Source: Sialis fuliginosa
Taxonomy: Eukaryota; Arthropoda; Insecta; Megaloptera; Sialidae
DNA: 64,000 bases
Assembly: GCA_961205875.1 (NCBI GenBank)
Contig: OY540820.1
Coordinates: 2,170,001 to 2,234,000, forward strand
Direction: 5' to 3'
Shown: one piece after another, positions 1 through 64,000 of the stretch
How positions within the stretch are numbered: the stretch's first letter is position 1
Layout of the letters: every line of letters begins with the position of its first letter
Notes under the pieces: generated by a model
Told to the model about the DNA's origin: nothing
The model's input: only the letters and a program-made list of their open reading frames with translations
Database searches by the model: none
Position numbers and translations under genes: made by a program

Positions 1-1577
1 TAAATTTAAACATAAAATTTAAACATAAATTTAAACATAAGTTTGAACTTAAATTTAAACATAAATTAAAACATAAATTAAAACATAAACTTAGACATAA
101 ATTTATACATAAATTTAAACATAAATTTAAACATAAAATTTAACATAAATTTAAACATAAATTTAAACATAAAATTAAACATAAGTTTAAACATAAATTT
201 AAACATAAATTTAAACATAAATTTAAACATTAATTTAAACATAAATTTAAACATAAATTTAAACATAAATTTAAACATAAAATTAAACATAAGTTTAAAC
301 ATAAATTTAAACATAAATTTAAACATAAATTAAAACATAAACTTAAACATAAATTTAAACGTAAATTTAAACATAAATTTAAACATAAATTTAAACATAA
401 ATTAAACATAAATTTAAACATAAATTTAAACATAAATTTAAACATAAATTTAAACATAAATTTAAACATAAATTTAAACATAAATTTAAACATAAAATTA
501 AACATAAATTTAAACATAAATTTAAACATAAATTTAAACATAAATTAAAACATAAACTTAAACATAAATTTAAACTTAATTTTAAACATTAATTTAAACA
601 TAAATTTAAACATAAATTAAAACATAAATTTAAACTTAAATTTAAACATAAATTTAAACATAAATTTAAACATAAATTATAACATAAATTAAACATAAAT
701 TTAAACTTAAATTTAAACATAAATTTAAACATAAATTTAAACATAAAATTAAACATAAGTTTAAACATAAATTTAAACATAAATTTAAACATAAATTAAA
801 ACATAAATTTAAACTTAAATTTAAACATAAATTTAAACTTAAATTTAAACATAAATTTAAACATAAATTTAAACATAAATTTAAACATAAATTTAAACAT
901 AAATTAAAACATAAATTAAAACATAAATTTAAACATAAATTTAAACATAAATTTAAACATAAAATTAAAACATAAACTTAGACATAAATTTATACATAAA
1001 TTTAAACATAAATTTAAACATAAAATTTAACATAAATTTAAACATAAATTTAAACATAAAATTAAACATAAGTTTAAACATAAATTTAAACATAAATTTA
1101 AACATAAATTTAAACATAAATTAAAACATAAATTAAAACATAAATTTAAACATAAATTTAAACATAAATTAAAACATAAACTAAAACATAATTTTAAACA
1201 AAAATTTAAACATAAAATTAAACATAAATTTAACATAAATTAAAACATAAACTTAAACATAAATTTAAACATAAATTTAAATATAAATTTAAACATGAAT
1301 TAAAACATAAATTAAAACATAAATTTAAACTTAAATTTAAACATAAATTTAAACATAAATTTAAATATAAATTATAACATAAATTTAAACATAAATTAAA
1401 ACATAAAATTTAAACATAAATTTAAACATAAATTTGAACTTAAATTTAAACATAAATTTAAACATAAATTTAAACATAAAATTAAACATAAATTTGAACA
1501 TAAATTTAAACATAAATTTAAACATAAATTAGCACATAAATTTAAACTTAAATTTAAACATAAATTTAAACATAAAT
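1..1577 (+). repeat. 12-mer satellite block 0 (cut by window edge)
   Basis: Degenerate tandem array of CATAAATTTAAA with frequent variant units and occasional 11- and 13-bp units. TTTAAA and AAATTT inside the unit are each self-complementary. It aligns, with a few small indels, to about 6394-7970 in front of core 3, so it is an older copy of the same higher-order segment. A recurring variant run, CTTAGACAT followed by ATTTATACAT, appears near 90 and 975. It ends in the CTTAAATTT flank that precedes most cores, here of the TTAGCACAT type (about 1530). No gene seen. Confidence 0.95.
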
Positions 1578-2302
1578 GTCAAATCTAGTCGTTTAGACAC
1601 TAAATTTCCGATAAGTGTCCAAAAACTGATGGAATTGATTTAATATAATTTGATCCGATTGTTATGGTACGAATCGAGACGTTTATTGTCAAAATACACC
1701 GATTTAATACAAATCGAGTCGATTTGCAGATGTTATATGTTTATTTACGTGTATGATTTAGTTTATGTTTAATCTATTGCTTATGCATGTTTATATTTAT
1801 GTTTATGTTTATGTTTATATTTATGTTTATGTTTATGTTTATGTTTATGTTTATGTTTGTGTTTGTGTTTATGTTTATGTTTATGTTTTTGTTTATGTTT
1901 ATGTTTATGTTTATGTTTATGTTTATGTTTATGTTTATGTTTATGTTTATGTTTATGTTTATGTTTATGTTTATGTTTATGTTTATGTTTATGTTTATGT
2001 TTATGTTTATGTTTATGTTTATGTTTATGTTTATGTTTATGTTTATGTTTATGTTTATGTTTATGTTTATGTTTATGTTTATGTTTATGTTTATGTTTAT
2101 GTTTATGTTTATGTTTATGTTTATGTTTATGTTTATGTTTATGTTTATGTTTATGTTTATGTTTATGTTTATGTTTATGTTTATGTTTATGTTTATGTTT
2201 ATGTTTATGTTTGTGTTTGTGTTTGTGTTTATGTTTATGTTTATGTTTCTGTTTATGTTTATGTTTTAATTTAAGTTAAAGTTTATGATTAAACATAAAC
2301 TT
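1578..2302 (+). repeat. Composite unit 1: core + TTTATG array + junction
   Basis: Reference unit. Core 1578-1789 (212 bp, type I: G40, C79). It holds a 15-bp palindrome AAATCGAGTCGATTT at core positions 134-148, a GACACT/AGTGTC inverted repeat at 19-24/37-42, and ten CpGs. Its last 30 bases are degenerate TTTATG units that merge into the array. Array 1790-2266: 79 hexamers, first edge with TTTATA and two TTTGTG units, last edge with three TTTGTG, then three TTTATG, one TTTCTG and two TTTATG; one TTTTTG interruption at 1886. Junction 2267-2302 is the TTTAAGTTAAAG variant and ends in the AAGTTTATG/CATAAACTT inverted repeat. No protein or RNA family is recognised in the core. Confidence 0.95.
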
Positions 2303-2841
2303 AAACATAAATTTAAACATAAATTTAAACATAAATTTAAACATAAATTTAAACATAAATTAAAACATATATTAAAACATAAACTTAAACATAAATTAAA
2401 AGATAAATTTAAACATAAATTTAAACATAAATTTAAACATAAATTTAAACATAAATTTAAACATAAATTTAAACATAAATTTAAACATAAATTTAAACAT
2501 AAATTAAAACATAAATTTAAACTTAAATTTAAACATAAATTTAAACATAAATTTAAACATAAATTTAAACATAAAATTTAAACATAAATTTAAACATAAA
2601 TTTGAACTTAAATTTAAACATAAATTAAAACATTAATTAAAACATAAACTTAAACATAAATTTAAACATAAATTTAAACATAAATTTAAACATAAATTTA
2701 AACATAAAATTTAACATAAATTTAAACATAAATTTAAACATAAAATTAAACATAAATTTGAACATAAATTTAAACATAAATTTAAACATAAATTAGCACA
2801 TAAATTTAAACTTAAATTTAAACATAAATTTAAACATAAAT
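2303..2841 (+). repeat. 12-mer satellite block 1
   Basis: 539 bp of CATAAATTTAAA variants between units 1 and 2, ending in the TTAGCACAT-type flank. Its last 150 bp closely matches the end of block 0. No gene. Confidence 0.94.
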
Positions 2842-3626
2842 GTCAAATCTAGTCGTTTAGACACTAAATTTCCGATAAGTGTCCAAAAACTGATGGAATT
2901 GATTTAATATAATTTGATCCGATTGTTATGGTACGAATCGAGACGTTTATTGTCAAAATACACCGATTTAATACAAATCGAGTCGATTTGCAGATGTTAT
3001 ATGTTTATTTACGTGTATGATTTAGTTTATGTTTAATCTATTGCTTATGCATGTTTATATTTATGTTTATGTTTATGTTTATATTTATGTTTATGTTTAT
3101 GTTTATGTTTATGTTTATGTTTGTGTTTGTGTTTGTGTTTATGTTTATGTTTATGTTTATGTTTATGTTTATGTTTATGTTTATGTTTATGTTTATGTTT
3201 ATGTTTATGTTTATGTTTATGTTTATGTTTATGTTTATGTTTATGTTTATGTTTATGTTTATGTTTATGTTTATGTTTATGTTTATGTTTATGTTTATGT
3301 TTATGTTTATGTTTATGTTTATGTTTATGTTTATGTTTATGTTTATGTTTATGTTTATGTTTATGTTTATGTTTATGTTTATGTTTATGTTTATGTTTAT
3401 GTTTATGTTTATGTTTATGTTTATGTTTATGTTTATGTTTATGTTTATGTTTATGTTTATGTTTATGTTTATGTTTATGTTTATGTTTATGTTTATGTTT
3501 ATGTTTATGTTTATGTTTATGTTTATGTTTGTGTTTGTGTTTGTGTTTGTGTTTATGTTTATGTTTATGTTTATGTTTATGTTTATGTTTTAATTAAAGT
3601 TCAAGTTTATGATTAAACATAAACTT
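2842..3626 (+). repeat. Composite unit 2: core + TTTATG array + junction
   Basis: Core 2842-3053, type I, no length change. Array 3054-3590, 89 hexamers, three TTTGTG at the first edge and four at the last. Unlike most arrays it lacks the TTTCTG unit: six TTTATG follow the last TTTGTG block. Junction 3591-3626 is the TTAATTAAAGTTC type, with the inverted repeat at 3603-3626. Confidence 0.95.
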
Positions 3627-5108
3627 AAACATAAATTTAAACATAAATTTAAACTTAAATTTAAACATAAATTTAAACATTAATTTAAACATAAATTTAA
3701 ACATAAATTTAAACATAAATTTAAACATAAAATTAAACATAAGTTTAAACATAAATTTAAACATAAATTTAAACATAAATTAAAACATAAACTTAAACAT
3801 AAATTTAAACGTAAATTTAAACATAAATTTAAACATAAATTTAAACATAAATTTAAACATAAATTTAAACATAAATTTAAACATAAATTTAAACATAAAT
3901 TTAAACATAAATTTAAACATAAATTTAAACATAAATTTAAACATAAAATTAAACATAAATTTAAACATAAATTTAAACATAAATTTAAACATAAATTAAA
4001 ACATAAACTTAAACATAAATTTAAACTATATTTTAAACATAAATTTAAACATAAATTTAAACATAAAATAAAACATAAATTTAAACTTAAATTTAAACAT
4101 AAATTTAAACATAAATTTAAACATAAATTATAACATAAATTAAACATAAATTTAAACTTAAATTTAAACATAAATTTAAACATAAATTTAAACATAAAAT
4201 TAAACATAAGTTTAAACATAAATTTAAACATAAAATTAAACATAAGTTTAAACATAAATTTAAACATAAATTTAAACATAAATTTAAACATTAATTTAAA
4301 CATAAATTTAAACATAAATTTAAACATAAATTTAAACATAAAATTAAACATAAGTTTAAACATAAATTTAAACATAAATTTAAACATAAATTAAAACATA
4401 AACTTAAACATAAATTTAAACGTCAATTTAAACATAAATTTAAACATAAATTTAAACATAAATTAAACATAAATTTAAACATAAATTTAAACATAAATTT
4501 AAACATAAATTTAAACATAAATTTAAACATAAATTTAAACATAAATTTAAACATAAAATTAAACATAAATTTAAACATAAATTTAAACATAAATTTAAAC
4601 ATAAATTAAAACATAAACTTAAACATAAATTTAAACTTAATTTTAAACATTAATTTAAACATAAATTTAAACATAAATTAAAACATAAATTTAAACTTAA
4701 ATTTAAACATAAATTTAAACATAAATTTAAACATAAATTATAACATAAATTAAACATAAATTTAAACTTAAATTTAAACATAAATTTAAACATAAATTTA
4801 AACATAAAATTAAACATAAGTTTAAACATAAATTTAAACATAAATTAAAACATAAAATTAAACTTAAATTTAAACATAAATTTAAACTTAAATTTAAACA
4901 TAAATTAAAACATAAATTTAAACATAAATTTAAACATAAGTTTAAACATAAATTTAAACATAAAATTTAAACATAAATTTAAACATAAGTTTGAACTTAA
5001 ATTTAAACATAAATTAAAACATAAATTAAAACATAAACTTAGACATAAATTTATACATAAATTTAAACATAAATTTAAACATAAAATTTAACATAAATTT
5101 AAACATTA
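3627..5108 (+). repeat. 12-mer satellite block 2a
   Basis: 12-mer array whose part from about 3852 to 5108 is repeated at about 5270-6526 with an offset of 1418 bp (for example AAACTATA at 4023 and 5441). Contains rare CpG variants ACGTAAAT (near 3809) and ACGTCAAT (near 4420). No gene. Confidence 0.92.
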
Positions 5109-5269
5109 TTATGTTTATGTTTATGTTTATGTTTATGTTTATGTTTATGTTTATGTTTATGTTTATGTTTATGTTTATGTTTATGTTTATGTTTATGTTT
5201 ATGTTTATGTTTATGTTTATGTTTATGTTTATGTTTATGTTTATGTTTATGTTTATGTTTATGTTTATG
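5109..5269 (+). repeat. Orphan TTTATG array without a core
   Basis: A partial TTATG followed by 26 perfect TTTATG units, with no 212-bp core before it, no TTTGTG or TTTCTG edge units, and no TTAATTAAAG junction after it. It sits exactly between the two copies of the 1418-bp duplication. Its right edge forms the perfect 18-bp palindrome TTTATGTTTAAACATAAA at 5264-5281. Confidence 0.95.
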
Positions 5270-7970
5270 TTTAAACATAAATTTAAACATAAATTTAAAC
5301 ATAAATTTAAACATAAATTTAAACATAAATTTAAACATAAATTTAAACATAAATTTAAACATAAAATTAAACATAAATTTAAACATAAATTTAAACATAA
5401 ATTTAAACATAAATTAAAACATAAACTTAAACATAAATTTAAACTATATTTTAAACATAAATTTAAACATAAATTTAAACATAAAATAAAACATAAATTT
5501 AAACTTAAATTTAAACATAAATTTAAACATAAATTTAAACATAAATTATAACATAAATTAAACATAAATTTAAACTTAAATTTAAACATAAATTTAAACA
5601 TAAATTTAAACATAAAATTAAACATAAGTTTAAACATAAATTTAAACATAAAATTAAACATAAGTTTAAACATAAATTTAAACATAAATTTAAACATAAA
5701 TTTAAACATTAATTTAAACATAAATTTAAACATAAATTTAAACATAAATTTAAACATAAAATTAAACATAAGTTTAAACATAAATTTAAACATAAATTTA
5801 AACATAAATTAAAACATAAACTTAAACATAAATTTAAACGTCAATTTAAACATAAATTTAAACATAAATTTAAACATAAATTAAACATAAATTTAAACAT
5901 AAATTTAAACATAAATTTAAACATAAATTTAAACATAAATTTAAACATAAATTTAAACATAAATTTAAACATAAAATTAAACATAAATTTAAACATAAAT
6001 TTAAACATAAATTTAAACATAAATTAAAACATAAACTTAAACATAAATTTAAACTTAATTTTAAACATTAATTTAAACATAAATTTAAACATAAATTAAA
6101 ACATAAATTTAAACTTAAATTTAAACATAAATTTAAACATAAATTTAAACATAAATTATAACATAAATTAAACATAAATTTAAACTTAAATTTAAACATA
6201 AATTTAAACATAAATTTAAACATAAAATTAAACATAAGTTTAAACATAAATTTAAACATAAATTTAAACATAAATTAAAACATAAAATTAAACTTAAATT
6301 TAAACATAAATTTAAACTTAAATTTAAACATAAATTAAAACATAAATTTAAACATAAATTTAAACATAAGTTTAAACATAAATTTAAACATAAAATTTAA
6401 ACATAAATTTAAACATAAGTTTGAACTTAAATTTAAACATAAATTAAAACATAAATTAAAACATAAACTTAGACATAAATTTATACATAAATTTAAACAT
6501 AAATTTAAACATAAAATTTAACATAAATTTAAACATAAATTTAAACATAAAATTAAACATAAGTTTAAACATAAATTTAAACATAAATTTAAACATAAAT
6601 TTAAACATTAATTTAAACATAAATTTAAACATAAATTTAAACATAAATTTAAACATAAAATTAAACATAAGTTTAATAAACATAAATTTAAACATAAATT
6701 TAAACATAAATTAAAACATAAACTTAAACATAAATTTAAACGTAAATTTAAACATAAATTTAAACATAAATTTAAACATAAATTAAACATAAATTTAAAC
6801 ATAAATTTAAACATAAATTTAAACATAAATTTAAACATAAATTTAAACATAAATTTAAACATAAATTTAAACATAAAATTAAACATAAATTTAAACATAA
6901 ATTTAAACATAAATTTAAACATAAATTAAAACATAAACTTAAACATAAATTTAAACTTAATTTTAAACATTAATTTAAACATAAATTTAAACATAAATTA
7001 AAACATAAATTTAAACTTAAATTTAAACATAAATTTAAACATAAATTTAAACATAAATTATAACATAAATTAAACATAAATTTAAACTTAAATTTAAACA
7101 TAAATTTAAACATAAATTTAAACATAAAATTAAACATAAGTTTAAACATAAATTTAAACATAAATTTAAACATAAATTAAAACATAAATTTAAACTTAAA
7201 TTTAAACATAAATTTAAACTTAAATTTAAACATAAATTTAAACATAAATTTAAACATAAATTTAAACATAAATTTAAACATAAATTAAAACATAAATTAA
7301 AACATAAATTTAAACATAAATTTAAACATAAATTTAAACATAAAATTAAAACATAAACTTAGACATAAATTTATACATAAATTTAAACATAAATTTAAAC
7401 ATAAAATTTAACATAAATTTAAACATAAATTTAAACATAAAATTAAACATAAGTTTAAACATAAATGTAAACATAAATTTAAACATAAATTTAAACATAA
7501 ATTTAAACATAAATTAAAACATAAATTAAAACATAAATTTAAACATAAATTTAAACATAAATTAAAACATAAACTAAAACATAATTTTAAACATAAATTT
7601 AAACATAAAATTAAACATAAATTTAACATAAATTAAAACATAAACTTAAACATAAATTTAAACATAAATTTAAATATAAATTTAAACATGAATTAAAACA
7701 TAAATTAAAACATAAATTTAAACTTAAATTTAAACATAAATTTAAACATAAATTTAAATATAAATTATAACATAAATTTAAACATAAATTAAAACATAAA
7801 ATTTAAACATAAATTTAAACATAAATTTGAACTTAAATTTAAACATAAATTTAAACATAAATTTAAACATAAAATTAAACAAAAATTTGAACATAAATTT
7901 AAACATAAATTTAAACATAAATTAGCACATAAATTTAAACTTAAATTTTAACATAAATTTAAACATAAAT
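5270..7970 (+). repeat. 12-mer satellite block 2b
   Basis: Second copy of the 3852-5108 segment (to about 6526), then a segment matching block 0 and leading to core 3. A 3-bp longer unit near 6671 (GTTTAATAAAC) distinguishes it from block 0 and is shared with the copy near 10180. TTAGCACAT-type flank before core 3. No gene. Confidence 0.92.
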
Positions 7971-8791
7971 GTCAAATCTAGTCGTTTAGACACTAAATTT
8001 CCGATAAGTGTCCAAAAACTGATGGAATTGATTTAATATAATTTGATCCGATTGTTATGGTACGAATCGAGACGTTTATTGTCAAAATACACCGATTTAA
8101 TACAAATCGAGTCGATTTGCAGATGTTATATGTTTATTTACGTGTATGATTTAGTTTATGTTTAATCTATTGCTTATGCATGTTTATATTTATGTTTATG
8201 TTTATGTTTATATTTATGTTTATGTTTATGTTTATGTTTATGTTTATGTTTGTGTTTGTGTTTATGTTTATGTTTATGTTTATGTTTATGTTTATGTTTA
8301 TGTTTATGTTTATGTTTATGTTTATGTTTATGTTTATGTTTATGTTTATGTTTATGTTTATGTTTATGTTTATGTTTATGTTTATGTTTATGTTTATGTT
8401 TATGTTTATGTTTATGTTTATGTTTATGTTTATGTTTATGTTTATGTTTATGTTTATGTTTATGTTTATGTTTATGTTTATGTTTATGTTTATGTTTATG
8501 TTTATGTTTATGTTTATGTTTATGTTTATGTTTATGTTTATGTTTATGTTTATGTTTATGTTTATGTTTATGTTTATGTTTATGTTTATGTTTATGTTTA
8601 TGTTTATGTTTATGTTTATGTTTATGTTTATGTTTATGTTTATGTTTATGTTTATGTTTATGTTTATGTTTATGTTTATGTTTATGTTTATGTTTGTGTT
8701 TGTGTTTGTGTTTGTGTTTATGTTTATGTTTATGTTTCTGTTTATGTTTATGTTTTAATTAAAGTTCAAGTTTATGATTAAACATAAACTT
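7971..8791 (+). repeat. Composite unit 3: core + TTTATG array + junction
   Basis: Core 7971-8182, type I. Array 8183-8755, 95 hexamers, TTTGTG edge blocks of two and four, TTTCTG present. Junction 8756-8791, TTAATTAAAGTTC type. Confidence 0.95.
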
Positions 8792-11479
8792 AAACATAAA
8801 TTTAAACATAAATTTAAACATAAATTTAAACATAAATTTAAACATAAATTAAAACATAAACTTAAACATAAATTAAAACATAAATATAAACATAAATTTA
8901 AACATAAATTTAAACATAAATTTAAACATAAATTTAAACATAAATTTAAACATAAATTTAAACATAAATTTAAACATAAATTAAAACATAAATTTAAACT
9001 TAAATTCAAATATAAATTTAAACATGAATTAAAACATAAATTAAAACATAAATTTAAACTTAAATTTAAACATAAATTTAAACATAAATTTAAATATAAA
9101 TTATAACATAAATTTAAACATAAATTTAAACTTAAATTTAAACATAAATTTAAACATTAATTTAAACATAAATTAAAACATAAATTTAAACATTAATTTA
9201 AACATAAAATTTAAACATAAATTTAAACAAATTTGAACTTAAATTTAAACATAAATTAAAACATTAATTAAAACATAAACTTAGACATAAATTTAAACAT
9301 AAATTTAAACATAAATTTAAACATAAATTTAAACATAAATTAAAACATAAATTTAAACTTAAATTTAAATATAAATTTAAACATGAATTAAAACATAAAT
9401 TAAAATATAAATTTAAACTTAAATTTAAACATAAATTTAAACATAAATTTAAATATAAATTATAACATAAATTTAAACATAAATTTAAACTTAAATTTAA
9501 ACATAAATTTAAACATTAATTTAAACATAAATTAAAACATAAATTTAAACATTAATTTAAACATAAATTTAAACATAAAATTTAAACATAAATTTAAACA
9601 TAAATTTGAACTTAAATTTAAACATAAATTAAAACATAAATTTAAACAATAATTTAAACATAAATTATAACATAAATTAAACATAAATTTAAACTTAAAT
9701 TTAAACATAAATTTAAACATAAATTTAAACATAAAATTAAACATAAGTTTAAACATAAATTTAAACATAAATTTAAACATAAATTAAAACATAAAATTAA
9801 ACTTAAATTTAAACATAAATTTAAACTTAAATTTAAACATAAATTAAAACATAAATTTAAACATAAATTTAAACATAAGTTTAAACATAAATTTAAACAT
9901 AAAATTTAAACATAAATTTAAACATAAGTTTGAACTTAAATTTAAACATAAATTAAAACATAAATTAAAACATAAACTTAGACATAAATTTATACATAAA
10001 TTTAAACATAAATTTAAACATAAAATTTAACATAAATTTAAACATAAATTTAAACATAAAATTAAACATAAGTTTAAACATAAATTTAAACATAAATTTA
10101 AACATAAATTTAAACATTAATTTAAACATAAATTTAAACATAAATTTAAACATAAATTTAAACATAAAATTAAACATAAGTTTAATAAACATAAATTTAA
10201 ACATAAATTTAAACATAAATTAAAACATAAACTTAAACATAAATTTAAACGTAAATTTAAACATAAATTTAAACATAAATTTAAACATAAATTAAACATA
10301 AATTTAAACATAAATTTAAACATAAATTTAAACATAAATTTAAACATAAATTTAAACATAAATTTAAACATAAATTTAAACATAAAATTAAACATAAATT
10401 TAAACATAAATTTAAACATAAATTTAAACATAAATTAAAACATAAACTTAAACATAAATTTAAACTTAATTTTAAACATTAATTTAAACATAAATTTAAA
10501 CATAAATTAAAACATAAATTTAAACTTAAATTTAAACATAAATTTAAACATAAATTTAAACATAAATTATAACATAAATTAAACATAAATTTAAACTTAA
10601 ATTTAAACATAAATTTAAACATAAATTTAAACATAAAATTAAACATAAGTTTAAACATAAATTTAAACATAAATTTAAACATAAATTAAAACATAAATTT
10701 AAACTTAAATTTAAACATAAATTTAAACTTAAATTTAAACATAAATTTAAACATAAATTTAAACATAAATTTAAACATAAATTTAAACATAAATTAAAAC
10801 ATAAATTAAAACATAAATTTAAACATAAATTTAAACATAAATTTAAACATAAAATTAAAACATAAACTTAGACATAAATTTATACATAAATTTAAACATA
10901 AATTTAAACATAAAATTTAACATAAATTTAAACATAAATTTAAACATAAAATTAAACATAAGTTTAAACATAAATGTAAACATAAATTTAAACATAAATT
11001 TAAACATAAATTTAAACATAAATTAAAACATAAATTAAAACATAAATTTAAACATAAATTTAAACATAAATTAAAACATAAACTAAAACATAATTTTAAA
11101 CATAAATTTAAACATAAAATTAAACATAAATTTAACATAAATTAAAACATAAACTTAAACATAAATTTAAACATAAATTTAAATATAAATTTAAACATGA
11201 ATTAAAACATAAATTAAAACATAAATTTAAACTTAAATTTAAACATAAATTTAAACATAAATTTAAATATAAATTATAACATAAATTTAAACATAAATTA
11301 AAACATAAAATTTAAACATAAATTTAAACATAAATTTGAACTTAAATTTAAACATAAATTTAAACATAAATTTAAACATAAAATTAAACAAAAATTTGAA
11401 CATAAATTTAAACATAAATTTAAACATAAATTAGCACATAAATTTAAACTTAAATTTAAACATAAATTTAAACATAAAT
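8792..11479 (+). repeat. 12-mer satellite block 3
   Basis: 2.7 kb of 12-mer variants. From about 9659 it is an almost exact copy of 6150 onward at an offset of 3509 bp. The short unit ACAAATTTGAAC (near 9228) and ACAATAATTT (near 9646) are markers also found in block 4. No gene. Confidence 0.93.
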
Positions 11480-12306
11480 GTCAAATCTAGTCGTTTAGAC
11501 ACTAAATTTCCGATAAGTGTCCAAAAACTGATGGAATTGATTTAATATAATTTGATCCGATTGTTATGGTACGAATCGAGACGTTTATTGTCAAAATACA
11601 CCGATTTAATACAAATCGAGTCGATTTGCAGATGTTATATGTTTATTTACGTGTATGATTTAGTTTATGTTTAATCTATTGCTTATGCATGTTTATATTT
11701 ATGTTTATGTTTATGTTTATATTTATGTTTATGTTTATGTTTATGTTTATGTTTATGTTTGTGTTTGTGTTTATGTTTATGTTTATGTTTATGTTTATGT
11801 TTATGTTTATGTTTATGTTTATGTTTATGTTTATGTTTATGTTTATGTTTATGTTTATGTTTATGTTTATGTTTATGTTTATGTTTATGTTTATGTTTAT
11901 GTTTATGTTTATGTTTATGTTTATGTTTATGTTTATGTTTATGTTTATGTTTATGTTTATGTTTATGTTTATGTTTATGTTTATGTTTATGTTTATGTTT
12001 ATGTTTATGTTTATGTTTATGTTTATGTTTATGTTTATGTTTATGTTTATGTTTATGTTTATGTTTATGTTTATGTTTATGTTTATGTTTATGTTTATGT
12101 TTATGTTTATGTTTATGTTTATGTTTATGTTTATGTTTATGTTTATGTTTATGTTTATGTTTATGTTTATGTTTATGTTTATGTTTATGTTTATGTTTAT
12201 GTTTGTGTTTGTGTTTGTGTTTGTGTTTGTGTTTATGTTTATGTTTATGTTTCTGTTTATGTTTATGTTTTAATTAAAGTTCAAGTTTATGATTAAACAT
12301 AAACTT
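11480..12306 (+). repeat. Composite unit 4: core + TTTATG array + junction
   Basis: Core 11480-11691, type I. Array 11692-12270, 96 hexamers, one more TTTGTG than unit 3 at the last edge (five) and otherwise the same structure. Junction 12271-12306. It is the tandem copy of unit 3 (offset 3509). Confidence 0.95.
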
Positions 12307-14846
12307 AAACATAAATTTAAACATAAATTTAAACATAAATTTAAACATAAATTTAAACATAAATTAAAACATAAACTTAAACATAAATTAAAACATAAAT
12401 ATAAACATAAATTTAAACATAAATTTAAACATAAATTTAAACATAAATTTAAACATAAATTTAAACATAAATTTAAACATAAATTTAAACATAAATTAAA
12501 ACATAAATTTAAACTTAAATTCAAATATAAATTTAAACATGAATTAAAACATAAATTAAAACATAAATTTAAACTTAAATTTAAACATAAATTTAAACAT
12601 AAATTTAAATATAAATTATAACATAAATTTAAACATAAATTTAAACTTAAATTTAAACATAAATTTAAACATTAATTTAAACATAAATTAAAACATAAAT
12701 TTAAACATTAATTTAAACATAAAATTTAAACATAAATTTAAACAAATTTGAACTTAAATTTAAACATAAATTAAAACATTAATTAAAACATAAACTTAGA
12801 CATAAATTTAAACATAAATTTAAACATAAATTTAAACATAAATTTAAACATAAATTAAAACATAAATTTAAACTTAAATTTAAATATAAATTTAAACATG
12901 AATTAAAACATAAATTAAAATATAAATTTAAACTTAAATTTAAACATAAATTTAAACATAAATTTAAATATAAATTATAACATAAATTTAAACATAAATT
13001 TAAACTTAAATTTAAACATAAATTTAAACATTAATTTAAACATAAATTAAAACATAAATTTAAACATTAATTTAAACATAAATTTAAACATAAAATTTAA
13101 ACATAAATTTAAACATAAATTTGAACTTAAATTTAAACATAAATTAAAACATAAATTTAAACAATAATTTAAACATATATTTAAACATAAAATTTAAACA
13201 TAAATTTAAACAAATTTGAACTTAAATTTAAACATAAATTAAAACATTAATTAAAACATAAACTTAGACATAAATTTAAACATAAATTTAAACATAAATT
13301 TAAACATAAATTTAAACATAAAATTTAACATAAATTTAAACATAAATTTAAACATAAAATTAAACATAAATTTAAACATTAATTTAAACATAAATTTAAA
13401 CATAAATTTAAACATAAATTTAAACATAAATTAAAACATAAACTTAAACATAAATTTAAACGTAAATTTAAACATAAATTTAAACATAAATTTAAACATA
13501 AATTTAAACATAAATTTAAACATAAAATTAAACATAAATTTAAACATAAATTTAAACATAAATTTAAACATAAATTAAAACATAAACTTAAACATAAATT
13601 TAAACTTAATTTTAAACATAAATTTAAACATAAATTTAAACATAAATTTAAACATAAATTATAACATAAATTAAACATAAATTTAAACTTAAATTTAAAC
13701 ATAAATTTAAACATAAATTTAAACATAAAATTAAACATAAATTTAAACATTAATTTAAACATAAATTTAAACATAAATTTAAACATAAATTTAAACATAA
13801 ATTAAAACATAAACTTAAACATAAATTTAAACTTAATTTTAAACATTAATTTAAACATAAATTTAAACATAAATTAAAACATAAATTTAAACTTAAATTT
13901 AAACATAAATTTAAACATAAATTTAAACATAAATTATAACATAAATTAAACATAAATTTAAACTTAAATTTATACATAAATTTAAACATAAATTTAAACA
14001 TAAAATTAAACATAAGTTTAAACATAAATTTAAACATAAATTTAAACATAAATTAAAACATAAATTTAAACTTAAATTTAAACATAAATTTAAACTTAAA
14101 TTTAAACATAAATTTAAACATAAATTTAAACATAAATTTAAACATAAATTTAAACATAAATTAAAACATAAATTAAAACATAAATTTAAACATAAATTTA
14201 AACATAAATTTAAACATAAAATTAAAACATAAACTTAGACATAAATTTATACATAAATTTAAACATAAATTTAAACATAAAATTTAACATAAATTTAAAC
14301 ATAAATTTAAACATAAAATTAAACATAAGTTTAAACATAAATGTAAACATAAATTTAAACATAAATTTAAACATAAATTTAAACATAAATTAAAACATAA
14401 ATTAAAACATAAATTTAAACATAAATTTAAACATAAATTAAAACATAAACTAAAACATAATTTTAAACATAAATTTAAACATAAAATTAAACATAAATTT
14501 AACATAAATTAAAACATAAACTTAAACATAAATTTAAACATAAATTTAAATATAAATTTAAACATGAATTAAAACATAAATTAAAACATAAATTTAAACT
14601 TAAATTTAAACATAAATTTAAACATAAATTTAAATATAAATTATAACATAAATTTAAACATAAATTAAAACATAAAATTTAAACATAAATTTAAACATAA
14701 ATTTGAACTTAAATTTAAACATAAATTTAAACATAAATTTAAACATAAAATTAAAGCTAAATTTGAACATAAATTTAAACATAAATTTAAACATAAATTA
14801 GCACATAAATTTAAACTTAAATTTAAACATAAATTTAAACATAAAT
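12307..14846 (+). repeat. 12-mer satellite block 4
   Basis: Starts as a copy of block 3 (offset 3515 to about 13170, sharing ACAATAATTT), then departs. From about 13570 it matches about 10200 onward at an offset of 3367. Ends in the TTAGCACAT-type flank; a one-off AAAGCTAAAT unit lies near 14754. No gene. Confidence 0.93.
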
Positions 14847-15625
14847 GTCAAATCTAGTCGTTTAGACACTAAATTTCCGATAAGTGTCCAAAAACTGATG
14901 GAATTGATTTAATATAATTTGATCCGATTGTTATGGTACGAATCGAGACGTTTATTGTCAAAATACACCGATTTAATACAAATCGAGTCGATTTGCAGAT
15001 GTTATATGTTTATTTACGTGTATGATTTAGTTTATGTTTAATCTATTGCTTATGCATGTTTATATTTATGTTTATGTTTATGTTTATATTTATGTTTATG
15101 TTTATGTTTATGTTTATGTTTATGTTTGTGTTTGTGTTTATGTTTATGTTTATGTTTATGTTTATGTTTATGTTTATGTTTATGTTTATGTTTATGTTTA
15201 TGTTTATGTTTATGTTTATGTTTATGTTTATGTTTATGTTTATGTTTATGTTTATGTTTATGTTTATGTTTATGTTTATGTTTATGTTTATGTTTATGTT
15301 TATGTTTATGTTTATGTTTATGTTTATGTTTATGTTTATGTTTATGTTTATGTTTATGTTTATGTTTATGTTTATGTTTATGTTTATGTTTATGTTTATG
15401 TTTATGTTTATGTTTATGTTTATGTTTATGTTTATGTTTATGTTTATGTTTATGTTTATGTTTATGTTTATGTTTATGTTTATGTTTATGTTTATGTTTA
15501 TGTTTATGTTTATGTTTATGTTTATGTTTGTGTTTGTGTTTGTGTTTGTGTTTATGTTTATGTTTATGTTTCTGTTTATGTTTATGTTTTAATCAAAGTT
15601 CAAGTTTATGATTAAACATAAACTT
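14847..15625 (+). repeat. Composite unit 5: core + TTTATG array + junction
   Basis: Core 14847-15058, type I, the last type I copy. Array 15059-15589, 88 hexamers, TTTGTG blocks of two and four, TTTCTG present. Junction 15590-15625 has a private change, TTAATCAAAG instead of TTAATTAAAG. Confidence 0.95.
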
Positions 15626-18600
15626 AAACATAAATTTAAACATAAATTTAAACATAAATTCTAAACATAAATTTAAACATAAATTAAAACATAAACTTAA
15701 ACATAAATTAAAACATAAATATAAACATAAATTTAAACATAAATTTAAACATAAATTTAAACATAAATTTAAACATAAATTTAAACATAAATTTAAACAT
15801 AAATTTAAACATAAATTAAAACATAAATTTAAACTTAAATTCAAATATAATTTAAACATGAATTTAAACATAAATTAAAACATAAATTTAAACTTAAATT
15901 TAAACATAAATTTAAACATAAATTTAAATATAAATTATAACATAAATTTAAACATAAATTTAAACTTAAATTTAAACATAAATTTAAACATTAATTTAAA
16001 CATAAATTAAAACATAAATTTAAACATTAATTTAAACATAAAATTTAAACATAAATTTAAACAAATTTGAACTTAAATTTAAACATAAATTAAAACATTA
16101 ATTAAAACATAAACTTAGACATAAATTTAAACATAAATTTAAACATAAATTTAAACATAAATTTAAACATAAATTTAAACATAAATTAAAACATAAATTT
16201 AAACTTAAATTTAAATATAAATTTAAACATGAATTAAAACATAAATTAAAACATAAATTTAAACTTAAATTTAAACATAAATTTAAACATAAATTTAAAT
16301 ATAAATTATAACATAAATTTAAACATAAATTTAAACTTAAATTTAAACATAAATTTAAACATTAATTTAAACATAAATTAAAACATAAATTTAAACATTA
16401 ATTTAAACATAAATTTAAACATAAAATTTAAACATAAATTTAAACATAAATTTGAACTTAAATTTAAACATAAATTAAAACATAAACTTAAACATTAATT
16501 TAAACATAAATTTAAACATAAAATTTAAACATAAATTTAAACAAATTTGAACTTAAATTTAAACATAAATTAAAACATTAATTAAAACATAAACTTAGAC
16601 ATAAATTTAAACATAAATTTAAACATAAATTTAAACATAAATTTAAACATAAAATTTAACATAAATTTAAACATAAATTTAAACATAAAATTAAACATAA
16701 ATTTAAACATTAATTTAAACATAAATTTAAACATAAATTTAAACATAAATTTAAACATAAATTAAAACATAAACTTAAACATAAATTTAAACGTAAATTT
16801 AAACATAAATTTAAACATAAATTTAAACATAAATTTAAACATAAATTTAAACATAAAATTAAACATAAATTTAAACATAAATTTAAACATAAATTTAAAC
16901 ATAAATTAAAACATAAACTTAAACATAAATTTAAACTTAATTTTAAACATAAATTTAAACATAAATTTAAACATAAATTTAAACATAAATTATAACATAA
17001 ATTAAACATAAATTTAAACTTAAATTTAAACATAAATTTAAACATAAATTTAAACATAAAATTAAACATAAATTTAAACATTAATTTAACCATAAATTTA
17101 AACATAAATTTAAACATAAATTTAAACATAAATTAAAACATAAACTTAAACATAAATTTAAACGTAAATTTAAACATAAATTTAAACATAAATTTAAACA
17201 TAAATTTAAACATAAATTTAAAAATAAATTTAAACATAAAATTAAACATAAATTTAAACATAAATTTAAACATAAATTTAAACATAAATTAAAACATAAA
17301 CTTAAACATAAATTTAAACTTAATTTTAAACATAAATTTAAACATAAATTTAAACATAAATTTAAACATAAATTATAACATAAATTAAACATAAATTTAA
17401 ACTTAAATTTAAACATAAATTTAAACATAAATTTAAACATAAAATTAAACATAAGTTTAAACATAAATTTAAACATAAATTTAAACATAAATTTAAACAT
17501 AAATTTTAACATAAATTTAAACATAAATTTAAACATAAATTAAAACATAAATTAAAACATAAATTTAAACATAAATTTAAACATAAATTTAAACATAAAA
17601 TTTAAACATAAATTTAAACATAAATTTGAACTTAAATTTAAACATAAATTTAAACATTAATTTAAACATAAATTAAAACATAAATTTAAACATAAATTTA
17701 AACATAAGTTTAAACATAAATTTAAACATAAAATTTAAACATAAATTTAAACATAAGTTTGAACTTAAATTTAAACATAAATTAAAACATAAACTTAGAC
17801 ATAAATTTATACATAAATTTAAACATAAATTTAAACATAAAATTTAACATAAATTTAAACATAAATTTAAACATAAAATTAAACATAAGTTTAAACATAA
17901 ATTTAAACATAAATTTAAACATAAATTTAAACATAAATTTAAACATAAATTAAAACATAAATTAAAACATAAATTTAAACATAAATTTAAACATAAATTA
18001 AAACATAAACTAAAACATAATTTTAAACATAAATTTAAACATAAAATTAAACATAAATTTAAACATAAATTAAAACATAAACTTAAATATAAATTTAAAC
18101 ATAAATTTAAATATAAATTTAAACATGAATTAAAACATATATTAAAACATAAATTTAAACTTAAATTTAAACATAAATTTAAACATAAATTTAAATATAA
18201 ATTATAACATAAATTTAAACATAAATTTAAACTTAAATTTAAACATAAATTTAAACTTAAATTTAAACATAAATTTAAACATTAATTTAAACATAAATTA
18301 AAACATAAATTTAAACATTAATTTAAACATAAATTTAAACATAAAATTTAAACATAAATTTAAACATAAATTTGAACTTAAATTTAAACATAAATTAAAA
18401 CATTAATTAAAACATAAACTTAGACATAAATTTAAACATAAATTTAAACATAAATTTAAACATAAATTTAAACATAAAATTTAACATAAATTTAAACATA
18501 AATTTAAAGATAAAATTAAACATAAGATTAAACATAAATTTAAACATAAATTTAAACTTAAATTTAAACATAAATTTAAACATTAATTTAAACATAAATT

Positions 18601-19282
18601 TAAACATAAATTTAAACATAAATTTAAACATAAAATTAAACATAAGTTTAAACATAAATTTAAACATAAATTTAAACATAAATTAAAACATAAACTTAAA
18701 CATAAATTTAAACATAAATTTAAACATAGATTTAAACATAAATTTAAACATAAAATTAAACATAAATTTAAACATAAATTTAAACATAAATTTAAACATA
18801 AATTAAAACATAAACTTAAACATAAATTTTAACATAAATTTAAACATAAATTTAAACATAAATTTAAACATAAATAAAAACATAAATTTAAACTTAAATT
18901 TAAACATAAATTTAAACATAAATTTAAACATAAATTATAACATAAATTAAACATAAATTTAAACTTAAATTTAAACATAAATTTAAACATAAATTTAAAC
19001 ATAAAATTAAACATAAGTTTAAACATAAATTTAAACTTAAATTTAAACATAAATTTAAACATAAATTTAAACTTAAATTTAAACATAAATTTAAACATAA
19101 ATTTAAACATAAATTTAAACATAAATTTAAACATAAATTAAAACATAAATTAAAACATAAATTTAAACTTAAATTTAAACATAAATTTAAACATAAATTT
19201 AAACATAAAATTAAACATAAATTTAAATATAAATTAGAACATGAATTTAAACTTAAATTTAAACATAAATTTAAACATAAAT
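15626..19282 (+). repeat. 12-mer satellite block 5
   Basis: 3.7 kb, the longest block without an internal hexamer array. The first 0.9 kb copies block 4's start. An internal tandem duplication of about 372 bp is shown by the ACGTAAAT marker near 16791 and 17163. From 17461 it is the left copy of the 2.3-kb duplication that holds cores 6 and 7. The flank before core 6 changes to TTAGAACATGAATT. No gene. Confidence 0.92.
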
Positions 19283-19764
19283 GTCAAATCTAGTCGTTTA
19301 GACACTAAATTTCCGATAAGTATCCAAAAACTGATGGAATTGATTTAATATAATTTGATCTGATTGTTATGGTACGAATCGAGACGTTTATTGTCAAAAT
19401 ACACCGATTTAATACAAATCGAGTCGATTTGCAGATGTTATATGTTTATTTACGTGTATGATTTAGTTTATGTTTAATCTATTGCTTATGCATGTTTATA
19501 TTTATGTTTATGTTTATGTTTATGTTTATGTTTATGTTTATGTTTATGTTTATGTTTATGTTTATGTTTATGTTTATGTTTATGTTTATGTTTATGTTTG
19601 TGTTTGTGTTTGTGTTTATGTTTATGTTTATGTTTATGTTTATGTTTATGTTTATGTTTATGTTTATGTTTATGTTTATGTTTATGTTTATGTTTATGTT
19701 TATGTTTATGTTTATGTTTATGTTTATGTTTATGTTTATGTTTATGTTTATGTTTATGTTTATA
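19283..19764 (+). repeat. Composite unit 6, truncated array
   Basis: Core 19283-19494, first type III copy (A40, T79). Array 19495-19764, 45 hexamers with three TTTGTG at the first edge, then it stops abruptly: TTTATA TTATATA joins straight into 12-mers at about 19771. The last-edge TTTGTG block, TTTCTG and the junction inverted repeat are all missing. This is the only core-linked array without the normal end. Confidence 0.95.
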
Positions 19765-19770
19765 TTATAT

Positions 19771-21676
19771 ACATAAATTTAAACATAAATTTAAACATAA
19801 ATTTAAACATAAATTTTAACATAAATTTAAACATAAATTTAAACATAAATTAAAACATAAATTAAAACATAAATTTAAACATAAATTTAAACATAAATTT
19901 AAACATAAAATTTAAACATAAATTTAAACATAAATTTGAACTTAAATTTAAACATAAATTTAAACATTAATTTAAACATAAATTAAAACATAAATTTAAA
20001 CATAAATTTAAACATAAGTTTAAACATAAATTTAAACATAAAATTTAAACATAAATTTAAACATAAGTTTGAACTTAAATTTAAACATAAATTAAAACAT
20101 AAACTTAGACATAAATTTATACATAAATTTAAACATAAATTTAAACATAAAATTTAACATAAATTTAAACATAAATTTAAACATAAAATTAAACATAAGT
20201 TTAAACATAAATTTAAACATAAATTTAAACATAAATTTAAACATAAATTAAAACATAAATTAAAACATAAATTTAAACATAAATTTAAACATAAATTAAA
20301 ACATAAACTAAAACATAATTTTAAACATAAATTTAAACATAAAATTAAACATAAATTTAAACATAAATTAAAACATAAACTTAAATATAAATTTAAACAT
20401 AAATTTAAATATAAATTTAAACATGAATTAAAACATAAATTAAAACATAAATTTAAACTTAAATTTAAACATAAATTTAAACATAAATTTAAATATAAAT
20501 TATAACATAAATTTAAACATAAATTTAAACTTAAATTTAAACATAAATTTAAACTTAAATTTAAACATAAATTTAAACATTAATTTAAACATAAATTAAA
20601 ACATAAATTTAAACATTAATTTAAACATAAATTTAAACATAAAATTTAAACATAAATTTAAACATAAATTTGAACTTAAATTTAAACATAAATTAAAACA
20701 TTAATTAAAACATAAACTTAGACATAAATTTAAACATAAATTTAAACATAAATTTAAACATAAATTTAAACATAAAATTTAACATAAATTTAAACATAAA
20801 TTTAAAGATAAAATTAAACATAAGATTAAACATAAATTTAAACATAAATTTAAACTTAAATTTAAACATAAATTTAAACATTAATTTAAACATAAATTTA
20901 AACATAAATTTAAACATAAATTTAAACATAAAATTAAACATAAGTTTAAACATAAATTTAAACATAAATTTAAACATAAATTAAAACATAAACTTAAACA
21001 TAAATTTAAAAGTAAATTTAAACATAAATTTAAACATAAATTTAAACATAAATTTAAACATAAATTTAAATATAAATTTAAACATAAATTTAAACATAAA
21101 TTTAAACATAAATTTAAACATAGATTTAAACATAAATTTAAACATAAAATTAAACATAAATTTAAACATAAATTTAAACATAAATTTAAACATAAATTAA
21201 AACATAAACTTAAACATAAATTTTAACATAAATTTAAACATAAATTTAAACATAAATTTAAACATAAATAAAAACATAAATTTAAACTTAAATTTAAACA
21301 TAAATTTAAACATAAATTTAAACATAAATTATAACATAAATTAAACATAAATTTAAACTTAAATTTAAACATAAATTTAAACATAAATTTAAACATAAAA
21401 TTAAACATAAGTTTAAACATAAATTTAAACTTAAATTTAAACATAAATTTAAACATAAATTTAAACTTAAATTTAAACATAAATTTAAACATAAATTTAA
21501 ACATAAATTTAAACATAAATTTAAACATAAATTAAAACATAAATTAAAACATAAATTTAAACTTAAATTTAAACATAAATTTAAACATAAATTTAAACAT
21601 AAAATTAAACATAAATTTAAATATAAATTAGAACATGAATTTAAACTTAAATTTAAACATAAATTTAAACATAAAT
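19771..21676 (+). repeat. 12-mer satellite block 6
   Basis: Tandem copy of 17461-19282 (offset 2310 at its start, 2394 at its end after an insertion of about 96 bp near 21010-21110). Same TTAGAACATGAATT flank as core 6. No gene. Confidence 0.93.
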
Positions 21677-22455
21677 GTCAAATCTAGTCGTTTAGACACT
21701 AAATTTCCGATAAGTATCCAAAAACTGATGGAATTGATTTAATATAATTTGATCTGATTGTTATGGTACGAATCGAGACGTTTATTGTCAAAATACACCG
21801 ATTTAATACAAATCGAGTCGATTTGCAGATGTTATATGTTTATTTACGTGTATGATTTAGTTTATGTTTAATCTATTGCTTATGCATGTTTATATTTATG
21901 TTTATGTTTATGTTTATGTTTATGTTTATGTTTATGTTTATGTTTATGTTTATGTTTATGTTTATGTTTATGTTTATGTTTATGTTTGTGTTTGTGTTTG
22001 TGTTTATGTTTATGTTTATGTTTATGTTTATGTTTATGTTTATGTTTATGTTTATGTTTATGTTTATGTTTATGTTTATGTTTATGTTTATGTTTATGTT
22101 TATGTTTATGTTTATGTTTATGTTTATGTTTATGTTTATGTTTATGTTTATGTTTATGTTTATGTTTATGTTTATGTTTATGTTTATGTTTATGTTTATG
22201 TTTATGTTTATGTTTATGTTTATGTTTATGTTTATGTTTATGTTTATGTTTATGTTTATGTTTATGTTTATGTTTATGTTTATGTTTATGTTTATGTTTA
22301 TGTTTATGTTTATGTTTATGTTTATGTTTATGTTTATGTTTATGTTTGTGTTTGTGTTTGTGTTTGTGTTTGTGTTTGTGTTTATGTTTATGTTTATGTT
22401 TCTGTTTATGTTTATGTTTTAATTTAAGTTAAAGTTTATGATTAAACATAAACTT
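21677..22455 (+). repeat. Composite unit 7: core + TTTATG array + junction
   Basis: Core 21677-21888, type III, same haplotype as core 6. Array 21889-22419, 88 hexamers, three TTTGTG at the first edge and six at the last, the longest such block here. Junction 22420-22455 is the TTTAAGTTAAAG type seen otherwise only in unit 1. Confidence 0.95.
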
Positions 22456-23054
22456 AAACATAAATTTAAACATAAATTCAAACATAAATTTAAACATAAA
22501 TTTAAACATAAATTTAAACATAAATTAAAAAATAAATTAAAACATAAACTTAAACATAAATTAAAAGATAAATTTAAACATAAATTTAAACATAAATTTA
22601 AACATAAATTTAAACATAAATTTAAACATAAATTTAAACATAAATTTAAACATAAATTTAAACATAAATTAAAACATAAATTTAAACTTAAATTTAAACA
22701 TAAATTTAAACATAAATTTAAACATAAATTATAACATAAATTTAAACATAAATTAAAACATAAATTTAAACATAAATTTAAACATAAAATTTAAACATAA
22801 ATTTAAACATAAATTTGAACTTAAATTTAAACATAAATTAAAACATTAATTAAAACATAAACTTAGACATAAATTTAAACATAAATTTAAACATAAATTT
22901 AAACATAAATTTAAACATAAAATTTAACATAAATTTAAACATAAATTTAAAGATAAAATTAAACATAAATTTGAACATAAATTTAAACATAAATTTAAAC
23001 ATAAATTAGCACATAAATTTAAACTTAAATTTAAACATAAGTTTAAACATAAAT
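22456..23054 (+). repeat. 12-mer satellite block 7
   Basis: 599 bp. Resembles block 1 (shared AAAGATAAAT unit near 22564 and 2400), consistent with the shared junction type of units 1 and 7. TTAGCACAT flank. No gene. Confidence 0.93.
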
Positions 23055-23839
23055 GTCAAATCTAGTCGTTTAGACACTAAATTTCCGATAAGTGTCCAAA
23101 AACTGATGGAATTGATTTAATATAATTTGATCTGATTGTTATGGTACGAATCGAGACGTTTATTGTCAAAATACACCGATTTAATACAAATCGAGTCGAT
23201 TTGCATATGTTATATGTTTATTTACGTGTATGATTTAGTTTATGTTTAATCTATTGCTTATGCATGTTTATATTTATGTTTATGTTTATGTTTATATTTA
23301 TGTTTATGTTTATGTTTATGTTTATGTTTATGTTTGTGTTTGTGTTTATGTTTATGTTTATGTTTATGTTTATGTTTATGTTTATGTTTATGTTTATGTT
23401 TATGTTTATGTTTATGTTTATGTTTATGTTTATGTTTATGTTTATGTTTATGTTTATGTTTATGTTTATGTTTATGTTTATGTTTATGTTTATGTTTATG
23501 TTTATGTTTATGTTTATGTTTATGTTTATGTTTATGTTTATGTTTATGTTTATGTTTATGTTTATGTTAATGTTAATGTTTATGTTTATGTTTATGTTTA
23601 TGTTTATGTTTATGTTTATGTTTATGTTTATGTTTATGTTTATGTTTATGTTTATGTTTATGTTTATGTTTATGTTTATGTTTATGTTTATGTTTATGTT
23701 TATGTTTATGTTTATGTTTATGTTTATGTTTATGTTTATGTTTGTGTTTGTGTTTGTGTTTGTGTTTATGTTTATGTTTATGTTTCTGTTTATGTTTATG
23801 TTTTAATTAAAGTTCAAGTTTATGATTAAACATAAACTT
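23055..23839 (+). repeat. Composite unit 8: core + TTTATG array + junction
   Basis: Core 23055-23266, type II (G40, T79), but it keeps C133, unlike the other type II cores, and has a private G152 to T change giving GCATATG. Array 23267-23803, 89 hexamers, TTTGTG blocks of two and four, with a private double interruption TTAATG TTAATG near 23566-23577. Junction 23804-23839. Confidence 0.95.
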
Positions 23840-24730
23840 AAACATAAATTTAAACATAAATTTAAACATAAATTTAAACATAAATTTAAACATAAATTTA
23901 AACATAAAATTAAACATAAATTTAAACATAAATTTAAACTTAAACATAAATTAAAACATAAACTTAAACATAAATTTAAACTTAATTTTAAACATAAATT
24001 TAAACATAAATTTAAACATAAATTTAAACATAAATTATAACATAAATTAAACATAAATTTAAACTTAAATTTAAACATAAATTTAAACATAAATTTAAAC
24101 ATAAAATTAAACATAAGTTTAAACATAAATTTAAACATAAATTTAAACATAAATTAAAACATAAATTTAAACTTAAATTTAAACATAAATTTAAACATAA
24201 ATTTAAACATAAATTTACACATAAATTTAAACATAAATTTAAACATAAATTTAAACATAAATTAAAACATAAATTAAAACATAAATTTAAACTTAAATTT
24301 AAACATAAATTTAAACATAAATTTAAACATAAAATTAAACATAAGTTTAAACATAAATTTAAACATAAATTTAAACATAAATTAGAACATGAATTTAAAC
24401 ATAAAATTAAACATAAGTTTAAACATAAATTTAAACATAAATTTAAACATAAATTAAAACATAAATTTAAACTTAAATTTAAACATAAATTTAAACATAA
24501 ATTTAAACATAAATTTACACATAAATTTAAACATAAATTTAAACATAAATTTAAACATAAATTAAAACATAAATTAAAACATAAATTTAAACTTAAATTT
24601 AAACATAAATTTAAACATAAATTTAAACATAAAATTAAACATAAGTTTAAACATAAATTTAAACATAAATTTAAACATAAATTAGAACATGAATTTAAAC
24701 TTAAATTTAAACATAAATTTAAACATAAAT
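23840..24730 (+). repeat. 12-mer satellite block 8
   Basis: 891 bp. Contains a local duplication of about 300 bp (TTTACACAT marker near 24215 and 24513; TTAGAACATGAATT near 24382 and 24683). No gene. Confidence 0.93.
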
Positions 24731-25485
24731 GTCAAATCTAGTCGTTTAGACACTAAATTTCCGATAAGTATCCAAAAACTGATGGAATTGATTTAATATA
24801 ATTTGATCTGATTGTTATGGTACGAATCGAGACGTTTATTGTCAAAATACACCGATTTAATACAAATCGAGTCGATTTGCAGATGTTATATGTTTATTTA
24901 CGTGTATGATTTAGTTTATGTTTAATCTATTGCTTATGCATGTTTATATTTATGTTTATGTTTATGTTTATGTTTATGTTTATGTTTATGTTTATGTTTA
25001 TGTTTATGTTTATGTTTATGTTTATGTTTAAGTTTATGTTTATGTTTATGTTTGTGTTTGTGTTTGTGTTTGTGTTTATGTTTATGTTTATGTTTATGTT
25101 TATGTTTATGTTTATGTTTATGTTTATGTTTATGTTTATGTTTATGTTTATGTTTATGTTTATGTTTATGTTTATGTTTATGTTTATGTTTATGTTTATG
25201 TTTATGTTTATGTTTATGTTTATGTTTATGTTTATGTTTATGTTTATGTTTATGTTTATGTTTATGTTTATGTTTATGTTTATGTTTATGTTTATGTTTA
25301 TGTTTATGTTTATGTTTATGTTTATGTTTATGTTTATGTTTATGTTTATGTTTATGTTTATGTTTATGTTTATGTTTATGTTTATGTTTATGTTTATGTT
25401 TATGTTTATGTTTATGTTTATGTTTATGTTTATGTTTATGTTTATGTTTTAATTAAAGTTCAAGTTTATGATTAAACATAAACTT
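24731..25485 (+). repeat. Composite unit 9: core + array lacking last edge
   Basis: Core 24731-24942, type III. Array 24943-25449, 84 hexamers, four TTTGTG near the first edge, a TTTAAG interruption at 25027, then pure TTTATG to the junction: no TTTGTG or TTTCTG at the last edge. Junction 25450-25485 is normal. First member of the four-core block. Confidence 0.95.
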
Positions 25486-25663
25486 AAACATAAATTTAAA
25501 CATAAATTTAAACATAAATTTAAACATAAATTTAAACATAAATTTAAACATAAATTTAAACATAAAATTAAACATAAGTTTAAACATAAATTTAAACATA
25601 ATTTTAAACATAAATTAGAACATGAATTTAAACTTAAATTTAAACATAAATTTAAACATAAAT
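25486..25663 (+). repeat. 12-mer satellite block 9
   Basis: Only 178 bp of 12-mers, the same length as block 13, with TTAGAACATGAATT before core 10. Confidence 0.94.
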
Positions 25664-26010
25664 GTAAAATCTAGTCGTTTAGACACTAAATTTCCGATAA
25701 GTATCCAAAAACTGATGGAATTGATTTAATATAATTTGATCTGATTGTTATGGTACGAATCGAGACGTTTATTGTCAAAATACACCGATTTAATACAAAT
25801 CGAGTCGATTTGCAGATGTTATATGTTTATTTACGTGTATGATTTAGTTTATGTTTAAACTATTGCTTATGCATGTTTATATTTATGTTTATGTTTATGT
25901 TTATGTTTATGTTTGTGTTTGTGTTTGTGTTTGTGTTTATGTTTATGTTTATGTTTCTGTTTATGTTTATGTTTTAATTAAAGTTCAAGTTTATGATTAA
26001 ACATAAACTT
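25664..26010 (+). repeat. Composite unit 10: core + very short array
   Basis: Core 25664-25875, type III with C3 to A and T196 to A. Array 25876-25974 has only 16 hexamers: TTTATA, five TTTATG, four TTTGTG, three TTTATG, TTTCTG, two TTTATG. Both edges are kept but the homogeneous centre is absent. Junction 25975-26010 normal. Confidence 0.95.
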
Positions 26011-26608
26011 AAACATAAATTTAAACATAAATTTAAACATAAATTTAAACATAAATTTAAACATAAATTAAAACATAAACTTAAACATAAATTAAAACAT
26101 AAATATAAACATAAATTTAAACATAAATTTAAACATAAATTTAAACATAAATTTAAACATAAATTTAAACATAAATTTAAACATAAATTAAAACATAAAT
26201 TTAAACTTAAATTTAAATATAAATTTAAACATAAATTTGAACTTAAATTTAAACATAAATTAAAACATAAATTTAAACATTAATTTAAACATAAATTTAA
26301 ACATAAAATTTAAACATAAATTTAAACATAAATTTGAACTTAAATTTAAACAAAATTAAAACATAAAATTTAACATAAATTTAAACATAAATTTAAACAT
26401 AAAATTAAACATAAATTTAAACATTAATTTAAACATAAATTTAAACATAAATTTAAACATAAATTTAAACATAAAATTTAACATAAATTTAAACATAAAT
26501 TTAAACATAAAATTAAACATAAATTTGAACATAAATTTAAACATAAATTTAAACATAAATTAGCACATAAATTTAAACTTAAATTTAAACATAAATTTAA
26601 ACATAAAT
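26011..26608 (+). repeat. 12-mer satellite block 10
   Basis: 598 bp, same length and apparently the same sequence as block 14. TTAGCACAT flank before type II core 11. No gene. Confidence 0.94.
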
Positions 26609-27369
26609 GTCAAATCTAGTCGTTTAGACACTAAATTTCCGATAAGTGTCCAAAAACTGATGGAATTGATTTAATATAATTTGATCTGATTGTTATGGTA
26701 CGAATCGAGACGTTTATTGTCAAAATACACCGATTTAATATAAATCGAGTCGATTTGCAGATGTTATATGTTAATTTACGTGTATGATTTAGTTTATGTT
26801 TAATCTATTGCTTATGCATGTTTATATTTATGTTTATGTTTATGTTTATATTTATGTTTATGTTTATGTTTATGTTTATGTTTATGTTTGTGTTTATGTT
26901 TATGTTTATGTTTATGTTTATGTTTATGTTTATGTTTATGTTTATGTTTATGTTTATGTTTATGTTTATGTTTATGTTTATGTTTATGTTTATGTTTATG
27001 TTTATGTTTATGTTTATGTTTATGTTTATGTTTATGTTTATGTTTATGTTTATGTTTATGTTTATGTTTATGTTTATGTTTATGTTTATGTTTATGTTTA
27101 TGTTTATGTTTATGTTTATGTTTATGTTTATGTTTATGTTTATGTTTATGTTTATGTTTATGTTTATGTTTATGTTTATGTTTATGTTTATGTTTATGTT
27201 TATGTTTATGTTTATGTTTATGTTTATGTTTATGTTTATGTTTATGTTTATGTTTATGTTTATGTTTATGTTTGTGTTTGTGTTTGTGTTTGTGTTTATG
27301 TTTATGTTTATGTTTCTGTTTATGTTTATGTTTTAATTAAAGTTCAAGTTTATGATTAAACATAAACTT
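26609..27369 (+). repeat. Composite unit 11: core + TTTATG array + junction
   Basis: Core 26609-26820, type II with C133 to T and T165 to A. Array 26821-27333, 85 hexamers, one TTTGTG at the first edge, four at the last, then three TTTATG before TTTCTG. Junction 27334-27369. Confidence 0.95.
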
Positions 27370-28623
27370 AAACATAAATTTAAACATAAATTTAAACATA
27401 AATTTAAACATAAATTTAAACATAAATTTAAACATAAATTTAAACATAAATTAAAACATAAACTAAAACATAAATTAAAACATAAATTTAAACATAAATT
27501 TAAACATAAATTTAAACATAAATTTAAACATAAATTTAAACATAAATTTAAATATAAATTATAACATAAATTTAAACATAAATTTAAACTTAAATTAAAA
27601 CATAAATTTAAACATTAATTTAAACATAAATTAAAACATAAATTTAAACATTAATTTAAACATAAATTTAAACATAAAATTTAAACATAAATTTAAACAT
27701 AAATTTGAACTTAAATTTAAACATAAATTAAAACATTAATTAAATAAACTTAGACATAAATTTAAACATAAATTTAAACATAAATTTAATCATAAATTTA
27801 AACATAAAATTTAACATAAATTTAAACATAAATTTAAACATAAAATAAACATAAGATTAAACATAAATTTAAACATAAATTTAAACTTAAATTTAAACAT
27901 AAATTTAAACATTAATTTAAACATAAATTTAAACATAAATTTAAACATAAATTTAAACATAAAATTAAACATAAGTTTAAACATAAATTTAAACATAAAT
28001 TTAAACATAAATTAAAACATAAACTTAAACATAAATTTAAACGTAAATTTAAACATAAATTTAAACATAAATTTAAACATAAATTTATACATAAATTAAA
28101 ACATAAACTTAAACATAAATTTAAACTTAATTTTAAACACAAATTTAAACATAAATTTAAACATAAATTTAAACATAAATTATAACATAAATTAAACATA
28201 AATTTAAACTTAAATTTAAACATAAATTTAAACATAAATTTAAACATAAAATTAAACATAAGTTTAAACATAAATTTAAACATAAATTTAAACATAAATT
28301 AAAACATAAATTTAAACTTAAATTTAAACATAAATTTAAACATAAATTTAAACATAAATTTAAACATAAATTTAAACATAAATTTAAACATAAATTTAAA
28401 CATAAATTAAAACATAAATTAAAACATAAATTTAAACTTAAATTTAAACATAAATTTAAACTTAAATTTAAACATAAATTTAAACATAAATTTAAACATA
28501 AATTTAAACATAAATTTAAACATAAAATTAAACATGAGTTTAAACATAAATTTAAACATAAATTTAAACATAAACTAGAACATGAATTTAAACTTAAATT
28601 TAAACATAAATTTAAACATAAAT
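27370..28623 (+). repeat. 12-mer satellite block 11
   Basis: 1254 bp, same length as block 15. Contains ACTAAAAC near 27462, the short unit TTAAATAAACTTAGAC near 27740 and the ACGTAAAT marker near 28042. CTAGAACATGAATT flank. No gene. Confidence 0.94.
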
Positions 28624-29420
28624 GTCAAATCTAGTCGTTTAGACACTAAATTTCCGATAAGTATCCAAAAACTGATGGAATTGATTTAATATAATTTGAT
28701 CTGATTGTTATGGTACGAATCGAGACGTTTATTGTCAAAATACACCGATTTGATACAAATCGAGTCGATTTGCAGATGTTATATGTTTATTTACGTGTAT
28801 GATTTAGTTTATGTTTAATCTATTGCTTATGCATGTTTATATTTATGTTTATGTTTATGTTTATGTTTATGTTTATGTTTATGTTTATGTTTATGTTTAT
28901 GTTTATGATTATGTTTATGTTTATATTTGTGTTTATGTTTATGTTTATGTTTATGTTTATGTTTATGTTTATGTTTATGTTTATGTTTATGTTTATGTTT
29001 ATGTTTATGTTTATGTTTATGTTTATGTTTATGTTTATGTTTATGTTTATGTTTATGTTTATGTTTATGTTTAAGTTTATGTTTATGTTTATGTTTATGT
29101 TTATGTTTATGTTTATGTTTATGTTTATGTTTATGTTTATGTTTATGTTTATGTTTATGTTTATGTTTATGTTTATGTTTATGTTTATGTTTATGTTTAT
29201 GTTTATGTTTATGTTTATGATTATGTTTATGTTTATGTTTATGTTTATGTTTATGTTTATGTTTATGTTTATGTTTATGTTTATGTTTATGTTTATGTTT
29301 ATGTTTATGTTTATGTTTATGTTTGTGTTTGTGTTTGTGTTTGTGTTTATGTTTATGTTTATGTTTCTGTTTATGTTTATGTTTTAATTTAAGTTCAAGT
29401 TTATGATTAAACATAAACTT
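28624..29420 (+). repeat. Composite unit 12: core + TTTATG array + junction
   Basis: Core 28624-28835, type III with A129 to G. Array 28836-29384, 91 hexamers, a single TTTGTG at the first edge directly after TTTATA, four at the last edge, interruptions ATTATG (two) and TTTAAG at 29070. Junction 29385-29420 is the TTTAAGTTC type, followed by the marker CATAATATTAAAC. Confidence 0.95.
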
Positions 29421-29670
29421 AAACATAAATTTAAACATAATATTAAACATAAATTTAAACATAAATTTAAACATAAATTTAAACATAAATTTAAACATAA
29501 ATTAAAACATAAATTAAAACATAAATTTAAACTTAAATTTAAACATAAATTTAAACATAAATTTAAACATAAAATTAAACATAAGTTTAAACATAAATTT
29601 AAACATAAATTTAAACATAAATTAGAACATGAATTTAAACTTAAATTTAAACATAAATTTAAACATAAAT
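29421..29670 (+). repeat. 12-mer satellite block 12
   Basis: 250 bp linking the first and second copies of the four-core block. Confidence 0.93.
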
Positions 29671-30443
29671 GTCAAATCTAGTCGTTTAGACACTAAATTT
29701 CCGATAAGTATCCAAAAACTGATGGAATTGATTTAATATAATTTGATCTGATTGTTATGGTACGAATCGAGACGTTTATTGTCAAAATACACCGATTTAA
29801 TACAAATCGAGTCGATTTGCAGATGTTATATGTTTATTTACGTGTATGATTTAGTTTATGTTTAATCTATTGCTTATGCATGTTTATATTTATGTTTATG
29901 TTTATGTTTATGTTTATGTTTATGTTTATGTTTATGTTTATGTTTATGTTTATGTTTATGTTTATGTTTAAGTTTATGTTTATGTTTATGTTTATGTTTG
30001 TGTTTGTGTTTGTGTTTATGTTTATGTTTATGTTTATGTTTATGTTTATGTTTATGTTTATGTTTATGTTTATGTTTATGTTTATGTTTATGTTTATGTT
30101 TATGTTTATGTTTATGTTTATGTTTATGTTTATGTTTATGTTTATGTTTATGTTTATGTTTATGTTTATGTTTATGTTTATGTTTATGTTTATGTTTATG
30201 TTTATGTTTATGTTTATGTTTATGTTTATGTTTATGTTTATGTTTATGTTTATGTTTATGTTTATGTTTATGTTTATGTTTATGTTTATGTTTATGTTTA
30301 TGTTTATGTTTATGTTTATGTTTATGTTTATGTTTATGTTTATGTTTATGTTTATGTTTATGTTTATGTTTATGTTTATGTTTATGTTTATGTTTATGTT
30401 TATGTTTTAATTAAAGTTCAAGTTTATGATTAAACATAAACTT
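29671..30443 (+). repeat. Composite unit 13 (copy of unit 9)
   Basis: Core 29671-29882, type III. Array 29883-30407, 87 hexamers, three TTTGTG near the first edge, TTTAAG at 29967 (same 84-bp offset as in unit 9), and no last-edge variants. Junction 30408-30443. Confidence 0.95.
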
Positions 30444-30621
30444 AAACATAAATTTAAACATAAATTTAAACATAAATTTAAACATAAATTTAAACATAAA
30501 TTTAAACATAAATTTAAACATAAAATTAAACATAAGTTTAAACATAAATTTAAACATAATTTTAAACATAAATTAGAACATGAATTTAAACTTAAATTTA
30601 AACATAAATTTAAACATAAAT
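30444..30621 (+). repeat. 12-mer satellite block 13
   Basis: 178 bp, copy of block 9 at an offset of 4958. Confidence 0.94.
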
Positions 30622-30968
30622 GTAAAATCTAGTCGTTTAGACACTAAATTTCCGATAAGTATCCAAAAACTGATGGAATTGATTTAATATAATTTGATCT
30701 GATTGTTATGGTACGAATCGAGACGTTTATTGTCAAAATACACCGATTTAATACAAATCGAGTCGATTTGCAGATGTTATATGTTTATTTACGTGTATGA
30801 TTTAGTTTATGTTTAAACTATTGCTTATGCATGTTTATATTTATGTTTATGTTTATGTTTATGTTTATGTTTGTGTTTGTGTTTGTGTTTGTGTTTATGT
30901 TTATGTTTATGTTTCTGTTTATGTTTATGTTTTAATTAAAGTTCAAGTTTATGATTAAACATAAACTT
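30622..30968 (+). repeat. Composite unit 14 (copy of unit 10, short array)
   Basis: Core 30622-30833 with the same private A3 and A196 changes as core 10. Array 30834-30932, 16 hexamers, same order as unit 10. Junction 30933-30968. Confidence 0.95.
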
Positions 30969-31566
30969 AAACATAAATTTAAACATAAATTTAAACATAA
31001 ATTTAAACATAAATTTAAACATAAATTAAAACATAAACTTAAACATAAATTAAAACATAAATATAAACATAAATTTAAACATAAATTTAAACATAAATTT
31101 AAACATAAATTTAAACATAAATTTAAACATAAATTTAAACATAAATTAAAACATAAATTTAAACTTAAATTTAAATATAAATTTAAACATAAATTTGAAC
31201 TTAAATTTAAACATAAATTAAAACATAAATTTAAACATTAATTTAAACATAAATTTAAACATAAAATTTAAACATAAATTTAAACATAAATTTGAACTTA
31301 AATTTAAACAAAATTAAAACATAAAATTTAACATAAATTTAAACATAAATTTAAACATAAAATTAAACATAAATTTAAACATTAATTTAAACATAAATTT
31401 AAACATAAATTTAAACATAAATTTAAACATAAAATTTAACATAAATTTAAACATAAATTTAAACATAAAATTAAACATAAATTTGAACATAAATTTAAAC
31501 ATAAATTTAAACATAAATTAGCACATAAATTTAAACTTAAATTTAAACATAAATTTAAACATAAAT
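30969..31566 (+). repeat. 12-mer satellite block 14
   Basis: 598 bp, copy of block 10. Confidence 0.94.
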
Positions 31567-32327
31567 GTCAAATCTAGTCGTTTAGACACTAAATTTCCGA
31601 TAAGTGTCCAAAAACTGATGGAATTGATTTAATATAATTTGATCTGATTGTTATGGTACGAATCGAGACGTTTATTGTCAAAATACACCGATTTAATATA
31701 AATCGAGTCGATTTGCAGATGTTATATGTTAATTTACGTGTATGATTTAGTTTATGTTTAATCTATTGCTTATGCATGTTTATATTTATGTTTATGTTTA
31801 TGTTTATATTTATGTTTATGTTTATGTTTATGTTTATGTTTATGTTTGTGTTTATGTTTATGTTTATGTTTATGTTTATGTTTATGTTTATGTTTATGTT
31901 TATGTTTATGTTTATGTTTATGTTTATGTTTATGTTTATGTTTATGTTTATGTTTATGTTTATGTTTATGTTTATGTTTATGTTTATGTTTATGTTTATG
32001 TTTATGTTTATGTTTATGTTTATGTTTATGTTTATGTTTATGTTTATGTTTATGTTTATGTTTATGTTTATGTTTATGTTTATGTTTATGTTTATGTTTA
32101 TGTTTATGTTTATGTTTATGTTTATGTTTATGTTTATGTTTATGTTTATGTTTATGTTTATGTTTATGTTTATGTTTATGTTTATGTTTATGTTTATGTT
32201 TATGTTTATGTTTATGTTTGTGTTTGTGTTTGTGTTTGTGTTTATGTTTATGTTTATGTTTATGTTTATGTTTCTGTTTATGTTTATGTTTTAATTAAAG
32301 TTCAAGTTTATGATTAAACATAAACTT
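31567..32327 (+). repeat. Composite unit 15 (copy of unit 11)
   Basis: Core 31567-31778, type II with T133 and A165 as in core 11. Array 31779-32291, also 85 hexamers, but five rather than three TTTATG separate the last TTTGTG block from TTTCTG. Junction 32292-32327. Confidence 0.95.
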
Positions 32328-33581
32328 AAACATAAATTTAAACATAAATTTAAACATAAATTTAAACATAAATTTAAACATAAATTTAAACATAAATTTA
32401 AACATAAATTAAAACATAAACTAAAACATAAATTAAAACATAAATTTAAACATAAATTTAAACATAAATTTAAACATAAATTTAAACATAAATTTAAACA
32501 TAAATTTAAATATAAATTATAACATAAATTTAAACATAAATTTAAACTTAAATTAAAACATAAATTTAAACATTAATTTAAACATAAATTAAAACATAAA
32601 TTTAAACATTAATTTAAACATAAATTTAAACATAAAATTTAAACATAAATTTAAACATAAATTTGAACTTAAATTTAAACATAAATTAAAACATTAATTA
32701 AATAAACTTAGACATAAATTTAAACATAAATTTAAACATAAATTTAATCATAAATTTAAACATAAAATTTAACATAAATTTAAACATAAATTTAAACATA
32801 AAATAAACATAAGATTAAACATAAATTTAAACATAAATTTAAACTTAAATTTAAACATAAATTTAAACATTAATTTAAACATAAATTTAAACATAAATTT
32901 AAACATAAATTTAAACATAAAATTAAACATAAGTTTAAACATAAATTTAAACATAAATTTAAACATAAATTAAAACATAAACTTAAACATAAATTTAAAC
33001 GTAAATTTAAACATAAATTTAAACATAAATTTAAACATAAATTTATACATAAATTAAAACATAAACTTAAACATAAATTTAAACTTAATTTTAAACACAA
33101 ATTTAAACATAAATTTAAACATAAATTTAAACATAAATTATAACATAAATTAAACATAAATTTAAACTTAAATTTAAACATAAATTTAAACATAAATTTA
33201 AACATAAAATTAAACATAAGTTTAAACATAAATTTAAACATAAATTTAAACATAAATTAAAACATAAATTTAAACTTAAATTTAAACATAAATTTAAACA
33301 TAAATTTAAACATAAATTTAAACATAAATTTAAACATAAATTTAAACATAAATTTAAACATAAATTAAAACATAAATTAAAACATAAATTTAAACTTAAA
33401 TTTAAACATAAATTTAAACTTAAATTTAAACATAAATTTAAACATAAATTTAAACATAAATTTAAACATAAATTTAAACATAAAATTAAACATGAGTTTA
33501 AACATAAATTTAAACATAAATTTAAACATAAACTAGAACATGAATTTAAACTTAAATTTAAACATAAATTTAAACATAAAT
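32328..33581 (+). repeat. 12-mer satellite block 15
   Basis: 1254 bp, copy of block 11 (offset 4958). No gene. Confidence 0.94.
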
Positions 33582-34390
33582 GTCAAATCTAGTCGTTTAG
33601 ACACTAAATTTCCGATAAGTATCCAAAAACTGATGGAATTGATTTAATATAATTTGATCTGATTGTTATGGTACGAATCGAGACGTTTATTGTCAAAATA
33701 CACCGATTTGATACAAATCGAGTCGATTTGCAGATGTTATATGTTTATTTACGTGTATGATTTAGTTTATGTTTAATCTATTGCTTATGCATGTTTATAT
33801 TTATGTTTATGTTTATGTTTATGTTTATGTTTATGTTTATGTTTATGTTTATGTTTATGTTTATGATTATGTTTATGTTTATATTTGTGTTTATGTTTAT
33901 GTTTATGTTTATGTTTATGTTTATGTTTATGTTTATGTTTATGTTTATGTTTATGTTTATGTTTATGTTTATGTTTATGTTTATGTTTATGTTTATGTTT
34001 ATGTTTATGTTTATGTTTATGTTTAAGTTTATGTTTATGTTTATGTTTATGTTTATGTTTATGTTTATGTTTATGTTTATGTTTATGTTTATGTTTATGT
34101 TTATGTTTATGTTTATGTTTATGTTTATGTTTATGTTTATGTTTATGTTTATGTTTATGTTTATGTTTATGTTTATGTTTATGTTTATGTTTATGTTTAT
34201 GTTTATGTTTATGTTTATGTTTATGTTTATGTTTATGTTTATGTTTATGTTTATGTTTATGTTTATGTTTATGTTTATGTTTATGTTTATGTTTGTGTTT
34301 GTGTTTGTGTTTGTGTTTATGTTTATGTTTATGTTTCTGTTTATGTTTATGTTTTAATTTAAGTTCAAGTTTATGATTAAACATAAACTT
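33582..34390 (+). repeat. Composite unit 16 (copy of unit 12)
   Basis: Core 33582-33793, type III with G129. Array 33794-34354, 93 hexamers, TTTAAG at 34022, one early ATTATG; the second ATTATG of unit 12 is absent. Junction 34355-34390, TTTAAGTTC type with CATAATATTAAAC after it. Confidence 0.95.
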
Positions 34391-35275
34391 AAACATAAAT
34401 TTAAACATAATATTAAACATAAATTTAAACATAAATTTAAACATAAATTTAAACATAAATTTAAACACAAATTTAAACATAAATAAAAACATAAATTTAA
34501 ACTTAAATTTAAACATAAATTTAAACATAAATTTAAACATAAATTTAAAAATAAATTTAAACATAAATAAAAACATAAATTTAAACATAAATTTTAACAT
34601 AAATTTAAACATAAATTTAAACACAAATTTAAACATAAATAAAAACATAAATTTAAACTTAAATTTAAACATAAATTTAAACATAAATTTAAACATAAAT
34701 TTAAACATAAATTTAAACATAAATTTAAACATAAATTTAAACATAAAATTAAACATAAATTTAAACATAAATTTAAACATAAATTTAAACATAAATTAAA
34801 ACATAAACTTAAACATAAATTTAAACTTAATTTTAAACATAAATTTAAACATAAATTTAAACATAAATTTAAACATAAATTATAACATAAATTAAACATA
34901 AATTTAAACTTAAATTTAAACATAAATTTAAACATAAATTTAAACATAAAATTAAACATAAGTTTAAACATAAATTTAAACATAAATTTAAACATAAATT
35001 AAAACATAAATTTAAACTTAAATTTAAACATAAATTTAAACATAAATTTAAACATAAATTTACACATAAATTTAAACATAAATTTAAACATAAATTTAAA
35101 CATAAATTAAAACATAAATTAAAACATAAATTTAAACTTAAATTTAAACATAAATTTAAACATAAATTTAAACATAAAATTAAACATAAGTTTAAACATA
35201 AATTTAAACATAAATTTAAACATAAATTAGAACATGAATTTAAACTTAAATTTAAACATAAATTTAAACATAAAT
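34391..35275 (+). repeat. 12-mer satellite block 16
   Basis: 885 bp, against 250 bp in the equivalent block 12, so about 635 bp were gained here or lost there. Contains ACACAAATTT and AAATAAAAAC units (near 34466-34485 and 34621-34645). No gene. Confidence 0.93.
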
Positions 35276-35994
35276 GTCAAATCTAGTCGTTTAGACACTA
35301 AATTTCCGATAAGTATCCAAAAACTGATGGAATTGATTTAATATAATTTGATCTGATTGTTATGGTACGAATCGAGACGTTTATTGTCAAAATACACCGA
35401 TTTAATACAAATCGAGTCGATTTGCAGATGTTATATGTTTATTTACGTGTATGATTTAGTTTATGTTTAATCTATTGCTTATGCATGTTTATATTTATGT
35501 TTATGTTTATGTTTATGTTTATGTTTATGTTTATGTTTATGTTTATGTTTATGTTTAAGTTTATGTTTATGTTTATGTTTATGTTTGTGTTTGTGTTTGT
35601 GTTTATGTTTATGTTTATGTTTATGTTTATGTTTATGTTTATGTTTATGTTTATGTTTATGTTTATGTTTATGTTTATGTTTATGTTTATGTTTATGTTT
35701 ATGTTTATGTTTATGTTTATGTTTATGTTTATGTTTATGTTTATGTTTATGTTTATGTTTATGTTTATGTTTATGTTTATGTTTATGTTTATGTTTATGT
35801 TTATGTTTATGTTTATGTTTATGTTTATGTTTATGTTTATGTTTATGTTTATGTTTATGTTTATGTTTATGTTTATGTTTATGTTTATGTTTATGTTTAT
35901 GTTTATGTTTATGTTTATGTTTATGTTTATGTTTATGTTTATGTTTATGTTTATGTTTTAATTAAAGTTCAAGTTTATGATTAAACATAAACTT
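35276..35994 (+). repeat. Composite unit 17 (copy of unit 9)
   Basis: Core 35276-35487, type III. Array 35488-35958, 78 hexamers, TTTAAG at 35554, three TTTGTG, no last-edge variants. Junction 35959-35994. Confidence 0.95.
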
Positions 35995-36112
35995 AAACAT
36001 AAATTTAAACATAAATTTAAACATAAATTTAAACATAAATTTAAACATAAATTTAAACATAAATTAGAACATGAATTTAAACTTAAATTTAAACATAAAT
36101 TTAAACATAAAT
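35995..36112 (+). repeat. 12-mer satellite block 17
   Basis: 118 bp, the shortest linker; a 60-bp shorter version of blocks 9 and 13. Confidence 0.94.
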
Positions 36113-36459
36113 GTCAAATCTAGTCGTTTAGACACTAAATTTCCGATAAGTATCCAAAAACTGATGGAATTGATTTAATATAATTTGATCTGATTGTTAT
36201 GGTACGAATCGAGACGTTTATTGTCAAAATACACCGATTTAATACAAATCGAGTCGATTTGCAGATGTTATATGTTTATTTACGTGTATGATTTAGTTTA
36301 TGTTTAAACTATTGCTTATGCATGTTTATATTTATGTTTATGTTTATGTTTATGTTTATGTTTGTGTTTGTGTTTGTGTTTGTGTTTATGTTTATGTTTA
36401 TGTTTCTGTTTATGTTTATGTTTTAATTAAAGTTCAAGTTTATGATTAAACATAAACTT
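36113..36459 (+). repeat. Composite unit 18 (copy of unit 10, short array)
   Basis: Core 36113-36324 has A196 like cores 10 and 14 but keeps C3. Array 36325-36423, 16 hexamers, same order as units 10 and 14. Junction 36424-36459. Confidence 0.95.
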
Positions 36460-37069
36460 AAACATAAATTTAAACATAAATTTAAACATAAATTTAAACA
36501 TAAATTTAAACATAAATTAAAACATAAACTTAAACATAAATTAAAACATAAATATAAACATAAATTTAAACATAAATTTAAACATAAATTTAAACATAAA
36601 TTTAAACATAAATTTAAACATAAATTTAAACATAAATTTAAACATAAATTAAAACATAAATTTAAACTTAAATTTAAATATAAATTTAAACATAAATTTG
36701 AACTTAAATTTAAACATAAATTAAAACATAAATTTAAACATTAATTTAAACATAAATTTAAACATAAAATTTAAACATAAATTTAAACATAAATTTGAAC
36801 TTAAATTTAAACAAAATTAAAACATAAAATTTAACATAAATTTAAACATAAATTTAAACATAAAATTAAACATAAATTTAAACATTAATTTAAACATAAA
36901 TTTAAACATAAATTTAAACATAAATTTAAACATAAAATTTAACATAAATTAAAACATAAATTTAAACATAAAATTAAACATAAATTTGAACATAAATTTA
37001 AACATAAATTTAAACATAAATTAGCACATAAATTTAAACTTAAATTTAAACATAAATTTAAACATAAAT
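36460..37069 (+). repeat. 12-mer satellite block 18
   Basis: 610 bp, one 12-mer longer than blocks 10 and 14. TTAGCACAT flank. No gene. Confidence 0.94.
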
Positions 37070-37830
37070 GTCAAATCTAGTCGTTTAGACACTAAATTTC
37101 CGATAAGTGTCCAAAAACTGATGGAATTGATTTAATATAATTTGATCTGATTGTTATGGTACGAATCGAGACGTTTATTGTCAAAATACACCGATTTAAT
37201 ATAAATCGAGTCGATTTGCAGATGTTATATGTTTATTTACGTGTATGATTTAGTTTATGTTTAATCTATTGCTTATGCATGTTTATATTTATGTTTATGT
37301 TTATGTTTATATTTATGTTTATGTTTATGTTTATGTTTATGTTTATGTTTATGTTTGTGTTTGTGTTTATGTTTATGTTTATGTTTATGTTTATGTTTAT
37401 GTTTATGTTTATGTTTATGTTTATGTTTATGTTTATGTTTATGTTTATGTTTATGTTTATGTTTATGTTTATGTTTATGTTTATGTTTATGTTTATGTTT
37501 ATGTTTATGTTTATGTTTATGTTTATGTTTATGTTTATGTTTATGTTTATGTTTATGTTTATGTTTATGTTTATGTTTATGTTTATGTTTATGTTTATGT
37601 TTATGTTTATGTTTATGTTTATGTTTATGTTTATGTTTATGTTTATGTTTATGTTTATGTTTATGTTTATGTTTATGTTTATGTTTATGTTTATGTTTAT
37701 GTTTATGTTTATGTTTATGTTTATGTTTATGTTTGTGTTTGTGTTTGTGTTTGTGTTTATGTTTATGTTTATGTTTCTGTTTATGTTTATGTTTTAATTA
37801 AAGTTCAAGTTTATGATTAAACATAAACTT
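37070..37830 (+). repeat. Composite unit 19 (copy of unit 11)
   Basis: Core 37070-37281, type II with T133 but without the A165 change of cores 11 and 15. Array 37282-37794, 85 hexamers, two TTTGTG early and four late. Junction 37795-37830. Confidence 0.95.
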
Positions 37831-39132
37831 AAACATAAATTTAAACATAAATTTAAACATAAATTTAAACATAAATTTAAACATAAATTTAAACATAAAT
37901 TTAAACATAAATTAAAACATAAACTAAAACATAAATTAAAACATAAATTTAAACATAAATTTAAACATAAATTTAAACATAAATTTAAACATAAATTTAA
38001 ACATAAATTTAAACATAAATTTAAACATAAATTAAATCATAAATTTAAACTTAAATTTAAATATAAATTTAAACATGAATTAAAACATAAATTAAAACAT
38101 AAATTTAAACTTAAATTTAAACATAAATTTAAACATAAATTTAAATATAAATTATAACATAAATTTAAACATAAATTTAAACTTAAATTAAAACATAAAT
38201 TTAAACATTAATTTAAACATAAATTAAAACATAAATTTAAACATTAATTTAAACATAAATTTAAACATAAAATTTAAACATAAATTTAAACATAAATTTG
38301 AACTTAAATTTAAACATAAATTAAAACATTAATTAAATAAACTTAGACATAAATTTAAACATAAATTTAAACATAAATTTAATCATAATTTTAAACATAA
38401 AATTTAACATAAATTTAAACATAAATTTAAACATAAAATAAACATAAGATTAAACATAAATTTAAACATAAATTTAAACTTAAATTTAAACATAAATTTA
38501 AACATTAATTTAAACATAAATTTAAACATAAATTTAAACATAAATTTAAACATAAAATTAAACATAAGTTTAAACATAAATTTAAACATAAATTTAAACA
38601 TAAATTAAAACATAAACTTAAACATAAATTTAAACGTAAATTTAAACATAAATTTAAACATAAATTTAAACATAAATTTATACATAAATTAAAACATAAA
38701 CTTAAACATAAATTTAAACTTAATTTTAAACACAAATTTAAACATAAATTTAAACATAAATTTAAACATAAATTATAACATAAATTAAACATAAATTTAA
38801 ACTTAAATTTAAACATAAATTTAAACATAAATTTAAACATAAAATTAAACATAAGTTTAAACATAAATTTAAACATAAATTTAAACATAAATTAAAACAT
38901 AAATTTAAACTTAAATTTAAACATAAATTTAAACATAAATTTAAACATAAATTTAAACATAAATTTAAACATAAATTTAAACATAAATTTAAACATAAAT
39001 TAAAACATAAATTAAAACATAAATTTAAACTTAAATTTAAACATAAATTTAAACTTAAATTTAAACATAAATTTAAACATAAATTTAAACATAAAATTAA
39101 ACATGAGTTTAAACATAAATTTAAACATAAAT
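37831..39132 (+). repeat. 12-mer satellite block 19
   Basis: 1302 bp, third version of blocks 11 and 15, including TTAAATAAACTTAGAC near 38332. The CTAGAACATGAATT flank before the next core has been deleted: CATGAGTTT runs into the core within three 12-mers. No gene. Confidence 0.93.
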
Positions 39133-39881
39133 GTCAAATCTAGTCGTTTAGACACTAAATTTCCGATAAGTATCCAAAAACTGATGGAATTGATTTAATA
39201 TAATTTGATCTGATTGTTATGGTACGAATCGAGACGTTTATTGTCAAAATACACCGATTTGATACAAATCGAGTCGATTTGCAGATGTTATATGTTTATT
39301 TACGTGTATGATTTAGTTTATGTTTAATCTATTGCTTATGCATGTTTATATTTATGTTTATGTTTATGTTTATGTTTATGTTTATGTTTATGTTTATGTT
39401 TATGTTTATGTTTATGTTTATGTTTATATTTGTGTTTATGTTTATGTTTATGTTTATGTTTATGTTTATGTTTATGTTTATGTTTATGTTTATGTTTATG
39501 TTTATGTTTATGTTTATGTTTATGTTTATGTTTATGTTTATGTTTATGTTTAAGTTTATGTTTATGTTTATGTTTATGTTTATGTTTATGTTTATGTTTA
39601 TGTTTATGTTTATGTTTATGTTTATGTTTATGTTTATGTTTATGTTTATGTTTATGTTTATGTTTATGTTTATGTTTATGTTTATGTTTATGTTTATGTT
39701 TATGTTTATGTTTATGTTTATGTTTATGTTTATGTTTATGTTTATGTTTATGTTTATGTTTATGTTTATGTTTATGTTTATGTTTGTGTTTGTGTTTGTG
39801 TTTGTGTTTATGTTTATGTTTATGTTTCTGTTTATGTTTATGTTTTAATTTAAGTTCAAGTTTATGATTAAACATAAACTT
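39133..39881 (+). repeat. Composite unit 20 (copy of unit 12)
   Basis: Core 39133-39344, type III with G129. Array 39345-39845, 83 hexamers, TTTAAG at 39549, one TTTGTG early and four late. Junction 39846-39881, TTTAAGTTC type. Confidence 0.95.
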
Positions 39882-42800
39882 AAACATAAATTTAAACATA
39901 ATATTAAACATAAATTTAAACATAAATTTAAACATAAATTTAAACATAAATTTAAACATAAATTAAAACATAAATTAAAACATAAACTTAAACATAAATT
40001 AAAACATAAATTTAAACATAAATTTAAACATAAATTTAAACATAAATTTTAACATAAATTTAAACATAAATTTAAACACAAATTTAAACATAAATAAAAA
40101 CATAAATTTAAACTTAAATTTAAACATAAATTTAAACATAAATTTAAACATAAATTATAACATAAATTTAAACATAAATTTAAACATAAATTTAAACATA
40201 AATTTAAACATAAATTTAACATAAATTTAAACATAAAATTTAAACATAAATTTAAACATAAATTTGAACATAAATTTAAACATAAATTTAAACATAAATT
40301 TAAACATAAATTTAAACATAAATTTAAACATAAATTTAAACATAAAATTTAAACATAAATTTAAACATAAATTTGAACTTAAATTTAAACATAAATTTAA
40401 ACATTACTTTAAACATAAATTAAAATATAAATGTAAACATAAATTTAAACATAAATTTAAACATAAATTTAAACATAAAATTTAAACATAAATTTAAACA
40501 TAAATTTGAACTTAAATTTAAACATAAATTAAAACATGAATTAAAACATAAACTTAGACATAAATTTATACATAAATTTAAACATAAATTTAAACATAAA
40601 TTTAAACATAAGTTTAAACATAAATTTAAACATAAATTTAAACTTAAATTTAAACATAAATTTAAACATTAATTTAAACATAAATTTAAACATAAATTTA
40701 AACATAAATTTAAACATAAAATTAAACATAAATTTAAACATAAATTTAAACATAAATTTAAACATAAATTAAAACATAAACTTAAACATAAATTTAAACT
40801 TAAATTTAAACATAAATTTAAACATAAATTTAAACATAAATTAAAACATAAATTTAAACTTAAATTTGAACTTAAATTTAAACATAAATTAAAACATTAA
40901 TTAAAACATAAACATAGACATAAATTTAAACATAAATTTAAACATAAATTTAAACATAAACTTAAACATAAATTAAAACATAAATTTAAACATAAATTTA
41001 AACATAAATTTAAACATAAATTTAAACATAAATTTAAACATAAATTTAAACATAAATTTAAACATAAATTAAATCATAAATTTAAACTTAAATTTAAATA
41101 TAAATTTAAACATGAATTAAAACATAAATTAAAACATAAATTTAAACTTAAATTTAAACATAAATTTAAACATAAATTTAAATATAAATTATAACATAAA
41201 TTTAAACATAAATTTAAACTTAAATTAAAACATAAATTAAAACATAAATTTAAACATTAATTTAAACATAAATTAAAACATAAATTTAAACATTAATTTA
41301 AACATAAATTTAAACATAAAATTTAAACATAAATTTAAACATAAATTTGAACTTAAATTTAAACATAAATTAAAACATTAATTAAATAAACTTAGACATA
41401 AATTTAAACATAAATTTAAACATAAATTTAAACATAAATTTAAACATAAAATTTAACATAAATTTAAACATAAATTTAAACATAAAATAAACATAAGATT
41501 AAACATAAATTTAAACATAAATTTAAACTTAAATTTAAACATAAATTTAAACATTAATTTAAACATAAATTTAAACATAAATTTAAACATAAATTTAAAC
41601 ATAAAATTAAACATAAGTTTAAACATAAATTTAAACATAAATTTAAACATAAATTAAAACATAAACTTAAACATAAATTTAAACGTAAATTTAAACATAA
41701 ATTTAAACATAAATTTAAACATAAATTTAAACACAAATTTAAACATAAATTTAAACATAAATTTAAACATAAATTTAAACATAAATTTAAACATAAATTT
41801 AAACATAAAATTAAACATAAAATTAAACATAAATTTAAACATAAATTTAAACATAAATTTAAACATAAATTAAAACATAAACTTAAACATAAATTTAAAC
41901 TTAATTTTAAACACAAATTTAAACATAAATTTAAACATAAATTTAAACATTAATTTAAACATAAATTAAAACATAAATTTAAACATTAATTTAAACATAA
42001 ATTTAAACATAAAATTTAAACATAAATTTAAACATAAATTTGAACTTAAATTTAAACATAAATTAAAACATTAATTAAATAAACTTAGACATAAATTTAA
42101 ACATAAATTTAAACATAAATTTAAACATAAATTTAAACATAAAATTTAACATAAATTTAAACATAAATTTAAACATAAAATAAACATAAGATTAAACATA
42201 AATTTAAACATAAAATTAAACATAAGTTTAAACATAAATTTAAACATAAATTTAAACATAAATTAAAACATAAACTTAAACATAAATTTAAACGTAAATT
42301 TAAACATAAATTTAAACATAAATTTAAACATAAATTTAAACATTAATTTAAACACAAATTTAAACATAAATTTAAACATAAATTTAAACATAAATTTAAA
42401 CATAAATTTAAACATAAATTTAAACATAAAATTAAACATAAATTTAAACATAAATTTAAACATAAATTTAAACATAAATTAAAACATAAACTTAAACATA
42501 AATTTTAACATAAATTTAAAATAAATTTAAACATAAATTTAAACATAAATTTAAACATAAATTTAAACATAAATTTAAACATAAATTTAAACATAAATTT
42601 AAACATAAAATTAAACATAAATTTAAACATAAATTTAAACATAAATTTAAACATAAATTAAAACATAAATTATAACATAAATTAAACATAAATTTAAACT
42701 TAAATTTAAACATAAATTTAAACATAAATTTAAACATAAAATTAAACATAAGTTTAAACATAAATTTAAACATAAATTTAAACATAAATTAAAACATAAA

Positions 42801-43089
42801 TTTAAACTTAAATTTAAACATAAATTTAAACATAAATTTAAACATAAATTTAAACATAAATTTAAACATAAATTTAAACATAAATTTAAACATAAATTAA
42901 AACATAAATTAAAACATAAATTTAAACTTAAATTTAAACATAAATTTAAACTTAAATTTAAACATAAATTTAAACATAAATTTAAACATAAAATTAAACA
43001 TGAGTTTAAACATAAATTTAAACATAAATTTAAACATAAACTAGAACATGAATTTAAACTTAAATTTAAACATAAATTTAAACATAAAT
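39882..43089 (+). repeat. 12-mer satellite block 20
   Basis: 3.2 kb. Its first 0.9 kb recurs at about 51905-52700 (marker CATTACTTT near 40403 and 52428). It holds two versions of a segment of about 0.6 kb with ACGTAAAT (near 41684 and 42293). No gene. Confidence 0.92.
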
Positions 43090-43628
43090 GTCAAATCTAG
43101 TCGTTTAGACACTAAATTTCCGATAAGTATCCAAAAACTGATGGAATTGATTTAATATAATTTGATCTGATTGTTATGGTACGAATCGAGACGTTTATTG
43201 TCAAAATACACCGATTTAATACAAATCGAGTCGATTTGCAGATGTTATATGTTTATTTACGTGTATGATTTAGTTTATGTTTAATCTATTGCTTATGCAT
43301 GTTTATATTTATGTTTATGTTTATGTTTATGTTTATGTTTATGTTTATGTTTATGTTTATGTTTATGTTTATGTTTATGTTTATGTTTATGTTTATGTTT
43401 ATGTTTATATTTGTGTTTATGTTTATGTTTATGTTTATGTTTATGTTTATGTTTATGTTTATGTTTATGTTTATGTTTATGTTTATGTTTATGTTTATGT
43501 TTATGTTTATGTTTATGTTTATGTTTATGTTTGTGTTTGTGTTTGTGTTTGTGTTTATGTTTATGTTTATGTTTCTGTTTATGTTTATGTTTTAATTAAA
43601 GTTCAAGTTTATGATTAAACATAAACTT
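43090..43628 (+). repeat. Composite unit 21: core + reduced array
   Basis: Core 43090-43301, type III. Array 43302-43592, 48 hexamers, about half the usual length, with normal edges (one TTTGTG early, four late, TTTCTG). Junction 43593-43628, TTAATTAAAGTTC type. Confidence 0.95.
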
Positions 43629-43950
43629 AAACATAAATTTAAACATAAATTTAAACATAAATTTAAACATAAATTTAAACATAAATTAAAACATAAATTT
43701 AAACTTAAATTTGAACTTAAATTTAAACATAAATTAAAACATTAATTAAAACATAAACTTAGACATAAATTTAAACATAAATTTAAACATAAATTTAAAC
43801 ATAAATTTAAACATAAAATTTAACATAAATTTAAACATAAATTTAAACATAAAATTAAACATAAATTTGAACATAAATTTAAACATAAATTTAAACATAA
43901 ATTAGCACATAAATTTAAACTTAAATTTAAACATAAATTTAAACATAAAT
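43629..43950 (+). repeat. 12-mer satellite block 21
   Basis: 322 bp, same length as block 23 and the same relation between a type III and a type II core. Confidence 0.94.
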
Positions 43951-44675
43951 GTCAAATCTAGTCGTTTAGACACTAAATTTCCGATAAGTGTCCAAAAACT
44001 GATGGAATTGATTTAATATAATTTGATCTGATTGTTATGGTACGAATCGAGACGTTTATTGTCAAAATACACCGATTTAATATAAATCGAGTCGATTTGC
44101 AGATGTTATACGTTTATTTACGTGTATGATTTAGTTTATGTTTAATCTATTGCTTATGCATGTTTATATTTATGTTTATGTTTATGTTTATATTTATGTT
44201 TATGTTTATGTTTATGTTTATGTTTATGTTTGTGTTTGTGTTTATGTTTATGTTTATGTTTATGTTTATGTTTATGTTTATGTTTATGTTTATGTTTATG
44301 TTTATGTTTATGTTTATGTTTATGTTTATGTTTATGTTTATGTTTATGTTTATGTTTATGTTTATGTTTATGTTTATGTTTATGTTTATGTTTATGTTTA
44401 TGTTTATGTTTATGTTTATGTTTATGTTTATGTTTATGTTTATGTTTATGTTTATGTTTATGTTTATGTTTATGTTTATGTTTATGTTTATGTTTATGTT
44501 TATGTTTATGTTTATGTTTATGTTTATGTTTATGTTTATGTTTATGTTTATGTTTATGTTTATGTTTATGTTTATGTTTGTGTTTGTGTTTGTGTTTGTG
44601 TTTATGTTTATGTTTATGTTTCTGTTTATGTTTATGTTTTAATTAAAGTTCAAGTTTATGATTAAACATAAACTT
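43951..44675 (+). repeat. Composite unit 22: core + TTTATG array + junction
   Basis: Core 43951-44162, type II with T133 and T161 to C (an extra ACG, shared only with core 24). Array 44163-44639, 79 hexamers, TTTGTG blocks of two and four. Junction 44640-44675. Confidence 0.95.
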
Positions 44676-46682
44676 AAACATAAATTTAAACATAAATTTA
44701 AACATAAATTTAAACATAAATTTAAACATAAATTTAAACATAAATTAAAACATAAACTTAAACATAAATTAAAACATAAATTTAAACATAAATTTAAACA
44801 TAAATTTAAACATAAATTTAAACATAAATTTAAACATAAATTTAAACATAAATTTAAACATAAATTAAATCATAAATTTAAACTTAAATTTAAATATAAA
44901 TTTAAACATGAATTAAAACATAAATTAAAACATAAATTTAAACTTAAATTTAAACATAAATTTAAACATAAATTTAAATATAAATTATAACATAAATTTA
45001 AACATAAATTTAAACTTAAATTAAAACATAAATTAAAACATAAATTTAAACATTAATTTAAACATAAATTAAAACATAAATTTAAACATTAATTTAAACA
45101 TAAATTTAAACATAAAATTTAAACATAAATTTAAACATAAATTTGAACTTAAATTTAAACATAAATTAAAACATTAATTAAATAAACTTAGACATAAATT
45201 TAAACATAAATTTAAACATAAATTTAAACATAAATTTAAACATAAAATTTAACATAAATTTAAACATAAATTTAAACATAAAATAAACATAAGATTAAAC
45301 ATAAATTTAAACATAAATTTAAACTTAAATTTAAACATAAATTTAAACATTAATTTAAACATAAATTTAAACATAAATTTAAACATAAATTTAAACATAA
45401 AATTAAACATAAGTTTAAACATAAATTTAAACATAAATTTAAACATAAATTAAAACATAAACTTAAACATAAATTTAAACGTAAATTTAAACATAAATTT
45501 AAACATAAATTTAAACATAAATTTAAACATAAATTTAAACACAAATTTAAACATAAATTTAAACATAAATTTAAACATAAATTTAAACATAAATTTAAAC
45601 ATAAATTTAAACATAAAATTAAACATAAAATTAAACATAAATTTAAACATAAATTTAAACATAAATTTAAACATAAATTAAAACATAAACTTAAACATAA
45701 ATTTAAACTTAATTTTAAACACAAATTTAAACATAAATTTAAACATAAATTTAAACATTAATTTAAACATAAATTAAAACATAAATTTAAACATTAATTT
45801 AAACATAAATTTAAACATAAAATTTAAACATAAATTTAAACATAAATTTGAACTTAAATTTAAACATAAATTAAAACATTAATTAAATAAACTTAGACAT
45901 AAATTTAAACATAAATTTAAACATAAATTTAAACATAAATTTAAACATAAAATTTAACATAAATTTAAACATAAATTTAAACATAAAATAAACATAAGAT
46001 TAAACATAAATTTAAACATAAATTTAAACTTAAATTTAAACATAAATTTAAACATTAATTTAAACATAAATTTAAACATAAATTTAAACATAAATTTAAA
46101 CATAAAATTAAACATAAGTTTAAACATAAATTTAAACATAAATTTAAACATAAATTAAAACATAAACTTAAACATAAATTTAAACGTAAATTTAAACATA
46201 AATTTAAACATAAATTTAAACATAAATTTAAACATAAATTTAAACACAAATTTAAACATAAATTTAAACATAAATTTAAACATAAATTTAAACATAAATT
46301 TAAACATAAATTTAAACATAAAATTAAACATAAATTTAAACATAAATTAAAACATAAACTTAAACATAAATTTTAACATAAATTTAAAATAAATTTAAAC
46401 ATAAATTTAAACATAAATTTAAACATAAATTTAAACATAAATTTAAACATAAATTTAAACATAAATTTAAACATAAATTTAAACATAAATTAAAACATAA
46501 ATTAAAACATAAATTTAAACTTAAATTTAAACATAAATTTAAACTTAAATTTAAACATAAATTTAAACATAAATTTAAACATAAAATTAAACATGAGTTT
46601 AAACATAAATTTAAACATAAATTTAAACATAAACTAGAACATGAATTTAAACTTAAATTTAAACATAAATTTAAACATAAAT
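44676..46682 (+). repeat. 12-mer satellite block 22
   Basis: 2.0 kb, copy of the start of block 24 (offset 4031), with ACGTAAAT near 45480 and 46185. It lacks about 0.3 kb that block 24 has near its end. CTAGAACATGAATT flank. No gene. Confidence 0.93.
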
Positions 46683-47551
46683 GTCAAATCTAGTCGTTTA
46701 GACACTAAATTTCCGATAAGTATCCAAAAACTGATGGAATTGATTTAATATAATTTGATCTGATTGTTATGGTACGAATCGAGACGTTTATTGTCAAAAT
46801 ACACCGATTTAATACAAATCGAGTCGATTTGCAGATGTTATATGTTTATTTACGTGTATGATTTAGTTTATGTTTAATCTATTGCTTATGCATGTTTATA
46901 TTTATGTTTATGTTTATGTTTATGTTTATGTTTATGTTTATGTTTATGTTTATGTTTATGTTTATGTTTATGTTTATGTTTATGTTTATGTTTATGTTTA
47001 TGTTTATGTTTATGTTTATGTTTGTGTTTGTGTTTATGTTTATGTTTATGTTTATGTTTATGTTTATGTTTATGTTTATGTTTATGTTTATGTTTATGTT
47101 TATGTTTATGTTTATGTTTATGTTTATGTTTATGTTTATGTTTATGTTTATGTTTATGTTTATGTTTATGTTTATGTTTATGTTTATGTTTATGTTTATG
47201 TTTATGTTTATGTTTATGTTTATGTTTATGTTTATGTTTATGTTTATGTTTATGTTTATGTTTATGTTTATGTTTATGTTTATGTTTATGTTTATGTTTA
47301 TGTTTATGTTTATGTTTATGTTTATGTTTATGTTATTGTTTATGTTTATGTTTATGTTTATGTTTATGTTTATGTTTATGTTTATGTTTATGTTTATGTT
47401 TATGTTTATGTTTATGTTTATGTTTATGTTTATGTTTATGTTTATGTTTATGTTTGTGTTTGTGTTTGTGTTTGTGTTTATGTTTATGTTTATGTTTCTG
47501 TTTATGTTTATGTTTTAATTAAAGTTCAAGTTTATGATTAAACATAAACTT
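46683..47551 (+). repeat. Composite unit 23: core + long TTTATG array
   Basis: Core 46683-46894, type III. Array 46895-47515, 103 hexamers, two TTTGTG after about 21 hexamers, interruption TTATTG at 47333, four TTTGTG late. Junction 47516-47551. Confidence 0.95.
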
Positions 47552-47873
47552 AAACATAAATTTAAACATAAATTTAAACATAAATTTAAACATAAATTTA
47601 AACATAAATTAAAACATAAATTTAAACTTAAATTTGAACTTAAATTTAAACATAAATTAAAACATTAATTAAAACATAAACTTAGACATAAATTTAAACA
47701 TAAATTTAAACATAAATTTAAACATAAATTTAAACATAAAATTTAACATAAATTTAAACATAAATTTAAACATAAAATTAAACATAAATTTGAACATAAA
47801 TTTAAACATAAATTTAAACATAAATTAGCACATAAATTTAAACTTAAATTTAAACATAAATTTAAACATAAAT
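47552..47873 (+). repeat. 12-mer satellite block 23
   Basis: 322 bp, copy of block 21. Confidence 0.94.
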
Positions 47874-48706
47874 GTCAAATCTAGTCGTTTAGACACTAAA
47901 TTTCCGATAAGTGTCCAAAAACTGATGGAATTGATTTAATATAATTTGATCTGATTGTTATGGTACGAATCGAGACGTTTATTGTCAAAATACACCGATT
48001 TAATATAAATCGAGTCGATTTGCAGATGTTATACGTTTATTTACGTGTATGATTTAGTTTATGTTTAATCTATTGCTTATGCATGTTTATATTTATGTTT
48101 ATGTTTATGTTTATATTTATGTTTATGTTTATGTTTATGTTTATGTTTATGTTTGTGTTTGTGTTTATGTTTATGTTTATGTTTATGTTTATGTTTATGT
48201 TTATGTTTATGATTATGTTTATGTTTATGTTTATGTTTATGTTTATGTTTATGTTTATGTTTATGTTTATGTTTATGTTTATGTTTATGTTTATGTTTAT
48301 GTTTATGTTTATGTTTATGTTTATGTTTATGTTTATGTTTATGTTTATGTTTATGTTTATGTTTATGTTTATGTTTATGTTTATGTTTATGTTTATGTTT
48401 ATGTTTATGTTTATGTTTATGTTTATGTTTATGTTTATGTTTATGTTTATGTTTATGTTTATGTTTATGTTTATGTTTATGTTTATGTTTATGTTTATGT
48501 TTATGTTTATGTTTATGTTTATGTTTATGTTTATGTTTATGTTTATGTTTATGTTTATGTTTATGTTTATGTTTATGTTTATGTTTATGTTTATGTTTAT
48601 GTTTATGTTTGTGTTTGTGTTTGTGTTTGTGTTTATGTTTATGTTTATGTTTCTGTTTATGTTTATGTTTTAATTAAAGTTCAAGTTTATGATTAAACAT
48701 AAACTT
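47874..48706 (+). repeat. Composite unit 24 (copy of unit 22)
   Basis: Core 47874-48085, type II with T133 and C161. Array 48086-48670, 97 hexamers, with a private ATTATG at 48212. Junction 48671-48706. Confidence 0.95.
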
Positions 48707-51011
48707 AAACATAAATTTAAACATAAATTTAAACATAAATTTAAACATAAATTTAAACATAAATTTAAACATAAATTAAAACATAAACTTAAACATAAAT
48801 TAAAACATAAATTTAAACATAAATTTAAACATAAATTTAAACATAAATTTAAACATAAATTTAAACATAAATTTAAACATAAATTTAAACATAAATTAAA
48901 TCATAAATTTAAACTTAAATTTAAATATAAATTTAAACATGAATTAAAACATAAATTAAAACATAAATTTAAACTTAAATTTAAACATAAATTTAAACAT
49001 AAATTTAAATATAAATTATAACATAAATTTAAACATAAATTTAAACTTAAATTAAAACATAAATTAAAACATAAATTTAAACATTAATTTAAACATAAAT
49101 TAAAACATAAATTTAAACATTAATTTAAACATAAATTTAAACATAAAATTTAAACATAAATTTAAACATAAATTTGAACTTAAATTTAAACATAAATTAA
49201 AACATTAATTAAATAAACTTAGACATAAATTTAAACATAAATTTAAACATAAATTTAAACATAAATTTAAACATAAAATTTAACATAAATTTAAACATAA
49301 ATTTAAACATAAAATAAACATAAGATTAAACATAAATTTAAACATAAATTTAAACTTAAATTTAAACATAAATTTAAACATTAATTTAAACATAAATTTA
49401 AACATAAATTTAAACATAAATTTAAACATAAAATTAAACATAAGTTTAAACATAAATTTAAACATAAATTTAAACATAAATTAAAACATAAACTTAAACA
49501 TAAATTTAAACGTAAATTTAAACATAAATTTAAACATAAATTTAAACATAAATTTAAACATAAATTTAAACACAAATTTAAACATAAATTTAAACATAAA
49601 TTTAAACATAAATTTAAACATAAATTTAAACATAAATTTAAACATAAAATTAAACATAAAATTAAACATAAATTTAAACATAAATTTAAACATAAATTTA
49701 AACATAAATTAAAACATAAACTTAAACATAAATTTAAACTTAATTTTAAACACAAATTTAAACATAAATTTAAACATAAATTTAAACATTAATTTAAACA
49801 TAAATTAAAACATAAATTTAAACATTAATTTAAACATAAATTTAAACATAAAATTTAAACATAAATTTAAACATAAATTTGAACTTAAATTTAAACATAA
49901 ATTAAAACATTAATTAAATAAACTTAGACATAAATTTAAACATAAATTTAAACATAAATTTAAACATAAATTTAAACATAAAATTTAACATAAATTTAAA
50001 CATAAATTTAAACATAAAATAAACATAAGATTAAACATAAATTTAAACATAAATTTAAACTTAAATTTAAACATAAATTTAAACATTAATTTAAACATAA
50101 ATTTAAACATAAATTTAAACATAAATTTAAACATAAAATTAAACATAAGTTTAAACATAAATTTAAACATAAATTTAAACATAAATTAAAACATAAACTT
50201 AAACATAAATTTAAACGTAAATTTAAACATAAATTTAAACATAAATTTAAACATAAATTTAAACATAAATTTAAACACAAATTTAAACATAAATTAAACA
50301 TAAATTTAAACATAAATTTAAACATAAATTTAAACATAAATTTAAACATAAAATTAAACATAAATTTAAACATAAATTTAAACATAAATTTAAACATAAA
50401 TTAAAACATAAACTTAAACATAAATTTTAACATAAATTTAAAATAAATTTAAACATAAATTTAAACATAAATTTAAACATAAATTTAAACATAAATTTAA
50501 ACATAAATTTAAACATAAATTTAAACATAAAATTAAACATAAATTTAAACATAAATTTAAACATAAATTTAAACATAAATTAAAACATAAATTATAACAT
50601 AAATTAAACATAAATTTAAACTTAAATTTAAACATAAATTTAAACATAAATTTAAACATAAAATTAAACATAAGTTTAAACATAAATTTAAACATAAATT
50701 TAAACATAAATTAAAACATAAATTTAAACTTAAATTTAAACATAAATTTAAACATAAATTTAAACATAAATTTAAACATAAATTTAAACATAAATTTAAA
50801 CATAAATTTAAACATAAATTAAAACATAAATTAAAACATAAATTTAAACTTAAATTTAAACATAAATTTAAACTTAAATTTAAACATAAATTTAAACATA
50901 AATTTAAACATAAAATTAAACATGAGTTTAAACATAAATTTAAACATAAATTTAAACATAAACTAGAACATGAATTTAAACTTAAATTTAAACATAAATT
51001 TAAACATAAAT
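48707..51011 (+). repeat. 12-mer satellite block 24
   Basis: 2.3 kb, copy of block 22 plus an extra segment near 50440-50700. ACGTAAAT near 49511 and 50216. It is matched again by the last 1.9 kb of the window (offset about 13188). No gene. Confidence 0.93.
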
Positions 51012-51904
51012 GTCAAATCTAGTCGTTTAGACACTAAATTTCCGATAAGTATCCAAAAACTGATGGAATTGATTTAATATAATTTGATCTGATTGTTATG
51101 GTACGAATCGAGACGTTTATTGTCAAAATACACCGATTTAATACAAATCGAGTCGATTTGCAGATGTTATATGTTTATTTACGTGTATGATTTAGTTTAT
51201 GTTTAATCTATTGCTTATGCATGTTTATATTTATGTTTATGTTTATGTTTATGTTTATGTTTATGTTTATGTTTATGTTTATGTTTATGTTTATGTTTAT
51301 GTTTATGTTTATGTTTATGTTTATGTTTATGTTTATGTTTATGTTTATATTTGTGTTTATGTTTATGTTTATGTTTATGTTTATGTTTATGTTTATGTTT
51401 ATGTTTATGTTTATGTTTATGTTTATGTTTATGTTTATGTTTATGTTTATGTTTATGTTTATGTTTATGTTTATGTTTATGTTTATGTTTATGTTTATGT
51501 TTATGTTTATGTTTATGTTTATGTTTATGTTTATGTTTATGTTTATGTTTATGTTTATGTTTATGTTTATGTTTATGTTTATGTTTATGTTTATGTTTAT
51601 GTTTATGTTTATGTTTATGTTTATGTTTATGTTTATGTTTATGTTTATGTTTATGTTTATGTTTATGTTATTGTTTATGTTTATGTTTATGTTTATGTTT
51701 ATGTTTATGTTTATGTTTATGTTTATGTTTATGTTTATGTTTATGTTTATGTTTATGTTTATGTTTATGTTTATGTTTATGTTTATGTTTATGTTTATGT
51801 TTATGTTTGTGTTTGTGTTTGTGTTTGTGTTTATGTTTATGTTTATGTTTCTGTTTATGTTTATGTTTTAATTTAAGTTCAAGTTTATGATTAAACATAA
51901 ACTT
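51012..51904 (+). repeat. Composite unit 25: core + longest TTTATG array
   Basis: Core 51012-51223, type III. Array 51224-51868, 107 hexamers, the longest here; it shares the TTATTG interruption (51668) with unit 23 but has a single TTTGTG after TTTATA at the first edge. Junction 51869-51904, TTTAAGTTC type with CATAATATTAAAC after it. Confidence 0.95.
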
Positions 51905-52937
51905 AAACATAAATTTAAACATAATATTAAACATAAATTTAAACATAAATTTAAACATAAATTTAAACATAAATTTAAACATAAATTAAATCATAAATTA
52001 AAACATAAACTTAAACATAAATTAAAACATAAATTTAAACATAAATTTAAACATAAATTTAAACATAAATTTTAACATAAATTTAAACATAAATTTAAAC
52101 ACAAATATAAACATAAATAAAAACATAAATTTAAACTTAAATTTAAACATAAATTTAAACATAAATTTAAACATAAATTATAACATAAATTTAAACATAA
52201 ATTTAAACATAAATTTAAACATAAATTTAAACATAAAATTTAACATAAATTTAAACATAAAATTTAAACATAAATTTAAACATAAATTTGAACATAAATT
52301 TAAACATAAATTTAAACATAAATTTAAACATAAATTTAAACATAAATTTAAACATAAATTTAAACATAAAATTTAAACATAAATTTAACTATAAATTTGA
52401 ACTTAAATTTAAACATAAATTTAAACATTACTTTAAACATAAATTGAAATATAAATTTAAACATAAATTTAAACATAAATTTAAACATAAATTTAAACAT
52501 AAAATTTAAACATAAATTTAAACATAAATTTGAACTTAAATTTAAACATAAATTAAAACATGAATTAAAACATAAACTTAGACATAAATTTATACATAAA
52601 TTTAAACATAAATTTAAACATAAATTTAAACATAAGTTTAAACATAAATTTAAACATAAATTTAAACTTAAATTTAAACATAAATTTAAACATTAATTTA
52701 AACATAAATTTAAACATAAATTTAAACATAAATTAAAACATAAACTTAAACATAAATTTAAACTTAAATTTAAACATAAATTTAAACATAAATTTAAACA
52801 TAAATTAAAACATTAATTTAAACTTAAATTTAAACATAAATTTAAACATAAATTTAAACATAAATTTAAACATAAATTTAAACATAAATTTAAACATAAA
52901 TTTAAACATAAATTTAAACATAAATTAAAACATAAAT
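51905..52937 (+). repeat. 12-mer satellite block 25
   Basis: 1.0 kb, resembling the start of block 20 (offset about 12024). The usual TTAGAACAT or TTAGCACAT flank is absent before core 26; TTAAAACATAAAT is found instead. No gene. Confidence 0.93.
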
Positions 52938-53620
52938 GTCAAATCTAGTTGTTTAGACACTAAATTTCCGATAAGTATCCAAAAACTGATGGAATTGATT
53001 TAATATAATTTGATCTGATTGTTATGGTACGAATCGAGACGTTTATTGTCAAAATACACCGATTTAATAAAAATCGAGTCGATTTGCAGATGTTATATGT
53101 TTATTTACGTGTATGATTTAGTTTATGTTTAATCTATTGCTTATGCATGTTTATATTTATGTTTATGTTTATGTTTATGTTTATGTTTATGTTTATGTTT
53201 ATGTTTATATTTGTGTTTATGTTTATGTTTATGTTTATGTTTATGTTTATGTTTATGTTTATGTTTATGTTTATGTTTATGTTTATGTTTATGTTTATGT
53301 TTATGTTTATGTTTATGTTTATGTTTATGTTTATGTTTATGTTTATGTTTATGTTTATGTTTATGTTTATGTTTATGTTTATGTTTATGTTTATGTTTAT
53401 GTTTATGTTTATGTTTATGTTTATGTTTATGTTTATGTTTATGTTTATGTTTATGTTTATGTTTATGTTTATGTTTATGTTTATGTTTATGTTTATGTTT
53501 ATGTTTATGTTTGTGTTTGTGTTTGTGTTTGTGTTTGTGTTTATGTTTATGTTTATGTTTATGTTTCTGTTTATGTTTATGTTTTAATTTAAGTTCAAGT
53601 TTATGATTAAACATAAACTT
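52938..53620 (+). repeat. Composite unit 26: core + TTTATG array + junction
   Basis: Core 52938-53149, type III and the most divergent: C13 to T (loss of a CpG) and C133 to A. Array 53150-53584, 72 hexamers, one TTTGTG early, five late, four TTTATG before TTTCTG. Junction 53585-53620. Confidence 0.95.
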
Positions 53621-56357
53621 AAACATAAATTTAAACATAATATTAAACATAAATTTAAACATAAATTTAAACATAAATTTAAACATAAATTTAAACATAA
53701 ATTTAAACTTAAATTAAAACATAAATTAAAACATAAACTTAAACATAAATTAAAACATAAATTTAAACATAAATTTAAAAATAAATTTAAACATAAATTT
53801 AAACATAAATTTTAACATAAATTTAAACATAAATTTAAACATAAATTTAAACATAAATAAAAACATAAATTTAAACTTAAATTTAAACATAAATTTAAAC
53901 ATAAATTTAAACATAAATTATAACATAAATTTAAACATAAATTTAAACATAAATTTAGACATAAATTTAAACATAAAATTTAACATAAATTTAAACATAA
54001 AATTTAAACATAAATTTAAACATAAATTTGAACATAAATTTAAACATAAATTTAAACATAAATTTAAACATAAATTTAAACATAAATTTAAACATAAATT
54101 TAAACATAAATTTAAACATAAATTTAAACATAAATTTAAACATAAAATTTAAACATAAATTTAAACATAAATTTGAACTTAAATTTAAACATAAATTTAA
54201 ACATTACTTTAAACATAAATTAAAATATAAATTTAAACATAAATTTAAACATAAATTTAAACATAAATTTAAACATAAAATTTAAACATAAATTTAAACA
54301 TAAATTTGAACTTAAATTTAAACATAAATTAAAACATGAATTAAAACATAAACTTAGACATAAATTTATACATAAATTTAAACATAAATTTAAACATAAA
54401 TTTAAACATAAGTTTAAACATAAATAAAAACATAAATTTAAACTTAAATTTAAACATAAATTTAAACATAAATTTAAACATAAATTATAACATAAATTTA
54501 AACATAAATTTAAATTTAAACATAAATTTAAACATAAAATTTAACATAAATTTAAACATAAAATTTAAACATAAATTTAAACATAAATTTGAACATAAAT
54601 TTAAACATAAATTTAAACATAAATTTAAACATAAATTTAAACATAAATTTAAACATAAATTTAAACATAAATTTAAACATAAATTTAAACATAAAATTTA
54701 ACATAAATTTAAACATAAAATTTAAACATAAATTTAAACATAAATTTGAAAATAAATTTAAACATAAATTTAAACATAAATTTAAACATAAATTTAAACA
54801 TAAATTTAAACATAAATTTAAACATAAATTTAAACATAAATTTAAACATAAATTAAAACATAAATTTAAACATAAATTTAAACATAAAATTTAAACATAA
54901 ATTTAAACATAAATTTGAACTTAAATTTAAACATAAATTTAAACATTACTTTAAACATAAATTAAAATATAAATTTAAACATAAATTTAAACATAAATTT
55001 AAACATAAATTTAAACATAAAATTTAAAATAAATTTAAACATAAATTTGAACTTAAATTTAAACATAAATTAAAACATGAATTAAAACATAAACTTAGAC
55101 ATAAATTTATACATAAATTTAAACATAAATTTAAACATAAATTTAAACATAAGTTTAAACATAAATAAAAACATAAATTTAAACTTAAATTTAAACATAA
55201 ATTTAAACATAAATTTAAACATAAATTATAACATAAATTTAAACATAAATTTAAACATAAATTTAAACATAAATTTAAACATAAAATTTAACATAAATTT
55301 AAACATAAAATTTAAACATAAATTTAAACATAAATTTGAACATAAATTTAAACATAAATTTAAACATAAATTTAAACATAAATTTAAACATAAATTTAAA
55401 CATAAATTTAAACATAAATTTAAACATAAATTTAAACATAAATTAAAACATAAATTTAAACATAAATTTAAACATAAAATTTAAACATAAATTTAAACAT
55501 AAATTTGAACTTAAATTTAAACATAAATTTAAACATTACTTTAAACATAAATTAAAATATAAATTTAAACATAAATTTAAACATAAATTTAAACATAAAT
55601 TTAAACATAAAATTTAAACATAAATTTAAACATAAATTTGAACTTAAATTTAAACATAAATTAAAACATGAATTAAAACATAAACTTAGACATAAATTTA
55701 TACATAAATTTAAACATAAATTTAAACATAAATTTAAACATAAGTTTAAACATAAATTTAAACATAAATTTAAACTTAAATTTGAACATAAATTAAAACA
55801 TGAATTAAAACATAAACTTAGACATAAATTTATACATAAATTTAAACATAAATTTAAACATAAATTTAAACATAAGTTTAAACATAAATTTAAACATAAA
55901 TTTAAACTTAAATTTAAACATAAATTTAAACATTAATTTAAACATAAATTTAAACATAAATTTAAACATAAATTTAAACATAAAATTAAACATAAATTTA
56001 AACATAAATTTAAACATAAATTAAAACATAAACTTAAACATAAATTTAAACTTAAATTTAAACATAAATTTAAACATAAATTTAAACTTAAATTAAAACA
56101 TAAATTTAAACTTAAATTTAAACATAAATTTAAACATAAATTTAAACATAAATTTAAACATAAATTTAAACATAAATTTAAACATAAATTTAAACATAAA
56201 TTAAAACATAAATTAAAACATAAATTTAAACTTAAATTTAAACATAAATTTAAACATAAATTTAAACATAAAATTAAACATAAGTTTAAACATAAATTTA
56301 AACATTAATTTAAACATAAATTAGAACATAAATTTAAACTTAAATTTAAACATAAAT
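53621..56357 (+). repeat. 12-mer satellite block 26
   Basis: 2.7 kb with three tandem versions of a segment marked by CATTACTTT (about 54202, 54944 and 55534; spacing 742 and 590 bp). Ends in a TTAGAACATAAATTT flank. No gene. Confidence 0.92.
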
Positions 56358-57142
56358 GTCAAATCTAGTCGTTTAGACACTAAATTTCCGATAAGTATCC
56401 AAAAACTGATGGAATTGATTTAATATAATTTGATCTGATTGTTATGGTACGAATCGAGACGTTTATTGTCAAAATACACCGATTTAATACAAATCGAGTC
56501 GATTTGCAGATGTTATATGGTTATTTACGTGTATGATTTAGTTTATGTTTAATCTATTGCTTATGCATGTTTATATTTATGTTTATGTTTATGTTTATGT
56601 TTATGTTTATGTTTATGTTTATGTTTATGTTTATGTTTATGTTTATGTTTGTGTTTATGTTTATGTTTATGTTTATGTTTATGTTTATGTTTATGTTTAT
56701 GTTTATGTTTATGTTTATGTTTATGTTTATGTTTATGTTTATGTTTATGTTTATGTTTATGTTTATGTTTATGTTTATGTTTATGTTTATGTTTATGTTT
56801 ATGTTTATGTTTATGTTTATGTTTATGTTTATGTTTATGTTTATGTTTATGTTTATGTTTATGTTTATGTTTTTGTTTATGTTTATGTTTATGTTTATGT
56901 TTATGTTTATGTTTATGTTTATGTTTATGTTTATGTTTATGTTTATGTTTATGTTTATGTTTATGTTTATGTTTATGTTTATGTTTATGTTTATGTTTAT
57001 GTTTATGTTTATGTTTATGTTTATGTTTATGTTTGTGTTTGTGTTTGTGTTTGTGTTTATGTTTATGTTTATGTTTCTGTTTATGTTTCTGTTTATGTTT
57101 ATGTTTTAATTTAAGTTCAAGTTTATGATTAAACATAAACTT
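56358..57142 (+). repeat. Composite unit 27: core + TTTATG array + junction
   Basis: Core 56358-56569, type III with T163 to G. Array 56570-57106, 89 hexamers, one TTTGTG early, interruption TTTTTG at 56870, four TTTGTG late, and two TTTCTG units separated by one TTTATG, a form shared only with units 28 and 29. Junction 57107-57142. Confidence 0.95.
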
Positions 57143-58969
57143 AAACATAAATTTAAACATAAATTTAAACATAAATTTAAACATAAATTTAAACATAAAT
57201 TTAAACATAAATTTAAACTTAAATTTAAACATAAATTTAAACATAAATTTAAACTTAAATTTAAACATAAATTTAAACATAAGTTTAAACATAAATTTAA
57301 ACATAAATTTAAACATAAATTTAAACATAAATTTAAACATAAATTTAAACATAAATTTAAACATAAATTTTAACTAAAATTTAAACATAAATTTTAACAT
57401 AAATTTAAACATAAATTTAAACATAAATTTAAACATTAATTTAAACATAAATTTAAACCTAAATTTAAACATAAATTTAAACATAAAATTTAACATAAAT
57501 TTAAACATAAAATTTAAATATAAAATTTAAATATAAATTTAAACATAAATTTGAACATAAATTTAAACATAAATTTAAACATAAATTTAAACATAAATTT
57601 AAACATAAATTTAAACATAAATTTAAACATAAATTTAAACATAAATTTAAACATAAATTTAAACATAAATTTAAACATAAATTAAAACATAAATTTAAAC
57701 ATAAATTTAAACATAAAATTTAAACATAAATTTAAACATAAATTTGAACTTAAATTTAAACATAAATTTAAACATTAATTTAAACATAAGTTTGAACTTA
57801 AATTTAAACATAAATTAAAACATAAATTAAAACATAAACTTAGACATAAATTTATACATAAATTTAAACATAAATTTAAACATAAATTTAAACATAAAAT
57901 TTAACATAAATTTAAACATAAATTTAAACATAAAATTAAACATAAGTTTAAACATAAATTTAAACATAAATTTAAACATAAATTTGAACATAAATTTAAA
58001 CATTAATTTAAACATAAATTCAAACATAAATTTAAACATAAATTTAAACATAAAATTAAACATAAGTTTAAACATAAATTTAAACATAAATTTAAACATA
58101 AATTTAAACATAAATTTAAACATAAATTTAAACATAAATTTAAACATAAATTAAAACATAAATTAAAACATTAATTTAAACATAAATTAAAACATAAACT
58201 AAAACATAATTTTAAACATAAATTTAAACATAAAATTAAACATAAATTTAAACATATATTTAAACATAAATTTAAACATAAATTAAAACATAAACTTAAA
58301 CATAAATTTAAACATAAATTTAACCATAAATTTAAACATAAATTTAAACATAAATTAAAACATAAATTTAAACATACATTTAAACATAAAATTAAAACAT
58401 AAATTTAAACATAAATTTGAACTTAAATTTAAACATAAATTTAAACATTACTTTAAACATAAATTAAAATATAAATTTAAACATAAATTTAAACATAAAT
58501 TTAAACATAAATTTAAACATAAAATTTAAACATAAATTTAAACATAAATTTGAACTTAAATTTTAACATAAATTAAAACATGAATTAAAACATAAACTTA
58601 GACATAAATTTATACATAAATTTAAACATAAATTTAAACATAAATTTAAACATAAGTTTAAACATAAATTTAAACATAAATTTAAACTTAAATTTAAACA
58701 TAAATTAAAACATGAATTAAAACATAAACTTAGACATAAATTTATACATAATTTTAAACATAAATTTAAACATAAATTTAAACATAAATTTAAACATAAA
58801 TTAAAACATAAATTAAAACATAAATTTAAACTTAAATTTAAACATATATTTAAACATAAATTTAAACATAAAATTAAACATAAGTTTAAACATAAATTTA
58901 AACATAAATTTAAACATAAATTAGAACATAAATTTAAACTTAAATTTAAACATAAATTTAAACATAAAT
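57143..58969 (+). repeat. 12-mer satellite block 27
   Basis: 1.8 kb; includes TTTAAACCT near 57458 and CATTACTTT near 58447. Its latter half is repeated in block 28. No gene. Confidence 0.92.
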
Positions 58970-59742
58970 GTCAAATCTAGTCGTTTAGACACTAAATTTC
59001 CGATAAGTATCCAAAAACTGATGGAATTAATTTAATATAATTTGATCTGATTGTTATGGTACGAATCGAGACGTTTATTGTCAAAATACACCGATTTAAT
59101 ACAAATCGAGTCGATTTGCAGATGTTATATGTTTATTTACGTGTATGATTTAGTTTATGTTTAATCTATTGCTTATGCATGTTTATTTTTATGTTTATGT
59201 TTATGTTTATGTTTATGTTTATGTTTATGTTTATGTTTATGTTTATGTTTATGTTTGTGTTTGTGTTTATGTTTATGTTTATGTTTATGTTTATGTTTAT
59301 GTTTATGTTTATGTTTATGTTTATGTTTATGTTTATGTTTATGTTTATGTTTATGTTTATGTTTATGTTTATGTTTATGTTTATGTTTATGTTTATGTTT
59401 ATGTTTATGTTTATGTTTATGTTTATGTTTATGTTTATGTTTATGTTTATGTTTATGTTTATGTTTATGTTTATGTTTATGTTTATGTTTATGTTTATGT
59501 TTATGTTTATGTTTATGTTTATGTTTATGTTTATGTTTATGTTTATGTTTATGTTTATGTTTATGTTTATGTTTATGTTTATGTTTATGTTTATGTTTAT
59601 GTTTATGTTTATGTTTATGTTTATGTTTATGTTTATGTTTGTGTTTGTGTTTGTGTTTATGTTTATGTTTATGTTTCTGTTTATGTTTCTGTTTATGTTT
59701 ATGTTTTAATTTAAGTTCAAGTTTATGATTAAACATAAACTT
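58970..59742 (+). repeat. Composite unit 28: core + TTTATG array + junction
   Basis: Core 58970-59181, type III with G60 to A. The array opens with TTTATT rather than TTTATA. Array 59182-59706, 87 hexamers, TTTGTG blocks of two and three, double TTTCTG. Junction 59707-59742. Confidence 0.95.
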
Positions 59743-61157
59743 AAACATAAATTTAAACATAAATTTAAACATAAATTTAAACATAAATTTAAACATAAAC
59801 TAAAACATAAACTTAAAAATAAATTTAAACATAAATTTAAACATAAATTTAAACTTAAATTTAAACATAAATTTAAACATAAAATTAAACATTAATTTAA
59901 ACATAAATTCAAACATAAATTTAAACATAAATTTAAACATAAAATTAAACATAAGTTTAAACATAAATTTAAACATAAATTTAAACATAAATTTAAACAT
60001 AAATTTAAACATAAATTTAAACATAAATTTAAACATAAATTAAAACATAAATTAAAACATTAATTTAAACATAAATTAAAACATAAACTAAAACATAATT
60101 TTAAACATAAATTTAAACATAAAATTAAACATAAATTTAAACATATATTAAAACATAAATTTAAACATAAATTAAAACATAAACTTAAACATAAATTTAA
60201 ACATAAATTTAACCATAAATTTAAACATAAATTTAAACATAAATTAAAACATAAATTTAAACATAAATTTAAACATAAAATTAAAACATAAATTTAAACA
60301 TAAATTTGAACTTAAATTTAAACATAAATTTAAACATTACTTTAAACATAAATTAAAATATAAATTTAAACATAAATTTAAACATAAATTTAAACATAAA
60401 TTTAAACATAAAATTTAAACATAAATTTAAACATAAATTTGAACTTAAATTTTAACATAAATTAAAACATGAATTAAAACATAAACTTAGACATAAATTT
60501 ATACATAAATTTAAACATAAATTTAAACATAAATTTAAACATAAGTTTAAACATAAATTTAAACATAAATTTAAACTTAAATTTAAACATAAATTAAAAC
60601 ATGAATTAAAACATAAACTTAGACATAAATTTATACATAATTTTAAACATAAATTTAAACATAAATTTAAACATAATTTAAACATAAATTTAAACATAAA
60701 TTTATACTTAAATTTAAACATAAATTTAAACATTAATTTAAACATAAATTTAAACATAAATTTAAACATAAATTTAAACATAAAATTAAACATAAATTTA
60801 AACATAAATTTAAACATAAATTAAAACATAAACTTAAACATAAATTTAAACTTAAATTTAAACATAAATTTAAACATAAATTTAAACATAAATTAAAACA
60901 TAAATTTAAACTTAAATTTAAACATAAATTTAAACATAAATTTAAACATAAATTTAAACATAAATTTAAACATAAATTTAAACATAAATTAAAACATAAA
61001 TTAAAACATAAATTTAATCTTAAATTTAAACATATATTTAAACATAAATTTAAACATAAAATTAAACATAAGTTTAAACATAAATTTAAACATAAATTTA
61101 AACATAAATTAGAACATAAATTTAAACTTAAATTTAAACATAAATTTAAACATAAAT
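59743..61157 (+). repeat. 12-mer satellite block 28
   Basis: 1.4 kb, repeats the later part of block 27; CATTACTTT near 60336. TTAGAACATAAATTT flank. No gene. Confidence 0.93.
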
Positions 61158-61942
61158 GTCAAATCTAGTCGTTTAGACACTAAATTTCCGATAAGTATCC
61201 AAAAACTGATGGAATTAATTTAATATAATTTGATCTGATTGTTATGGTACGAATCGAGACGTTTATTGTCAAAATACACCGATTTAATACAAATCGAGTC
61301 GATTTGCAGATGTTATATGTTTATTTACGTGTATGATTTAGTTTATGTTTAATCTATTGCTTATGCATGTTTATTTTTATGTTTATGTTTATGTTTATGT
61401 TTATGTTTATGTTTATGTTTATGTTTATGTTTATGTTTATGTTTGTGTTTATGTTTATGTTTATGTTTATGTTTATGTTTATGTTTATGTTTATGTTTAT
61501 GTTTATGTTTATGTTTATGTTTATGTTTATGTTTATGTTTATGTTTATGTTTATGTTTATGTTTATGTTTATGTTTATGTTTATGTTTATGTTTATGTTT
61601 ATGTTTATGTTTATGTTTATGTTTATGTTTATGTTTATGTTTATGTTTATGTTTATGTTTATGTTTATGTTTATGTTTATGTTTATGTTTATGTTTATGT
61701 TTATGTTTATGTTTATGTTTATGTTTATGTTTATGTTTATGTTTATGTTTATGTTTATGTTTATGTTTATGTTTATGTTTATGTTTATGTTTATGTTTAT
61801 GTTTATGTTTATGTTTATGTTTATGTTTATGTTTATGTTTGTGTTTGTGTTTGTGTTTATGTTTATGTTTATGTTTCTGTTTATGTTTCTGTTTATGTTT
61901 ATGTTTTAATTTAAGTTCAAGTTTATGATTAAACATAAACTT
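61158..61942 (+). repeat. Composite unit 29 (copy of unit 28)
   Basis: Core 61158-61369, type III with A60, core offset 2188 from unit 28. Array 61370-61906, 89 hexamers, one TTTGTG early, three late, double TTTCTG. Junction 61907-61942. Confidence 0.95.
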
Positions 61943-64000
61943 AAACATAAATTTAAACATAAATTTAAACATAAATTTAAACATAAATTTAAACATAAAC
62001 TAAAACATAAACTTAAAAATAAATTTAAACATAAATTTAAACATAAATTTAAACTTAAATTTAAACATAAATTTAAACATAAATTAAATCATAAATTTAA
62101 ACTTAAATTTAAATATAAATTTAAACATGAATTAAAACATAAATTAAAACATAAATTTAAACTTAAATTTAAACATAAATTTAAACATAAATTTAAATAT
62201 AAATTATAACATAAATTTAAACATAAATTTAAACTTAAATTAAAACATAAATTAAAACATAAATTTAAACATTAATTTAAACATAAATTAAAACATAAAT
62301 TTAAACATTAATTTAAACATAAATTTAAACATAAAATTTAAACATAAATTTAAACATAAATTTGAACTTAAATTTAAACATAAATTAAAACATTAATTAA
62401 ATAAACTTAGACATAAATTTAAACATAAATTTAAACATAAATTTAAACATAAATTTAAACATAAAATTTAACATAAATTTAAACATAAATTTAAACATAA
62501 AATAAACATAAGATTAAACATAAATTTAAACATAAATTTAAACTTAAATTTAAACATAAATTTAAACATTAATTTAAACATAAATTTAAACATAAATTTA
62601 AACATAAATTTAAACATAAAATTAAACATAAGTTTAAACATAAATTTAAACATAAATTTAAACATAAATTAAAACATAAACTTAAACATAAATTTAAACG
62701 TAAATTTAAACATAAATTTAAACATAAATTTAAACATAAATTTAAACATAAATTTAAACACAAATTTAAACATAAATTTAAACATAAATTTAAACATAAA
62801 TTTAAACATAAATTTAAACATAAATTTAAACATAAAATTAAACATAAAATTAAACATAAATTTAAACATAAATTTAAACATAAATTTAAACATAAATTAA
62901 AACATAAACTTAAACATAAATTTAAACTTAATTTTAAACACAAATTTAAACATAAATTTAAACATAAATTTAAACATTAATTTAAACATAAATTAAAACA
63001 TAAATTTAAACATTAATTTAAACATAAATTTAAACATAAAATTTAAACATAAATTTAAACATAAATTTGAACTTAAATTTAAACATAAATTAAAACATTA
63101 ATTAAATAAACTTAGACATAAATTTAAACATAAATTTAAACATAAATTTAAACATAAATTTAAACATAAAATTTAACATAAATTTAAACATAAATTTAAA
63201 CATAAAATAAACATAAGATTAAACATAAATTTAAACATAAATTTAAACTTAAATTTAAACATAAATTTAAACATTAATTTAAACATAAATTTAAACATAA
63301 ATTTAAACATAAATTTAAACATAAAATTAAACATAAGTTTAAACATAAACTTAAACATAAATTTAAACATAAATTTAAACATAAATTTAAACATAAATTT
63401 AAACATAAAATAAAACATAAATTAAAACATAAACTTAAACATAAATTTAAACGTAAATTTAAACATAAATTTAAACATAAATTTAAACATAAATTTAAAC
63501 ATAAATTTAAACACAAATTTAAACATAAATTTAAACATAAATTTAAACATAAATTTAAACATAAATTTAAACATAAATTTAAACATAAAATTAAACATAA
63601 ATTTAAACATAAATTTAAACATAAATTTAAACATAAATTAAAACATAAACTTAAACATAAATTTTAACATAAATTTAAAATAAATTTAAACATAAATTTA
63701 AACATAAATTTAAACATAAATTTAAACATAAATTTAAACATAAATTTAAACATAAATTTAAACATAAAATTAAACATAAATTTAAACATAAATTTAAACA
63801 TAAATTTAAACATAAATTAAAACATAAATTATAACATAAATTAAACATAAATTTAAACTTAAATTTAAACATAAATTTAAACATAAATTTAAACATAAAA
63901 TTAAACATAAGTTTAAACATAAATTTAAACATAAATTTAAACATAAATTAAAACATAAATTTAAACTTAAATTTAAACATAAATTTAAACATAAATTTAA
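61943..64000 (+). repeat. 12-mer satellite block 29 (cut by window edge)
   Basis: After about 140 bp matching block 28, it switches near 62085 to a copy of block 24 (offset 13188, later about 13237 after an insertion near 63350-63420). The sequence to the right of the window should therefore lead to another type III core with a CTAGAACATGAATT flank. No gene. Confidence 0.92.

What the first reader, a model, noticed from the sequence alone, without database searches (positions are those of the whole stretch)
1578..2302. Core flanked by inverted arms of the same simple repeat
TTTATG is the reverse complement of CATAAA, and the 12-mer CATAAATTTAAA matches two CATAAA hexamers at 10 of 12 positions. 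The left arm (12-mers) and right arm (hexamers) of every core are therefore the same family in opposite orientation, about 83 % complementary over hundreds of bases. Fold-back elements such as Drosophila FB have inverted termini built of short tandem repeats; this satellite looks like a fold-back unit that became a tandem array. The link to FB is an analogy of architecture, with no transposase or target-site duplication seen.
Basis: partly seen in the sequence, partly recalled or inferred. Interest (0 to 1): 0.82.

Follow-up and report, generated by a model that had tools for sequence, protein, structure and literature searches.

The report
Palindromic alderfly chromosome satellite, half-eroded here
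This stretch of an alderfly chromosome is built from mirror-image repeat units with a conserved core at each centre; the same design is found on at least seven of its chromosomes, and the copy in this window has lost one of the two matching arms.

Summary
The window is Sialis fuliginosa (alderfly) chromosome 12, 2.170-2.234 Mb, inside a satellite region of at least 0.43 Mb. In detail: 29 cassettes, all on the + strand, each 12-mer array > core (~209 bp) > (TTTATG)n > 12-mer array. Measured arm complementarity averages 78.5% (controls 65-67%), not 83%. On other chromosomes the same core lies between true inverted hexamer arms, (CATAAA)n-core-(TTTATG)n (99% complementary where compared on chr11). 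The window's units are an eroded form, lacking the left hexamer arm and about 68 bp of core. In sequence held from seven chromosomes, 90 of 92 cores sit exactly where repeat polarity flips C>G; 0 of 94 reverse flips has one. A core predicted at that spot on chr8 was found, about 71% identical overall but 36/37 over one palindromic box. On chr3 core orientation is uncoupled from its flanks, as if arms recombine and flip the core. So "fold-back unit become satellite" is largely right in architecture. The FB-transposon link is unsupported: listed core copies lie in one region per chromosome, and no element end or target-site duplication was seen (transposase not searched). Closest known kind: Tribolium (peri)centromeric macro-dyad satellites. 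Centromeric function is inferred, not shown.

The parts
1..1577 (+). 12-mer array (CATAAATTTAAA and variants), 'C-type' polarity; left flank of the first cassette
1578..1786 (+). core of cassette 1 (209 bp; left ~68 bp of the full core absent)
1690..1726 (+). 37-bp conserved segment CAAAATACACCGATTTAATACAAATCGAGTCGATTTG; 36 of 37 shared with the diverged chr8 core
   Evidence: column-shuffle p 0.0025
1711..1725 (+). palindromic 15-mer AAATCGAGTCGATTT, in 29 of 29 window cores and 90 of 92 distinct cores examined
1787..2287 (+). right arm, (TTTATG)n, 'G-type' polarity, with TTTGTG/TTTCTG variants
2274..2302 (+). G>C polarity junction back into the 12-mer array (contains TTTATGATTAAACATAAAC)
2288..2841 (+). 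12-mer array between cassettes 1 and 2
2842..3611 (+). cassette 2: core 2842-3050, hexamer 3051-3611
5109..5269 (+). hexamer arm without core; junction ACATTATTATG keeps only the left tip of the full core (CATTATT)
7971..8776 (+). cassette 3 (core 7971-8179)
11480..12291 (+). cassette 4 (core 11480-11688)
14847..15610 (+). cassette 5 (core 14847-15055)
19283..19763 (+). cassette 6 (core 19283-19491)
21677..22440 (+). cassette 7 (core 21677-21885)
23055..23824 (+). cassette 8 (core 23055-23263)
24731..25470 (+). cassette 9 (core 24731-24939)
25669..25995 (+). cassette 10 (core 25669-25872, short 123-bp hexamer arm)
26609..27354 (+). cassette 11 (core 26609-26817)
28624..29405 (+). cassette 12 (core 28624-28832)
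29671..30428 (+). cassette 13 (core 29671-29879)
30627..30953 (+). cassette 14 (core 30627-30830, short hexamer arm)
31567..32312 (+). cassette 15 (core 31567-31775)
33582..34375 (+). cassette 16 (core 33582-33790)
35276..35979 (+). cassette 17 (core 35276-35484)
36113..36444 (+). cassette 18 (core 36113-36321, short hexamer arm)
37070..37815 (+). cassette 19 (core 37070-37278)
39133..39866 (+). cassette 20 (core 39133-39341)
43090..43613 (+). cassette 21 (core 43090-43298)
43951..44660 (+). cassette 22 (core 43951-44159)
46683..47536 (+). cassette 23 (core 46683-46891)
47874..48691 (+). cassette 24 (core 47874-48082)
51012..51889 (+). cassette 25 (core 51012-51220)
52938..53605 (+). cassette 26 (core 52938-53146)
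56358..57127 (+). cassette 27 (core 56358-56566)
58970..59727 (+). cassette 28 (core 58970-59178)
61158..61927 (+). cassette 29 (core 61158-61366)

Best explanation
It is the chromosome-12 subfamily of a candidate (peri)centromeric satellite whose unit is a dyad. A conserved core of about 0.2-0.3 kb lies between inverted arms of a simple hexamer, (CATAAA)n on the left and (TTTATG)n on the right, grading outwards into a 12-mer derivative (hexamer pair CATAAA+TTTAAA). SHOWN in the sequence held: the core marks the C>G polarity flip on seven chromosomes; cores of different chromosomes are homologous but form chromosome-specific subfamilies; on chr12 the left hexamer arm and about 68 bp of core are missing in the units examined; core orientation is uncoupled from its flanks on chr3. 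INFERRED: each array spreads by unequal exchange of core-plus-arm units and homogenises within its chromosome. The inverted arms can pair, which allows hairpin or cruciform formation and lets recombination between arms flip the core. The palindromic box inside the core (TACAAATCGAGTCGATTTG) is kept because a protein, probably dimeric, binds it. The arrays serve (peri)centromeric chromatin. On chr12, loss of the perfect left arm leaves only weak pairing with the degenerate 12-mer.
For: Census over the window and 29 loci on seven chromosomes, overlaps merged: 90 of 92 cores at a C>G flip, 2 C>G flips without a core, 0 of 94 G>C flips with one (an earlier pass without L006-L008 gave 87 of 89 and 0 of 91). 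h-H arms 99.1% complementary in the 16 of 29 chr11 units with arms long enough to compare, 63-237 nt taken 40 nt out from the core. Prediction test: on chr8, located only through its polarity junction, the 1,360 bp fetched between two junctions held exactly one core at the C>G flip, 73% over 256 bp, E 1e-36. Chr8 retains part of the left region that chr12 lacks, so chr12's state is derived. One region per chromosome: chr1 32.12-32.71, chr3 34.67-34.99, chr5 32.43-32.85, chr8 2.06-2.60, chr11 1.09-1.50, chr12 1.823 to at least 2.254, chr13 1.92-2.24 Mb; six of the seven lie within about 3 Mb of a chromosome end. Chr3 core/junction orientation with the junction on the right: +/+ 8, -/+ 14, +/- 3, -/- 7. 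Both core orientations also on chr1 (4 + and 8 - of 12 held), chr5 and chr13. Box conservation 36 of 37.
Against: No centromere assay (CENP-A, cytology) is available and Hi-C was not seen; the other seven chromosomes were not shown to carry it, and continuity of each region was not shown. Chr11 has good, though short, inverted arms, yet 29 of 29 held cores and all listed ones face one way, so flipping is not general. Left and right arms of a unit do not mirror each other's hexamer variants, so arms are not copied from each other. Amplified copies are not independent. The box test rests on one diverged core and a gapped alignment; with a 21-bp window it gives only p 0.059. Array-scale order and orientation may contain assembly error.
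Confidence: 0.6

Rival explanations
1. A fold-back (FB/Tetris-like) TIR transposon with hexamer-repeat arms inserted in heterochromatin and was then amplified as a satellite; the core is its internal part.
For: Inverted arms made of short tandem repeats, core in both orientations on chr1, 3, 5 and 13, presence on seven chromosomes. A foldback-to-satellite case is published for Drosophila virilis (PMC4079207).
Against: No listed core copy outside one region per chromosome (all but one search are capped lists). No defined outer end, because arms merge into the same repeat as the surroundings, so TSDs cannot be tested. Window cassettes share their left-flank 12-mer variant in 27 of 29 cases, so they were amplified together, not inserted separately.
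Confidence: 0.2
2. The core is a replication origin and the hexamer polarity is set by fork direction: one strand expands only when it is, say, the lagging template, so polarity flips at every core and flips back where forks meet.
For: Polarity flips C>G at 90 of 92 cores and never G>C at a core. Arms of one unit carry different variants, as if each expanded independently.
Against: An ancestral palindrome predicts the same flip pattern. On chr11 and chr12 the right arm is short and polarity returns within 0.1-0.7 kb, implausibly close for a fork-meeting point. No origin data.
Confidence: 0.07
3. Chance resemblance: two unrelated AT-rich simple repeats happen to lie on either side of the core, and there is no fold-back unit.
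For: 2.4% of permuted 12-mers match as well, and a 12-mer array alone already folds well.
Against: Hexamer-to-hexamer inverted arms around homologous cores on chr1, 3, 5, 8 and 11, and mixed 12-mers intermediate between the two repeats.
Confidence: 0.03
4. The inverted arms are an assembly artefact of a hard-to-assemble array.
For: Long simple repeats are error-prone. A chr12-type core pattern gives 185 forward and 3 reverse matches genome-wide, so the rare reverse ones could be errors.
Against: Core spacing in the window is 0.8-5.1 kb, within typical HiFi read length (recalled). The assembly note reports 65x HiFi and QV 63.7 (PMC11549539). The core-at-flip rule holds on seven chromosomes with different subfamilies.
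Confidence: 0.03

Closest known systems
Macro-dyad (peri)centromeric satellites of Tribolium (T. madens TmSat1/TmSat2; PMC13081366, abstract and passages read)
   Same: Satellite arrays in putative (peri)centromeric regions that reverse orientation at conserved inversion points; minor-satellite 'cassettes' embedded in a major satellite; hairpin or cruciform potential proposed.
   Different: There the dyads are inverted subarrays of longer monomers (~110-bp basic unit, 704-bp TmSat2 monomer). Here the arms are a hexamer and its 12-mer derivative, and one non-repetitive core homologous across seven chromosomes occupies nearly every C>G flip examined. The authors state that macro-dyad satellites had been documented only in Tribolium.
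Tetris foldback transposon and TIR-220 satellite, Drosophila virilis (PMC4079207, abstract and section 17 read)
   Same: Inverted arms containing tandem repeats; link between a fold-back structure and a satellite.
   Different: Tetris has TIRs and 8-10-bp target-site duplications, and its arm repeat became the satellite. Here no ends or duplications were found and arms plus core are amplified together.
Drosophila FB elements (recalled, no call)
   Same: Inverted termini built of short tandem repeats around a middle segment.
   Different: Dispersed mobile elements with target-site duplications; none seen here.
Short AT-rich pericentromeric satellites of insects, e.g. (TTAAAA)n of Chnootriba argus (PMC6780895, search listing only)
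   Same: AT-rich hexamer satellite in pericentromeric blocks.
   Different: The title and abstract opening mention no core and no inverted arms; the rest of that paper was not read.

Membership tests
Macro-dyad satellite (Tribolium type) | satellite arrays reversing orientation at conserved inversion points | tested here: met
   90 of 92 cores at C>G flips on seven chromosomes; recurring G>C junction on chr3 and chr5 and on chr8
Macro-dyad satellite (Tribolium type) | arms long and near-identical, able to fold back | tested here: met
   Met on chr11 (0.991, 16 of 29 units) and by folding one unit each of chr5 and chr11; only weakly met in the window, 0.785
Macro-dyad satellite (Tribolium type) | location in (peri)centromeres of all chromosomes | tested here: inconclusive
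   One region each on 7 of 14 chromosomes, 6 of the 7 near an end; the other seven not reached; no centromere mark
FB / foldback TIR transposon | inverted termini with internal short tandem repeats | tested here: met
   (CATAAA)n-core-(TTTATG)n
FB / foldback TIR transposon | constant element ends and target-site duplications | tested here: inconclusive
   Arms grade into the same repeat on both sides, so neither end nor TSD can be defined in the copies held
FB / foldback TIR transposon | dispersed copies outside one array | tested here: inconclusive
   None among listed hits, but only the best 40 of 1,100-1,700 candidates or the first 100 places are listed, not capped, also found none
FB / foldback TIR transposon | transposase in the element or in an autonomous relative | not tested
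   The window's ORFs of 150 aa or more lie in or run through the repeat arrays by position; no homology search made
Centromeric satellite | association with CENP-A chromatin | not testable with these tools
   no chromatin data

The most novel reading that the evidence does not exclude
Alderfly centromeres are organised around a conserved cis-element. A palindromic box in a single core nucleates a protein complex, and the core sits at the exact centre of a kilobase palindrome of otherwise freely changing hexamers, so that structure and box, not the bulk satellite, define the locus. The core acts as an invertible switch flipped by recombination between its arms.
Probability: 0.15. Interest if true: 0.88.

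Novelty: new variant of a known kind. Interest (0 to 1): 0.62.

Why it matters
Dyad symmetry at centromeres is proposed to help specify them, but by its authors' account the array-scale cases were known only from one beetle genus. An independent insect order showing the same principle, with a single homologous core marking nearly every dyad centre examined on seven chromosomes while the arm repeats change, separates 'structure' from 'sequence' and gives a concrete target (the core and its palindromic box) for binding and centromere tests. Chr12, where the perfect arm is lost, is a natural comparison for whether arms matter.

Tried and rejected
Rfam scan of the window: 0 families. ORFs of at least 150 aa: 63, by position in or running through the repeat arrays. 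A text search for the 12-mer found one unrelated paper. Mirror-copying between arms: rejected, variant hexamers differ between left and right arms in the units tabulated. 'Arms needed for core flipping': chr1, 3, 5 and 13 show both core orientations; chr11 (29 of 29 held) and chr12 (42 of 42 held) show one. Chr11 and chr12 are also the two where polarity returns to C-type soon after the right hexamer arm. This fits, but two against four chromosomes is too few, and only one chr8 core was read. Independent insertion of window cassettes: rejected, shared left-flank variant in 27 of 29. Searches for print on this satellite: 'Sialis' + 'satellite DNA' gave 2 papers, on bird barcodes and DNA fingerprinting; 'Megaloptera' + 'centromere' + 'satellite' gave 1, on ribosomal genes; 'TTTATG' + 'satellite' + 'inverted' gave 1, on wheat. 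All are listings of open-licence papers only.

Full report
Identity of the window. The window is G000:C12:2170001-2234000 of a 392,097,322-bp, 20-contig genome. C1 is 47,092,443 bp and C20 is 15,590 bp. C20 encodes mitochondrial proteins that look insect-like (translated, recognised by eye), and C12 starts with (CCTAA)n telomere-type repeat. The Sialis fuliginosa genome note (PMC11549539; part 1 of 3 of the text read) reports span 392.1 Mb (392,127,767 bp), longest scaffold 47,092,443 bp, mitochondrial genome 15.59 kb and chromosome 12 of 19.26 Mb. These match, so the window is taken to be chromosome 12 of this alderfly (Megaloptera).

What is in the window. A Viterbi segmentation divides the 64 kb into 12-mer array (43,474 bp), hexamer array (14,473 bp in 30 blocks) and 29 cores (6,051 bp) (totals). 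Each core (27 of 209 bp, 2 called 204 bp; 12 haplotypes) is preceded by the 12-mer and followed by (TTTATG)n; all 29 are on the + strand. Hexamer blocks are 123-669 bp and cores are 0.8-5.1 kb apart. One hexamer block (5109-5269) lacks a core but keeps the left tip of the full core, CATTATT. Cassettes share a left-flank 12-mer variant in 27 of 29 cases, and a cassette group is duplicated at a 4,958-bp offset (95.8% identical ungapped), so the array grew by duplicating groups of cassettes.

Is the mirror relation real? The 10-of-12 match is correct; 2.4% of composition-preserving permutations reach it. In the real sequence the left 12-mer arm and the reverse complement of the right hexamer arm are 78.5% identical with gaps (29 cassettes), against 66.7% for 12-mer versus its own reverse complement and 65.4% for dinucleotide shuffles; 79.3% for the 25 cassettes with arms of 310 bp or more. 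A same-strand control gave 70.4% but with a range of 0.505-1.000 caused by short overlaps, so it is not informative. A cassette folds as one long hairpin (-134.6 kcal/mol, z -20), but a 12-mer-only stretch of the same length reaches -114 (z -13). Taken alone, the window shows a real but weak fold-back.

The other chromosomes decide it. On chr11 the same core, with about 68 extra bp at its left end, lies between (CATAAA)n and (TTTATG)n inside the same 12-mer array. Where arms are long enough to compare (16 of 29 units) they are 99.1% complementary, and a 699-nt unit folds at -231 kcal/mol (z -31). The same plan is present on chr3, chr1, and chr5 and chr13. In the two chr13 loci the arm on one side of the core is inverted 12-mer rather than pure hexamer. 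The chr5 unit folds at -360 kcal/mol for 950 nt (z -43). Chr3 arms contain mixed repeats (CATAAACTTAAA, CATAAATTAAAA, TTTAAG runs), which supports the 12-mer being a diverged hexamer pair.

The rule. Over the window plus 29 loci from seven chromosomes, with overlaps merged, 90 of 92 cores sit where polarity changes from C-type (CATAAA or 12-mer) to G-type (TTTATG or inverted 12-mer). By chromosome: chr12 42 of 42, chr11 28 of 29, chr1 12 of 12, chr3 4 of 5, chr13 2 of 2, chr5 1 of 1, chr8 1 of 1. Two cores have C-type on both sides (chr11 L023; chr3 L028, truncated). Two C>G flips have no core (window 5108; L011:9698). None of 94 G>C flips has a core. Only cores with both flanks inside a locus and arms of at least 36 bp count; loci left out duplicate ones used or carry no satellite. 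These copies are amplified within arrays and are not independent; the seven chromosomes are the better sample.

A prediction that held. A chr13-derived query hit chr8 only at arm-like sequence (18 candidates, all scored), and the 1.5 kb fetched there showed a G>C flip and no core. The junction recurs at 40 scored sites on chr8 at 2.14-2.60 Mb. The rule predicts one core between two neighbouring junctions. The 1,360 bp fetched contained 12-mer, hexamer, a 270-bp unique segment, then inverted hexamer; the segment is homologous to the core (73% over 256 bp, E 1e-36). A second chr8 fetch of 2,001 bp stayed inside one C-type arm and contained no flip and no core. Over the aligned core, chr8 is 70-72% identical to the others, but one 37-bp stretch matches 36 of 37 (column shuffle p 0.0025; a 21-bp window gives p 0.059). 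It contains TACAAATCGAGTCGATTTG, a near-perfect palindrome. Its 15-bp centre is exact in 90 of 92 distinct cores; the two exceptions are the damaged chr3 copies in L028. Chr8 keeps part of the left core region that chr12 lacks, so the window's short core is derived.

Core flipping. The G>C junction on chr3 and chr5 is a defined, non-palindromic sequence (...TTCAAATTTAGGTTTA...). On chr3, junctions listed from 34.745 to 34.917 Mb are all +, while cores in that stretch are + up to 34.774 Mb and - from 34.778 Mb. Of 60 chr3 cores and 52 junctions taken from the listings, the nearest junction within 2.5 kb lies to the right for 32 cores (core/junction +/+ 8, -/+ 14, +/- 3, -/- 7) and to the left for 8 (+/+ 1, -/+ 3, +/- 2, -/- 2); 20 cores had none listed. 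The core list is incomplete, being taken from capped listings. Inversion of whole units would keep one relation, so core and junction invert independently. Recombination between inverted arms is the simplest cause. Both orientations also occur on chr1 (4 + and 8 - held), chr5 and chr13. Against generality: chr11 (29 of 29) and chr12 (42 of 42) cores held face one way, and a chr12-type pattern has 185 forward and 3 reverse matches genome-wide.

Where the arrays are. One region per chromosome: chr1 32.12-32.71 of 47.09 Mb, chr3 34.67-34.99 of 36.78, chr5 32.43-32.85 of 35.44, chr8 2.06-2.60 of 23.90, chr11 1.09-1.50 of 20.25, chr12 1.823 to at least 2.254 of 19.26 (absent from 2.300-2.310), chr13 1.92-2.24 of 17.91. 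The outermost limits on chr5, 8 and 11 rest on arm-like hits, and continuity within each region was not checked. This is what acrocentric centromeres would look like, with chr1 more central; it is an inference, as no centromere assay exists here. Seven of fourteen chromosomes were reached; most searches list only the best 40 or first 100 places, so absence elsewhere is not shown.

What it is and what it is called. By architecture it is a macro-dyad satellite. The Tribolium madens paper (abstract and passages read) describes (peri)centromeric arrays reversing at conserved inversion points and says such arrays had been documented only in Tribolium. The present case is in another insect order, with simple-hexamer arms and one conserved core at the flip. 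It works like a fold-back unit, but a defining feature of FB-type transposons (ends with target-site duplications) could not be tested, because the arms merge into the same repeat, and no dispersed copy was seen in the listings. Tetris (abstract and one section read) is the published foldback-to-satellite precedent. Enrichment of dyads and other non-B DNA at centromeres is discussed in PMC9070824 (abstract read); there dyads were enriched only on the Y centromere of D. melanogaster.

Noticed in passing
L011:3972-6899 (chr12 ~1.824-1.827 Mb): A ~2.9-kb element with inverted arms of ~1.2 kb (90.5% identical) sits inside the 12-mer array at the left edge of the region, flanked by inverted-orientation 12-mers. 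Related short pieces occur in L014.
   Followed up: partly
L016:2784-3013 and L025:7718-7825: Subtelomeric TTAGG/CCTAA arrays on chr12 and chr1 are regularly interrupted by a ~23-bp insert (about TTTCCGGAGTCCCCGGAGTCAGTGA).
   Followed up: no
L027 (G000:C19, 25,566 bp): Contig C19 looks bacterial (its first 1.2 kb resembles histidine-kinase and response-regulator genes by eye, no search run): possible contaminant in the assembly.
   Followed up: no
window 24940-29384 and 29898-34342: Near-identical duplication of a group of cassettes at 4,958-bp offset (95.8% ungapped over the 4,950 bp compared): higher-order repeat structure.
   Followed up: partly
L011:8236-8580 (chr12), L030:399-927 (chr1), L039 (chr13): Some arms have switched to variant hexamers (TTTGTG, TTTACG), each as a long nearly pure run: local hexamer replacement.
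   Followed up: no
L041/L039 (chr13) beyond the left end of the core: Chr13 cores have ~55 bp of extra unique sequence beyond the left end of the core of other chromosomes; near-full-length hits are on chr13 only.
   Followed up: partly
C1 32368503-32387075 (L044-L047): On chr1, neighbouring cores in opposite orientation come in pairs about 0.9-1.3 kb apart (- then +) in four of the loci held.
   Followed up: no
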